DNA of 64,000 nucleotides from assembly GCF_000219625.1 (NCBI RefSeq), contig NC_018200.1:310001-374000 (forward strand), written 5' to 3'. The DNA is from Zymoseptoria tritici IPO323 (Eukaryota; Ascomycota; Dothideomycetes; Mycosphaerellales; Mycosphaerellaceae). A program made the position numbers and the translations under genes. The notes under the pieces were generated by a model. That model saw nothing but the letters and a program-made list of their open reading frames with translations. It was not told the origin of the DNA and searched no databases. Shown one piece after another: positions 1 to 64,000 of the stretch. The number at the start of each line of letters is the position of its first letter. Within the stretch, counting starts at the first letter, position 1.

Positions 1-290
1 CTTAATACGGGTACGGACACAGGTACGTAGAGACTCTAGTAGTTTATCGCCTTTAAACTTAATGCTCTACGCGCTTTCGCCGACGTTAGTAGCTTATTTA
101 TATCGTATCGAATCGCTTAGTCGTATCGAAGAGGTCGCATGTCGTCTATTATCTTATATTAAGTCGTAGCGAATAAATGGAAAGAGAACCTAAGGGGAAA
201 GGAACTGTATGCTAGAATAGTTAACGGGTACACGACGGTCCCGGTTTATGCTGTCGCTTACACTTTTGTGCCGTAACTAGTAGTTATAGA
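1..290. other. RIP-affected repeat edge, unidentified
   Basis: This stretch has the same TA-rich, CpA/TpG-poor composition as the mutated transposons further right, while CpG is kept. It is therefore probably the edge of a RIPed repeat that starts outside the window. I see no recognisable protein motif in any frame. Confidence 0.5.
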
Positions 291-328
291 TGTCTGCAAC
301 TTACCGCCCGAGCATACGTCGGTGAATC

Positions 329-345
329 TAAACGCCAAATGCTGA
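329..345 (+). repeat. Left target-site duplication of LINE copy A
   Basis: The 17-bp sequence TAAACGCCAAATGCTGA occurs here and again at 1156-1172, right after the A-rich tail. Target duplications of this length are normal for non-LTR retrotransposons. The first T could also belong to the tail. Confidence 0.8.
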
Positions 346-1155
346 CGGCCGAACAGACTGCACCTTTACGCGGTGGCCGTCGTAAGTACCTTCCTCGGAA
401 GGGAAACTAAGACAGTCTAGAAGAAACCTCCTCGAAAACCTCTCGAAATCCGCCCGAAATCCTTCTCGAAATCCGCCTCGAAATACAAGCTATAACAGAA
501 CAACGGCACGATTCGAACGAACAGCCCTCTACGTTACGAATAAGAAGAAGCAGTCTACTCTATCCTATACGCGCACCTCCTCGAAATCCGAACCAAAATT
601 GCACCTCGTGCACTTTAAAGAGCTAGAATAGTCGGTAGAATCTACAACTCTGCGATTAACCTACGTAGCTGTATGCGTTTGGAAGCGGCATGCAGTTCTA
701 CAAAGGCGTATTAAGGATAAGAGGGGGCAGCGAGTTAGATAGCTGCTTTTACAGTGCTTTTGCACGGCATTTTGCACTGCTTTTGCACGGCATTTTGCAC
801 TACTTTTGTACGGCATTTTGCACTGCTTTTGCACTGCGTTTCGAATTTGTAGCGTGCGTACGAAGCGGAAGGATCCGCTAAAAATTCTGCAAAAAGCTTA
901 GCGCGAAAATTCTGCAGCCCTAGCTACAGACAACGACACTCGTTTGATTTCCTTTGTCTTACGCTGTTTTAAAGTCCTTCGGCAGATTCTGCTTACAGGT
1001 CCTGCCTTAGGCACGGGGTTTCCCCTAAGGTTAAAGAATACCGAAAGAATTTGATTGTAAATAGATCTACTACCTTGCTTGCAAGGCCGTCCTATATAGT
1101 CGTAGACTCCGAAAGGACGTAAATAGAACAAACAAAACAAACAACAAACAAACAA
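346..1155 (+). mobile_element. 5'-truncated LINE (non-LTR retrotransposon), copy A
   Basis: The element is bounded by a 17-bp direct repeat and ends in an A-rich tail made of repeated CAAA-like units (about 1125-1155). Its last ~200 bp (from about 955) match the reverse complement of 63062-63230: both have TTAAAGTCCTTCG, AGGCACGGG, CCCTAAGGTTAA, GGACGTAAAT and the same tail. It is thus the same family as the LINE at the right edge of the window, in opposite orientation. Only about 810 bp remain and no reverse transcriptase is present, so it is a dead 5'-truncated copy. The part before ~950 does not obviously match the other copy. Confidence 0.75.
755..835 (+). repeat. 23-bp tandem repeat inside LINE copy A
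   Basis: About 3.5 copies of a 23-bp unit (TGCTTTTGCACGGCATTTTG plus CAC) lie at 755-777, 778-800, 801-823 and a partial copy after 824. Unit three has C-to-T type changes (TACTTTTGTACGG). Confidence 0.85.
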
Positions 1156-1172
1156 TAAACGCCAAATGCTGA
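1156..1172 (+). repeat. Right target-site duplication of LINE copy A
   Basis: This is a perfect copy of 329-345, directly after the A-rich tail. Confidence 0.8.
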
Positions 1173-1340
1173 ATGTTGAAAGCTACTCGAGCCGCGATCT
1201 CTATGGAGGTGGGAGGTAGCTAGGATGCCTGCAACTTACCGCCTGAGCATACGTCGATAGGATCTGAACGATAAGTGCTAAATGTTAATAGCTGAAAGCT
1301 GCTCGAGTCGCGGTCTCTAAGGAGGTGGGAAGTAGCAAGT

Positions 1341-2398
1341 CGTTAGAAGGATGCAAACTGTCGTATGAGGTATCGTACTTGTACAATATAAAACAGGTGG
1401 CTTTCGGTCCCAGGCGATAGCCAGGAAGGATCTGGTTGTCGCCGACAAGCCTTCCACAAGATCAGTCCGCAGGCCGAGCATCTGTTATTATTCGCATAAC
1501 TCTACGCTTCCTCTTCTGTCCTATATATCAGCTCCAATCCCGCTGACTTCACGTCCGAGTCCAGTACATAATGTGGCTACGCACCTTTGAAGAGGCCTGT
1601 ACCTCAGCAGATTTTGCGTCGAACCCGGTGTTGATCGGCGCCGCGCGGAGGTTAGCGCAAGCCATAATCGACTCCCGTCGAGGTTGGCTCCGGGATTAGT
1701 AGTTGCTCGCCTCGAACCCTCCAAAGCCGGGAGCGTTGTCGTTTCGTACTACCGGAAAGTCCTGACACGATCACGATCCACAGTCTGACGAGACTGGCCG
1801 CCTCGCGCACTGCGGCTTACTCTTAAGTTTCAGCACTCGTTCGTTTCCGAAGGGATTGCGCCAAGTCGATCTTTGCGAGTTTGCGGGTTTGCCGGATAGA
1901 TCGTCCATGTCGCGGGATTCTTGTTGGAGGTCCCGAACACACTTGTATACATCAACGCACGCGGCAGTAATCTGGAGCTGACCCTGGCTGTGCCGAAGAG
2001 GAGTAGGAGTCCTCCGATTACCTTCCCATGTAAATTCGCCAATCGTGCTTAGCCAGCTCCGCGAAAAGCTGCAATCCAATCTTCAGCACTGGCTCGTTCA
2101 CAGATCTGGGCTGCGGCTAGTAGTACAACAGTAGGTAGAGAATGAATGAGACTGGGGAGGAAGGGACGGAGAAAGAGTATGTACGTACGGCGGGAAGAGA
2201 GAAAGCCTCCAGCGAGATGATTGTTTCATTTCATCTGCCTCCAAACACAAATCTTCCTTCACGCCTCAGCTGCCGCGGTGCCTCCGACCTCAATCCTCGT
2301 CCTCCCACTCCCGTTCACTGTCACGCTCGGAACCAGCTTACCAGAGACGACCGGCTGTTGTCGCTTTTGTGTGACCGCTGAGGCAGCGATGCATTTGG
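1341..2398. other. Single-copy DNA without a supportable gene
   Basis: Base composition returns to non-RIPed DNA around 1400. There are open frames of 67-102 codons on the minus strand between 1521 and 2079, but codon use and predicted peptides give no consistent gene, and I recognise no domain. Confidence 0.4.
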
Positions 2399-2800
2399 TC
2401 ACTCTTCGAAAGTACCTTCGCCTCTCATCCTTCGCATTACTCGTCCATACCAACGATCGAAGAAAGGTGACTGCCAGTCGAAGAGGACACAAGTCCTTTT
2501 AGTGTGCGAGCGTGTTTGTTGGTGTACCTTGGTGTACCTTGCGAGCCATGCTTTCTGCGTGATATCCTGTTTCTCCGTGTCCAGCTTCTGCTCCTTCAGT
2601 TCCAGCTTTTGCATCTTTGCAGAAGTTCGCGGCGGATGTCAGACACTCCGAGACTTTCGGGGAAGGGAGGATCACGTCCATCCGCGCGCAAAATCTGCCG
2701 CTCCTCCAATTGCAGATGCTGTGTCTTGACTTCCAGCCTGTCCACCTTGCGATCCCGAAGCTTTCAATCGATTTCGTATGATCTTGCTGTCCTGTCCTCC
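2399..2800 (-). pseudogene. Possible coiled-coil gene relic
   Basis: Read on the minus strand, two adjacent segments in different frames look coding. The upstream one (about 2790-2600) contains RKVDRLEVKTQHLQLEERQ. The downstream one (2614-2399) starts MQKLELKEQKLDTEKQ. Both are rich in Leu, Lys, Glu and Gln with heptad-like spacing, as in coiled coils. A frame change with no obvious intron joins them, so I read this as a decayed gene. The plus strand of the same stretch also has a hydrophobic 138-codon frame, which I take as a shadow. No family is recognised. Confidence 0.3.
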
Positions 2801-3190
2801 TTGGGTGGATGTCCTCTCTGGGGTCGTGCTCCGTCGCTTGGATCGTCCATCTTGTTGTTGGTTGCGGTCTTGCGCTTGTTGGTGTGTCGGTACATCTCGG
2901 CTGGATCAGGTACGATCTAACTTACCTCTGTCGACGGCTTGACTACAAGACAGTTGAGCAATGGGTGGTAGCTGGTGGCAGTTGGTAATGGTGGTCTTAA
3001 AGGTAGTATCGCGAAGGTTTGCTACTCATACGTGTCCGGATGGTGAGGTTCTGGGCGTGTTCTGAGGCGGTTCAAGCTTCGGCGACTTCAGCTGAGAGCA
3101 ACACCCGACCGGCTTGCGGCGTGAGGGACTCCGGTCGCAACCTTAATCTCTGCCGGAGGCTTTTCTTTTGCAGCGGTTCCGTTTCCACTC

Positions 3191-3244
3191 TATTCTCCAT
3201 TCTCCATTCTCCATTCTCCATTCTCCATTCTCCATTCTCTATTC
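3191..3244 (+). repeat. 7-bp microsatellite (CTCCATT)n
   Basis: About six uninterrupted copies of CTCCATT, with slightly degenerate ends. Confidence 0.9.
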
Positions 3245-3872
3245 ACCTCCCCGCCCACCTCACCTCACCTGCCTATTCACCCTCACCTCCCTACTTACCC
3301 TTACCCACCCACAAACTAACGCCGCGACTCCAATCAGCACCTCCGATCCTACATCCTCTCGAGCACCACCCTCTACCAAGCCCTCGCCGTGCCTCCGCCT
3401 CCCTCCACCTCGACGTCGCCAAAGGCGGAGAGAATGACGCTCTTAGCTCGACCCATCATCTGGATCGAACTTCTCACTGGCGGGCAGAATGTGAGCGTTT
3501 GAAGGCTGCTGCGAAGCAGAACGATCCTGTCAACCTATGTCTTGGGATTGACGCTATCACTGCCAGACTGGCGGCAGCGAAGTCGGTGGCTCCGTCAAAA
3601 AGGTGGGCGAGTGGAGGCTGCTGCTGCGACACACTCAATGTCAGACTGGAGGCAGAGGATGACAGCGGCTCAAGGCTGCTGCGAAGCAAGGCGGAAGGAT
3701 GACACTCTCCGGACTGAATCTTGTCAATGCTATCTCAACGGACGGTCCATCCACATCAAGCAATCAAACCTGCTTTTCTCTCGTCCACCCGTCCGCATCG
3801 AACGTTCCTCGTCAACATGTCATCCCGCGTCTCTCCACAGCAACACCCAAAACTCATCCCTCAAGTGTATTC

Positions 3873-4307
3873 TCAGCGGCACGTCAAGTCCAGCAGAACC
3901 CACCCTACAATCACCACGACCGCCACAGCCGACAAGCTAAGCGCACGTGCAGCCAGCGTACCCGCCTCTCTCGCCGTCTCTCCCGCCTCTGCCGCCGTCT
4001 GGTGCGCCTCTTCCGCTGCCCCTCTCGCCTCTTCCGCCGCCTTGTGCGCATCCTCCATGGACTGAGCGGCTTCCTTCACCACCTTGTCCGCCTCCTTCAT
4101 CATCTTGTCCGCCTCCTTCACCACTTTGTCCGCCTCCTTCACCACCTTGATCGAATCCTGCACCACAACGGCCGCCAGATCGCAGGCTTGCAAGGTTCCG
4201 GCGCGCGCTCGAGAGCAGGTTGCCATCTTTTCGTGTGTGGGTATTTCGAATGGACTTGAAGGGTGGGCTGCGGAGATTGTTCCTGGGAAAAGTTGAAGAC
4301 GTGTCAA
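3873..4307 (-). CDS. Heptad-repeat coiled-coil protein with C-terminal membrane anchor (hypothetical)
   Basis: The open frame is 144 codons. The ATG at 4226 (residue 28, context AAAAGATGGCA) is the more likely start and gives 117 aa. After a short N-terminus come about four copies of a seven-residue unit like KVVKEAD, then further Ala/Glu-rich heptads such as KAAEEAR. This is a long amphipathic helix like those of LEA-type or coiled-coil proteins. The C-terminus has a hydrophobic run (LSAVAVVVIVGWVLLDL) followed only by Thr-Cys-Arg, which suggests a tail-anchored membrane protein. The heptads correspond to a 21-bp DNA repeat at about 4074-4147. Function is unknown. It is the most convincing single-exon gene of the first 8 kb, though the complementary strand is also partly open. 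Confidence 0.5.
   Translation of the reverse strand: MTRLQLFPGTISAAHPSSPFEIPTHEKMATCSRARAGTLQACDLAAVVVQDSIKVVKEADKVVKEADKMMKEADKVVKEAAQSMEDAHKAAEEARGAAEEAHQTAAEAGETAREAGTLAARALSLSAVAVVVIVGWVLLDLTCR
4074..4147 (+). repeat. 21-bp repeat encoding the KVVKEAD heptads
   Basis: About 3.5 copies of a 21-bp unit (CTTGTCCGCCTCCTTCACCA plus C) lie in tandem. The period is a multiple of three, so on the minus strand it codes seven-residue units. Confidence 0.8.
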
Positions 4308-4773
4308 TGCTGAACACGATTCTGGGGAGGGAGCGGTGAGGGTGTACTTGCCACCGAACTCTGTAGGAGACGGGATGTCCGGTGCGTTGTTGTTCCTTCT
4401 GCTGATGATGGTAGGAGAGACGCTGTTGTTTGTAGGAGTTTAAAGAAGGGAACTGCAAGGAAAGATGAGTGTTGGGACACCACTCCACCCAACTTCACGG
4501 CACCCTGCATATCGCGCCCAGGCGACCGCCCTGGCACGGAGCGAAGTTGACAGTGCCCGCGTGCTCAATGCCGACAATGTTATACTCCCGTTCTGTTGCA
4601 TTCCCAGCGTCTTTCGGTAGGTACTTGACATGTGCTCGATAGATGCTGCTTCTAGTTCTTTTAACCCTCGTCCTCCTACTCCATCGCCGGGCTGTTTCCG
4701 GACCTCGCCAAGCTCTGTGCGACAGGCGAAGGAGGAAGCAGTGCGAGACTTGTGAGGAACTTCCGAGTTCAGA

Positions 4774-5304
4774 TTGATGGACTTTCTTGATCAGAGTGGT
4801 ATTCCTAAGGTGTTCATCGCGGGTGGGGACCATTCCGACGGTCAACCGAAGAGAAGAGCTGCGATTCTGCTGGACCGGCCTTCGAGCGGTGACGGGAGGT
4901 ATGTTGTGAAAGGCTGCCAAGGTCCATGTCCGGGAAAGAGAAGGGTTTCGGTGAAGGTGCGAGTTGCTGGACGTTTGATGGAATACGAGGACGTCGGGTG
5001 TTCTCTGAACTTCTGCCGTCCGGTCCGGGCTCTCTACGTCATCTCCATATTGCTCCTCTCATGTCGACGGGCGAAAACCTCCCCTCAACCTCACCGCCGC
5101 GTGCGCGCGAGTCCGACGAAGAAGACGCCCGCAGCCGAAGCTCTCCCCGGACCAGGCACGATGTCGCGAATCGAGGAGAAGCCTGGCCTGAATGCTTCGA
5201 CCCGTCCGCGCCCACGATCCGACAGAGCACAGCGCCGTGCCGACACCACGCACAACCTCGAGCAAGTACGCATCGGCGGAGTGTTTGATGAAGAAGGAGA
5301 ATGA
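4774..5304 (+). CDS. Hypothetical protein, 176 codons, uncertain
   Basis: This is one of the longer uninterrupted frames of the left island. The C-terminal half is basic, proline-rich and low complexity (ASPTKKTPAAEALPGPG) and ends in an acidic tail (GGVFDEEGE). The N-terminal part has no recognised motif. Another plus-strand frame (4926-5288) is open across the same DNA and also reads plausibly, so a frameshift or spliced structure is possible. Confidence 0.3.
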   Translation: MMDFLDQSGIPKVFIAGGDHSDGQPKRRAAILLDRPSSGDGRYVVKGCQGPCPGKRRVSVKVRVAGRLMEYEDVGCSLNFCRPVRALYVISILLLSCRRAKTSPQPHRRVRASPTKKTPAAEALPGPGTMSRIEEKPGLNASTRPRPRSDRAQRRADTTHNLEQVRIGGVFDEEGE

Positions 5305-6433
5305 GATTGAGCAGTCAGGGCGCACAACCTCGGCGCGGAGACGCCTCCGATCTGCACAAGTCTAGCCGGAGGCGATGTACACAAGCCCTTGAAAGACATT
5401 CGGACGATGGACAGGCGGTGTGCACTGTCCACTGCCATATGGTCATTCTTTCACTGCTTCGAAAACATCATCAGGTACGCGCATCTAATGCTGTGAACCT
5501 CGACGAACATCGGTTGGCGAAGTGACACATGAGACAACCAGATGGCTGCCTTGCCGAGGAGCGTGAGGCTGCCGAAGATGACCACGGCTCCTCTTCCGAG
5601 AACGGTACGAGATTCCATTGTTCGATGCAGCCCCTCAATATAACACTGACGGTTCAGCACAGGCAATGCCACGCACCATTTACGCCACTCTCGGGCTCAA
5701 CGGCTCCGATATCGCTCGATAGAAAGACAAGCGGACAGGTGCACACACCTCCTCGTACTCCAGCATCGGTTGCTCAACCTCATCCTGCTCTTCACGTCCG
5801 ACCTTTGCATCTCGATTCCGAACATGGCCTGTCATGGCCGGATGATGTTCCGTCCTGTACAGAGCCAAGAAGGTCTCAACGTCAGCCAGAACTACTCCGG
5901 TGACCCCATCATCTCTGCCTTCCCGGAACCAGAGCCATGAAGTTCTCAACATCAGCTAGGATTACTTGAACGATTCGATTGTTCATACCTCTCCGGAACC
6001 ACCTTCGAACGGGACTCTTTACAACACCATCTTGCCACTCGACCAGAAGGGGCCCAGAAACAGTAAGACAAGCGCGCCAAAGACGGTCATGAGCATGGTT
6101 TGCACGGCGTCATATCCGCACGAGCCAATTTCGAGCATCCCAATTCGGCATCTGCAAGATCCTCCGTCATACCTGGTTCCGGCTGAGCTCGCGACGAGAC
6201 GGTCCTGCCGCGTGCATTTTCTCCTCCATAGCGCTCCGACGAAGAGTTTCTGGGCACCCGCATATCCAAACCTCCGCCTGCCCGCAGAGCTACGGCTTAT
6301 TTGCGGAAAGTCACGTCACTAAGCTATACTTCGAGCGAGCTACATCTGGACCGAATGTCGCGAGTCCAAAGGCGATACAGCGGGAGCTGCTCTACAGTAC
6401 CGACATGCGCGCACTTGCGAGCCTCAAGACATG
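5305..6433. other. No supportable gene
   Basis: Several open frames of 60-124 codons overlap on both strands here. None has a recognisable domain, a good start context or consistent coding character. Confidence 0.35.
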
Positions 6434-6877
6434 CCCTGAGATACCGTCGGGTCTCAATCTTACGTACCGCAGGTCTGGAGCGGACCAGACCAACGTTCAT
6501 TCACCGCCTCCAACTCCCTCACCGGCCCGCTCATCTCCGCTTCCCGAATCACCGCGCACCTTCCTGTGCTCGGCCGTTCCAGCTCGGGCCGGCTCAGATT
6601 TCCCGACATGACGGGCGAAGCATGGCGCAGGAACACGTTCGCATCAATCTTCCGGACGTTTCCGGATGCCTGCTTCCCAAATCAGCTCAAATCAGCTGGT
6701 GAAGCAGTCCGCACTTCTGTCGAAACTATTCAGTTAAACTGGTGGCATGCATTGGCAAGCCTGAGCTGGAATATAACTTTGCAACTCCATTCCTCGCCAG
6801 TTGCCAAGAGCAACGAGCTTCATTCTGCCTGTTGCCTTAGCGGCCGCGCGGACTTTGTCGGCGGGTGCAGAGGGTAG
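6434..6877 (+). pseudogene. Coding-looking fragment, unknown product
   Basis: One plus-strand frame stays open for about 147 codons, with natural-looking composition including WRRNTFASIFRTFPDACF and NWWHALASLSWN. The first Met is at 6608, so the upstream part would need an exon or a lost start. No family is recognised; treat it as a gene fragment. Confidence 0.25.
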
Positions 6878-7252
6878 TGGACCGATCGGCTGGCGTCCAT
6901 ATTGGTGGGAGTTCTGACCGCATGGGGATGGTCGTGACGATGTAATACCGGGCGGCCGCATCAGAGAAGGAAGGCTCTGACAATGGCCGGAAGCGGATGT
7001 GGCAGGGTTGTGGTGGCACATGCCAAAGCGTAATCACGGCGGAGCGCGCAATTAGATGGTTGCTGTGATGGCCGGAGGAGAATCTCAAGCGAGTAACAAT
7101 TCGTACCGGGTTGGAGGTGCTGGATGCTGGTGGAGGTCACGGAAGCATGATTTCGGCGGAGTCGTCGGACACGCCGGCTCACCCTGAGCAGAGTTGTGAG
7201 CGACCGAAGATGGACTGGAAGCGCTGGAAGTTGACTCGTCGAGGTCGCCCGC

Positions 7253-7549
7253 TTGCCGCCTCAGCCGTCTACATTCTTACTTTCCCTCGTACTCCAGAGA
7301 TCTACTTATCGACCTTCCCTTCCTTCCGCCGATCCTACACCGCAAGTAGCTCGAGGCTCTCAGCTGGTAGACATTTCAGAACGCGATGTATCGGCGAGAA
7401 TTCCCCATCCTGCCCTGTCCGCACACCTTATGCTGAGCAAATTCCCAGTCGTGTCCGAGAGCTTCAGCTACCGAGAAGGCGTCCTGGCTCCGCTGGCATC
7501 CTCAGCTCGGACCGTTAGGCCAAGGCGGCATCACCGACATCACGAATAA
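7253..7549 (+). pseudogene. Coding-looking fragment, unknown product
   Basis: The 98-codon frame has a protein-like central section (SQLVDISERDVSARIPHPAL, then FPVVSESFSYREGVLAPL) and a His/Arg-rich end. There is no recognised domain, and neighbouring segments at 7559-7750 are in another frame. Read as an exon or relic. Confidence 0.25.
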
Positions 7550-8337
7550 CATGCATGCATGCATACAAGAGGACCCAAAACGTCGACGGCCTGGACGGGC
7601 AAAGGGTTCAAATTTGCTCTCCGACTGCCATCGTCACCACAACCTCCTCCTGCCGTTCCCGATCCTAGCAACGTCCCTCCTCTTCACCCTGCTCGAACGA
7701 ATCTCTACATCACGATCCTCACATCGAATAGTCACAACGTCTGCTGCTGATTTCGACCCTGGACTCGCCCACTCACCGCCCAAATATCTTCAGCGAACGA
7801 TCTGGAGGTGTGGAAGTTGAGGCGAGACCTGCACAAATTGAAGGGTGAGGAGGATGCCGTGTATGTAAAACCGCAGCATGCTGGTATCCGCGGACTGGGT
7901 TACTCGCAAGTGGACTTTGGCCTTCTGGTGTGAGGTCAAAACGGCTTCGGATCGTCTGGCGGGCAGGGAGGGAATTATTGGAGGTCTGTGGTCGTTTAGG
8001 CGGGAGACCAATTCCATGCGATTGAAACAAGTTGAGCCGGAAAGATTTTCCTGTGATGTGGTCCTCCTGCAAGAATGTCTTTCTTTCAACATGAAAATTG
8101 ATGGAGCTGCAGAGATGTCGCACCGGCTGTGGTTTGATCCCCTCGATTGTCCTTTGCTCCAGCAGTCTCTTCCATCAGCCGCTTCCAGCATGCACTTCTT
8201 GCATTCACTTCTAGCATCCACTCCTAGCATCTATCTCGGCACTTCTTTCAGTGTTTACTCCAAGCACCTACTCTCGCATCCAGGCCACCGTCCCCACATC
8301 AAACAACCACCATCACACACGACATCGACACCCAAAC

Positions 8338-8693
8338 ATGTCGACAACACCAGAACCCCCTCCGGCCCCCCAAAAGTCTCGCCTATCAGCTACGGAAACA
8401 CAACCTCATCGTCTCCCGGGCACCACCGACATCCGCAACGCCTCGTCGAAACAGCGAGCGGACTCTTGTTACTTCTGATGCGACATGCGTCCAAGCGACG
8501 GAGCGTCTGAAGATCGTTGCTCAGGACGGGAGATGCAGCCGAAATGTGTGTGATACCTCACTTCATTTGTGAAGTTTTGCTGATTTTGGACAGATGGAGA
8601 AACAGAAGTCGGAAAGCATGACGGGTACTTCACACTCTACTCGGCGACGCAGTATCGCGAATCAGAATCGAAGGGCCACACAGCAGGTGCGAT
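8338..8693 (+). pseudogene. Gene start with one-base frameshift and a short intron (hypothetical)
   Basis: A typical fungal leader (CT-rich, then CA-rich: CATCGACACCCAAACATG) precedes the ATG at 8338, which begins MSTTPEPPPAPQ. In the ATG frame a stop follows at 8476. Shifting one base at the CCCCCCAAAA run (about 8367-8376) opens a second frame containing YQLRKHNLIVSRAPP and ATERLKIVAQDGR. That frame runs into a credible 48-nt intron (8546-8593, GTGTGT donor, GCTGAT branch, ACAG acceptor) and continues as MEKQKSESM until a stop at about 8691. The simplest reading is a gene broken by slippage in a homopolymer, or a sequencing indel there. No domain is recognised. Confidence 0.4.
8546..8593 (+). 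other. Predicted intron
   Basis: 48 nt with GTGTGT at the 5' end, a GCTGAT-like branch site and TTGGACAG at the 3' end. The flanking codons are in the same frame. Confidence 0.4.
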
Positions 8694-8788
8694 GTGAGCG
8701 ATGTGCATGAAGAGGATAAACAAGGAATCAGTGAGAGCCTGCGAATAGTACCTAGGATCGTACTACAACAGCCATTCACCCGCTGGAA

Positions 8789-9061
8789 ATGCGCGACTTG
8801 TTCAGCTTCATCCTGCAAATTCCTGGCCGAGCGCTGCGCAGCAGTGCATTCCTCGGACTGGGCGACAGCGACGGTGGGATGAGAAAAGATGAGAAATACT
8901 TCCGAGGTGTGCAGTCCTGGCCTTTCTATCAGAACACACTGATCGTCACCCAGTCCCTCGCCGCCAACACCTCCGCACCCACCCCTCTACTTCATGCAAC
9001 GCTCCTTGTCTTCAAAAGCATCGCCCAACACAGGATGCTTTTGGAAGACGTGTATGGCTAA
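8789..9061 (+). CDS. Hypothetical 90-aa protein
   Basis: The frame starts MRDLFSFILQIPGRALRSS and ends MLLEDVYG. It has mixed, protein-like composition and no obvious signal or membrane helix beyond the mildly hydrophobic N-terminus. No family is recognised. It may be an exon of a larger gene; the next DNA shows no clear acceptor. Confidence 0.3.
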   Translation: MRDLFSFILQIPGRALRSSAFLGLGDSDGGMRKDEKYFRGVQSWPFYQNTLIVTQSLAANTSAPTPLLHATLLVFKSIAQHRMLLEDVYG

Positions 9062-10335
9062 GAAGTTATCCAGGGAGAAGAGTGGACAGGAGGGCAACGA
9101 ATAAGGAGGAGAACACGACGAGCAGGCCCTGACCGAGCCGGAGGAAACGGAGAACGATAACAAGACGTATGCTTTGTTGGAGAATGGTACGCCATGTCCA
9201 TCTTCGCGCAGACGCCGGCCGAGTCAGCTCTCTTCAAGGTCAATGCTCCTCAAACCAACGTTCCCTCGAGATCTCTACGTGCGTCTTGACCGCTGCTGCT
9301 GGTGTTGTGCTCAGGCTCCAATCATCGCTGTGCCGGTGAGCCCGCCAAAGACTCTCGCACCGTGAAGGTCAAGGCCTCGCCGAACCTTCAAAATGGGAAA
9401 GCATCGGTATGATTTTCGATAACATGTCATGGACCAGACACAGGCGGCCACTTCAGACCGATCGTGCTTGCGGCCACGCGCTCCCTCGACAGGGGTCATT
9501 GGACCCACAAATCATACGAGTTCCCACACCGACCCGGATTCTCCCACGGTCATAGTCTGACTACCAATCTCGCCGCCGGTAGATGGATCGGGAACGCAGA
9601 AGGCGGACGTGGTTGAGCAAGAGGGCGACGACGCTTGTGGTACATTTGTGCTGCAATCTGGCGAATGACTCGGAGATGGAGGAGATGGAGGATTTACTGC
9701 AGGACTAGAGCGGAGCATAGTGATGCAGGGCCGGAGCCTGCGAGAGGAGGGTAAGGGAGAAGAGATAGCGTCTGCGTGGTTGTTCGAATCGAAAGGAGAG
9801 TGTGAAGTCGCTGTATTGTGGAGGGCGTTGATAAGTCAGTGATGACACAGTCGAATGGAGGATGTTGTGCTCGAGTCATCTGATGGTCAGCCGGGAGGAA
9901 TGGTGGTGGGTCGGACGGTCATATTTCGAGATAACGGATCGGACCCTCGGACATGTTTTGCCTCAGCGCTGAGCTGTGCCCGCAGCCAACCCCACGAGAG
10001 TCCGAACCTGCAACCCAAAACCGCCTTTCTACCGCCGGATACAAGCTCCTCAACGCCGCTTCTCTGATCTGAACGTCTTCCAGTACCGGTGGACGCTATT
10101 TGTCTGGCTATGACATTCCCCCACGCCAGCGATCGGCCGCAGCAGTTGCCAAACTACCGTGTCGCGAACTCAAGAGCCCCAAGGACACTGGCCCGCCTGT
10201 CAAAACGTCTAGAACAGTACCACTCCGCTTCAATCTGTGCCTCGTATAGTTCTCCAACGATCATGCAAGATTGACCGAATAATCAACTAAAAAGGACGAG
10301 CAGCCTACGCGCCAACGGTCGACCCAAAGGCGGAG
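9062..10335. other. No supportable gene
   Basis: Only short overlapping open frames on both strands. A 41-codon frame near 9582-9707 (starting MDRERRRR) looks protein-like but is too short to call. Confidence 0.35.
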
Positions 10336-10503
10336 ATGGAGCCAGAACCTCAAAAGATTAATAGCGATGCAAAAGAGAAGACCAATGTCCAAGGCGGGAC
10401 CGCGCTGCATAACAATAAAGCGTTAAAGCAGCGCGCCGGCAATCCAATACCGGTCGAAGAATTGTTACGACGTCTCAAGGATCTCTCTAAGCCTTCAGGT
10501 TCC
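10336..10503 (+). pseudogene. N-terminal gene fragment, unknown
   Basis: The ATG at 10336 begins MEPEPQKINSDAKEK, and a helical-looking piece (PVEELLRRLKDLSK) follows near 10455-10500. After that the frame loses protein-like character although it stays open to 10716. Probably a relic that changes frame near 10500. Confidence 0.25.
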
Positions 10504-10667
10504 ACCGCCGTGTCGGTTATTCGTTACCCTGTCAGACGATCTCCTACGCTCCAGAGAAGAACGGGACACCAGCGCCGACCTCTCACTAACCACAGTCGCT
10601 GCGACAGCATGCTCCGCGTAAGCAGGCGGAAGGCCACAAGCCCTGCCAACGTTCGCTGCCATAATCA

Positions 10668-11255
10668 TCAGCACGACACAGGCACAAAGCTCTGCGCCTG
10701 GCCCTTCTGCTGGTGAGATTGATGTGCCAACTCTGCCGAGGTGGTGGAACCACTGCCGTACATAATCCCTGCATCTTGATCACTGTATATATGGCAGTCG
10801 CTCTGACCGTCTTCAAACTCAAATGAGATGGCTACATTGGACCGGCGTCCGGCAACGTACATTGTCGCGGAAGTGGTGGATGGGGTGTGATGATGCATGG
10901 AAGACACACACGGCGGAGAGTGATCTCAGTTCTCCTGCGAGACTGTGAAAATCATTTGATGCATTCGACGGCGCAGATCGCTTCCGATCGTCTGTGCTCT
11001 GATGTTGATTAATTATCGAGCCTGAACGTCATGGGTTGAGGCTTCGCTCGGTTCCTATAGCATGCCACCACCACTATCGCCGCCATCACTGCCAACATCG
11101 TCGGAGGTGATCCTGGCTGCAATAGACTCCGGAACGGGTTGATTTGAGGAATTCTCGATGAGTTCTTCAACTGCCGAGATCTCGGACCGTGCTTCGATAC
11201 GTTGGGATCCTGCAGCCAGTATAACGTGTTCCTTGGCTCTTGGACAGCCATTCAA
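10668..11255 (-). pseudogene. Two minus-strand coding-looking segments, unknown product
   Basis: The segment 11255-11055 contains QRIEARSEISAVEELIENS and ends in a Gly/Asp-rich tail before a stop. A second, 10907-10668, contains RRSNVAISFEFEDGQSDCH. They could be parts of one decayed gene or two small genes. No domain is recognised. Confidence 0.25.
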
Positions 11256-12169
11256 AGCCGAAATACAACACTTGCTGGCTTAAATAGCTGTAAGCACACT
11301 GGGTCGCGGTCGTTTAAAAGCACCGTGCTGCTTTATCGAAGAGGATGGATCACTACAGATACGATCCGCCATGCCCTGGACAAACGGTCCGTACAACGCT
11401 TACGTCGCTCCGCGAGGAATCAGCGCTTTGGTAAGGGCTTCGTGCCGATGAAGCAGGGTTCGTGGGCGGGAGGCCATCCCTGGTAGTGTTTTGAGAACGC
11501 GAGAGGCCGGCATATCGGACTGTTTTTGTTAAGCGCTGTAAAGCAGAAGGGTCCTTTTCTGCTGGCTGTTTGCGAGGGAAGAGTGTACAGATTGCAGAGC
11601 TTTGAAGGGTATAGGAGGATGAGAACAACCGGCGTGGTAGTTTGAGCGACCTGCCATACCCTTCCCTGCTTCGCCGCATAGTCCAGGTGTTGGCTATTGT
11701 CTTGTATAGTCTTGGTCGGTAGTGAACGCTGGAGGTCATCGTAGGGAGGTCGCGGTTTGGCAGCACGTGTTGCTGCCGCACTAAAAAGGAGGCGTTGAGC
11801 GGCGAAGCGGTATAGGGAACGTTGAAAGTAGACATACAACTCAGGTACTATATTTAGTAATCGTATGTAGTGATCTTCCGAACGTGCGTCTTCGCCTAGT
11901 CACTCGATCCGCCCTCACTACCTTTTTTGTTTCATTTCCATGCCGCATGCGAGCACACCTTTATCACCAACATCGTTCATTGGGCTTACTAGCTCAGTGT
12001 GTTGCCTACGAACCTACGATCACCCCTTTGAGCTCGCAGTTCTGGCGAATAAAGCGTGAAAGTTAGTTCCTCTCTCGGCGTCTGAATCTCATGCGCATGT
12101 CGCATGGCTGTGATTGTATGGTTAGCTTCCGTTTGTACCGGACCACGAACTTTACTAACATTACCAACA
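11256..12169. other. No supportable gene
   Basis: Minus-strand frames of 139 and 160 codons overlap between 11353 and 11839 in different frames. Neither shows a motif or consistent coding character. Confidence 0.35.
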
Positions 12170-13480
12170 TCACTTCTAATGAGCGGCGCGGTTTGACCGT
12201 TTGAGGCGTCGTGACCTGTGCTGGGTGGTGCTGGTGGTGCTGAGAAGTGTTGAACGGCGATGTTTCAGGGCTAGCGGTGTGGTCTTTTGATCACCCGAAG
12301 TAGCTGGTGATACGTTGTTGATGTGGTGGGCCACTTCTGTGGAGTGTCTCTTGAGACACCTCCTCGTCCACCTCCTCCTCGAAGTTCTCGTCGCTCTCCT
12401 TGAAGTCCTCATCATCCTCCTCATCGTTGATCCCGATAGCGGCAGACATGACGAACCTGGATGGATCGAAGGAGGGCCAAGAGCTGTCGTTGAAGCGCTG
12501 GATTAAGGCGTTGTGCTGGCCCCTGCTCTGGAAGGTGACCTGGCGTTAAGCGACTTTGCTATTAAGTTAAAGGGAGGAGTTCTGGAGGCGGCGAGCAAGC
12601 TCCCTCGAAGGCATGTTAGTGACATCATCGAAAGCACCGTCAAGACCGCAGATGTGACCACCGCAGCGACCACTTTGATCATCGCCGGCCGTGAGGAAAG
12701 AGTTAATGCCTCCGTTTCGATCATCTACCTCACGAGCAGCAGCACCAGTACCAGTGCGCTCAATACCGAATGGTGGTGGCGTAGTCATCTTCGGAGGGAG
12801 TCGAATCTGACCAGCAAGATCGGCGTAGATTAACCACACGACTTGCCGAGATCACGGCTGCCACCGGTGACGAGGTAGTCCTTTACGAAAGTAGTTGCAA
12901 TCGTCGAGGGATTCGCCAAACTTCTTGACAAACGCGGGAGCGTCGTACCGAAGATCGCTGGGATCAGCGTTGATGAACTGCTCAACCAGTGTCACGAAGT
13001 CTTGCATGGTTTCGACATGTAGTTCGCAAGGTCGCGCTTCAATTGCTCAACCTGCTCTTCGTGCGCAATCTTCACACCAGTGTTGCGACCCTTGGCCATT
13101 GCTCGCTTTGCGTCACGGCGAGCGTTCTCCAATTTACATTGCGTGTCAGACAATTGTCGTTGGAGTTCCAACTTCTTAGTCATCAACGCCTCGGTATACG
13201 CGGCCTGTGCTTTGAGATGTTCCAATTGCGGTCTCAACACCGACAATTCCCTTGTCAATGCCAGCTTCTCCGTCAAGAATGCCTCCGAATCAGCCGCACT
13301 CAATTGTAACGCGCGACTGCTCGATCCTCGTGCCACTTCTGGCAGGCTGTAGCCCGCGCTTGCTTATCGACGTTGATACGACCTCCGTACATGCAGTGAA
13401 TGGTTTTCAGAGTGTTCATGTAGGTGCGGACGAGCAAGGTCTTCCAGTGGATGGCACGATCCAGCTCCGAAAGCAATCTT
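12170..13480 (-). pseudogene. Cluster of frame-shifted gene segments including a coiled coil
   Basis: Reading the minus strand from 13480 down, at least five segments look coding but lie in different frames. 13480-13330 has RAIHWKTLLVRTYMNTL. 13336-12992 is a 114-codon Leu/Lys/Glu-rich coiled coil with EKLALTRELSVLRPQLEHL and a second similar unit KKLELQRQL. 13016-12853 has MQDFVTLVEQFINADPSDL. 12839-12567 is less distinctive. 12449-12300 has a very acidic run starting MSAAIGINDEEDDEDFKESD. The repeated (E/K)KL.L.R(E/Q)L pattern recalls fungal coiled-coil proteins annotated as chromosome-segregation-like, but this is memory, not a search. No introns with good signals connect all segments, so I interpret the whole as decayed gene(s). 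Confidence 0.4.
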
Positions 13481-13482
13481 GA

Positions 13483-14549
13483 CTTCCCTCCAGCCTTGAT
13501 TTCTTGCGAAGCTCGGCACTGACAGCTTTGATGATGATGAAGTTGTCGGCAGATATTACGCCTGGGCTTTCACCAATACTACCACCAATGCCAAGAGTAC
13601 TGCTGGGACGATGCTAGTATTGGGAAGGGGTGCGCGGGTCGCTGTCAGTGCCTTGGAGAGATCATCCTCCGATCTTTTTTTTAACCTGGAAACCTTCCAA
13701 CAATGTTCTTTCCGTCGAGTTCACTCAAATTTAGTCTCTTGCCGGTCGCATTCAGCTTTGCCCTAGATGTCCAGTGTCCTAACACCGACTCCTCCCCCGC
13801 CCAGCCCAAAATCGCCTTCTTAGTCAAACACCGGCCTACTCATGATCCTCATAAGGTTGTTCTCCTCCTCGAAGTCTTCCGACTCGGCTCTAAAGTCACA
13901 ATATCCCTCTCAATCCGCCTAACATCGGCCACTCTCTTCCTCCAGTCCTCCTCTTTGTGTTCCTTCCTCCGCGTTCCGTCCAGCGAATTCATCGTCAACA
14001 TGGACAGTCCTTCGTCAAAGTCGGCAAGGTAGGAGGCAAGTTTAGAAGCATCGATCTCTCGCCGCTGGTCTACGTACGTGCCAGGATCGATAGGCGTCGA
14101 AATCGATGGTACGCATGGGATGGGACTGTGGTGTGTGTTGAGCTGAGTCGAGTCTGCTTGCGCTGGGAGTCGGTAGGTATCGAAATCGATGGTAGGCTTA
14201 GGATGTGGGAGCGTCCTCGAGAGCTGTGACTGCGGTGTATGTTGAGCTGAGTCTGCCCGCGCCGGGACTCGGTGCCTGGAAGTATTTGACTGCCGAACAG
14301 CCTCATCGGTGGGGAGATGTCAAAGGCCGGGTGGGACCGATTGAGGGCGACAAGGGCGTGCTGGACGTATGTGAACGCCATTGCATTCCAGTACAGATGA
14401 GTCGGGCGGGTCAGAGTAGGAACTCGGATTTGCCATTTGCCAGGCGTTTTCAATGCTATTCTCTGCTCCAGAGCCTTCCATCATCCTGCGCTTCAGCCAT
14501 ATTATCCACTTCCTTACCCATGTCATCGACACGAGGGTCCTGTCCAACT
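13483..14549. other. No supportable gene
   Basis: Open frames at 13703-14032 and 14205-14822 on the plus strand overlap minus-strand frames and have no recognised motif. A duplicated stretch (CGAAATCGATGGTA) occurs near 14100 and 14180. Confidence 0.35.
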
Positions 14550-15137
14550 TCATTCCTGTCTCGGCCCAGCCAATTGACGTCCGACCCCTTCCACACCCCT
14601 CTCCACCTCCAGCGCCGTCTGCCTCTTCTTCTCCACCGTCATCTGCCTCTTCTTCTCCGCCGTCATCTGCCTCTTCTTCTCCGCCGTCATCTGCCTCTTC
14701 TTCTCCGCCGTCATCTGCCTCTTCTCCTCCACCGTCATCTGCCTCTTCTTCTCTGGCGCCGTCTGTCTCCCCTTCTTGAGCGATGTTGGCCTCTCCTTCG
14801 CTGGCCTCCCCTTCGCTGGTGACCCGTCAGTGTCTCGTATAGCTTTCGTGTGCCATTTTCCTTTCTCCGCCGCTGGGAGTACAGCCAAACAGCGATCGAC
14901 ATGCTCGTAGGGCGACTGTTGTATGCAAGACGGAGGTTGCTTTGAATCGAGTCGGTCGGTCGGATGAGGGTCGCCATTGCAGGGAGGTGTTCGGTGAGGC
15001 GTACGGTGATGTGAGCGAGGTGCGGATGCATGTGATGTTGCGATGTCAATGGACTGCCGGATTGTCGTCACGAGCGATGAGGAGTCTCCCAGACCGACAG
15101 CACCACCTGAGCATTGTATTCTCCATGCCACCCGCAC
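14550..15137 (-). CDS. Low-complexity basic repeat protein (uncertain)
   Basis: The minus-strand frame of 195 codons ends in about six copies of an eight-residue unit like EKKRQMTA, after a basic Pro/Lys linker. The first ~100 residues are not protein-like, so the true start may lie near 14880 or in another exon. The plus strand encodes Ser/Pro repeats in the same DNA, so the coding strand is uncertain. Function is unknown. Confidence 0.25.
   Translation of the reverse strand: MRVAWRIQCSGGAVGLGDSSSLVTTIRQSIDIATSHASAPRSHHRTPHRTPPCNGDPHPTDRLDSKQPPSCIQQSPYEHVDRCLAVLPAAEKGKWHTKAIRDTDGSPAKGRPAKERPTSLKKGRQTAPEKKRQMTVEEKRQMTAEKKRQMTAEKKRQMTAEKKRQMTVEKKRQTALEVERGVEGVGRQLAGPRQE
14618..14761 (+). repeat. 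24-bp minisatellite, six copies
   Basis: Unit TCTGCCTCTTCTTCTCCGCC plus GTCA, at 14618, 14642, 14666, 14690, 14714 and 14738. Copies 2-4 are identical and the outer ones are diverged. The period is a multiple of three. Confidence 0.95.
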
Positions 15138-16500
15138 GTTGATGAAATCTACCGCCGGTACGACTGTGGTTAAGAGTTGACCACATTCTGCGTTGGCACC
15201 TCAGTCTAGAATGCCCCGGGCAGCTTGTCGGCGCGAAACCAGCGCCGACAAGATCCGCTTACTAAGCATGCACACGACTGTGGTCAAGATTTACCTTTCC
15301 GTACTCACGATCGCCAGACTGCCACCAAAACCTCGACTGATCCGATGGAAATGACTGCTTTCACATCCGTTTTGACCGCCGATTACCAGCAGCACCTAAA
15401 GCGACTTCAAGGCATTCGTGAACTTCTCACAGCAAAGAGAGGCCTCTCCGCCGCCGAACCCGGACGACGACTTGCTTCCGAGAATCAATCTGGAGACAAG
15501 ACGGAGGAGGAAAGACACGAGGGCAAGTCTCTGGTGAAGGCCGAACGAGACGTGGCGCCTTTGATACTACGGACGACTTCACTTTCAGCCGGAAGTCTGC
15601 TGCTGATCACGAAATCGGCAGACCGAATCGCCAAACCACCGATCCAGGCCGACTTCACCTACAGCCGGAAACCTGCTGCTGATCAGGAAATTGGCAGACT
15701 AAGATGTATCTGCAGACCGAATCCCCAAACCACCGACTCAGGACGACTTCGCTTTCAGCCGGAAACCTGCTGCTGATCAGGTTAGGATCCTGGATGGGAG
15801 GTGGAACATTGTCAAGCCGAGCACTTTGGCGACGATCTCAGAGGACGACGATGACAAGTAGGTCCCATTGCTTTGTCATGCGCGGGCGGACTACGAACGC
15901 GGCATAACAGTCATCGACTACGGCTCTTATGCTCGGGCTTGATGTAGGAAGTTGGCCATGGATTTGCATCAAAGACTACCGGGCGTTGAACGAAGGGTCT
16001 TACTGTACGCCAACGGATCTTACAGACAACCCACGACGTCATCTGGAGCTCTATCAGCTATTAGGTGTGGAAGGCCCCGTGCCAGCAGCGGTGTCAAGAT
16101 ATGGTCTGGTCGTCATTCAAGGGATTTCACTGGCCCAAAATTAAAACGAGGTCCGGTTCGGTGTGAGCAGAGAGTTTTCAGGAGGCATGCCCACGCCGAC
16201 GCAGGCATCACGTTTAGCCACTGCAAAGTACCTCCGGATGTCAGGAAGGCGATGAATCTGGAGATGTTGGGAGATGCATCTGCCGAAGTCAACAATGGAA
16301 ATCTCAACACCGTCCACGAAGGCTGATCGAGACGCCACGCCCGGATGCATCTGGAGGCCGGAGGTCGTCGTGGATTTGAGGCCGAGAAATGGGAAAGCAA
16401 GGTCGGGCGACAGCCCTAAAACCCTCTCCACTATACTCCCACTGATCCCAGGTCATGCTTGACGGAGAGTCTGAGCAAGTCCAGTAACACGGTGTCTTTG
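14823..16500. other. Single-copy DNA with an internal ~100-bp duplication
   Basis: Around 15570-15780, blocks such as GACTTCACTTTCAGCCGGAA, CTGCTGCTGATCA and GCAGACCGAAT-CCAAACCACCGA repeat two to three times. A plus-strand frame (15225-15776) crosses them, with no recognisable domain. Confidence 0.4.
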
Positions 16501-16507
16501 GCGAGCA

Positions 16508-17023
16508 ATGTGGCTTCGGACAAGTCTTCTACGCCGGCGTCGCGCGAGAGGAGGGAAGATTGGTCGAGTTGAGTCTTGTCGATTTATTCGTACAGGCTGC
16601 TCCTCGTATGTGCTCCGCCGCTCCAACTCGGAATTCCTCACGGCCGCGGAGCACGCCGCCAAGATCTCCTCTCTAATTCACACCGCCGCCATCCACTCCC
16701 AGATCTGCCAGGACCCGCATCCACCCCCGATTCCTTCATTCTGAACTCTCCTCCCCATCCCATGCTTCCATGACCGCGGCCCCGCTACCGCCGGCCTCAG
16801 CGCCCACTTCGCCCACCTCAACGACAACCTCGCCTCCTTTGCCGCTTCCTTCCCCTCCCTGCTGACCGCTCTCGAAGGATCCACCACCATCCGCCGAACT
16901 CGCCTCGCGGTCTGGACCGGATCCGCGCCCCCGAGCGAACAGAGGGCCCTGCCGTTGGTCGAGTTTGTCCAGGCAGTCAGGGACGAATACCTCGCGGAGG
17001 GTGTCCGGGACAATCTCTCACCA
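16508..17023 (+). pseudogene. Frame-shifted gene relic, unknown
   Basis: One segment ending at 16744 contains TAAEHAAKISSLIHTAAIHS. A second, in another frame (about 16790-17023), contains GLSAHFAHLNDNLASFAASF and ends VRDEYLAEGVRDNLSP before a stop. Both have the Ala/Leu-rich character of fungal proteins of unknown function. The break lies in 16740-16790 and no intron signals were seen. Confidence 0.35.
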
Positions 17024-17762
17024 TGATTGATGGAGCAGCGGGGGAGGAGGCCTTCGATGGTGCCGTCGCAGGACGAAGGGTGGAGGGCGCACTACATAGA
17101 TGAGGGGGAGGAGGTGGTGGGGATTGCTGGTGCGGGTAGTGGCGGGAAAGAGTCTTGAGCGTTGACCCTTTGCATGCTCCGCGGATGATGTCTCTTTCCA
17201 CGATAATGATTGTTGATGATGGTGTCGGCTGTTCTCTAATGTCGTGGCTCCCATCATCCCTCTCTCGTCTCGTTGAAAGTTGATGATATTGAGGCGAGCC
17301 TTAGGCAGCATAATCGTCACCTTGCGTAAGCTGGACATTTACCCGTGGACTGCCGACATTTTGCCCTCGCCGAAGCAGGTCGCAATATGCCAACGAACAT
17401 GGCTGAGCCGAACAAGATGGAGGGCTGGCAGTACGAGACGAGAGCAGCTGGACGACATTACTGGTACTTGCAGAGAGATCGCCCGCTGACTTTGGTGGAG
17501 TGAACGACGACGAGCCTTGTCCGCGCGCGCGAGAAACATTGACCGCTGGGCTGACCAGCTGATCAAGAAGTTCTTATCGCCTTTACCAAACGACCGATAC
17601 CAGCGCTTACCAGCATCCAAACCCTGCACTCCTCGAGATCACCGTTCTGTCACTTGCGCACCTTTCAGAGGAAAATTGAGATACCGTCTACTTCCACCTC
17701 GTTGAGCCAGGGGTAGAGCAGCACAGGAGCGAGAATTCACAAGGAGGCTGAGCGCTTACAAG
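17024..17762. other. No supportable gene
   Basis: Short overlapping frames only. Confidence 0.35.
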
Positions 17763-17885
17763 TCAACTTTGTGACGATCTTCCTGCCTCAGGCCCACATA
17801 TCGTCAACTTCGTGACGATCTTCCTGCCTCGGGCCAAGACATCGTCAACTTTGTGACGATCTTCCTGCCTCAGGCCAAGATATCC
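17763..17885 (+). repeat. 41-bp tandem repeat, three copies
   Basis: Copies at 17763, 17804 and 17845, each containing GTGACGATCTTCCTGCCTC and differing at a few bases. The period is not a multiple of three, so it is unlikely to be coding. Confidence 0.95.
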
Positions 17886-18042
17886 TCGATTCTTGACCAT
17901 CTTCTACTACACCTTTTCCCATTCCCAGCAACCTCCTCCTGACTGGCAATACCTCATCTACCCCCATTACCGGCCGCACCTCTATGTGCAGAGCGATTGT
18001 TCCACCACGTCCAGCGCGCTCTTACAGCTTGGGACTGAGCCA

Positions 18043-18593
18043 ATGCGTGCAGAAGCTTCCTTCATGTCAGCAGCGGCGGCTCCTCTCCGACGCCGACCAC
18101 CTGCAGCGAGACCCTCCGTGCCCTTCACAGCGACATCTGCTTCACAACCGGCCGCCTCGGCAGCGGCGACTTCTTCCAGCACACCGTCCACTAATTATCA
18201 GCGCCACAAGATCAGTCGGGAATAGCAGGGGTGACTGCTTCGCCAGACCGATCATCTTCAGCTCCGCCAGTGGGCGCACTCTCTGGCATGGCCGCAGAGC
18301 GAGAGACGGGCGCACCTCACCCGCTTGGCCGTCTGCTGAATTGCCAAAGCTTCATGGGATTTTCAGGCCTGCTCCTCAAAGCGTTCTGGCAACCGCATTC
18401 TGCTTTCGTACGAGTCGTTTGCGCGAGTCTCCGGATTGCGCCGCAGCACGAACGACAGCAACCTAAATTGCGACACCCATTAACAGCGATACCCAGTGAG
18501 AGCGACACCGATAGCACAGCGACTTTCAACCAGACCGGATCGACAGACACAAACAAGACTGCTATGAACGACCACTCCGTTTCCAACAGCTAG
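18043..18593 (+). pseudogene. Frame-shifted gene relic, unknown
   Basis: The frame from the ATG at 18043 (MRAEASFMSAAAAPL, then Ala/Ser/Pro-rich sequence) runs to a stop at 18223. A second frame continues in the same direction with SGMAAERETGAPHPLGRLLN and a hydrophobic stretch MGFSGLLLKAFW, ending in a Ser/Thr/Asp-rich tail at 18593. A single frameshift near 18200 would join them. No domain is recognised. Confidence 0.3.
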
Positions 18594-18600
18594 CTTCATC

Positions 18601-19615
18601 TACGACTCCACAGAATGAGCACCGAGCACAGAAAGCACAGAAAGCACCGCTACCGAACGCAACGAACACACCAATCACACTATCATCATCGCCATCCTAG
18701 CCTTGAGAGCAAGGAGTTCGGACCGAACAGAACCAGTACCGCTGCAACAATATTCCTACAATCGCTTTGAACAACAAGCTGAACCATGGCCACGTCCGCA
18801 CCGACCGCCGCAACTCAAACAAGCTCTTCACCGATCAAGAGTAAGACGCGTCAAACACTAAGCACGAGTCAACGGGAGTACCAACCCTGGCGCAAAGGAA
18901 TTACGACATCGCAACCACAACGAGCACCTGCAACCGGGACTGGAATATTCTGCATTGAGTAGATGTCTCCGGGATCGAGGCAGTCGTACGTGCTCTCAGC
19001 ACTGAATGGCTACCAACGTCAAGGACGCTAGTTTGGAGAGACTGCGCCAATGTCGGAATGCCGGACAAGGAGGCAGAGACAATCGTGGCAGCGCTCACGC
19101 GAATTCTGGACAGAGCGACTGAATCGATTGCCACGTTCTACGACCCAGGAAAGAGGTCGCCGCAGTCAAGGACCTTTTGGAATCTTCCGGTATCTGTGCC
19201 AAATCTGCATGACTAGCACAGTCAACTTTCAAGGACATGATCCGCGCCAACCTTCGGTCCATTAAGCGGGGGATCAAGCCCGGCCACACTGTCGATAGCA
19301 AAGGACACCGCATTAAGGATTGGCTAGAAGACGCTGCTGGAGCGATGGAAGACGCTTCCCCCACTAGTGCAGGGCATGCAGCTCGACAAGCTCGCTAATC
19401 GAGTCAAGTATCCGACACCACGAGCAAAGGTCAAGCCAGCATGTTCCCAGTGCTCGCCGAGAAGTTCCGTAGTGGGAACACGCCCTTCCTCCTGCTGTGA
19501 AGTCTTTAATCAGCCGGTTTAGACAACACGACACCCGCCGATCCCACTCCTTTCGCCTCCAGCCCACCTTTGCGCAGAGTTGACGATCAGCGATGCCTCC
19601 TCAGAACCATCATTA
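18601..19615. other. No supportable gene
   Basis: Plus-strand DNA with short segments that look coding (for example around 19050-19265) but no frame long enough or with a motif. Confidence 0.35.
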
Positions 19616-19617
19616 AA

Positions 19618-19988
19618 CCACTACCCGAACAATTGAACTTCCGGTCCACCTCCGCCGCCTGTCGCACATCAAGACGTCCTCCTTCCGACTGACCCACCGA
19701 GCCCAATCCTTGGAAGAGCTTGCCGGCATCGTAGGTCCGGACATCCACTTCAACGGTGCTGACGATCTACCGACTGCGGCCCTGTGGGATCCAGCCTTTC
19801 TTACCAACAGCGATCCTACTGCTATCTCCCCAGCGAACAGCAAATTTGCTACTGCTTCTCTCCTCACAAAAGCACTCCTCACAACAACCTCCTCACAACA
19901 ACCTCCTCACAACAACCTTCCTTACAGCAAACCTCCTTGCAACAACTCGTTCCCGCACAGCTGCCGCCCGCCCTGTTCTTGGCGATGA
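19618..19988 (+). pseudogene. Coding-looking segment after an in-frame stop, unknown
   Basis: The frame contains VHLRRLSHIKTSSFRLTH and GIVGPDIHFNGADDL, then drifts into Thr/Gln/Pro repeats. An upstream in-frame ATG (19590, MPPQNHH) is separated from it by a TAA at about 19611. Either a stop mutation or an unrecognised splice explains this. No family is recognised. Confidence 0.35.
19875..19916 (+). repeat. 14-bp tandem repeat, three copies
   Basis: CTCCTCACAACAAC occurs three times in tandem, with a partial copy before. Confidence 0.9.
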
Positions 19989-20219
19989 ACTTTTCCTCTT
20001 CCCGAGGCATGATGAAGAAGGGAGCGACGCCAGGTTGGCTCCTCCGCGTGCCCTCTCCGCTCGCCGCTTCGCTCCGTCCAACGCCGCCGGCCCGAAGCCC
20101 AACAGAGTCATCCTTCTCCCCACCCGCCTCCTCGAGTCTACCACACCGTCGCACCCGACCAGCAAAGGCCGACTGCCCAGGAAGTGCCGCTGCGCATTTT
20201 CCATTCGGCCAAGATGTAG

Positions 20220-20471
20220 TTGAGAAAGGCCGAGTATGGGCGTTGTTTGGTGGAGATTGCGCTGGCGACGGATTTGGTGTTACGGTATGAGTTGGCCAAA
20301 CATTTACTTCACTTCACCAACAACAACGGCACTTTTTCTTCGTCGAAGCTCACGACGGACAGATGCGCCCGGACTATGGCGTCCTTCGCGATCGAAGTTC
20401 CTAGTGAGGCGAATCCTCTGACCGAGAGCAGCATCGTCCGCACGCTGAAATCCGCTTCGTCTTCTAATTAG
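20220..20471 (+). CDS. Hypothetical protein segment
   Basis: The frame contains AEYGRCLVEIALATDLVLRY and a Ser-rich C-terminus ending before a TAG. The same frame is open upstream of a TAG at 20218, with QEVPLRIFHSAKM just before that stop, so the gene may be longer and broken by a C-to-T change. No domain is recognised. Confidence 0.35.
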   Translation: MRKAEYGRCLVEIALATDLVLRYELAKHLLHFTNNNGTFSSSKLTTDRCARTMASFAIEVPSEANPLTESSIVRTLKSASSSN

Positions 20472-20887
20472 AACTAAATACAGTCCGGAACGAAGCAACT
20501 TCAACAATAGGAAAAGTCGCAAAAGTACTACTGCCACCTACAAAGCGCATATCTTGATCCGAGACTGCCCGCCGAAGTCCGATATCTGGCCTTCATCCAA
20601 TTGAAGAACGGCATCGATTTGGGGTTCATTGCCGGTGGGGAGGAGTTGGGAGTGGTGGTGGGCAAGGACGAGAAAAGTGGGTTGGGGTTGCTGGTGAGGT
20701 GGAGGATTGGGAGGATAATAACGAGGAGGAGAGGAAGTAAGTGACGAGGAGGAGAGGAAGTAAGTGACGAGGAGGACGACGATGACACGGAGGACGAGGC
20801 TTACGGGAGGATGAATTTGTCCAGTAGTAGTCGGAACCCAATTCGGCGTGGCAGGGTATTTTCGCTGCCGCCGCCAATCATCCCATC

Positions 20888-21055
20888 ATGCCCTCCTGCG
20901 ACGATCTCGAATTCCCAAAGACGCCCGCAACCTACCAGCGCGCCCACGAGATGATGCTTAGGGACCACGTCTACGTTACCGGCTTACAAGCTCACGTTTA
21001 CTCCGAGGTCGAACTGGCTCGGCATCGACTCCTCCACTCCAAGATATCCTACTAA
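20888..21055 (+). CDS. Short 55-aa ORF, possible exon
   Basis: The ATG at 20888 starts MPSCDDLEFPKTPATYQRAH. The rest is helical-looking and Arg/Leu/His-rich, with a TAA at 21053. Composition is more protein-like than neighbouring frames. It is probably an exon or relic of a small helical protein. Confidence 0.3.
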   Translation: MPSCDDLEFPKTPATYQRAHEMMLRDHVYVTGLQAHVYSEVELARHRLLHSKISY

Positions 21056-21182
21056 ATCGAAGCAGACGGAGAGCTCGCCGAAATTTCAGCGACATCTGGA
21101 ATCTTGACTTCAGCGATGGCTAGAACCGCGTTTTTCGCGCTGGAAGTCCGACTTCTCTCCCTCTGCACACGACACCATCATC

Positions 21183-21390
21183 ATGAGCAGAACCGTCACA
21201 TTAGAAGACGCCCCGGCGACGACTCTCTCTCCCGACGAAAAGTCTCCAACTATCCGCGACATGGGCACTGCTTCGAACCCACCGCCTGGTACTCTGCCAC
21301 CCACGCCCTCTTCGACTATACCGTCGGCCCTCGCCCTGACCAGCTGTCAATATGCACGACTGGTGCGTCAATTAGTGGAAACGGACGAGG
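21183..21390 (+). CDS. Possible first exon, unknown product
   Basis: The frame starts MSRTVTLEDAPATTLSPDEK, contains a Pro/Thr-rich linker, and reaches QYARLVRQLVETDE just before GTGAGT at 21391, a good intron donor. I could not find the downstream exon with confidence. Confidence 0.35.
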
Positions 21391-21427
21391 TGAGTACTAC
21401 AGTAGTAGGTATTCTCCCGTAACTTGA

Positions 21428-22587
21428 TCGAATTCTTCGGCGAAGTTTTGATTTTTGATACATGTATATCGAGGCTGGTCACACGCATTGCAGTGCGCCA
21501 TCTCCAGGGTAGTACAAATATGACCATGTCCTGCCTATATCGAGTATGCTGGTCGATCTACTCTGCGATGGTGGCGCGATCGCCATGGGCCGATCGGGCC
21601 GAGAGCGATGTCCTCTTCAGGCTTAGCTCTTGCTGGGAAAGGCGGCCGCAAATCCAACCTTCACGCTTCACGGTCAACATCTCGTGATGGCCCCGATGCG
21701 ACGACACACGAGGTCGGACTCTTTAGCTCCTCGATCTGTCCAAGGACAGCCGAGCAGCTGTGGCTTGCGGAATGGTGTGAATTACTCAATGGCCTTCACT
21801 GAGAGGACTTGTGCTGACCACGCCATCCCACAGAGCTATTCGACCCGAGACATCGAACAGTGCCTCGTTCACTCGTTATATATCCGAGCACTTTCTACGA
21901 GCTATACGCAAGATGAGACGGAACGCATGGCCACGCCTGGGCGGGTGAAGGAGCATACCTGAGATTCTATGACCGCAGCGAGGTGAACGACACCAGATGC
22001 AGCCGTGTAGAATGGCGCGCGACATGACAATTACTGACGAGCGCCACGGCGGAGCACCATCTCCCAATGTCGCTGACTTGACGCTCCGAGCAAGCCAATG
22101 TGCCACCGCCGGCAACGACGTCCCCGCTCCCACATCAGCCGGCTAGATTCCGCTTCGAGTCCCGCGGCCACCTCTCGCGGTACGAGCTCAACACGTTGAA
22201 TGCACAACCGCACGCACCGCTTCGAGACGGATGACCTCACCATGAACCTCCGAGCGCGCAGTCCTTAATCGGCGAAGAGACGGGGCGATAGCGAGATTGC
22301 GGACGAGCCGCACACGACCGAAGGCATCTACCGGAAAAAAGGAGCTTCTGCATCGGCTGGCTGGCGATGCGACGGAGCATGGCGGCACAATGCACTTGGA
22401 CGGTGATGATACGCTCGCGTACGTCGGACGTCGCGCCGCGCGTGGTGGTGGTAAGAAGCGGACGCATAGAATACACCAGCCATCTACTGGCCGTGGAGCG
22501 CAGTCATGGATGAGATGCTGGCTGGAAAGGTACAAGAGCTCGAAGATCTCATCGATGCGGAGCTGTCAAAGATCGTGCCAGCAGTCC
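21428..22587. other. No supportable gene
   Basis: Overlapping frames of 60-115 codons on both strands, with no motif. Confidence 0.35.
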
Positions 22588-23058
22588 TCAATGCGCTTGC
22601 CAACACATTACCCTATGCCGCGCATGCATGCGCTTTTTGGCCCGAAGATTTGCATGAGCCGCAAGTTCATGAACGAGACCTGTAAGCTCGCAGGCGTGCG
22701 TGAAGCGCCAGGCAATGTGCTCAAGCATGCGCAGCTCGCGATGAAAGCTGGAATGTGCAAGCAGCGCAGGGTCAGCGCGACTGAAGACTGGACTGCTGAA
22801 AGTGATGTTAAAAGCTGCTTGGTACACTTTGAAGGCGTCGGGAGGTTTCAGGTGAAGGGTTGCGAGAGTGCCGGACAGGGACAAAAGGGCTACCATGCGA
22901 AAGGAGGAGGGAAGCAAGTCAAAGGCTGGTAAAGGTGCTACCTTAGATGCGCAATCATCGTCATAGACAGCTCTGACAGATCGGAGTCGAGCAAAGAGTG
23001 AAGAGTTGAAGTCCGCACGATATGAGTAAGTTTTTCCGGAAGGCATCGAGGACTGCAC
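22588..23058 (-). CDS. Hypothetical protein, 156 codons
   Basis: The minus-strand frame has natural composition: FNSSLFARLRSVRAVYDDD, a mildly hydrophobic middle (MVALLSLSGTLATLHL) and an Ala/His-rich C-terminus. An overlapping plus-strand frame of 211 codons (22297-22932) exists but is Met/Lys/Gly-rich and less natural, so I prefer the minus strand. No family is recognised, and the gene may be split further. Confidence 0.35.
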   Translation of the reverse strand: MQSSMPSGKTYSYRADFNSSLFARLRSVRAVYDDDCASKVAPLPAFDLLPSSFRMVALLSLSGTLATLHLKPPDAFKVYQAAFNITFSSPVFSRADPALLAHSSFHRELRMLEHIAWRFTHACELTGLVHELAAHANLRAKKRMHARHRVMCWQAH

Positions 23059-23320
23059 ATGTGAGCCACCTCACTCCAAGTTGATGGCGACACGTGACAT
23101 GTTTTGTCGCTCATCAACCGCAGAGGCAGGCAGCAGGCACGACGAGCTTGGCGTTTGATTCGCTTCGCTTCACTTCACTTCCTCTCCGACCTTGACCTTG
23201 ATCCTTCTCTTCTACAACATCCACGTCCGACCTTCCTCAAGCACCTTCCATTGTCCGTCATCTTCTGCCATCGAAGCGACCCGGCTCATCAATCACAGCA
23301 AGTCATCGACAACTGCCAGA

Positions 23321-23914
23321 ATGTCTGTCACCAATCTGCTCTGCAACAAACTGGGCTTCCACTGCCACACCACCATGGTGCCCCTCGAGATGGCTGAGAT
23401 GGTCGATGCATTCCGCAGCATCGCCCAGGAGCTGGCCGGCACGAATGAGGCCCTTACTCTCATCATTGCCTTCGCATTCCTCATGGTTCTCGCACTCCTC
23501 ACCATCATCGCCATCGGTCTTACCGACGGCGACGTCCGCGGCAGTATGTCAGATTCTCCAATCCCGGCATCAGCAGTGACTAACCTACTACGGCCAGCCT
23601 ACTGCGCTCGACTTGCCGTCATCGGTGCCAGCATCAACGGTGCTGCTCACTACGTTTCGACTACCTTCACCGCGCTCGGTGTGCCCGCCGCCGCTTCCAG
23701 ACTCACCGCCACACTCGTCTTCTACTGCTCGAACGCGGCCCATTGGACCGCCGATTCCGTCTCCTCATGCCGCAACGTCCTGGCGGAGCGCTTCGTCGAT
23801 TTCACCAACACGTCCAACTCTGCGGCTCAGAAGCCGGGTATCAGCAGCCCCGAGGCCGAGAAGGAGAACGAGAAAGATATTCAGATTGGCTGGAACATGG
23901 TGGAGCTGATCTGA
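23321..23914 (+). CDS. Membrane protein of unknown function, two exons
   Basis: This is the best-supported host gene of the window. The ATG at 23321 has a good context (GCCAGAATGTCT) after a CT-rich, CA-rich leader. A 54-nt intron (23544-23597: GTATGT donor, CTAAC branch site, GGCCAG acceptor) lies in the frame. Splicing gives 179 aa and changes the junction to RGTYCARL. Residues about 45-70 form a strong transmembrane helix (LTLIIAFAFLMVLALL), followed by a soluble Ala/Ser/Thr-rich region and a charged C-terminal tail (EAEKENEKD). It may be a single-pass membrane protein with an N-terminal outside or luminal part holding Cys-His. I recognise no family. The intron is a multiple of three without a stop, so retention would add 18 residues. 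Confidence 0.65.
   Translation: MSVTNLLCNKLGFHCHTTMVPLEMAEMVDAFRSIAQELAGTNEALTLIIAFAFLMVLALLTIIAIGLTDGDVRGSMSDSPIPASAVTNLLRPAYCARLAVIGASINGAAHYVSTTFTALGVPAAASRLTATLVFYCSNAAHWTADSVSSCRNVLAERFVDFTNTSNSAAQKPGISSPEAEKENEKDIQIGWNMVELI
23544..23597 (+). other. Intron (54 nt, in-frame)
   Basis: GTATGT at the 5' end, CTAAC at 23580-23584 and CAG at the 3' end. The length is divisible by three and the intron is open in frame. Confidence 0.7.
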
Positions 23915-24464
23915 GAGAAAATGTTGTGCTTGCTGGCGTAAGGTCACAGCAGAAGCGTGAAGGACAACAAGAAGACATCCAGGAGGACTGTATGGAAAGG
24001 TACATGAACAGCGATCCCTCAGCGTACAGATTCCTTGTGCTGACTCTCTCATGCAGATATCGGCGAGACGGACCAGCGAAAGTTCACGAAAGTGTTGGAC
24101 TGGTAGACTATGCTTTTTCACACTGCAGTTCGGAATGCAGGCTATGAAGAGGGAGTTTCACGTTACAGCAGCGCTTCGGCAAAGGAGCAAGTAGCGACAC
24201 ACGAGTAGTTGAATAATGCTATGCAGATTACTTTGAGACTTCACTTTGAGTACAAATGCGTAGCATTCAACTCTCGGAGAAGCCCAATACGCCGTCAAAG
24301 CAGACTTCGTGCTCGCAACGAATGTTTTCACTGGCTGGACAGCTACCTACAGTACGTGTCCTCACATCGGCTACGCCACGCTCACCTAAGCAGGCAAAAG
24401 AGGGGAAGGATACTCAGCAGAAGCATTCCCAGCAAGCAGAAGTATGTCTATGCACCTAGCCGCA

Positions 24465-24862
24465 TGACCACATCGGACCCGGAACACAGATTAGACAACG
24501 AACGGAGCAAAGCACTTCGTGCTCGGAGCGCATCGAAGGCTGCTCTGCTGACCATACTATCCTTTATTACGATACTGTTCGCAGCAGATGGACGACTGAG
24601 GTCCAAAATTCTCCTCGAGGGATATGTGCAGGAGGAGCAGAAAGGTAAAGCGAGAGGAACCGCGGAGAGTGCTACAAGTCCGGGAAACGATGTCACTGAA
24701 CAGATTGTTCTGGGCAGAGACTTGTCGGTGGATGCGAAACCCGATGGAGGAGGCGGATCTGAAAGATGCTTCACAGACGACTCATCCATGGCCTTCAAGC
24801 ATCGATTCTGCAAGATCCTCCTGCACCCGCCTGACGTTCCCCTCTCGGACCTCATTTCTTAA
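24465..24862 (+). CDS. Hypothetical single-pass membrane protein, ~132 aa
   Basis: Within an open frame running from 24209, the ATG at 24465 (MTTSDPEHRLDNERSKALRA) gives a protein with a short basic N-terminus, a membrane helix (AALLTILSFITILFAA) at about residues 27-42, and a 90-residue soluble part ending LHPPDVPLSDLIS. That is the layout of a type II or signal-anchored protein. The opposite strand is open too (24448-24855), so confidence is moderate. No family is recognised. Confidence 0.35.
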
Positions 24863-25521
24863 GTGATCGGCGTCAAGATTGGCGATTACTGCTTCTGTCA
24901 AGCCTTCAAAAGTATCCTGGCGGCTGAGCCGGAGTCATTTGGATAAGAAGTCACAGCCGATATCGCTTCCTGGCCACACAGCAAGCATACGCGGAGGAGA
25001 AGCCGATATTGAAGAGAATGGGCGTACGGGCTGGAAAACGGCGAAGAAGTGCGCAATGTTGGATAAGAAGCGGTTGAGGCGAAATGCGGTCCACCGCTCT
25101 CGGGGTGATCATTGCGGAGACTTGCGAACGAGCTGTCGCAGAACCTGGACAATGAAAGAGTCTGGAGATCCATCCTGGAGTACTCGTTCTTGACGATCAA
25201 CATGACCACGAGCTGGCGTAACCGATGCGTTTCTCCGAGTCTTCCTCACGACTAAAGTCCTTTACGGCTTCACCGCGGAACACAAGGGACTGTCAAGAAT
25301 ACTTCCTGCTAGCCGAACTCCATGACATCTTCGCACAACCCACTCCGGAACGCCTCGATTAACTACAGTCTGCTCCTACGGGCGTTGTAGACAGACCGTT
25401 ACTCGACGACCGGGCCTCGGAATGCCACTGCAAGGCACCCTTCCAAGCTCATAAGCCAGGATCAGCTCGGACGCTGTCTTCTACTCGCCAGTTCGAGGAT
25501 CCTACCTTCCATCAGCACGAT
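24863..25521. other. No supportable gene
   Basis: Short frames on both strands and no motif. Confidence 0.35.
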
Positions 25522-25716
25522 TCACAGCAAGACCGCCCGCACGACTCCAAACCCGATCCCGGTAGCAACAAACTGAACCTTTCGACCCAGCATCGATTTC
25601 AGCATCTCGTACAGAACATGACATCGGGCCGGGTTGTTGGACGACAGCGCCGCCTCCATGCCGAAGCTTACATCTAGTAAACTGAGCGGTGTCGGACAGT
25701 CGACAGCCCAGAACAC
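25522..25716 (-). CDS. Short hypothetical ORF, possible exon
   Basis: The 64-codon frame contains LLDVSFGMEAALSSNNPARC and YEMLKSMLGRKVQFVATGIG, which look protein-like with a mildly hydrophobic C-terminus. No neighbour in the same frame was found. Confidence 0.25.
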   Translation of the reverse strand: MFWAVDCPTPLSLLDVSFGMEAALSSNNPARCHVLYEMLKSMLGRKVQFVATGIGFGVVRAVLL

Positions 25717-25747
25717 AGTCGTTGAGAACGACTCTTAAGCGCTGCCT

Positions 25748-26449
25748 TTGCCCCTCAGCCGGTCCGACGGATCTCAGGACAAGCTATGCCGACCACGTGG
25801 TCTCCACCTCTATAGCTGCACTGTACCATTGGAGAAACACTCCTCTGGCGACACCGCTACCCCATCATCCCTCCTCACCGAAGCACAGCTCGCTATAGTT
25901 CCCCGTGTACAGACTCTGTGGCCACAGCCAGTGACCTGACAGTCAACATCTCCGCCAGCTCCGGAAGCCGACGAATCTAGCTCTTCTACCTCTTGGTTCA
26001 ACAATCTTGAAGTGCACCTCCACAGCAAAACCGACTACTCCAGCTCCGACTACTCGAAACCCGATCCCCAGTCTCTTTACGGCAAGCTCGACGAATCTAC
26101 CTTCCACTACCCGAAGCCGGCGACCCAAGGGCCAATATTTACATCTAACAAAGAAAAGCTTGCTCCTCTCTTCGCGATCTTCGAAACTCTCGCCCTATCC
26201 AACTTCAAAGCACGTCCTGCATCGACCAGTCTCTGCCAACAGTCCGCGCTTTCGACTACTGGACGTCCTCTACGGTTGGTCAAAAGTCGATCCGTTGCCG
26301 ATCTCCGTCTCGCCTGCATGGGTTTCAACATCATTGCCTACCTCGGTGCATGTTCTTTTGCCGCGCGATTGGACTGGGAAGAATCTTCGGGCGCTTTGCT
26401 GATGCCTGTTAACATTCGAGAAAAAGAGACGGTTCAGGCGAGTGTCTGA
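25748..26449 (+). pseudogene. ~230-codon gene broken by one in-frame TGA, unknown
   Basis: One plus-strand frame reads through from about 25748 to the stop at 26447, interrupted only by a TGA at 25937-25939. Before it: TATPSSLLTEAQLAIVPRVQ. After it: SWFNNLEVHLHSKTDYSSSD, a Tyr/Ser/Pro-rich region, then KLAPLFAIFETLALSNFKAR, and a hydrophobic segment MGFNIIAYLGACSF near the C-terminus. Composition is consistent across the whole frame. The TGA may be a real nonsense change or lie in an unrecognised intron. No domain is known to me. Confidence 0.45.
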
Positions 26450-27027
26450 ACTGTGATATCACGGCTTATATCCGTTGTATGGATTATCTCAACAATGCCC
26501 AATCTCCGATCTCGCCACTACTTGCTGTCAACACGCACGGTCTGTTGATGCCCGCAACGAAGCGGCGCCAGAGATCACTCGAAAGGGTTTCGACTGCACC
26601 ATAGGCCGGACCTTTAACCACCGACCATGACGGCACTCCCCCATATCGTTGTCTAAATTACAGCTAGAAGAGTTGTAATTCACTGGATTGGAGGCAGCAT
26701 TGGGAATCGCTCGAGAAAGGCCGACGGTGGTCGAGAAGGCGGAAGAGAACTAGTGCCGTGCAAAGATAGGTCGGGATATCACGAGAGCAATAACTTGGAA
26801 GTTGCGAAAGAACTGTACATCGAGACTCTCTTGCCATCCCAAGACATCAAGAACGCAGAAGCTTCTGTGAAACGGCGAGATTGAATGATCCTGCCGCTCC
26901 TGCCCCTTGCACCACGGCTGGAAGCCCAGAAGCGGAGAGTGTTGATGGATGGTTGACCATCCGCAAGGCTCTTCCGGACAACATCAGAGTCATGCAAACG
27001 CGATACGCACAAAGCCGAAGCTTGTGA
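26450..27027. other. No supportable gene
   Basis: Short coding-looking piece near 26785-26880 on the plus strand (NNLEVAKELYIETLLPSQD), then frame loss. Confidence 0.3.
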
Positions 27028-27424
27028 ATGAGAGACCGCCGGCTAGTTGATAAAGTGAAACGACGCTTCATCCGCCAGAATCGTGAGCTTTCAAAGCTTC
27101 TGAAAGAGAAACCGCCGGCTAACTTTGACGCATCGCGAGCTTGCGAACAGCAACTCCGCGCAGTCACTCAAGATCAAGAGTCTCGAGCTGGAGATCAGCA
27201 AGGCGTTGTTTCGGAGGATAGGATAAGAACGGAGCAAAGACGGAGGGCAACGTGCTGTGGAAGCGTGCCGGAACTGTATGGAAAATGCTGTCGACACTTT
27301 AACAACAACAAACCACTGCTCTGGATATCGTTTCCTGCGTACCACCGCATGTTCGTGACCAATGGCTTTGCTGCCTCGTCTCGTACATTAAGGACATTAA
27401 CCTGTGTATATTCACCAGCGGACC
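27028..27424 (+). pseudogene. Gene relic cut by the integrase-type transposon
   Basis: The frame contains RQNRELSKLLKEKPPANFD and SRACEQQLRAV, then a shifted continuation in another frame (IKSLELEISKAL). It runs unchanged into the transposon's terminal repeat at 27428, so its last codons are transposon sequence. A similar motif pair (LKRRPPADFDEV, then LRRTTPRN) occurs near 43740-43830, which suggests a small degenerate family. Function is unknown. Confidence 0.35.
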
Positions 27425-27427
27425 TAC
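27424..27427 (+). repeat. Left target duplication CTAC
   Basis: CTAC directly precedes the left terminal repeat and is repeated at 40293-40296, directly after the right one. Confidence 0.65.
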
Positions 27428-27469
27428 GATCGTGTCCTATATCGCAGTTTAGGTCACTACCTCAATTCT
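27428..27469 (+). repeat. Left terminal inverted repeat, 42 bp
   Basis: Reverse complement of 40251-40292 with two mismatches, both C versus T. Confidence 0.9.
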
Positions 27470-27719
27470 TATTTCTTATAATCACAACACTACTACCACA
27501 TTGTCGCCAATTGCTTGTATTGTTACCTATATAGTAGTAGAGTTACTCTATCGACAATATCGACAATTATATATAAGTGCGCGCGCGCTAATACGCCGTT
27601 TAGTTAGATAAGTATTATTTTCTTCGACCCTTAAACCTCTTATTAACACTACTACTTCTACTACTCTACCGCGCGCGCTCGTAGCTCGCTCGTTATATAA
27701 TATACACCGCTCGTACGTA

Positions 27720-28600
27720 AAAATAGCTAGTTTTACGGCACTTAATACGGAACTTAGTAAGGCTCGCGACCCTAAGCGCCTTTAAAAACAAGACACCCCC
27801 CTCGAAGACTCCTCGCTCTCCTCGCTCTCCTCTCTCTCCGACGACGATAGCGACCCTTAGCTAGCGACTATATCTACTCTAGCTATCGGTCCTATATCTT
27901 AGCTACCTACTAACCTCCGCGTCTTTATTAAGTCTACTACGGCTACCTCTAAAGACTTCTAGTTTATCTCCGACGAGCTATAGAACGAGTCCCTTACTAA
28001 AGCATAGAGTAGCGATAAAAACACTAAGAAGAGCGGACGTTAGATGCTTAGGAGGTACAATTATATACGTAGAGTTATAGAAACGGACGAAGGTAATATA
28101 GCTCGTAAGGCTCGTAGTAAGGCTCGTAGGCTAATATTAAAAAAACAGGCATTCCGGCGGTTACTAAGTACGGCTAGTACGAGGATCGCGGACTCGACTA
28201 TAAGACTTCTAAGACTACGCTTACCTACGCTTACTACTACTATAAGGGTAAGCCTCCGTATTTTACTAGAGAGGAGGTAAAGATTAAGAAGGAGCCGGTA
28301 GAAAAGGAGAGTATATTAAAGGAGGCTGTTAGTAGTATACGTAGTAAGATAAATAAGGCGTAGGATAAGATCGCTACGCTAGAGTCGGAGGTATCGGAAT
28401 TAAAGCGTAAGAACGGAGTTTTAAAGGGTATAAGAGGTTAGCTAAAGGCTAAGATTAAGGCTAAGCTAATTAAGGAGATTATAGATAAGGTTAATAATGT
28501 ACGTAGTAAGTCGAAGGCTACTATTACTAAGATTAAGTAGTCGGTGTTGTAGTATTAGCGTACTATTAACGAGAAGTTCGGTAGACTAGGCGTAATAGAT
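27720..28600 (+). pseudogene. RIPed plus-strand gene of the integrase-type transposon
   Basis: Two frames look coding. The first (about 27720-28280) has a Ser/Asp-rich part (LSSLSSLSDDDSD) and a basic region (ARKARSKARRLILKKQAFRR). The second (about 28270-28590) is a Lys/Glu/Ile-rich coiled coil (DKIATLESEVSELKRKNGVL). TAG stops sit where CAG is expected. An intron or frameshift lies near 28270. It is likely an accessory DNA-binding or structural protein of the transposon; the function is inferred only. Confidence 0.5.
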
Positions 28601-29008
28601 TAATAGATAGATCGATTTAGCCTACGAGCTCTCCGCGAGCCTTACGAGCCTATACGTTAATACCTAAATAAATGCGTTAGTTACTATATATCTCCTTAAA
28701 TCCCTCGTTTTTACGCTTACGAGCTAGCCGTTTTAGCCTACGAGTACGCCGCGAGCCGTTTTTAAGGAAGAGAATTAAGATATTAAGCTATTAAGATATA
28801 AGATACGCGTTTATTACTCCTTCTAGCCGCGAGCTAGTCCTTATAGTCCGCGAGTACGTAACGAGCGAGTCGTCGGTAGCGTATATTTATTAGATTCGTA
28901 TATATTAGTCCTTCTAGTTAGCCCTACCCTTCTCGGTAAGCTTAATAGTCCTCTCGCTCCGTCTAGTACTAATAGCTACTAGCTCGTTAACCTTCTTCTT
29001 CTTCTTTA

Positions 29009-29013
29009 TCTTC
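29009..29013 (+). repeat. Target duplication TCTTC, left
   Basis: TCTTC borders the left LTR here and the right LTR at 36528-36532. Confidence 0.9.
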
Positions 29014-29391
29014 TGTTAGGATTGCCTCGTGATAAGGCAGGGAAAGACTGAAGTAGGGAAGTATCGAACAATAGGTTTTAGAATGTAACGACTCGATTCG
29101 TTAAAGGAGGGAATAGAGGAGGAGAGCCTCCTTCGCTATATATACGGCTACTGCTGGGTTCTATTCCCCTATCCTTCACTTCTCTCGTTATAAGCGGGAT
29201 CGTCTGTCCCTTCGTAGCCCTTCGATCCTTATCGTTAGGCATTAAGAGGCAAGCTAGATCGGACTGCCTTAATCCGTACGCTGTTGCGCTCTTCGTAACT
29301 AGGATAGCTCGTTGTTGTGTTCTTCGAAACTAGGTTGGCCTAGCTTAGGGGAGATAAGGCTAGACTGCGCTTACGTAAGGGGATCCTTACA
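29014..29391 (-). repeat. Chromovirus 1 LTR (3' LTR)
   Basis: 378 bp, begins TGTTAGGATT and ends CTTACA. It is followed by TTGCCCCCCTCCCCCC, the complement of a polypurine tract, which marks it as the 3' LTR of a minus-strand element. Confidence 0.92.
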
Positions 29392-29410
29392 TTGCCCCCC
29401 TCCCCCCGGT

Positions 29411-29428
29411 GCAACTAACCTTAGTTGC
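29411..29428. promoter_or_regulatory. Conserved 18-bp palindrome beside the polypurine tract
   Basis: GCAACTAACCTTAGTTGC has perfect 8-bp arms around CC. The identical sequence sits at the same place in chromovirus 2 (48179-48196), although surrounding DNA differs. It could be an operator for the antisense gene or a signal for reverse transcription; the role is inferred. Confidence 0.6.
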
Positions 29429-29529
29429 GTGCGCGAATCTTTAGCAGCGTTCAGCTGCAGGTTTAATTTACTAACTGCTAACGTTGCTAGGCCAGCTGCT
29501 TGGTGTCCCGATTGGGAAATAAAAGTGGG

Positions 29530-29670
29530 TCCCTCGCGTATATACCACTCTTTCTCGCCCTCGGATTCTTCTCTTCTTACAAACACCTACTAAAAGTAAG
29601 TACTAGCAGCTGGCTCTAGAACGGTCTAGATTAGCGCTAGATTAGCTAACATTGCGACTAGACTAGCACA
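29530..29670 (+). promoter_or_regulatory. Putative promoter and 5' leader of the antisense gene
   Basis: A TATA-like GCGTATATAC near 29538 lies about 130 bp before the ATG, as in chromovirus 2 (CGCTATATT near 48266). A possible leader intron runs from GTAAGT at 29596 past GCTAAC at 29645 to a TAG near 29661. The same donor and branch site occur in chromovirus 2. Confidence 0.5.
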
Positions 29671-30561
29671 ATGTCCGGCGCACTCTACTATCTTCGCGAC
29701 AAGTACTACAAGAAAGTCCGAGCTAGCAGATAGAACGAGAATCCGTGCTCGTTATGCCTCTCTAGCGTTAAGGAGGGCTAGGACCTGTCTAAGATCTGCC
29801 AGATTGCGGCAGAGAAGCCCCTACCCGGCAACATCCTAGCTAAGTGTTCCGGATGCCTAACTAGCAAGAATACGGACTATCTTTAGGTAGGTCGGTTTAG
29901 TTAATTCTAGCGTGTTCTGTCGCTAACTATCCTACTTAGATGCCGCTCGAGCAGGAGCCCGCCTAGAAGGCTATTAAGCAGGACATCGACACTATCTACG
30001 GCCGTACTACCCAGTCTAAGGCTAAGAAGGAAGACTTGCTAGATCGTGTTCTATGTTTTACGGGCTCTATAGAGGCGTAAGTGTCCCTTTCTGGCGTGTT
30101 CTGGACTAGCAGCTAATTAGGATAGTTAAACAGGAAGTTAAATAGTAGTTTCCGTAGCGAGGACGGTCTCTCCTAGCACCCTAGCACTACTACCTAGGAG
30201 GATACTAGACAGAAGGTGCCTAAGAGGGACTGCTCGGCTAGTGCGATCTTAGCGAAGGCTATATGTACTATCCCTAGCTTAATCTGGCCCTTACTAACAT
30301 TCTTTGTAGCAGTCTAGTAGCACCCCTAGCAAGAAGCGCCGCTTAATAGACGTGCGCGGCCGTAAGTCGGACCGTAAGCGTACTAAGGAGGCCGAGGACC
30401 GCCTAATCGCGGTTAGCACTACCTTAGAGGCGTTTAACCGCCTTGTTATAAGCGACTAGGCTCTAAAGAAGGGACAGTTGCGCAAGATAGTCTTTCCGAC
30501 GACCGCTAAGGACCGTAGTAAGGTAGAGGACCCGAACTAGGGCGACTCCGACTCTAATTAA
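29671..30561 (+). pseudogene. Antisense multi-exon gene of chromovirus 1, Cys-cluster protein
   Basis: The gene lies between the 3' LTR and the end of pol, on the strand opposite gag-pol. Exons: 29671-29886 (216 nt), 29940-30076 (137 nt), about 30126-30260, 30310-30561. Introns have branch sites such as GCTAAC and TTACTAAC; the third donor reads ATATGT, a RIP-type G-to-A. The N-terminus has a Cys cluster (NPCSLC, later KICQIA and KCSGCL) like a zinc-binding domain. Later conserved blocks are RQKVPKRD and SKKRRLIDV, and the end is acidic (GDSDSN). In-frame TAGs match Gln positions. The acceptor of intron 2 is uncertain. Its counterpart at 48396-49297 shares exon sizes and motifs. Function is unknown; DNA binding is an inference from the Cys cluster and basic patch. 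Confidence 0.75.
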
Positions 30562-33500
30562 GCTATTCTAGACCAGAATAGCGGGCGTAGGTCTTCCGGG
30601 ACTAGGGGTATAACAGATAACGTCGACATAGCATATTAAGACTATAGCGGGGCCCAGATAGTTGTTAAATAGCGCAGGGTTAGTTAACTTAGACTAGATT
30701 AGACTAGAATAAAGCCGATTCCGCCCTTCGAATTTTTAAATTCAAATAATTTTGTCTAAGTCCCTTAGAAATCCTCGGGATTTTTCTTACATCTTCCTAC
30801 GCCTTTTTAGCTCCTTCTGGCCTATCTTGCGGCGGAATGCTCTTATTGCCGCCGGGCTTATGTTATATCTAGGCTCCTAGGAGTTCTCGTGCTCCCCGAA
30901 GCCCTTCTACTTAATTAGGTAACTAAAGTTGTGTAGGTCGTCCTCTTTTTTATCTAAGATGTCTTCTACCTCCTATTCGTCCCCGTCCCCTACGTCGTAC
31001 CGCTTCATTTTGTCCTATTTGCGGCTAGAGTAGTCCAGGATGGACTTCTTAAGGAGCGAGACGTAGAAGGTAGGATAGATGCTTAGCGAGCTAGGGAGGT
31101 CGAGTATATATGCTACGCGGTTAACTATTGCCTTAACCTTATATAGTCCGATGTACTTGTAGTCGAGCTTAGGTGACGGCCGCATAGACTTAATATTCTT
31201 CGTGTTTAGGTAGACTTCGTTACCTACGCTAAAGGAGACGTCCTTCCTATACTTGTTCGCCTACTTAGCTATCTATTTCTTCGTCTTAGCTAGTCTTTCG
31301 CGCATCTTCTTCTAGTTAGCGATTATCTGCTCCGCGAGTTAGACAGCCTTTAGCGCCTCGCCATCTTTCTAGCGCATTCTAGGCTAGTAGGACCTTCGTA
31401 GGTCCCTCGTTATATATACTTAGAACGGCGTTAGCCTGGTTGCCGTATATACACTATTATTATAGGCGAATTCCGCCGTCGACAGCAGAGAGGCCTAGTT
31501 GTCCTGCTTATAGTTGCAGTACGTCCGCAAATACTACTCTAGTGTCTAGTTCTACCTTTCCGTCTAACTATCCGTCTACGGATAGAACGCCGTACTTAGC
31601 TTCCGGCGTACCCCGAGGCAGTAGTAGAAGGTGCTCCAGAATTTAGAGGTAAGGATTAGCCCGCGGTCGGACGTAATCGTAGCCGGCTAGCTATAGAGGC
31701 GGACAACCTCTCTTATTATAAGTTTAGCAAGGTTAGCTAACGTAATCGTTTTCCGGCATAGCACGTAATAGACTATCTTAGTGCAGCGGTCTACTACTAC
31801 TAGTATGTAGTCGTAAGACTAGCTTAGGAACTTGCTCGGCGGGAGGTTAGTAATAAAATCCAGCGTAATGTCGGCCTAGGGAGTTAGCGAGGGGGGTTCG
31901 GGGTGTAGCAGGCCGTACAGTTTGTACCTTCGTAGCTTCGCTCTTTCGCACGCCTAGCAGGTCCTTACGAACTCCTTAACATACCTCCGCATCCTAGGCT
32001 AGTAGAAACTACGCTAAAGCAGCTCTAGGGTCCTTATAAAGCCGAAATGTCCGGAGAGGGGGTCGTCGTAGCATTCCTAGAGTAGCTAGAGCCTTATAGC
32101 GCCTTCTAGCACGTATGCCTTGCTATTTATGTACGCAACGCCCTCTTCTAGGGACTACCTCTCCGCCTAGAAGGTAGGCTTAGCGACAGCCTTCTCCTAG
32201 ACTATCCTCTTATAGGTAGGGTCCTTACTAAGGGCTTTCTTAAGCCGCTCTAGAAGGTTCGGGGTCCTTACCGCTGCCCCGACGTACCGGACTAGGCTAT
32301 CCTGCCCTGTCGGCGGTGCAAATACCTTTCGGAAGAGGCGGACGCTAGCGTCTACTTCCTCCTCGGTGGCCTATCGGCCCGAATGCGACTCCTTAGTAAG
32401 GTCTGGTCTCCTACTAAGTGCGTCGGCGGCGCTATTCGCCTTACCCGGCCTATACGTAGTCCTAAAATCGATCTGCGACAGCTATTTAGCCTATCTAACT
32501 TGCCTCCTCGAGAGGGTCTTCATCGTTATAAGGGTCTAAAGGTTCGCATAGTCGGTTAGCAACTCTACTTAGTAGCGGGCGCCCTCGAAGTAGTGCCTAA
32601 AGTGTTTAAAGGAGTCTACTATAGCGAGGAGCTCGCTATCTTCTGTTCCGTAGTTCCTTTCTGCCGCAATTATCTTCCTTAAGAAGTAGGCGACCGGGAA
32701 CTACTACAGTTTGCCCCCCTCGTTATAAGGCTGGGATAGGATGCCCGATATTGCTTCCCCCGATGCGTCGGTCTCTACCCGACAGGGGAGCTCTAGGTTA
32801 TAGTAGCGTAGAACGGGCTCTTCTGCGAACTTGCGGCGTAGCTTATAGAAGGACTAGATCGCCCTATTGTCTAATTCGAGATAAGCACGCTCTCTTCGGC
32901 GCTAGTTCGCCGCCTTCTTGCCTTTAGTATAGCGGTTTAGGGCGGCCGCTAGCCGCGAGAAGCCCTTAATAAAGCGTCGGTAGTAGTTAGCAAAACTAAT
33001 AAAGACCCTTATATCGTAGATAGACGTAGGGACTAGCTACTCCTAGACCGATTTAATGCGTTCTAGGTCGATCCGCAGCTTATCCTAGGTAACTACGTAG
33101 CCTAGGTATTCGACCTGGCTTTTGTGGAACTCGCATTTAGCTAGGTTGGCGTACAGCTTGTGCCGTCGTAGCCGTTCTAAGACCTGCCGGACGTAATCCT
33201 CGTGCTCTTTAAGCGTTCTAGAGTAAATTAGGATGTCGTTAAGGTATATAACGTAGAAGACATTAACTAGTCCTACCAGGACGCTGTTAATGAAGTTCTA
33301 GAACACTACCGGGGCATTACAAAGCCCGAATAGCATTACTGTGTATTCAAAATGGCCGTACCTAGTCCGGAATGCCGTCTTCTACTCGTCGCCTTCCCTA
33401 ATACGCACCCGATAGTACGCATAGCGTAGGTCGACCTTAGTAAAGTACCTAGCACCGGCTAGCTAGTCGAGGGACTCGCTAATAAGAGGTAGACCCCCCC

Positions 33501-34027
33501 TGTTCTTAACTGTTACCGCGTTCAGACCGCGGTAGTCGACATATAGGCGGAGGGTACTATCCTTCTTCCGTACGAAGAGGACTAGAGCGCTAGCCGACGA
33601 CGTCGACCGCCTAATAAACCCGTTCTTTAGGTGCTCGGGTAGCTAGGTCCGTATAGCCTCTATCTCTGCCTCGGACAGGGCGTACATCGGACTAAAGGGG
33701 ACCTTTCCTCCTTCTACTAGCTCGATCTTTAGATTATGTGGACCGTAGGGAGCTAACTCGCCTACGAGTTCCTCCGAGAAGACATCCGCGAAGTTAGAGT
33801 AGGCGCTCGGAACGCCCCCCTAACCCGGACTGGCTTCTTCCGACGCGTCCTAGATCGTTATAACATAAAGTGCCGCGTTTACTTCGCTAAGGCACTCCCT
33901 ATAGAACCTCTCTAGCCTAACGACGGCTATCGCCTGTCGTTTTCGGGGCTTCGTTCTCTAGTTAACCCTCTTTAGGGTAAAATCTACGTTTGGATTGTAT
34001 TTCTCGAGCTAAGGCATCCCCAAGACG

Positions 34028-34032
34028 ACCTT
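34028..34032 (+). repeat. Possible target duplication ACCTT, left
   Basis: ACCTT occurs here and at 34586-34590, flanking a segment absent from the homologous position of chromovirus 2 (near 52775). Confidence 0.5.
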
Positions 34033-34261
34033 ATTGCACGAGGTACGAGTGCCATTTTATGAAAGACTGCAGCCGTCTTCTTCCACCGACAGGGATCTTT
34101 CAAAGGTCTGTTTTGATTAGTTTTCCTAACAAAAAGAGGGGTCTATCAAAGCTCGCTTTTAATTAGTCCCTCGTATTCTCGTATTCTCGTACCGTCGCAA
34201 TGTCGCATTGTTACCTCGGGCAAGGTAAGCTCCCTTGCCGTGCTTCTACGGTAGAAGAAAA

Positions 34262-34346
34262 AAAAGAGGCGTCGCATCGTCGTATTGTCGCATCGTCGCA
34301 TTGTCGTCGCATTGTCGTCGCATTGTCGCATCGTCGCATTGTCGCC
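34262..34346 (+). repeat. GTCGCATT/GTCGCATC microsatellite
   Basis: About ten imperfect 8-11-bp units within the tRNA-related insertion. Confidence 0.85.
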
Positions 34347-34445
34347 GGGTTCAATTCCTTCTCTTTTTGCCCCGTCGTACCGTCGCAATCTATAAAGGTT
34401 GGGACAGTACGATTCGACGGGGCAAAAAGAGAAGGAATTAAACCC
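34347..34445. repeat. 31-bp inverted repeat with tRNA B-box in both arms
   Basis: Arms 34347-34377 and 34415-34445 are complementary except for one C/T position. Each begins with a GGGTT(C/T)AATTCC B-box-like sequence, and the loop is 37 nt. The transcript could fold into a long hairpin. Confidence 0.85.
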
Positions 34446-36149
34446 GCGACCCTAAAAGCGAGATTCAACCGCTCTTTCTAATCGGCTAAAACGCCGGCCG
34501 ATTAATTAGTCTAAAAGACGACTTAATATATTAGGCTCGTAGCTCTTCCTCGTGCACATACTTGGACGTAGAGAGTCCGCTAGAAACCTTGTAGCTATGG
34601 ATGCGCCCTACTCTGAAGGTGTCGACGCATCCGTGCATTCGTCCTGAGTCGTCCCGGGCCTTATATGAGCTCCGCGTCTCGCTAAGGACCTAAAGGCTTT
34701 GCCCGTTTAGCGTCTTATACGCGACCCTAGCGGGCGGCTCCTAGATAACCTAGTCTATGTCCTTTGCTAATAAGGAGTTATAGAAGTTATCCTACGCGCC
34801 GCTGTCGATTAGTCCCGCGACCGTTCTGGTCCTCCCTGGACTATTTAAGGTTAGCGTAACTTCGATAAGGCGCCTACGCTCATAGCGGCGCCGCCCCGGC
34901 TCCGCTATCCTACGCTACTCCTTAGTATAGAGAACCTAGCCTACTAAGATAGCAGCGTCTACTTAGGGGGCGCCTCTTTTTCCGAGTCCTTCTAGAGGGA
35001 AGGGTTAGGGCAATCGCGCTTAATATGCCCGACCTAGCGGCAACCGTAGTAAGTAGCCTTAGATAGGCCCCTCTAGTCCGATCCGTCCTCCGACTTGGAC
35101 TTCTTAGAGTCCTAGTCGTCGACACTGTTGCTTCTACGTCTCTTTCGGTTGCCCTTGCCTCTTCTACGGCCCGGGTTGTTCCTTAACTCCTGCTTCTAAA
35201 CCTCGATAATCCTATAGGTTTTGTTAACCCTCTCTTAGGCCTTAATAAGCGTAGTAGCCGGAGCCGGGTAGTTAGAGAGGCGGGAGCGGTAGTTCTATAG
35301 CAAGGAGGCCTTAAAGTTAAGGATCTTACGCCCCTCGTTCTCTTCTTCCAACTCCTTCTAAAGGATCTTTAGCTCTTCGAAGAGCTAGTCGGGGGTGCGG
35401 TCTCCGAGGGAGGCCTTCCGCAATTGTTCGTAGGCCTTCTCGCGGCGTTCCGCCTCTGTCCCTATAGAGTTAAGCATAACTCCCTTTATTATAGTCTAGG
35501 TTGGCGTGGTCTAGCCGTCGAGCTAATCTACGTAGCGCTCCTAGTAGTCTTACTAGAGCTTGCCTATATAGTCGGCGGCGTAGTCGACCTTTCGGTCCTC
35601 CCGGTTAGAGAATCTATAGTGTCTGCGGAAGTTGCGTTCTACCGCGCGGAGCTAGTCTTCGTAATTAGTACGGGTCTTCCCTTCGAATACGGGTGGTTCC
35701 TTAGACTTAGGGAGGCTGTCCTTGTTCTTATCGAAATAGTCCGTTTCTACGAAGAGTTTAGCAAGTTTCTCCCTCCTTAGGGTAATTAGGCTATATAAGG
35801 CTAGTTCGCTCCGGAGCTCCTTAATCTTTTGCTAGAGTTCGAGGAATTCGTATTCCGCCCGGGCTTCCTAGTTCCGTTTCTCACGGGTTAGTGCGTCCCC
35901 TTGAACTAGGTCAGCCTAAGTAGTCGAGTTAGTACTTTCCTAGGTCGTTCCGGCATCGTCCACGGTTTCCGCGATAGAGGTAGCGCTTAGCTAGCGGGCG
36001 GCGGCGTCCGCGTCGGACTTAGCGGCTAGTATAGCACCCTACTAGCGAGCGGAGGTGTCGGAAGGAGATTCCTCGTGTCTACGAGTGGCCTTAGGTGCTA
36101 TGTCGATCGGGGGTTCGATACCGTAGTACGTAAGTTTAAACGAATCGCG

Positions 36150-36527
36150 TATTAGGATTGCCTCGTAATAAGGCAGGGAAAGACTAAAGTAGGGAAGTAT
36201 CGAACAATAGGTTTTAGAATGTAACGACTCGATTCGTTAAAGGAGGGAATAGAGGAGGAGAGCCTCCTTCGCTATATACACGGCTACTACTAGGTTCCAT
36301 TCCCCTATCCTTTACTTCTCTCGTTATAAGCGGGATCGTCTGTCCCTTCGTAGCCCTTCGATCCTTATCGTTAGGCATTAAGAGGCAAGCTAGATCGGAC
36401 TGCCTTAATCCGTACGCTGTTGCGCTCTTCGTAACTAGGATGGCTCGTTGTTGTGTTCTTCGAAACTAGGTTGGCCCAGCTTAGGGGAGATAAGGCCAGA
36501 CTGCGCTTACGTGAGGGGATCCTCACA
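36150..36527 (-). repeat. Chromovirus 1 LTR (5' LTR)
   Basis: 378 bp, starts TATTAGG (TG changed to TA) and ends CTCACA. Same length as the left LTR, about 13 transitions and no indels. Confidence 0.92.
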
Positions 36528-36532
36528 TCTTC
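36528..36532 (+). repeat. Target duplication TCTTC, right
   Basis: Matches 29009-29013. Confidence 0.9.
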
Positions 36533-36949
36533 TACTACTAAACGACCGGCTTAACGACCGGCTTAGCGACCTCCTCTAGTATCTCTAAACCCCCTTAACT
36601 AGCGGCGTTAGTAGTAGTAGTAGTAGTACTACTAGGCTCCTTCGCCTTCGACTTTAATTAAGGCGTTAGCGTCGTCGTTGTCGCTAACGAAGAGGGCATC
36701 GTCGAGTCCGAAGGGATCGCCGGCGTACTAGCTACTACGGAGGTAATCGTCGAAGATATACTATTCTCCTTAGCTCGGTTCGCGGTAGCTTCCTTAGCCC
36801 TTACTATATCGCCCGAGCTGTCCGTATTAGGGTCGAGTAGAATATAGTCGTTAGGCTAGCTTACCGGCGATAATTAGAGGTCGCGGCTAGTAGGGCGTTT
36901 AGAGCTAGAGCGTTACTAAGGCTAAGGGCTAGAACGCTCTAGATCCTAC

Positions 36950-37700
36950 TACGAGGAGCTAAGGGTAGTACGAGCTATACGAGAACGGCTTACGAGCCCT
37001 ATAGACTAATCTACGAGCGCCTTAATATTACTACCGGACGGACTACCGGACGGACTACCGGACGGGCCTACTATAGCTATTATAAGGTAGCGAGCCTCCG
37101 GTGCGAGCTAGCTTACGAGTAGGTAACTCTTACCTACGAGGATCTCCCTACCGTCGACGCTAGTATAGCTATTAGTCTATATAAACGGATAGTAAATAAC
37201 GCCGTCCTTATCCTTAAATATACGCCCGTTAGGGTATAGGACAGTACTATCGGTCTGTACGTCGTAGCTAATTATATACTAGAATATAGGCTCGCCGTCC
37301 TTCCTTACGGAGCGTTTTAAGTCTATATATACCTAGCTATCGTCGTAATTCTTCTAGCCGCTAGCGTAGATAACGTAAGTAATCCGAACGGTCGCCTACG
37401 GAGCCCTACCGGTTATCGATAGATTAAATAGCTATATTATCCTAATCGTAGTATTCGTAGTAGCTACGTTGTTAGCGCCGAGCTTAATAGGCTAATTCCT
37501 ACTATACTCCCTTATTAAATAGATGTCGTAGTAGGGCTTCTTATCTCGCCGCTACTTCGTAGCTACGCTCTCGTTTAGTAGATACTCTAAGAAGAGCCTT
37601 CTACGGTTATGTTTCGTAGCGGCCTTAAGAATAGTATCTATCTCGGTAATAACGCCCTAAGCTTACTATAAGATCTTATTACGTTTATCGGAGTAGACCG
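36950..37700 (-). pseudogene. RIPed minus-strand gene of the integrase-type transposon, unknown
   Basis: The minus-strand frame reads protein-like with TAG stops at likely Gln/Trp sites. Visible parts are KKPYYDIYLIREYSR, KLGANNVATTNTTIRII, SYDVQTDSTVLYPNGRIFKD and NSYTSVDGREILVGKSYLLV. No domain is recognised. Its position between transposase and terminal repeat suggests an accessory gene, though it could be captured host sequence. Confidence 0.45.
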
Positions 37701-38879
37701 GCGTCGTATTATCGTCGGCGTCCTTACTATCTATAGGCTCTAGATCTATAAGGGTAACGGTATAAAGGAAGCACTTAGTAGTAAACAGTAGTAGTAGCTT
37801 ATCCTTATCGTCCTAGGCATTATCTCTCCTCGTACCCTTATTATTAGCTAATAGCTCCCTTAAACGCTTAGCCTTCTTAGCCTCCTTTAATAAGTTAGCG
37901 GTAGCGTTAGGTAACTCGCGGGCCTTCGTCTTAGCCGCCTTCTTTATCTTAGTATTCGTACGGCTCTACGGAATATATATACCTTCGCGAGTACCGGAGC
38001 TAGGAGGGGTAGGCTAGCGCTCGTAGTCGCTCGTAGGGTCGCCGTTATTGCTCGCCGGAGCTACTCGCGAGGGTAGAGGGCAGCCGTAGAAGCTATAGTT
38101 CTTATCGCCGAGGGAAGTATAAGAGGTATAGGGTAGAGCCGTAGGATTACGGTAGAATTAAGAGGTAGCTATAATAAGTAAGAGGAAGAGGAAGAGGAAG
38201 AGTAGGAGGGCATGCCCTTATATATAGCTTAATCGAATATAAAGCTATTAGTACGGAAGAAGTCCCTTATACGGTTACGCGGCTATAACTTAGCTCCCTT
38301 CGGAGGGGTCTAAAACTCTACGAGGTTATTACTAGCGGCAAGATAACGAGCGGTAGTATCGCGGAGGTAGAGATATATATCTATATAGATCTTGTCCTTA
38401 TTAGCATCTAGCTCGCGACTATCGAGCGTCGCCGGATAGCTACTAGCTACTAGTATCTCGGTAGCCTATAGTAGGGTCGGCGGAGGAAGGTATATAAGAA
38501 GATCTATAAATAGTTAGCGCTCGCTACTACTCGCAAAACGCTCGTAACGCTAGTAGGCTAAGAAGCTAGCCTATAAGCTTATAACCCTATACTACTCCTT
38601 AACCCTAGTCGTCTCGTAACTACTCGTAACCGCTCGCGAGCCGCTCGTACGTAGGGGGGGGGATACTAACTAAATTAAGTATACTAATCCGCTATCCGCT
38701 AGATACGCGGATGCTCTACGTTAAGGTAAATTCTACGATCCTCTACGCTATTAGGGGGGTAGTCGTAGTTATAGGTAGGAATACTAGGTAAGTACCCTTC
38801 GACTTTAGGCTACTTTCGAATACCGTAGTTATTATAGCTATTAATAAACAGCTCGACCGTAAACCGGAGGATTAGAACG
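37701..38879. other. RIPed interior of the integrase-type transposon
   Basis: TA-rich, CpA/TpG-poor DNA with fragmentary coding character on the minus strand (for example around 37860-38200). No domain identified. Confidence 0.4.
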
Positions 38880-40110
38880 AAGATAGTAAGGAACGCTATA
38901 TAGTTAGCCCTACTATCCTCGCTATAGAGGCCTTTATCGCGAAGCCGGTAGAAGAAATTACGCTATTAATTCTATCCTATAGCTATACTAAGACCCTAGA
39001 AGCGCTCTATCGTTTAATTGCCCTTACTCGTTATATACTAGAAGCTATCGCGGAACTTAATGTTCTTACCCTCCTAAAGTTTACGGTAGAAGAGGTATAT
39101 ATTAGCTATTAATAGAGTCTCTACGCCGTAATCCGCTCGCATAATCTATAGAAGTTAGTAGAGCTACGAGTATAGGGACGTACGGTAACGAGCCTACCTT
39201 TAGCGTAAAGCTAAGTTCTCGGACTATATCTAAATACTACTTAGAAACCGAGAAGACCGTCTTAGCTATAGTACCTACGTAAATCTATATAATCTTCTAT
39301 ATATATATATCGCTATAGGCGTAGAAGTAGATACCGAAGATCTCGAACTTATAGTAGGCATCTACCGACTATATATAATTAGGACCCTTAGCCTTTAGAC
39401 GACCGCGCTTAATACCCTTACGACTACCCTTCTAGCGGCGAGTATTATAGCCTATAGGATTAAGGGAATACGCGATCTTAGCTATACGATCCCTACGAGT
39501 AAACGAGCGTTAGCGTATAAGCTAGGCGAAGGAGTTTACGAGTAAGGGAAGTAGCGTAAATTATAGTTTACGAGTAGACGAATCTAGCCTACGAGCGGAC
39601 GTATCCTACTTACGAGCGTACTTACGAGTATATATATAGACCTTCTAATAATATTATATTCCTTCCGTAGGTGCCTTACTAATCGTTTGTATCTATAGTT
39701 ATCTAACGTACTACCTATAATCGTCCCCTCTAATACCCTCCGTATAACCTTATCGTATTTAGGCTAGTTATCTCTTAGGATCCTTCGATATAAGCCTAGC
39801 TTCTTCCGGATATCTACTAATTGCTATAGGCTAATCTCGAAGCCGTCCTTCTTTAGGTATCTTAATAGTAACTCGTCCGTTGTGTCCTACTACTAGAAGA
39901 GCTCCTTAATCCTTATATATAGTAGTACCTAATAGTCCTTATCTTAATAGATCCTCGGATACGTAGATAGCTACTACCGAGCTAGTATCCGTCTAAACGT
40001 TCGAGGCTTAATAGCTACTTGCTACTCTTCCCTTAGCTATTAAACGACGTCGTCGTAGGTCTATTCGGAGACCCTAAGAAGGAGCTCGATCTCGGTTTAA
40101 AGGTAGTCGA
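38880..40110 (-). pseudogene. Integrase-type (DDE) transposase, RIPed
   Basis: On the minus strand an N-terminal helix-turn-helix-like region comes first (QVAIKPRTFRRILAR, then LLLRYLKKDGFEISL). The catalytic core has SVDAYYKFEIFGIYFYAY with the first Asp, ADYGVETLLIANIYLFY with the second Asp, and TIERF with the Glu. The order and the SVD...YGIE / D-GVET / NQ-IE motifs resemble fungal transposase-like proteins with an integrase catalytic domain, as I recall them. At least twenty TAG/TAA codons sit at Gln/Trp positions, so it is inactive. Confidence 0.7.
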
Positions 40111-40250
40111 TATTAAGGGCGGCGCGTAGTATAGCGAGAGGGTAGTAAGGGTGTTAAAAAGAAGAAGAAGAACGATGTTACGAGTAAGAGAGGTAGACGT
40201 TACGAGCGTTTAGCGCTTACTAAGCGTAATATCGATAAAACGAGGTTTTG

Positions 40251-40292
40251 AGAATTAAGGTAGTGACCTAAACTACGATATAGGACACGATC
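40251..40292 (-). repeat. Right terminal inverted repeat, 42 bp
   Basis: Reverse complement of 27428-27469 with two C/T mismatches; flanked by CTAC. Confidence 0.9.
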
Positions 40293-40561
40293 CTACCTGC
40301 GGACGTTAAAGTACACATGCATCCTACGACGAAGTCTATAAACATGCTCATGACCAGGACGTTCCATCGATCATGATCGTAGCCAAAACAGGATCCGTTA
40401 CATGTCAACCGACTCTTGGAAGATAAACGAAGCATGGGCTACACGCCTATGTACAACGTGAGATATGCGTGGAGCTGGGAGATGCAGAGTGTCTTGGAGT
40501 TAAACTTGCCATTGGGCGTTCATGCAGGCAGCCTGCTCGTCTTCGGCCACCCGGACCATGA

Positions 40562-40931
40562 TTATTTTCCTGCCAGAAGACCCGGCCACAGGTTCACTTC
40601 GAGAGGGCATTCCCAGTCATCGCGCAGGATACCCATAGATGGTGCTCGGTAGGAGACAGAGCCGGCTTCTACAATGGCTGCTCGCAGAGAATTAGAAGTC
40701 GCTGTACTCGCCGAACGTCTATCAGTAGAGTACTTTGGCATCAGTGTCGCGACCAGGGCCTCTTCCGCCATGATGAAGGAGGTAGCCATGACCTGTTTCA
40801 AGGGAATGATCGTCTCGCAGGGTTTGACTACGCCGAGAGCACCCTGTAGAAGTACCTGCATTGTCCACCAGCGCCGATGCCGACTCGAGGGTCAGCGTTG
40901 ACGCTTCCGCGTGCATTTGGAATACGTACAC
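40562..40931 (-). pseudogene. Frame-shifted gene relic, unknown
   Basis: The main frame (40861-40562, about 99 codons) reads ALGVVKPCETIIPLKQVMAT, MAEEALVATLMPKYS and SVSYRAPSMGILRDDWECPL, ending LLAGK before a TAA. An upstream piece in another frame (MHAEASTLTLESASALVDN, about 40910-40855) looks like its N-terminus, so one frameshift near 40860 separates them. The conserved-looking C-terminus suggests a real enzyme or structural protein, which I do not recognise. Confidence 0.4.
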
Positions 40932-41483
40932 TTGGGATGCGGTATTAAGGTGGTCGGCGGCAAGGTGTCGAGCGGCGAGAGTTGACTAGACAACTAACAA
41001 TTGAACATGAACATTCTTGGGATGTGAGAATAAGACCAGAGGTGGAGATTGAGAGTCTTCAATCAAGCAGTCAAGACATGTCAAGATGTAGCTAAGTTTC
41101 CAGGAAAATTGTAAGATGGCAACAGCTTGAGCCATACCTCACGTGAGAGAGCCGGTCAGAAGCATGTTACAGCAATAGTAATGGTGCACATGCAGATGCC
41201 ATATTACACATCCGGCCGCCTCGTCGTCGACACCGCCGCCGTCCTCCATCTCGGCTCCACCATCGTTGCCAATACCACTCCACTCCTAGCTGTTCATCCC
41301 ACCACCACACCACCGCTGCAAAGTCTGTCGACCTCCATCCACCTGAGCTGCGCTTCCAACGCCCGGTCATGCATGAACTCAGCCCGATCTTGCACACCGC
41401 CTCGCAACACTCCATGGCACGCGACCCAGCTTCGTCTCCTCGCAGCTTTCCAGCAAATGCTCGAGAACGGTGAGCCCGAGAGG

Positions 41484-41867
41484 TCAGCATCTCTCTCCGT
41501 GCGGACTCTTTCTTCTTGATGATGTCCGAGTGTTTGACAATAGTTGCGGTTTTCGTAGCCGCCTTGGCTGACGCTTGCTGTCCGAGCGTTCGAAGATTCT
41601 TCGTTCACCCAAGGCGTACGATAGACGACGGAAGATTGTTGTTGGCGCCACGCTGCTGAGCCGGATTCGACGCGGCGTTTCGAAGGAAGCGACCGTAGCA
41701 CCCGGATTTGGCTTTGAAGTCGCAGGCGCGCGAGTGACTTCTGCCGATGCAGCTTCCTTCGTCTTGATCATTTCGGAGTGTTGCGCGCGCGTGGCTGGCG
41801 CACTCCTGATCGTCGTCTTGACCGTAGCGTTTTGCCTGCCATCGCTCGTATGAATGGCCAGATCCAC
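41484..41867 (-). CDS. Hypothetical basic protein, 127 codons
   Basis: The frame starts MDLAIHTSDGRQNATVKTT and has a Thr/Ala/Pro-rich middle and a strongly basic C-terminus (RRIFERSDSKRQPRRLRKPQ). Composition fits a disordered, possibly nucleic-acid-binding protein. No domain. The plus strand is also open over part of it. Confidence 0.3.
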   Translation of the reverse strand: MDLAIHTSDGRQNATVKTTIRSAPATRAQHSEMIKTKEAASAEVTRAPATSKPNPGATVASFETPRRIRLSSVAPTTIFRRLSYALGERRIFERSDSKRQPRRLRKPQLLSNTRTSSRRKSPHGERC

Positions 41868-42271
41868 GATCTGCTTCGCCGGCCGAAAACTTTGTGCCTT
41901 CAGCTCATTGCCTACTTCACTCTGCGAATTTGTTCGTCTCTTGGCCTAGCATGAATGACGAGCGCTTGTTGTAGAAGAGGAAGAGTCTCTCGGGACTTAG
42001 GCTCAGGGTTGGGTAGTATTGCTCGAGCAGCCAACCTCGTCCTTGGAGATTTTAGGCTGCGGAGGCGCGGAGGAGTTGGCAGGCGTCGTCGAAGTGGGGT
42101 GCTGAGAGGAAGCGTTCGTTAATGGAAGCGTAGGTCTAGGCGTTCTGTTCGTAGCCTCGATGCGTGTAGCCCGTGCTGCTGGGGACGAGTTGCCCTGGTT
42201 GCGAGATGGAGAGGCGAATTGGTGGAGTCAGCCAGAAAGGAGTGGATTCGACGACGTCCGGGAGATTTGTG
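41868..42271. other. No supportable gene
   Basis: Short frames only. Confidence 0.35.
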
Positions 42272-42712
42272 TCAAGTGTGATCAGTCTCTCCGCCACCGT
42301 TTCTCCACTCCGAACCGCCTTCAAGCGGTCCTACCGTGACAGCCCGAGCGGTAACCATCTTCTTGCCCAGCTTCTTTAGCGCACTGGCGTACGACTCAAG
42401 GCTGCTCTCGACACACTTCATACGCATCAGGACGTGCGAGGTCGAAGATTGTAAAGAGGTAGTCTGGAGCAAGCAAGTGCGATCGCAGGATAGATCGTCC
42501 TCCGGTTGGCGGCTCTCGCGGCGAAGACATCGGTTGAAAATTTTCATAGCGTGGCTCGAATTGAGGCGGTGAGCGCAGTTGCTGGCAGGGCGAGGAAGTT
42601 CCTGGTAGCCTGATGGAATCGATCGTGTTGCTGGACATGCGTGGCTAAGTTGAACAGACGAGGTGGGTGGTGTGGTGAGGGGAGTGAGGAGATGCATCGA
42701 GAGCAAAGTCAT
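42272..42712 (-). pseudogene. Two overlapping minus-strand segments, likely one shifted gene
   Basis: The frame 42638-42396 starts MSSNTIDSIRLPGTSSPCQQ and ends RPDAYEVCREQP. The other frame (42712-42272) becomes protein-like at its end (KCVESSLESYASALKKLGKK). A frame change near 42420 would join the good halves. Unknown product. Confidence 0.35.
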
Positions 42713-42773
42713 CTCCGAATCCCGAGTCGTCGCCAGACGAGTACCAGGCTATATGTCTTCTTGATTTGCCAGC

Positions 42774-43133
42774 TTACATCTCCCTCGCAGCTACCACGCC
42801 ACGCAGACTCGAACGATGCTCATGCAATCTTACTGCCGGCGTGCACGACGAAGGCAGGGAAAAGACTCCATTGCCCTGTAACGTCTTCGATAAGACGACC
42901 TCGAGTCCATCTCCTATGCAGCCGACAGCATCGGTGACAAGAAAGATGGAGATGCGGAAGATTCCAAGTCCGACGACAAGTCCGATGACGTTCGGAGACA
43001 ACCTGGTGCTTGATCTGCGGGCGAGGGGCATGCTCAGCGCGATGACGCCGAGGACCATCCAAGAATACTCCACTTGCAAGAGAGTGCGAACGAAAACATG
43101 AAACGCCCACTGCCATACCACCTTGAAGAACAT
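42774..43133 (-). CDS. Hypothetical membrane protein segment
   Basis: The minus-strand frame has two hydrophobic stretches, FVRTLLQVEYSWMVLGVIAL and PNVIGLVVGLGIFRISIFLV, consistent with two membrane helices, followed by a less natural tail. It may be a piece of a polytopic membrane protein. No family is assigned. Confidence 0.35.
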   Translation of the reverse strand: MFFKVVWQWAFHVFVRTLLQVEYSWMVLGVIALSMPLARRSSTRLSPNVIGLVVGLGIFRISIFLVTDAVGCIGDGLEVVLSKTLQGNGVFSLPSSCTPAVRLHEHRSSLRGVVAAREM

Positions 43134-43579
43134 GGAGCGCTAGTTCAGCTGCTAGAGACAAAGTCGCGAAAGATGCCGAACACCCTACAAGATGCCATCT
43201 TTAATCGTCATGGGCGGGGGAAGGACTGGATATCATTTGCCGAAGTTGATGAGTGGTGCTCCAGGACGGACCATGTCAGGCACCAAGATTGCCGTAATGG
43301 CAGCGTTGGCTGATCGAAGAAGGGGTAGGCGTGCTACACGCAAGGAAATGCGAAGGGTGTCTAACAGTGACGACGATGAGGAGTTGGGGCAGTGGCAAGA
43401 AGGCAACGAGGTCGAGGAAGAGAACAGCGACGGCCGCGAAGAGGGCTGAAAGCAACAGGCAGAGCCCGCACCATATGCTGCGCACGATCGTGGGAGGAGG
43501 TGAAGACCGAGGTGAAATCAGGATACGTCGTAAAGGCACGGTACCAACCTCACCACCACCAACCTCACCTCCACCGCCG

Positions 43580-43800
43580 ATGAATCCAACCCCTTCAGCG
43601 GCGCCGTCCACACCTGCCCCTACGAACGAGATGCGCACGACATCGAAGCTGTTGAAGAGAGCCCGCCGGCTATCCGATCCCTTCAGCGGCGCCCAACGCA
43701 CCTCCGCTTGCGAACGAAATGCGGACGAAATCGAAGCTTTGAAAAGGAGGCCGCCCGCTGACTTCGATGAAGTAAAAGGCGGGGACGAATTATCCGACAA
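43580..43800 (+). pseudogene. Gene start with an 88-bp internal duplication, unknown
   Basis: The ATG at 43580 follows a CA/CT-rich leader and begins MNPTPSAAPSTPAPTNEMR. The DNA repeat at 43591-43678/43679-43766 encodes related ~30-residue units (PFSGAVHTCPYERDAHDIEA and PFSGAQRTSACERNADEIEA), but the 88-bp period puts the copies in different frames. So either one base was lost or gained, or only one copy is read. No domain. A 345-codon minus-strand frame over this region is taken as a shadow. Confidence 0.35.
43591..43767 (+). repeat. 88-bp tandem duplication
   Basis: Two copies starting CCCTTCAGCGGCGCC at 43591 and 43679, with dispersed substitutions; diverged, hence old. Confidence 0.75.
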
Positions 43801-43959
43801 AACCGTGAGTTTGCGAAGAACAACTCCGCGGAATCCGGAATCCGTGAGTACTGAGTATGGCGGCTCTGGTAGGCACTCATGCGTAGACAGGTACACTGGA
43901 TGTCGGATTATCGAGTCAGCAGCCCATTGTGCGGTGTACGACGGTGACTGGTCCTGTCT

Positions 43960-44349
43960 GTTGGGCAGTACTGCGTCCCTTTTCCTCCGCCGAAATCTCC
44001 TCCGTCGAAAGCTTCTCCGCCGAAAGCTTCTTCGACCACCTCCGCCGCGTACGAGACACCCACCACCGTCAAGGACTGCTGGTGCCTCTACCGATCGACC
44101 TCCAGCTACACTATACGACACGAGGAGAAGAACATCCAAGCCGTTCACTATCATAGGATCAGGGACCGTCCACTTTCTCCGAGTGAGTGCTAGCCCATCG
44201 ACAGCATCCACCAATACTATCAGCGCCGCCCAAACCGACCCCAGATCGTTGCCTCTTACCACGAACACTTGGCCTCTGCGCCGAAAACCGTCATCATAGA
44301 CGATCAAGAACACCTCGATCCGGACTCCGATGCTTGGATTCTTGGTCGG
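43960..44349 (+). pseudogene. Pro/Lys/Ser-repeat linker plus domain, broken by one TAG
   Basis: The plus-strand frame has short repeats (PPKSPPSKASPPKASS, about 43990-44035), then VKDCWCLYRSTSSYTIRHEE and SIHQYYQRRPNRPQIVASYH, and ends DPDSDAWILGR before a TGA. A TAG at about 44193-44195 interrupts it. The composition is uniform on both sides of the TAG, so I read a pseudogene or a missed tiny splice. Unknown function. Confidence 0.4.
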
Positions 44350-44354
44350 TGAGC

Positions 44355-44756
44355 ATGCCGCCTCTGCGGTCGATCCTCATCGCGCACAACATCAGCTATC
44401 CATTAACGGCAACAGTTGATTCAAGCTGTTCAACTTTAAAAGCTCCGGCGAATGCAAAGAAGAAACACCAGCAGAGGCATCGGAACGATAGCAAGATCAA
44501 GGGCGAGGAGCGTCGCGACGGCCAAGGTCGTTGTGAGTCTGGAAATGCAGACAGGTCATCTCGGGAGAAAGCAAAAGTTCCGGATGTTGATCTCCGGCAA
44601 GTCAAACTCTGCTCGCGGGAATCCTTTGGCTTGTCCGATTTGCCTCCCTCTTCGGTGCTAGTGCCTCCCATTTCTGCTGTCGGTCACGAGACCTGCAAAG
44701 ACTACGACTTCAGCTCCGGCGCAGTCGTTAACGCAGTGTGCTTCATCTCCGTATAG
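44355..44756 (+). CDS. Hypothetical protein, 133 codons
   Basis: The ATG at 44355 starts MPPLRSILIAHNISYPLTAT. The middle is basic and polar (KKKHQQRHRNDSKIKGEER). The C-terminal part contains DLRQVKLCSRESFGLSDLPP and a final FISV. It overlaps nothing better. No domain is recognised. Confidence 0.3.
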   Translation: MPPLRSILIAHNISYPLTATVDSSCSTLKAPANAKKKHQQRHRNDSKIKGEERRDGQGRCESGNADRSSREKAKVPDVDLRQVKLCSRESFGLSDLPPSSVLVPPISAVGHETCKDYDFSSGAVVNAVCFISV

Positions 44757-44868
44757 ACGTTATTTATTTACAGCCGCGAGCTTCTCCTCCTGAATCTCAC
44801 TCTCATCCTCACGATCTCACTACCCTCCGTCCCATCCACGGCGAAATTCTTGAGTTTGGACTCATTGG

Positions 44869-45313
44869 TCACAGTTGCTGGAGTCTGGTCCGCCAAGCGG
44901 CTCGAACTCGGGATGGAGTTGAGGTGGATGCCGACGGCGGCGGCGTTTTGGTCTTGCGTGCAGATCGATTCGTCGGCGGCGAGGGACGTTCGGCGGCGGC
45001 GTTTGTTGTCTGCAACTGTGAGCCGTGCTCACGTCCTTTCACCTAGCAGAACCGCTGATCGATAGATTCAACTTACCTCCGAGAGATTTGCTCTGGTCGC
45101 GGCAGGCAGAGGAGCTGGTCCCTGTATGACAGTCATCGAGGGAGGTGCGGCTCCGTGAAGAGAGAAGTGACCTTTTAGGATCACAAACATGTCATTGGCG
45201 GTAAGATGAGTCCATGGCACTCTGTTTGCGTCTTGTCCAAGTGCGTCCGAGAACTTTGCCAGTAAGTGCGTGCGAGAACTGGGCCAGTGGCAGGCACATG
45301 TGAGTTTCTGCAT
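44869..45313 (-). CDS. Hypothetical two-exon gene, 125 aa, basic C-terminus
   Basis: Exon 1 (45313-45077, 79 codons) has THLTANDMFVILKGHFSLHG and ends ATRANLSE at a canonical GTAAGT. The 67-nt intron (45010-45076) ends TTGCAG. Exon 2 (45009-44869) continues in phase and is Ser/Pro/Arg/Lys-rich (NRSARKTKTPPPSASTST) to a TGA. Phase and signals fit well. The start is less sure, because a different frame upstream (45401-45192) overlaps it. Function is unknown. Confidence 0.45.
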
Positions 45314-45431
45314 TCGGTTTAGAAGAAAGCCGTGATCGCGCTTTAGTTGATGTGCCCAAAGCAGCGAGGTGGGAGAAGTTGGTGGGCGGCGCCGTCTTCA
45401 AGATGTAAGGAGAGTTAGGTCAAGGGATTAG

Positions 45432-45730
45432 GATGGGGAAGGCTGCTATGCAGAGACCAAGTGGGGTGGTTGGTATGCAGAGGTTAAGTGAGATGAAAGA
45501 GAAAGTCAGAGGTCAGAAGGAAAGAAATCCGCTCATGAGCAGATGAAGTAAGCCGTGTTCCGGCGATCACTTATAGTCAGGTAGGGGAAGGCTGCTATGC
45601 AGAGGCCAAGTGAGGTGGTTGGTATGCAGAGGTTGAGTGAGATGAAAGAGAAAGTCAGAGGTCAGAAGGAAAGAAATCCGCTCATAAGCAGATGAAGGAA
45701 GCCGTGTTCCGGCGATCACTTACAGAATCA
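45432..45730 (+). repeat. 149-bp tandem duplication, young
   Basis: Copies at about 45432-45580 and 45581-45729 share GGGGAAGGCTGCTATGCAGA through GTGTTCCGGCGATCACTTA and differ at only about six positions, mostly A/G. This is noncoding and shows no RIP bias. Confidence 0.92.
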
Positions 45731-45986
45731 CGACAATACAAGGAAAGCGCACCCACTCACTTACATAACGATCAGCGCTGGCGGATCAGGCGAGTAGCAA
45801 ATGAGCCTTTGACAGGTCGAGCAAAGCGTCGTCTCAGCACGACTCCTCAGCAACAAGGCGTCGGAGGTGATGTCTCTTCGTGTACATGATTGTAAAAAAG
45901 GCATTGCTCCCATGCTTGAGACTTGAAGGTGCTGAGGTCGAACTTGACGGGCTTTGGGGCGGCGAGGAACTGTAGTCGCGATGGTG

Positions 45987-46460
45987 CTAGGAGCAGACAG
46001 TACCGCAAGTCAGGTGCCCAGTCGTAGGTATCCGCGGCGCCTGCTGATTTCCTTTTATCGAGATGTAGGTAGATAACGAGAACCCGAAAATCGGGCAGAT
46101 GCCTTGCCTTATGTTCCCTTCAGCGATGATCTCTTTATTCGGCAGAGCACTCCTATGTTCGCGGCCCATTCTGCTCTGTACGGGTCGGATACAAAAGGCG
46201 AGCTTGGCTAGGTTACCATGCCGAGCGCAATGGGTTTGCGGTATGATTCGAGCTGTGCTAACGGTGGAGATTTCGAGGGTCAGGCGGTGGGCGATTTCGG
46301 CGAAGTCTTTGTAGAGGTTCTGTTGGTGGAGTTGGAGGGACTTCTTCAAGGGTTGGAAGTAATCGTCTGTTAAACCCAAAGGAACATAGAAGGGATGGTG
46401 TCCTGCGACGGATGCGCTGGCTTCGAGTCCATGCTGATTCGCGATACATGTTGGCGCATT
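45987..46460 (-). pseudogene. Minus-strand gene segment, unknown
   Basis: The frame is open from about 46460 and reads NQHGLEASASVAGHHPFYVP, LTDDYFQPLKKSLQLHQQNL and FAEIAHRLTLEISTVSTA. It degrades after about 46170. It has no good ATG before 46379, so it is probably an internal exon or relic. Confidence 0.4.
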
Positions 46461-46525
46461 TTGGTTTCCGTGTGGAGCTTATAATCACCTTCGCTCAAAA
46501 CCGCAGTCCACTGCTTGCTCGCCAT

Positions 46526-46669
46526 TTATTCTACTTCGCCTCGAGTGCGGCGCGTTGTCCAGGTCGAGCATGTCGGGCTCGGAAAATCGACTTCGACATT
46601 AATCTCTTGTGTTTCTAGTTCCACCTCCGCCGCGGGGCTCGAGGCCTTCCTCCTGCTTGCGCGGGGCAT
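46526..46669 (-). CDS. Short 47-aa ORF or first exon
   Basis: The ATG at 46669 (context AACATGCCC) starts MPRASRRKASSPAAEVELET, continues with an acidic stretch (QEINVEVDFPSP) and ends at TAA 46526. It lies directly upstream of the segment 45987-46460, so it may be its first exon. Confidence 0.35.
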   Translation of the reverse strand: MPRASRRKASSPAAEVELETQEINVEVDFPSPTCSTWTTRRTRGEVE

Positions 46670-46775
46670 GTTGTCGCCGCGATTGTGTTTGATGGGATCT
46701 CCGCGTTGGTATCACATCCTTCCTGGGAGATTTTTCGGGTAAGGTATGGGGGATGGTCGGACAAAGTGAGGAATG

Positions 46776-46783
46776 GTCGAGAC
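46776..46783 (+). repeat. 8-bp target duplication GTCGAGAC, left
   Basis: GTCGAGAC adjoins the left terminal repeat (CAGTG...) and is repeated at 58851-58858 after ...CACTG. Confidence 0.9.
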
Positions 46784-46794
46784 CAGTGTGGTGA

Positions 46795-46980
46795 ACAATC
46801 AATCCATCAATCCTGGCACCCCCCGGATTGATTGATTGGTCAATCCTGGCCAAAATCGGCGGATTGATTAATTGGCCAATCCTTTAAATTTCACGCGGAT
46901 TGATTGATTAAGGGGTCCAATCCGTGCCCTAGATTGGTCAATTTGGTGTTAATCTATCAATCCGACCAATAGAGCAGTTT
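46795..46980. repeat. Subterminal GGATTGATT repeats, left
   Basis: At least six direct or inverted copies of GGATTGATT(G/A)ATT or its complement, a pattern mirrored at 58680-58845. Likely transposase-binding sites, by analogy with other DNA transposons. Confidence 0.7.
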
Positions 46981-47538
46981 AGCAGGGCCTTGCTGTATAT
47001 ACTACTAGGCCACGCAAGCGTCTAAGAAGGGTATAGCGGCTGTTACGTAAGCTCTCAAATAGGAAGGACTAGCAGTGTCGGTGAATAGGCCGCTCTACTA
47101 GTAGAGCGGCCTATTCTTACACTACTAGTAGCTATAAATGGCTTAGTTGTTGCCTATTTAGTTTAGTGTATGTATTAAACGGACGATACGCTCTTATATA
47201 CGCGAGGGCGCGTTCTCTCGTCGTCTACCGCTCTTACTAGTCTTTATATAGCAATACAGCTAAAATGTAGTCCGTATAGAGCGTTAATCCTCGTATAAGA
47301 GCCTCGTAGTCTACGACACTATATAAGGGCTAGGGATTACTAACGCTACTAGTAGAGCTCGCCGCTCGCGAGGCTACTTATCGACAACGGTAAGAGGCAC
47401 TCGAGAAGGAGCTTACGGAGTTAAGGGCACTATATAAGGTCGGTAGTATGTTTATTAAGCGATCCGTTAAATAGACGATGCCGCCGCCGTCGCCGGAGCC
47501 TTTATAGACACTAGCTCCTTTATAAACGCCGGCTCTAC

Positions 47539-47540
47539 TA
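47539..47540 (+). repeat. TA target duplication, left, of mariner
   Basis: TA precedes CAGTG here and follows ...ACTG at 55680-55681. Confidence 0.75.
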
Positions 47541-47825
47541 CAGTGACATGCAGGAAGTCTGCGCCTTGGCGTCGAATTCCGAGAATCTCATGAATTAGCT
47601 CATGTCTTCAACACCGGATAACACAAGGTGTTGTTGTCGGATTGAGCTGGTTTATAGCTTATTTGAAAGCTGGCATTGTGCTCTACAGTTCTTGTATACA
47701 TTGCTTGTCCTTAATACCTGGTGTGCCAGCCCTATGCAGCGATCAATGCCTTAACCCTCCTTGGCATTAAACTAATTACTTCCTCGATGATATCGCGTGA
47801 AATGAGCTTCTACGCGCGTGGCAGA

Positions 47826-47830
47826 ACGTT
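47826..47830 (+). repeat. Target duplication ACGTT, left, of chromovirus 2
   Basis: ACGTT also follows the right LTR at 54631-54635. Confidence 0.9.
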
Positions 47831-48159
47831 TGTTAGAAGCACCTCGAGAGGGAATGTAGGCTTGCACCAAAAACAAATGGTTGTAGAATGTAACGAGTCG
47901 ATTCGATAAGGAAGGGAATGGACAAGAGCGTCCCTCGAGGCTATGTACCCGCCCTTCGTGTTGCCAAATACGTCCCTCCGCCTAGACCAGGCACCGGTCG
48001 CAGTCTAACGTCCGCTCGGGGGCTATCGTACGCCCGTAAGGTTCGTTCCTCTACAGGATGTCCTAGTCTAGGCTAGATAAGATAGCACCGGTAATCTGTA
48101 GTGCTAGGATAGTCTAGGTTAGGATAGGTAGGGGGCGTCATCGTAAGGGTGTCCTCACA
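47831..48159 (-). repeat. Chromovirus 2 LTR (3' LTR)
   Basis: 329 bp from TGTTAGAAGC to CCTCACA, followed by TTGCCCCCCTCCCC, the polypurine-tract complement. Confidence 0.92.
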
Positions 48160-48178
48160 TTGCCCCCCTCCCCTCTCT

Positions 48179-48196
48179 GCAACTAACCTTAGTTGC
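48179..48196. promoter_or_regulatory. Conserved 18-bp palindrome, copy in chromovirus 2
   Basis: GCAACTAACCTTAGTTGC, identical to 29411-29428, again just inside the polypurine tract and upstream of the antisense gene. Confidence 0.6.
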
Positions 48197-48249
48197 GGTG
48201 GAAAATTCATAAGCTGTTAGCTGCCAGATGTCCCAATCTGGAAGGATTT

Positions 48250-48395
48250 GCGGGTCCGTAGCGTCGCTATATTAATTTAATTCTTCTTCTAAACTTTCTC
48301 TCTTCTTTACTAACTACCAAAAAGTAAGTAATCTAGGGTAGTGCTAGTATAGTCCAGTTTGGGTCTAGCAAGGCTAACATTAGCGCAGACACACT
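48250..48395 (+). promoter_or_regulatory. Putative promoter and leader of antisense gene 2
   Basis: TATA-like CTATATT near 48266, about 130 bp before the ATG. A leader intron probably runs from GTAAGT (48324) past GCTAAC to TAG at 48383 or CAG at 48388. Confidence 0.5.
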
Positions 48396-49297
48396 ATGTC
48401 TTCCGCCGCCGCGGCCCTCGTGCGCAACGATTACGCCAAAAAGGTCCGCAACGGGGCTTTCAACCACAATCCGTGCTTTAATTGCATTAAAGACGTTAAG
48501 CTAAACAAAGACTTAACTAAACTGTGCTAGTTAGCGCTAGAGAAGCCTATTAAGGGCATTACTACCAAATGCGCCGGCTGTCTGGACGACAGAAATGCCG
48601 ATTGCTTCTAGGTAGGATATTTCTGGACTGCTCTGGAGTCTTCTAGATCTAGGCTAACCCTAAATAGCTCCCTCCGGCCCGTAAGGACAAGTGGGACACT
48701 ATTAATGCCCAGATTTAAGCAGAGTACGCTAATCTAGTAGTGAACGCGGACAACAGGAAGAAGTTAAGGAGCAAGGTGCTCCTGTTTGCTAGTTCGATTA
48801 AGTTGTATGTGCCGTTCTGGCTTATTTTAGACTAGTATGCTAATAGTTGGCGCCTTAGGGAGCTTAGAAACAGCGTTCGCGGCCCGGAGGGTCTCACTTT
48901 GCACTAGGGTACCCGCGAGTAGGACACGACGGGTCAAAAGGTTAAGAAGCGGGACAGGTCGGCCGCTGCTTATATAGAGAAGGCCGTAAGTGTACCGTTC
49001 TGGCGCATTTTAGGCTATGCTAACGCTAGGATGTAGGAGCAGGCTGCTGCCGGGACCCCGAGGGCCAAGAGAAGCCGCCTAATTAATCTAAAGGGCGCTA
49101 TTACGGTCTAGTCGTTAACAGACAAGCTTAACATGTACAAGACTGCCTTATATCGCAATAGCAAGGCCCTGGAGAGGTTTAATTCGTACGCTAGGGGTAC
49201 AGGAAAGACTAACAGGGAGGCGTTAAAGGCTTTAGTAAGCACTACGGCCGCTTGGGAGCGTAGAGAGGACGCTTCGGACGAGGATAGCGATAATTAA
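48396..49297 (+). pseudogene. Antisense multi-exon gene of chromovirus 2, Cys-cluster protein (~250 aa)
   Basis: Exons 48396-48611 (216 nt), 48668-48804 (137 nt), 48847-48985 (139 nt) and 49037-49297 sum to 251 codons with stop, in phase. Introns have GTAGGA, GTATGT and GTAAGT donors and GCTAAC/GCTAAT branch sites; the second is only 42 nt, so one end may shift. The N-terminus reads DYAKKVRNG and NPCFNCIKDVKLNKDLTKLC, then KCAGCLDDRNADC: a six-Cys cluster suggesting zinc binding. Then come GQKVKKRDRSAAA, AKRSRLINLKG and an acidic end DASDEDSDN. Only about seven in-frame stops, mostly TAG for CAG, so it decayed recently. The same gene occurs in chromovirus 1. Confidence 0.8.
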
Positions 49298-49589
49298 GCC
49301 GGTTTAGTCTAGTTAGCTCTAGCAGTATGTAGGGTATAACAGATAACGCCATTACGCAGAGTGATAGGGCCCTTTTAAGTTATAATAGCGCAGAATAGCT
49401 TAACGTGGACTAGAATGGTCCAGAATAGAAAGCCTTGACGCCCAAATGAAATCCCTAGAATTATTAAAAATGTTAAAGTCTAATGTCATAAAGCAAAAAG
49501 GATTGAAAAATTAACTAAGGGGGTTAGCGTTTTTTCTGGAATTTACCGCGCGCAGTTGGTCCTTTCTGGCCTATTCTGCGCCGGTAGGC

Positions 49590-52500
49590 CCGCATTGCTG
49601 CCGGGCTAATGTTAACTGCTGCTTCCCAGGAGTTCTCGGACTAGTCGTAGTCTTTCCACTTAATAAGGTACTCCCGATTGTTCAGTTCGTCTACATGTTC
49701 GGCCAGAATAGCCTCGACTTCGTATTTATTGTCCTCTCCTACGTCGTATCGCATCATCCTATCCTATTTACGACCAAACTAGTCCGGGATAGATAGTTCT
49801 AGCAGAGAAATATAGAAGGTTAGGTAGATCTCTAGTAAGTCTAGTAGATCGAGCGTATATACGACGCGGTTAATAACCGCTTTTACCTTATAAGGTCCAA
49901 TGTATTTGTAATCGAGCTTCGCCGAAGGTCTTAGTAACCTAATATTGCGTGTGTTAAGGTAGACTTCGTCTCCGACGTTAAAGGAGATGTCCTTCCTATA
50001 CTCGTTCGCCTACTTAGCCATTTGCTTCTTTGTTTTGGCCAGTCTAACCCGCAGTTTCTTCTAGTTGGAGATAACGCGGTCCGCAAGTTGTGCGGCGAAC
50101 AGGGCTTCTCGTCCATTCTGGCGTAGTCTAGGCTAGTGGCACTGCCGAGGGTCCCGTGTCGTATACGCCTAGAATAGCGTGACCCCTATTGCGGAGTATA
50201 CGCTATTATTGTACGAGAATTCCGCAGTAGAGAGTAGGGAGGCCTAGTTGTCCTGTTCATAGTTGCAGTATGTGCGAAGATACTGCTCTAGCGTCTGGTT
50301 TTGGCGCTCTGTTTGCCTGTCTGTTTAAGGGTGGAACGCTGTGCTCAGTTTTCGGCGTATGCTAAGGCAGAAATAGAACATGCTCTAGAACTTTAAGGTT
50401 AGGATGGGCCCTCGATCCGACGTAATCGTAGCTAGTGCGCTATAGAGTCGTACGACTTCCCTTATAAACACCTCTGCGAGCTCTGCTACGGTAATCGTCT
50501 TCTTGTATAGCGCATAATAGACTATTTTAGTGCATCTGTCCACGATTACTAGGATTAAGTCGTAAGCCTGGCCTAGAAGCATGCTAGGTAGTAGGTCCGT
50601 TATGAAGTCTAGCGTTATATCCTCCTATAGTGTGAGCGATAGTAGCTCTGCGTGCAGCAATCCGTAAGGTTTGTGCCGCCGTAGCTTTGCCCTGCTGCAC
50701 GCTTAATACGTTCGTGTGTAGTCCTTAACGTATTTCCTCATTTTGGGCTAGTAGAAACTCCTTTGTAGAAGTTCGAGCGTTCGAGAGAAGCCGAAGTGCC
50801 CTGCTATAGGGTCGTCGTAGCATTCCTAAAGTAGTTGGAGTCTTATGCTTCCTTTAGGTACGTAGGCCTTGCTGTCTATGTACGCGACTCTATCCTCGTT
50901 AGTCTATCGATCTGCCTAGAAAGCAGGTTCCGCTTAGTCCTTCTCCTCGTTAATCCTGTTAAAGGTCGGATCTTTTAAGAGGGCGCGTTTTAGGCGCGTT
51001 TTCAGGTCTGGGGCGTCCTTTACTGCCCCTACGTGCCTTACTGGTCTATTATAGTCCAAATGCGGTTAGAATGCCGTCTGGAGGAGCCGCAAGCTTGTAG
51101 ACGACTCTTTGTCTATAGCCTACCGTCCAGAGTAGTCCTTATCCGTAAGGTCGGGCCTTCTGCTTAGTGTATCCGCCGCCCTATTAGCCTTGCTAGGTCT
51201 GTAAATAGTCCTAAAGTCGATCTGCGATAACTACTCGGCCTATCTAACCTGCCGCCTGGACAAGGTCTTGGTCGTTATAAGAGTTTGTAGGTTTGCATAA
51301 TCCGTTAGTAGTTCGACCTAGTGTCGAGCCCCCTCCAGGTATTGTCTGAAGTACTTAAAGGAGTCTACGACTGCTAACAGCTTAGCGTCTTCCGTAACGT
51401 AGTTCCGTTCTGCCGCGATTATCTTTCGTAAGAAGTATAATATAGGGAACTACTGCGTCTTGCCGTGGTCTTCGTATAGTTGGCTTAGGATGCCCGAGAT
51501 TGCCTCGCCTAAGGCGTCGGTTTCTACCCTACAGGGCAGTTCTAGGTTAAAATAGCGTAGGATAGGAGCTTCCGAGAACCTTTTTCGTAATTCGTTAAAG
51601 GAAAGTATAGCTTGCTTGTCGAGCTCTAAGTATGCTCGTTCCTTCTTGCGTTAGTTTACTGCCTTTTTCCCCTCCGTGTAGCGGTTAAGTGCCGCAGCGA
51701 GGCGTAAGAAACCCTTAATAAAGCGCCTATAGTAGTTCGCGAAGCCGATAAAGACCCTAATGTTATATATTAACTGGGGAAGTAGCCACTCCTGGACCGA
51801 TCTGACCCGTTCTAGGTCGATCTCTAGCCTATTACGTGTAATAACGTACCCGAGGTAGTTAACGCGGTCCTTATAGAAATCGCACTTAGACAGGTTGGCG
51901 TACAACTTGTGTTTCCGGAGGCGCTCTAGCACCTCCCGGACGTGGCCCTCGTGCTCCTTTACCGTTTTAGAGTATATAAGGATGTCGTCGAGGTAAACAA
52001 CGTAGAACACGTCGATTAGCCCTACTAACACGCTGTTAATAAAGTTTTGGAACACCGCGGGGGCATTGCAGAGCCCGAAGGGCATTACGGTGTATTCGAA
52101 ATAGCCGTATCTGGTCCGGAAGGCTGTCTTCTACTCGTCGCCTTCCCGGATACGGACACGGTAGTACGCGTAGCGGAGGTCTATCTTCGTAAAGTACCTG
52201 GCGCTAGCCAGCTAGTCTATTAACTCGGAAATTAAGGGAAGACCCCCCCTGTTCTTTACTGTAACCGCATTCAGGCCGCGGTAGTCGACACAGAGGCGGA
52301 GTGTGTTGTCCTTTTTCCTCGCGAAGAGGATTAGCGCGCCCGCCGAGGATGTCGAGCGGCGAATAAAGCTACTCTTTAGATGTTTAGGGAGCTGCTTGCG
52401 TATCGCATCTATCTCTGCCTCCGACAGAGCGTACATAGGGCTAAATAGGACCCTTGCTCCCTTAACTAGGTCGATCCTGAGATCGTGCAGTCTATGCGGT

Positions 52501-54260
52501 GCCAACTTGCTAGCCAACTCCTCCGAAAAGACGTCGGAGAAGTTAGAGTACGCCGTTAGGACGCTATTCTAGTCTAGTTCAAGTCTATCCTCGACCTCTT
52601 AGATCGACATAACGTAAAGAGCTGCCTCGACTTTATCGAGATACTCCCGGTAGAACCTGTCCGGGGATACTACCGCCATCGCTTAACGCTTTTAAGGTTT
52701 CTGCCTCTAAAAGACCTTCTTTAGAGCGAAGTTAATACCCGGGTTGTACTTCTCGAGCTAGGGCATGCCGAGCACGACTTCGAAACCGTAGATACGTCCT
52801 ACCTTAAACGTGTCTACGCACCCCTGCGTCTTGCCAGAGGTGTCTACAGCCTTGTAGGAGTTTCTCGTTTCTCTAAAGACCTGTAGGCTCTAGCTATTTA
52901 GAGTTAGGTACTTTGTCTAGGTAGATAGCTCGGAAACTGTCTACCCTATTTCCTTTGCTAGCATAGAATCGCAGAAGTTGTCCTGGGCGCCGCTATCAAT
53001 CAGGCCCCGGACCTTTCTGGACTCCCCTAGGCCGTTTAGCGTTAACTCGACGCTAATTAGGCGCCCTTGCTAGGCGCGGCGCTTTCCTAGCTTAGCCGAG
53101 CGCCGCTAATCCTTATTGTAGAGGACTTGGCCTACCTAAGCAATAGCGTCTACTTAGGGGGCGTCTCTTTCCCCGAATCCTTCTATAGGTGCTAGTTAGT
53201 GTAGTCGCGGCGGATATGCCCGACCTGTTAGCATCCGTAGCACGTAGCCTTAGAGGGGGCCTTCGGGTTCTGTTCGCCATCGCTAGTCCTTGCCTTCTTA
53301 CCGTCCGGAGCAGCAGAGCCGTCGCTAGGGCGCTTCTTCGCCTACTTAGCGGACCTTTTAGTAGCCTGCCTCTTACGAGCCTCCTGTTTGGAGCCCTCGT
53401 TGGCATAGTAGGCCTTTTTAGCCCTTTCCTCGGCGTCTACTAGGTTTAGTAGGGCAGTAGGGTAGTTCGAGAGGCGGTTACGAAGGGTCTATAGAAGGGC
53501 GCTATAGAACCTAAGGATCTTCTTGCTATCGTCCCTTTTATCGAGCTCCTTCTAGAGTGTCTTTAGCTCCTCGAGGAGTTCTTCCGGCGTACGGTTACCT
53601 AGGGTAACCTTTTTTAGCTTCTCGTAGGCCTTCTCGCGCCGTTCGGTCTCTGTGCCTATCGAGTTAAGTATAACCTCCTTTATTATAGACTAGGTTGGCT
53701 TAGACTGGTCGTTAAGGCCGTCGACGTAGCGTTCCTAGTAGTCTTGCTAGAGCTTTCCTATATAGTCGGTAGTAAAGTCGACCTTGCGGTCTTCGCGTTC
53801 GGCGAATCCTTCGTGTCGTCTAAAGGCTCTTTCGAGGGCTCGGACCTAGTCGTCGTAGCTCGTACGCGACTTGCCCTCGAAGACTAGTAGCTCCTTTAAC
53901 TTAGGGAGGTTATCCCTTGTTTTGGTGTGCTAGTTAGGTTCGGAGAAGAGGTAGCGGAGGGTAGCCGTCCTTAGGTTCCCTTCTAGCGTAGGATAGTCTA
54001 GTTCGGCACAGAGTTCCTTAATCTTCTGCTAAAGGGTTAAGAACTCGAAGGTAGCGCAGGCGACTTCGTTGTCGTACTCCCGGGTAGCCCTTTCTTCCGC
54101 GGTCTCTCCCGAGCTAGGCTAGTTAAGAAGGTTAACGTCCTGTAGCTAACTAGCAGGCGTAGCCGATAGCTCCGTAGAGGAAGCGCTCGCCTACTGTCGG
54201 GCGGAGGTGTTAGGAAGGGAATCGTCCTAACGACGGGTAACCTTTAGAGCTATATCGGTG
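49590..54260 (-). pseudogene. gag-pol of chromovirus 2
   Basis: The RT is well kept: MPFGLCNAPAVFQNFINSVL, then VVYLDDILIYSKTVKEHEGH in one 145-codon open stretch (52085-51651). The RT start includes [20 protein letters not shown] (about 52250). The protease has LIDSGAQDNF. The integrase has LILVIVDRCTKIVYY and SDRGPIL. The chromodomain has EVEAILAEHVDELNN and EYLIKWK. The gag knuckle is CYGC-QVGHIRRD. RIP stops interrupt it at many points, so it is not functional, but catalytic residues of the RT persist. Confidence 0.9.
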
Positions 54261-54301
54261 GTTTTCGGTACAGTTGTACGGTTGTTTTTGATTAAATCGA
54301 A

Positions 54302-54630
54302 TGTTAGAAGCACCTCGAGAGGGAATGTAGGCTTACACCGAAAACAAATAGTTGTAGAATGTAACGAGTCGATTCGATAAGGAAGGGAATAGACAAGAGC
54401 GTCCCTCGAGGCTATGTACCCGCCCTTCGTGTTGCCAAATGCGTCCCTCCGCCTAGACCAGGCACCGGTCGCAGTCTAACGTCCGCTTAGGGGCTATCGT
54501 ACGCCCGTAAGGTTCGTCCCTCTACAGGATGTCCTAGTCTAGGCTAGATAAGATAGCACCGGTAATCTGTAGTGCCAGGATGGTCCAGGTTGGGACAGGT
54601 GGGGGGCGTCATCGTAAGGGTGTCCTCACA
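54302..54630 (-). repeat. Chromovirus 2 LTR (5' LTR)
   Basis: 329 bp, same ends as 47831-48159, transitions only. Confidence 0.92.
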
Positions 54631-54635
54631 ACGTT
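54631..54635 (+). repeat. Target duplication ACGTT, right
   Basis: Matches 47826-47830. Confidence 0.9.
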
Positions 54636-55681
54636 AGCTAAAACCTCCTTTTGTCTGTCCTTGTTTGTGATGTTGTCGATGTGCGGTGCGAGCTCGTAGA
54701 CCTTCTTTTTTAAGTGCTACTATACGTGTTTAATCGGGTTTATATCCGGGCTGTAAGGTGGCTAGCTAATGTGTAGCTAGACCGTGTTGTCGCTTATCTA
54801 CTACGTTGTAAGATGCGCAGTATGCACCGGTGCGTTGTCCTGTTAAAAGCACTAACCCTCGTAATATAGAAGGAGTCCTTCTTCGAGAGTCTTGTAGTAA
54901 GAACGTGCTAAATACCCTCCGCGTGGACTGTCGGCATTACGCTCTATTATCACAAGGTGTGTGTCCTCGATTTCTATACTAATTATGCCCTAAACTATTA
55001 CGGAGCCTTGCTTGCCCTTTGGATACGTTGTAATGCGTTGTTTAGTCCACTTCTCGTATAGGTATCCGAATGCCTAAGCCGTCTCTTTGCCGGTGCCTTT
55101 CTCGACTGAACACTCGTCTAAAAACAGCCACCGTGACTAGTCTGTGTTGCAGTGTGCGTACGCCTAAGCGAGCCGGATTCGAGCATGTTCATCTATAAGC
55201 TCCGGACGCTTCTTACAACGCTAGTTTATTAAGCCGTAGTTACTTAGAATCGCTCGAAGAATCTACGCGCTAAGATTCGAGCTATAGCCGTCGCGTAGCT
55301 ACGCATACATAAATTTCGGGTCTTTTCTCGCGATTCGAACGACGAGTCTCGCGTCGCGTGCGGTATAGGTTCGAGGGCGGCCGGTGCGTAGTTTGTTATC
55401 GAGGGATTGTCGTTGTGCGATACGCGTTAAACAGTCCCTTATAGTCGTGTATAGAAGCTGTTCGAGCGTCGCGATCTCGGCGTTAGTCTAGCTAGCCGTA
55501 TGTCGTCCCCACAGCCTTCCCTTTTGGTTAGGTGTTAGTTCAGTATTAATCACACGATTGTGTGCAATTGGGGCCAGAGGGGTGCGTAGTGTGGCCATTA
55601 AGAGCGTGTGGAAGAATGGTGTTGAAAAACGCGATCACGAAGTTCGCGCGCCAAGGCGCAGATTTAGTGCCTAGTACTGTA

Positions 55682-55770
55682 CTACGCCGCGATTAGAGCT
55701 AGAGCTAGCGAACGCCGGCTCTACTACTACGCCGTAAGTAGAGCTAGAGCTAGCGAACGAGAGCTTAAGC
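55682..55770 (+). repeat. ~45-bp imperfect tandem repeat at the mariner target
   Basis: CTACGCCG, TAGAGCTAGAGCTAGCGAAC and GCCGGCTCTACTA blocks repeat. The mariner inserted at the TA inside GCTCTACTA. Confidence 0.7.
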
Positions 55771-56799
55771 GACCGCCGCCGCCGACGCCGGAGCCTATAG
55801 TAACCTTAGCGGTAGTTAGCTACCGGTAAAGAAGGTCTCGAAGAAGGGCTTAACTAAGGAGTAAGAGCTTATATTAATAAGGATAGCTGTAAGGGTTAAG
55901 GAGCATTATAGCGACGGCTTCTAGCTAGTGCTTACGGCTTAGTTTCTGTAGTAGACTAGCGTTAACTACGGTAGTCTATAGAAGGTGTTAAAGAAGCTTA
56001 AAGAGCGGTGGACTATAAAGTTTAAGGCCGCTAGCACTAGCACTAGTAAGGAAGACGAGACAGGCATGTCGCTAGTAATAAGGGAGTAGCTTAAGTTTAA
56101 GAGCGCTTAAGTAGTAGCTAAGGTAGCTCGTACGGCGGCTGTAAAGGTTACTAATAATAAGTAGGCTACTTTATAACTAGCTAGAGCGGACATAATACAA
56201 CGATAAGGGAAGAAGAGTTACCGGTAGCGTATAGAAGCTAGTAGTAAGTCTAAGAGCGACAGTAACGCTAATGCTATCGGTAAGCCTAAGGACTTTAGTA
56301 AGGACGAGCGCTTTAATAACGACGGCGACACCGGCTCCATAATGCTACTACTACGCCCTTAATAACGTACGCCTACCGCTACTATACCGAGTAGTCGACG
56401 ATTATCCTTAACGCCGTCTAAGGCTTTAATACCGGTCCCCTCGTCGTCTATAACTATGTCGGCGCGAGCTAAGAAGAAGCGTAAGGCGCTAGCGGACGAG
56501 ACGACGTTTTAAGGCGAGATAACGTCGTTTATAAGGTCTATAAACGACAACCGCGCTATTAACGCCGCTAGCTCCTTAGCGTTCGAGATGTTAGCTAAGG
56601 GTATCGTATAGCTATAAGAGTCGACCAAAGAAACGAATAAGAAGCTTACTAAACTAGTTAGCGTAGTGCGCGACTCGGTAACACGGCCGTAAGCTAGATA
56701 CGATCCGTTAGATAACTTCGATCTAGGCTAGTTTCTCGGCTAAAAATGTTACATATCCTCTATAGCTAGCGTTCGGCGAGTTGTCGACCGATCTAGCTA

Positions 56800-58580
56800 A
56801 TCTTACGATATGTTGTACTCTAAGCATTACGCTCGAGCCTCCTTACCTTAGATATATGTCGTGTTGTGTATTCGTAGAGTTATTATTAGTCGTAGTAGTA
56901 GTCAGTTAATTTTTAAAGTAAGGGGAGTTAGATAAATTCGAGGGTCTAGCGTCGAGTTAAGCTTCGACATCTAGATAATTAACAACGCGACGGTCTCTGT
57001 ACCGATTTACCTCGTTTTTTTTTTACTAATTACCGACGGATCTAAAAAATGTAAAGGAAGTAGAAATGTAGTAAATATATAGTGTTGTTTATGCGTAGTG
57101 TTAGATGGCGGTGAAATTTAAGGAATTTCGGGTATAGCCGCGCTTACTAAGAATACTAACTTCGAATGAACTTTGAAGTCTTCGAGGCTCTTAGTCTTCT
57201 CGTACTATTGCCGGACGTCGTAGAAGATGTAGCTACTACTCGGTTTTAGTAAGGATTACTACCAAAACGCTTATTCGGAGTTATCGCTCGTTACGTCGTC
57301 GTTAGGGTGCGGCTAACAGAGGTACTCGTAAAGATTCGGTAGCTAAATTATATATTTCTTACTCGTTTAATTGTGCCCCTTTATGTACGTATAGTAGTTA
57401 GAGAGCAATACGGCTACGATAAAGAACTAACTAACGGCTTACTTACTAAGTATAAGCTACTTATAGAAGGTGTTGTAGGCCTACTTACGAGTAGTACTAC
57501 TAAAGGCGTATTCGACGCTAATCCGTAGACTAGAGAGATTCTTATTAAAGCGCTTCTACTCTAGCGTAAGGAAGTAGCGACTAAGTAAATAAGCGTATAG
57601 TGCTATAACTCCAAAGCTGCTAAAGTATGTAGGATCTCCGTATAGATAGAGCGGTGTACGGTTGTAGAAGAGCCTTCGAAGTCGTCGATTAACGCCGGAG
57701 TGTTAATATATAAACTAGTCGTTCTTACTACCGTTAAAGGGGCTAATAAGGCTAGATACGAGACTATCCGGTATAATAATAGCCTAGTATTTGTAGCCGT
57801 ATGCCTTCTTGTAGCCTAAATACTACTTTCTTTAGTTTCGGCCGGGCCTTACGAAGCCTTAAAAGTAACTATCTACGAACCCCTATATTAGGCCCTCGGC
57901 GCTAGCGTCTCTACTTATAGTCGCGAAGTAAGGAAGCCTCCGGTAGCTACGAAGGCGTAGATGCTACTCGACAATAGTGCTATAACGCCTCGCGAGGTAG
58001 TCGACGGTATCTATAAAAACAATAGAGCACTAAGTTTTACTACGGCCGAACTTCTCCGTAGTAGCCTCCTAGCGGCTTAGATATAATAGGCGCCAAAGGA
58101 CGAGAGCGAGGGCTATCTTAGGCAGTACTTAACAGCGATAACGGAATGTTATTACATTAATGTCGAAGGCTATAGCGAGTTTAGTAATTTTATCCTTTAT
58201 GAACCTAAGGTGTTAATTGTTAGTTAGCGGCGGCGACGGTAACCTTTAACTTCTAACGCTCAAATTCCTTCTTCCTTCTACCCTTAACACTAACACTACT
58301 ACTACTACTACTTACCGCGTATGCTTCCGATACTAGCTATCCGACCTTCTATAGAGCGACTAGTCGATGAACTCGTAACACGAATCTTCCTTCTTCTACT
58401 TCGGCGGCTTATATAGCCCGTAGTAGGCTACTAATACGATTACTAACACCGCGAGCTCGAGCTTAATCGAATTATCTATTAGAAGAGTATAGGAAACGGC
58501 TTAAGGACATACAATAAGAAGGTAAGTAAGAGCGTAAACACGGTAAACACGGCTAAGAGATATTGCATAGACTATACGCG
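56800..58580 (-). pseudogene. Harbinger-like DDE transposase, RIPed
   Basis: Core motifs on the minus strand: GFVDSYF (first Asp, about 57890) after HLRLRSYRRLP, GYKKAYGYKY and AIIIPDSLVSSLISPFNGSK, then TPLYLYGDPTYFSSFGV (second Asp, about 57660), NKNLSSLRISVEYAF (Glu, about 57530) and FFIVAVLLSNYYTYIKG (about 57385). This is the DDE_Tnp_4 pattern of PIF/Harbinger elements. Trp/Gln codons have become stops throughout, so it is inactive. Confidence 0.75.
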
Positions 58581-58679
58581 TTTTTACGCTTTACCGGATT
58601 TATTTACTTACGAGACATACGTGACCGTCCTAATTAGGCGGTTGCGTGGCCTAGCAGTGTATATAGCAAGGCCCTACTA

Positions 58680-58845
58680 AACTGCTCTAATCCATCCGGC
58701 TTATAAGAATTGATTAATTAATCAATTCTTTAAAAAACACGCGGATTAATTAATTGTCTTAGCGCCATCCCGTCAAATCTCGAAAATGGATTGATGGATT
58801 AATTAATCCGATGGATTGACCAATCCGCCGATTGATTGTTCACTA
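58680..58845. repeat. Subterminal GGATTGATT repeats, right
   Basis: Several inverted and direct copies of ATTGATTAATTAATC and GGATTGA, mirroring 46795-46980. Confidence 0.7.
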
Positions 58846-58850
58846 CACTG

Positions 58851-58858
58851 GTCGAGAC
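58851..58858 (+). repeat. 8-bp target duplication GTCGAGAC, right
   Basis: Identical to 46776-46783. Confidence 0.9.
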
Positions 58859-59131
58859 GGCGGTGGAGCGTTGGAAGCTCTAGCTGTTACCGATGTCGCA
58901 GCGGAAGGACGGGCAAAGCAGGGATTGCGAGATTAGGCATCTAATCAGGCAGGAAGTTCCGGAAGCACTTTCAGTTTCACGCTGCAGCTTCAAAGATTCG
59001 CAATTTTCGCTAACACTTAAGTGCTTTTTTCTAGTAAAGCCGCATAGTCGGCTTCCCTCCTACTAATGATCCGCCGCCACTATAGCACGGCCGCCTTGAT
59101 CTCCTAAATGCGAGTTGATTCTAAGGAACGA
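58859..59131. other. Short non-RIPed stretch between transposons
   Basis: Continuation of the single-copy island interrupted at 46783. No gene seen. RIP-like composition begins again at about 59030. Confidence 0.5.
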
Positions 59132-59238
59132 TGTTGTTGCATTGTTGAACTAAGGAAGAAGAAGAAAGAAGGAACTAACTATACAGAAGGTTGGTGAATG
59201 TTTGCCTAAGGCAGAACTTTCCGCTATATTCCAAATCA
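59132..59238 (-). repeat. Possible Copia 3' LTR, 107 bp
   Basis: TG...CA boundaries next to a polypurine-like CCCCCTTCCTTC. No second copy is available for checking. Confidence 0.35.
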
Positions 59239-59449
59239 CCCCCTTCCTTCGCACTTCCTTCTTCCGGCGCATTTCTAAGCGCAGTCGTAGCAGTTCTGAG
59301 ACCTGCGGAAACGACTCGTACGAAAGCTGGAAACTCCAAAACCGTCGTAAAACTATTAGCTAATAAGAGGCTAGAGAACTCCTTTAGTTTCTGCACGTAA
59401 CTAAAAGTCTCTTTATTCCTTCTTCGTGACCTCCTTAGTAAGGTCGGTA

Positions 59450-62400
59450 ATGCTAATAAGCTAGCAGAATTAATAGTGTTTTAGTGCAGTAAGGGCCTTA
59501 GTAAGGCTATTAGCGGCTTGTTGTTCGGTTGGCACCTATTAGAAGGTAACCTAGTAGTTATTAACCTGCTCTCGGAGCTAGTGAAGGCGGTTGTTTATGT
59601 GCTTAGTGCGACCGTCCACTCTACCGCGCTTAGTAAGAGCGATCTAGCTTATGTTGTCCGCCTTAATCGTTACTGGAGTCATTAATGGCTCCTTAATGAC
59701 GCTAAACTCCGAGCACAGCGCTAAGAGATATGCCGCTTCCTAACAGGTAGTAACCGCGGCGTTCCACTTAGCCTCTATTAACGAGAGTGCTACCGTGCGC
59801 TGCTTTACTAACTTCTATGAGATGAGGGAGTTATTAAGGTGAAATGCGTAGCTACTAGTGGACGTGCTGTCGTCGCGGTTGTCTGCGAAGCTGCTGTCGG
59901 TGTATCTAACTAGCCTAAGTTCCTTGTTCTTATCTATGTTCTTAATAGTAATACCATAACACCGCGTACCTTTGAGATATCGAAGGACTCGCTTCGCCGC
60001 GTTAAGGTGATTAGTCGTTAGCTTTACTAGATAGCGTAAGAGTTGTGCGACTGCGAAGGTAATGTCCGCGCGCGTCTGAATCGATGGCTACATAAGTCGA
60101 CCGATAAGTGATTAGTATTCGTTAAGGAGGTTGTCGCTCGGTTCGTAGTCGTCTTCAGCCTTAATAAGCTAAGTTCCTAGTGGAAGTAGTGTATCGAGCG
60201 CCTTAAGGCTGTCTACGTTGTAGCTGTTAAGGAGTTGGTTAACGTATGCTTCTTAAGTGAGGTAGATGGCCTTTTTAGCGCGGTTACGTATAATGTAACA
60301 ACTAAGATAAAATGACAGTTCACTAAGGCATTTCATCTTAAACTACGCGGTTAGCACCCCCTCAATTTCGATAATTGTAGTGGTTATTAGTGCGGCCAAA
60401 ATGAGGTCGTTAACGTAGACCGCCAGGGTCGCCTTTGTAATGCGATGCTAGTAGATGTATAGATCTAAGAGCAGCGGTTTAAAGCCCTTGTTATTAAGAA
60501 AGAGCGTGAGTTGCTGTTGCTACAGCATTAGTAACTGCTTAAGGCCGTAGAGTAACTTTAGCAGAAGGCATACGAGCAGTTGTCCGTCCGCATTAAACTA
60601 AGTAAAGCTATAAGGCTGCTCTACGAAGATCGCGAACTCCTTTATTACCGTGTTAAGGAACGTAGTAATAATGTCGTATTGCCGCGCTTCGAGGTCGTAG
60701 TAAGCAATAATAGTTATTAGCACCTTAATTAATACCGCCTTAGTGGTCGCTGCATAGGTTTCCTTATAGTTAATGCCTTGTCGTTAACTAAATCCTTTAA
60801 CTACCTATCGGCTCTTGTAGATAAGCTTCTTAAGTGTTATGGCCTTCTTAACCTTATCTACCTATCGTCCTTTAAGGACTTTAAGGTTGTTGTTCACCTT
60901 AAGGCTACTGTTTTCTAGTGCTGTAATTGTATCCTTTTCTAGTGGCTACCTTACTAGTCGCTAAGTGCCATTCTCGTAAAGGCTGTCTATCTCCTTCTGC
61001 CTCGCAGCTTGCCACAAGGGTGCTTCCTTAGGCGTATGAGCTGCTGGAATCTCGGAGGTAATGTTAAGCGAGTCGATAAGGCAAGTAAGTGCTCGGTGTG
61101 GCCAGACGGAAGGATCGGTGTCAGCTAGTTGGCTCTGTCGGCTCTAATTGTCGAGAGCCTTCTAAGAGGGGTGTTTAGTGCGCGTGCTTTTGCGCGGTTC
61201 TGCTGCTGTTAGTACCGGTGTGTTCGGAGCGGCGGTTGCTAGTGGTGCTAGAGGTGTTAGTAGTTTGCTAGACTATTAGTCTAGCAAAGGTATCGCGGTA
61301 GCTAGCGGTAGAGGTGTCACTTCTGCTGTACGGTTTCCACCCCCTAAAGTGACGTCTTCATCGTTGTCGTCGTCTTTATAGCTAGTGACTTAAATTAGCA
61401 CGTAGTCCTTATTAGGCGTCTCGAAGTGTGCTTCGTCAAAGGTGACGTTTACTAATCGCACTACCTTGTGCTCTAAGGGCAGGTAGACCTTGTAGATATT
61501 GTCTCCTTCGAAGCTAACGAGTCTTCTAGTTATTACTCGGTCTTTAAACTTATTACCGCGTGCCAGCTCTTAATCTAGCACGAAGGCGGTGCAGCCGAAG
61601 ATGCGAAGGTTGCCGATGTATAGCTTAGTTCGCAGCCACTTAAAGTGTTTAGCTAACACTTAATAAGGTAACTTTCTATTTAACGCTAGTGATAGTGTCT
61701 TCTTAATAATATACACCGCTGCTTTAATAGCTAATTGCTAGTGTGCCTTGCCGAGCCTGCTACGGCTTAGGAGCTTCTAAGCTAATACATACACAAGGTA
61801 GTTTAAGACTTTAATTCGTCTATTGCTCTCGGAGTTCTTTAGTATGGTAATGATTAGTTTAATGCTATTATTAGCGCAGAAGTCGACTATCTTGTTTCTA
61901 CCGAATTCACGACCTCTATTAATGTAGAGAGTCTGGATGTTTCTTCCTGTTTAGTTCTTTACCTATGCGTTAAGGTCTTAAATGGACTTAAAAGCACTAT
62001 CCTTTGTAGGGTGGAAGGCTACTCGTAGTGCCTTTAATAAGGCACAAGCTATGTTAGTAAAGTACTTCTTAGTTAGTCTAGTGTCGCTACTTACGGTAAC
62101 GACGTCTACGTTCTAGTAAGTAAGTAGTAGCTTGTTGCTGCTATCGGACTAAACGCGGCTCTTAATGCGCTTTGCATCTAATTTCCTACAGTCGTAGCAG
62201 ACTCTAAGCTCTTTAGAGCCCTTAATAACTATGCCTTCGGTGCTATTCTTAATAAGGTCTACCTTCCCTTTAGGGAAGTGACTAAAGCGGTCGTGCTAGA
62301 CCTGCACGGTCTCCTTTAATAGATGGCAAACATAAGAGCTGGCGTAAGAGCTAGCGTTCGCTTGTTGTTGCTTAAGCACCAGCTGTGGTATACCGACCTT

Positions 62401-63000
62401 AGTAACGACGTCGGCGACTACTATATCCTTAGTAAACAGTATGTCGTTGTTATTGCGGTAGAAGAGGCCCTTCTTCTTAAGCTTCTCGGTTAATAGAAGA
62501 TTAGCCCTTAAGCCTTCCACGAACAGTACGTCGGTGAACTTAACTGTATTTACCTAACCATTGCTATAAAGCCTTAGCTTAATAGAGCCTAGCGCAGTCG
62601 CTCTTAAGGCGCCCTTGCCGAAGTTTACTATTATGTCGACGGTCGTGACGTCTGTTATACTATTGAAATCGTTCGTGAAGTATAATAAGGAGCCGGAGTC
62701 GATATACTAGGTATTACTGTTCTCGGTTATGTGTAGGAGCTCGACTGTTCGCTTAGTAATGTGCTTAGTCGCTAAGGCTAAGAACGAGAACTCTTTATTA
62801 GTTGTGGTGTAAGCAATTAACTCCTTCTTTAACGTCTACAGTGGAAGTTTCTTCTTATAGTCCTTTAGCTTGCAGCCGCTCTTATTGCAACTGAACTTTA
62901 GCGTCTAGTCTGCTAGTCGTTGTTTAGGGTAAAGGTAGCGACATTTCTTAGCGCTGTGCCATATTAAGCCGCAGTAAGTGCACTTGCTCTTCTTAAAGTC
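59450..63000 (-). pseudogene. Copia gag-pol polyprotein, RIPed
   Basis: The CCHC knuckle is intact (KCTYCGLIWHSAKKC, 62939-62983). A 74-codon frame (62520-62296) covers part of the GAG-pre-integrase region, followed by a WHDRF-like motif. The integrase shows REFGRNKIVDF (about 61905) and its last acidic site in ESNRRIKVLNYL. The RT box is Tyr-Val-Asn-Asp at 60406-60417, where YVDD is expected, a RIP-type change. The RNase H has VRYTDSSFADNRDD and LSLIEAKWNAA (about 59720-59930). Numerous TAG/TAA stops. Confidence 0.85.
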
Positions 63001-63040
63001 CTTGTCGTTAGCGTTGTTGTTCGGCTTCGATAGTAGCTTT

Positions 63041-63067
63041 GTTTGTTTGTTTGTTTGTTTGTTTGTT
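63041..63067 (+). repeat. (TTTG)n microsatellite, tail of LINE B
   Basis: About six to seven perfect TTTG units; the complement is the 3' tail of the LINE. Confidence 0.95.
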
Positions 63068-64000
63068 CCATTTACGTCCTATAGGAGTCTATGACTATGT
63101 AGGACGGCTGTCTCGCGACAGCAGTCTATCTATGTACAATCGTTGTTCTCTCGTATCTCTTAACCTTAGGGAAAGACCCGTGCCTAGGATAGTAGCCAGC
63201 TAGTATCGAAGGACTTTAAAGAAAGACAAATAAGGAAAAGTAAAAGGAGTGTAGGCTAGACGGTCTCGTCTTCGCCTCTTGCTAGGTGCTAGGACCTAGA
63301 AGCAATCTTTGTATCCGAGAGAAAGGTAGTAAGGTGTTTCCGGAGTTCCTTATCTTCTACTATTTCTAGTAGAGATTGTACTTGTCGTAGCGGTAGTAGC
63401 CTAAATACATCGTAAATAGGGCAGCTACATACGAGGTGTTCTGCTGTTTCTCGTCGTCCGCAAGGGCAGTCTAGCGTCGTTACGTGTCTAAAGCGATAGA
63501 GATAGGACTTTAGGTATCCGTGTCCTAATAGGATAGTATAGAAGGCACTAGTTAAAGCGCGTCTTCCTCCTATTCTATGTTTTCCTAGCGAGCTCCATAG
63601 AAATCGACTAAGGTAGCTATTTGTATTCCTAGGTACCTTATTAATCTCCCGTTGTCTTACTATTTCGTATCGGGTTTTCCAGACGCTAAAGAGATCGTCT
63701 TTTGCGTAGTTAGCCCTTTCGTGTTCTACGAAATGCTTATATTGTCGGAGTCGATAATAGAGTAGTTGTATCTATGTTCTCTATCGTTTTTGCGGAAGTA
63801 TCTCTCTCGAGTCCTCGTGTCGGACTTCTCGCGTATCCGAAGGCGCGCTTTAGATAGCGAGTCTTATAGGGTGGTTTTCGGGTAGCTTTGCTACGCGTAG
63901 AGAGTATAAAATTAACTGTCTCTCTAGGCGTAGATCCGGGGGGAAGAGATTTGACTCTACTTCGGACGGGACGTTTAGGGCGGTACGGAAAACGCCTAGG
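63041..64000 (-). mobile_element. LINE copy B, 3' part (Tad-like), continues beyond window
   Basis: Read on the minus strand, the element ends in (CAAA)n (63041-63067) and shares its last ~200 bp with LINE copy A at 955-1155. Upstream it codes the C-terminal Cys-His motif usual after the RNase H of LINE ORF2: LDCPCGRRETAEHLVCSC (about 63410-63465). It sits inside the Copia element. RIP damage is moderate. Confidence 0.78.

What the first reader, a model, noticed from the sequence alone, without database searches (positions are those of the whole stretch)
29671..30561. Conserved antisense multi-exon gene inside two different chromoviruses
Seen: both Ty3/gypsy elements carry, between pol and the 3' LTR and on the opposite strand, a gene with matching exon sizes (216 and 137 nt for exons 1 and 2), matching intron positions with CTAAC-like branch sites, and conserved peptides (NPC..C, KC.GCL, QKV.KRD, K(R/K).RLI, acidic end). 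The LTRs of the two elements do not match, so conservation of this gene across families implies past selection. Known: extra antisense ORFs occur in some plant Ty3/gypsy lineages. I know of no described fungal counterpart, but I could not search. Inference: a Cys-cluster nuclear protein that regulates the element or counters host silencing.
Basis: partly seen in the sequence, partly recalled or inferred. Interest (0 to 1): 0.9.

Follow-up and report, generated by a model that had tools for sequence, protein, structure and literature searches.

The report
Spliced antisense gene in fungal retrotransposons
Related fungal jumping genes carry an extra four-exon gene on their opposite strand; it is real and conserved, belongs to a type of gene already reported in other retrotransposons, and its job is still unknown.

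Summary
On the + strand of two minus-strand chromoviruses (A 29014-36527, B 47831-54630) lies a gene with coding exons of 216, 137, 127 and 252/261 nt and introns at the same places and phases. With stops as X, the products match at E 3e-38, 36% identity.

Added here: a third, more distant chromovirus family in the same genome carries the same four-exon gene. The gene has a promoter-like leader with a fourth predicted intron. Unnamed proteins of other Zymoseptoria tritici isolates use the same coding junctions. It accompanies pol in nearly all copies examined. Transversions, which RIP does not make, show real but loose constraint (ratio 0.59; pol 0.19).

The claim of no fungal counterpart is wrong: Botrytis Boty elements carry the antisense gene brtn (seen through citing papers). 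Homology to it could not be tested.

Most likely it encodes a small, basic, cysteine-rich nuclear accessory protein of the element. Localisation, zinc binding and role are inferred. Every copy checked here is broken.

The parts
29014..29391 (-). 3' LTR of element A
   Evidence: 365 of 378 bases identical to the other LTR; TSD TCTTC on both sides of the element
36150..36527 (-). 5' LTR of element A
30787..34029 (-). 3' part of pol of element A (RT, RNase H, integrase, SH3, chromodomain), full of stops
   Evidence: Pfam on three pieces with X at stops
29411..29428 (.). inverted repeat beside the polypurine tract, element A
29539..29543 (+). TATA-like box of the antisense gene, A
   Evidence: conserved order in A and B; TATAT in 10 of 18 A copies, CATAT in 8
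29596..29661 (+). predicted 5' leader intron, A (66 nt)
   Evidence: GT and AG in 18 of 18 copies
29671..29886 (+). exon 1 of the antisense gene, A (cysteine cluster)
29940..30076 (+). exon 2, A
30134..30260 (+). exon 3, A
30310..30561 (+). exon 4 with stop, A (basic patch, acidic end)
30606..30622 (+). block after the gene shared exactly with B (GGGTATAACAGATAACG)
47831..48159 (-). 3' LTR of element B
   Evidence: 315 of 329 bases identical to the other LTR; TSD ACGTT
54302..54630 (-). 5' LTR of element B
49550..52778 (-). 3' part of pol of element B
   Evidence: RT match 52778-51579; SH3 and Chromo in the piece 50402-49550
48179..48196 (.). inverted repeat beside the polypurine tract, element B (same 18 bases as in A)
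48268..48272 (+). TATA-like box, B
   Evidence: TATAT in 22 of 26 copies, CATAT in 4
48324..48388 (+). predicted 5' leader intron, B (65 nt)
   Evidence: GT and AG in 26 of 26 copies
48396..48611 (+). exon 1 of the antisense gene, B
   Evidence: junction to exon 2 as in P0001
48668..48804 (+). exon 2, B
48859..48985 (+). exon 3, B
49037..49297 (+). exon 4 with stop, B
   Evidence: junction from exon 3 as in P0002
49332..49348 (+). block after the gene shared exactly with A

Best explanation
It is an old accessory gene of a chromovirus (chromodomain Ty3/gypsy) lineage in this fungus, very probably Zymoseptoria tritici. It lies tail-to-tail with pol, between pol and the 3' LTR. Shown by sequence: four coding exons with three introns, homologous products in three families, a promoter-like leader inside the element with a fourth predicted intron. 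Inferred: it is transcribed from integrated copies through its own promoter; the antisense orientation lets its introns survive passage through the sense-strand RNA; the spliced mRNA makes a basic protein of about 236-246 residues with a CX2C-X13-C-X(14-21)-CX2C-X(4-7)-C cluster, basic NLS-like patches and (A and B) an acidic end, which enters the nucleus and acts in trans as an accessory regulator of its own element. A possible target is the inverted repeat beside the polypurine tract; that step is speculative. That it is a real protein-coding gene I hold at about 0.95; the figure below is for the whole statement.
For: Products of A and B match (E 3e-38); the third family matches by profile (E 7.7e-12), and unmasked annotated proteins P0001 and P0004 match (E 4e-12). 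Introns have the same phases 0, 2, 0 in all three families. Annotated proteins in other isolates cross all three junctions in families B and C. Acceptors are AG in 19 of 19 A, 26 of 26 B and 5 of 5 C copies. Leader order is conserved between A and B (score 89, best of 200 shuffles 40). Transversion ratio 0.59, interval 0.39-0.87. The gene accompanies pol in 21 of 22 A and 39 of 40 B fragments. Products are basic, without a strongly hydrophobic stretch.
Against: No transcript data were available; every copy read here has stops. The gene evolves fast (0.59 against 0.19 for pol). No domain is recognised. P0004 has no K[KR]X[KR] patch, P0002 and P0003 do not align by BLASTP, and the leader of B against C is no better than shuffles. 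TATAT is CATAT in 8 of 18 A and 4 of 26 B copies. The one structure model is unusable.
Confidence: 0.45

Rival explanations
1. The antisense protein helps the nuclear steps of transposition itself (import of the preintegration complex, or targeting together with the chromodomain integrase), rather than expression.
For: Same anatomy: basic, cysteine-rich, linked to pol in nearly all copies examined. The review PMC7264820 raises this for antisense ORFs (passages).
Against: Nothing here points to it specifically; chromoviruses without such a gene are recalled to transpose.
Confidence: 0.2
2. The antisense transcript, not the protein, is the working part: it pairs with sense RNA or collides with sense transcription and so limits the element.
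For: Tail-to-tail arrangement; antisense RNA roles are discussed in PMC7264820, and a listing shows a paper on transposon-derived antisense lncRNAs in a powdery mildew (PMC10648671, listing only). Leader and downstream blocks are conserved outside the frame.
Against: Reading frame, exon phases and protein motifs are conserved over three families and codon position 3 varies most; an RNA role does not need that.
Confidence: 0.15
3. The protein counters host silencing or RIP-type defence.
For: Fast evolution under loose constraint would fit an arms race; the host mutates these elements heavily.
Against: No direct evidence; relaxed constraint explains fast change equally well; the copies were mutated all the same.
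Confidence: 0.12
4. Host gene captured by the lineage, kept as passenger cargo.
For: Spliceosomal introns are what a captured host gene would bring.
Against: Searches found no host homologue: as far as I compared by eye, the own-genome matches listed for A fall on A and B copies, and three protein searches found only Z. tritici fragments. A passenger would not stay constrained in three families.
Confidence: 0.05
5. Chance or artefact: mutated non-coding DNA of two sister elements that looks like a gene.
For: A and B are sisters whose non-coding flanks also align in part; ungapped exon 1 and 2 DNA identity is no better than the best other offset; all copies read have stops.
Against: Third, distant family, gene models in other isolates, frame control, exon-length differences in threes, codon-position bias.
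Confidence: 0.03

Closest known systems
brtn, antisense gene of Boty-like Ty3/gypsy elements of Botrytis cinerea (Zhao et al. 2011, Virology 417:248; paper not held, seen only through PMC8365987, PMC7264820, PMC4227169 and PMC5987419 passages)
   Same: Additional antisense gene between pol and 3' LTR of a fungal Ty3/gypsy element whose polyprotein has a chromodomain.
   Different: Sequence, exon structure and length of BRTN were not available, so homology is untested; protein searches with this gene returned no Botrytis protein.
gene23 of maize Grande, and antisense ORFs of rice RIRE2, Silene Retand, Phaseolus PvRetro13
   Same: Antisense, between pol and 3' LTR; Grande's has its own promoter and a nuclear product (PMC7264820 and PMC11963269 passages).
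   Different: Plant elements; Retand is a non-chromovirus lineage (abstract start); the passages mention no conserved multi-intron structure. Sequences were not compared.
Antisense gene of HTLV (HBZ)
   Same: Antisense gene at the 3' side, nuclear product (PMC11963269 passage; details recalled).
   Different: Its antisense promoter lies inside the 3' LTR (PMC7264820); here the promoter-like sequence lies in the internal region. No sequence comparison made.
Fungal Zn(II)2Cys6 binuclear cluster proteins
   Same: Order of six cysteines CX2C..C..CX2C..C.
   Different: Spacing 13 and 14-21 instead of the canonical 6 and 5-12 (pattern recalled; not matched); no Pfam match.

Membership tests
Antisense additional ORF between pol and 3' LTR (aORF-3R) | Lies between pol and 3' LTR on the strand opposite gag-pol | tested here: met
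   family C
Antisense additional ORF between pol and 3' LTR (aORF-3R) | Present in most copies of the family | tested here: met
   21 of 22 A and 39 of 40 B pol 3' fragments examined; 5 of 6 C stretches
Boty brtn | Sequence homology to BRTN | not testable with these tools
   BRTN sequence not held; no Botrytis protein among hits
Boty brtn | Carried by a chromodomain Ty3/gypsy element of a fungus | tested here: met
   Chromo in A and B
Grande gene23 type | Own promoter upstream of the antisense gene | tested here: inconclusive
   TATA-like box, pyrimidine tract and leader intron conserved in A and B, order kept in C but alignment weak; no transcript data
Grande gene23 type | Nuclear protein | not testable with these tools
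   only NLS-like patches in P0001, P0002, P0003, none in P0004
Fungal Zn(II)2Cys6 binuclear cluster | CX2CX6CX5-12CX2CX6-8C (recalled) | tested here: not met
   P0001 and P0004 do not match; no Pfam match
Chromovirus | Ty3/gypsy pol with C-terminal chromodomain | tested here: met
   RVT_1, RNase H, Integrase_H2C2 in A; SH3_Tf2-1 and Chromo in A and B; family C not scanned by Pfam
Introner-like elements (recalled as known from this group of fungi) | Near-identical introns spread through many host genes | tested here: inconclusive
   Introns of this gene resemble one another (14 of 28 pairs reached by at most 6 of 300 shuffles), but the shared strict pattern was found only in A and B copies, 59 of 59

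The most novel reading that the evidence does not exclude
A lineage-wide self-contained regulatory module in fungal chromoviruses: an intron-bearing antisense gene kept through retrotransposition by its orientation, with its own promoter, encoding a new six-cysteine nuclear protein that recognises a family-specific inverted repeat beside the polypurine tract and so tunes sense transcription or plus-strand priming of its own element.
Probability: 0.15. Interest if true: 0.75.

Novelty: new variant of a known kind. Interest (0 to 1): 0.5.

Why it matters
Antisense genes between pol and the 3' LTR have been reported in plants and Botrytis without a known role. Here three families in one well-studied fungus share such a gene with three coding introns and a promoter-like leader, so its expression can be tested with existing stranded RNA-seq and its product with a small protein in a laboratory yeast. 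It also suggests that some short orphan proteins in this fungus' annotations are pieces of a retrotransposon gene.

Tried and rejected
Domain searches: Pfam, NCBIfam and PDB sequence searches gave nothing credible. A MIT match at E 0.085 and PDB matches at E 0.3 and weaker, nearly all glucose-6-phosphate dehydrogenase, are taken as chance.

Relatives outside the species: three searches of the 5.8-billion-protein set returned only Z. tritici proteins (the last scored only the 7998 candidates sharing most words). IMG/VR gave 51 pattern matches, none confirmed. These tools miss distant relatives, so absence elsewhere is not shown.

Structure: one model of pLDDT 48, too poor for a fold search; the second job was still unfinished at the last look. 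No fold search was run.

Host origin of the introns: the shared pattern was found only in gene copies, but one strict pattern is not a full test. Zn2Cys6: order of cysteines fits, spacing does not.

A codon-model dN/dS on restored sequences and a DNA consensus were not attempted, because the genome tool forbids consensus or repaired frames on proviral stretches; transversions were used instead.

Full report
What the window is. It lies in a genome of 39,686,251 bases in 21 contigs, at C19:310001-374000. Hits to unnamed proteins of Zymoseptoria tritici isolates and the size and chromosome number point to Z. tritici; PMC5765654 gives 39.7 Mb and 21 chromosomes for both IPO323 and 1A5. That it is IPO323, chromosome 19, is my recollection. 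Two complete LTR elements lie on the minus strand: A (29014-36527, LTRs of 378 bp) and B (47831-54630, LTRs of 329 bp), each with a 5-bp target-site duplication. Pieces of pol match RVT_1, RNase H and Integrase_H2C2 (A) and Tf2-1-like SH3 and Chromo (A and B) in Pfam, so both are chromoviruses. The two LTRs of an element differ only by transitions (13 of 13 in A, 14 of 14 in B), as expected if the insertions were young when RIP-type mutation hit them.

The gene. On the + strand between pol and the 3' LTR each element has four coding exons, 216/137/127/252 nt in A and 216/137/127/261 nt in B. Introns are 53/57/49 and 56/54/51 nt, in phases 0, 2, 0. With X at stops the products match along their length (E 3e-38, 36% identity). 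In the window copies the gene frame has the fewest stops of six frames: A 8 against 12-29, B 6 against 8-25. TGA is rare in every frame, so its absence says little. A weaker control: without gaps, DNA identity of exons 1 and 2 between A and B (0.347, 0.401) does not beat the best other offset (0.370, 0.401); exon 3 does (0.567 against 0.417). For exons 1 and 2 the case therefore rests on the protein alignment and the splice sites.

Copies. Among the 68 loci then held I found 19 distinct full-length A copies and 26 B copies. Acceptors are AG in all of them for all three introns. Donors are GT in 19, 18 and 12 of 19 (A) and 25, 21 and 26 of 26 (B); the rest are AT. In-frame stops are TAG 203 and TAA 2 (A), TAG 161 and TAA 35 (B). 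Variable columns are pure transitions in 190 of 195 (A) and 201 of 211 (B), so nearly all divergence within a family is of the RIP type. Each copy has at least two in-frame stops. The gene goes with the elements: 21 of 22 A and 39 of 40 B pol 3' fragments have a gene copy within 2.5 kb. Both pol searches listed only their best 40 of 87 and 74 candidates; the B fragment without one (C6) has a B gene copy slightly further off, at about 2.7 kb.

Selection. RIP makes transitions only, so I compared transversions between A and B. In the gene: 122/480 at codon positions 1+2 and 84/240 at position 3 (Fisher p 0.009). In the 3.2-kb pol block: 0.043 and 0.077 at two positions and 0.247 at the third; in a second block (34755-35837) 0.106, 0.128 and 0.218. 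Corrected ratios are 0.59 for the gene (resampled 95% interval 0.39-0.87) and 0.19 for the first pol block. The gene is constrained but changes much faster than pol. The ratio is rough, because third positions approach saturation.

A third family. Searching the genome with the A reverse transcriptase piece found a further family at about 47-51% identity (which scored 104 of 321 candidates). I fetched six stretches. tblastn with the A and B products found the antisense gene directly in two of the six (B exon 1: E 3.9e-5 in L070, 0.001 in L071). L070 has LTRs at 850-1065 and 7562-7777 and, antisense to pol, four exons of 222/134/139/216 nt with introns of 53/49/51 nt in the same phases. By DNA similarity five of the six stretches hold the gene; for the sixth, L069, a later search places a copy just beyond the fetched end (C7:149913-150773). 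The full product matches the A/B profile at E 7.7e-12, probability 97.5. All 15 donors and 15 acceptors in the five copies are GT and AG; three of the five have lost the ATG. Exon-length differences (A to B 0, 0, 0, 9; B to C 6, -3, 12, -45) are all multiples of three.

Independent gene models. P0001 and P0002 (ST99CH_1A5) and P0003 and P0004 (ST99CH_1E4) are unnamed proteins that between them cross all three coding junctions of the B and C families. P0001 and P0004 match each other without any masking (E 4e-12); P0002 and P0003 gave no BLASTP alignment. The paper that I take to be behind these annotations (PMC5765654, passages) says BRAKER was run with intron hints from RNA-seq during infection; whether these introns had reads is not known. 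Each of these proteins is partial; I saw no single full-length model.

Leader. Upstream of the ATG, A and B share in order a TATAT box (-132/-128), a pyrimidine tract, GTAAGT (-75/-72) and GCTAAC (-26/-23); the alignment score is 89 against a best of 40 in 200 shuffles. The predicted leader introns (66 and 65 nt) keep GT and AG in 18 of 18 A and 26 of 26 B copies; the box reads CATAT in 8 of 18 A and 4 of 26 B copies. In C the same order appears (TTTAAA -256, pyrimidine tract -228, GTAAGT -194, GCTAAC -115). A against C scores 47.5 (shuffle 95% level 39, maximum 54.5); B against C does not exceed chance (27.5 against 35).

Inverted repeats. Beside the polypurine tract A and B share GCAACTAACCTTAGTTGC. 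With at most one mismatch it was found 43 times in the genome, 42 of them within 400 nt of a listed A or B gene copy; the exception, C4:964559, appears to belong to an A element split by a B insertion. C has a different inverted repeat at the same place (arms of 6-7 nt, shuffle p 0.006-0.043 over five copies; A 0.003, B 0.0005). It may be a protein site, a hairpin used in plus-strand priming, or neither.

What it does. The annotated products are basic (pI 8.9-10.6) without a strongly hydrophobic stretch, with a six-cysteine cluster CX2C-X13-C-X14/21-CX2C-X7/4-C in P0001 and P0004, K[KR]X[KR] patches in P0001, P0002 and P0003 but not P0004, and acidic ends in A and B. The cluster has the order but not the spacing of Zn(II)2Cys6 (pattern recalled), so it is not filed there. 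I think a nuclear accessory regulator of the element most likely. A role in nuclear entry or integration, antisense RNA control, or action against silencing stays open. That antisense orientation preserves introns through the RNA stage follows from general knowledge of retrotransposition; I did not test it.

Against the literature. [quoted passage not shown] PMC8365987 and PMC4227169 (passages) cite Zhao et al. 2011 for brtn; PMC5987419 (passage) reports a Monilinia sequence similar to BRTN. The 2011 paper is not held. The word antisense does not occur in the main text of PMC4522978, PMC4502367, PMC10652580 or PMC3248453, and the passages found in PMC10711317 do not describe such a gene. Ten paper searches showed none for Z. 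tritici in titles or abstract starts; supplements were not read. So the kind is known; the spliced form shared by three families appears undescribed in this library, within those limits.

Verdict. A real, conserved, spliced antisense accessory gene; a new variant of a known kind; function unproven.

Noticed in passing
29411-29428 and 48179-48196; L070 minus strand just inside the 3' LTR (about 7545-7529): Inverted repeat beside the polypurine tract: the same 18 bases in A and B, a different one at the same place in family C.
   Followed up: partly
30077-30133, 48805-48858, 48986-49036 (also 29887-29939): Introns of the gene resemble one another across positions and families (shared core like TTCTGGCG; 14 of 28 pairs reached by at most 6 of 300 shuffles); the strict pattern was found only in A and B gene copies, 59 of 59.
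   Followed up: partly
30606-30622 and 49332-49348: A 17-base block GGGTATAACAGATAACG after the antisense stop codon is identical in A and B; perhaps part of a 3' end signal.
   Followed up: no
G000:C4, about 949-965 kb: An A element seems split by a B element inserted on the 5' side of its antisense gene.
   Followed up: no
window 55000-64000: Low-GC stretch with RIP-like indices (TpA/ApT 2.1), without a tblastn match to the A reverse transcriptase piece or the antisense products; not identified.
   Followed up: no
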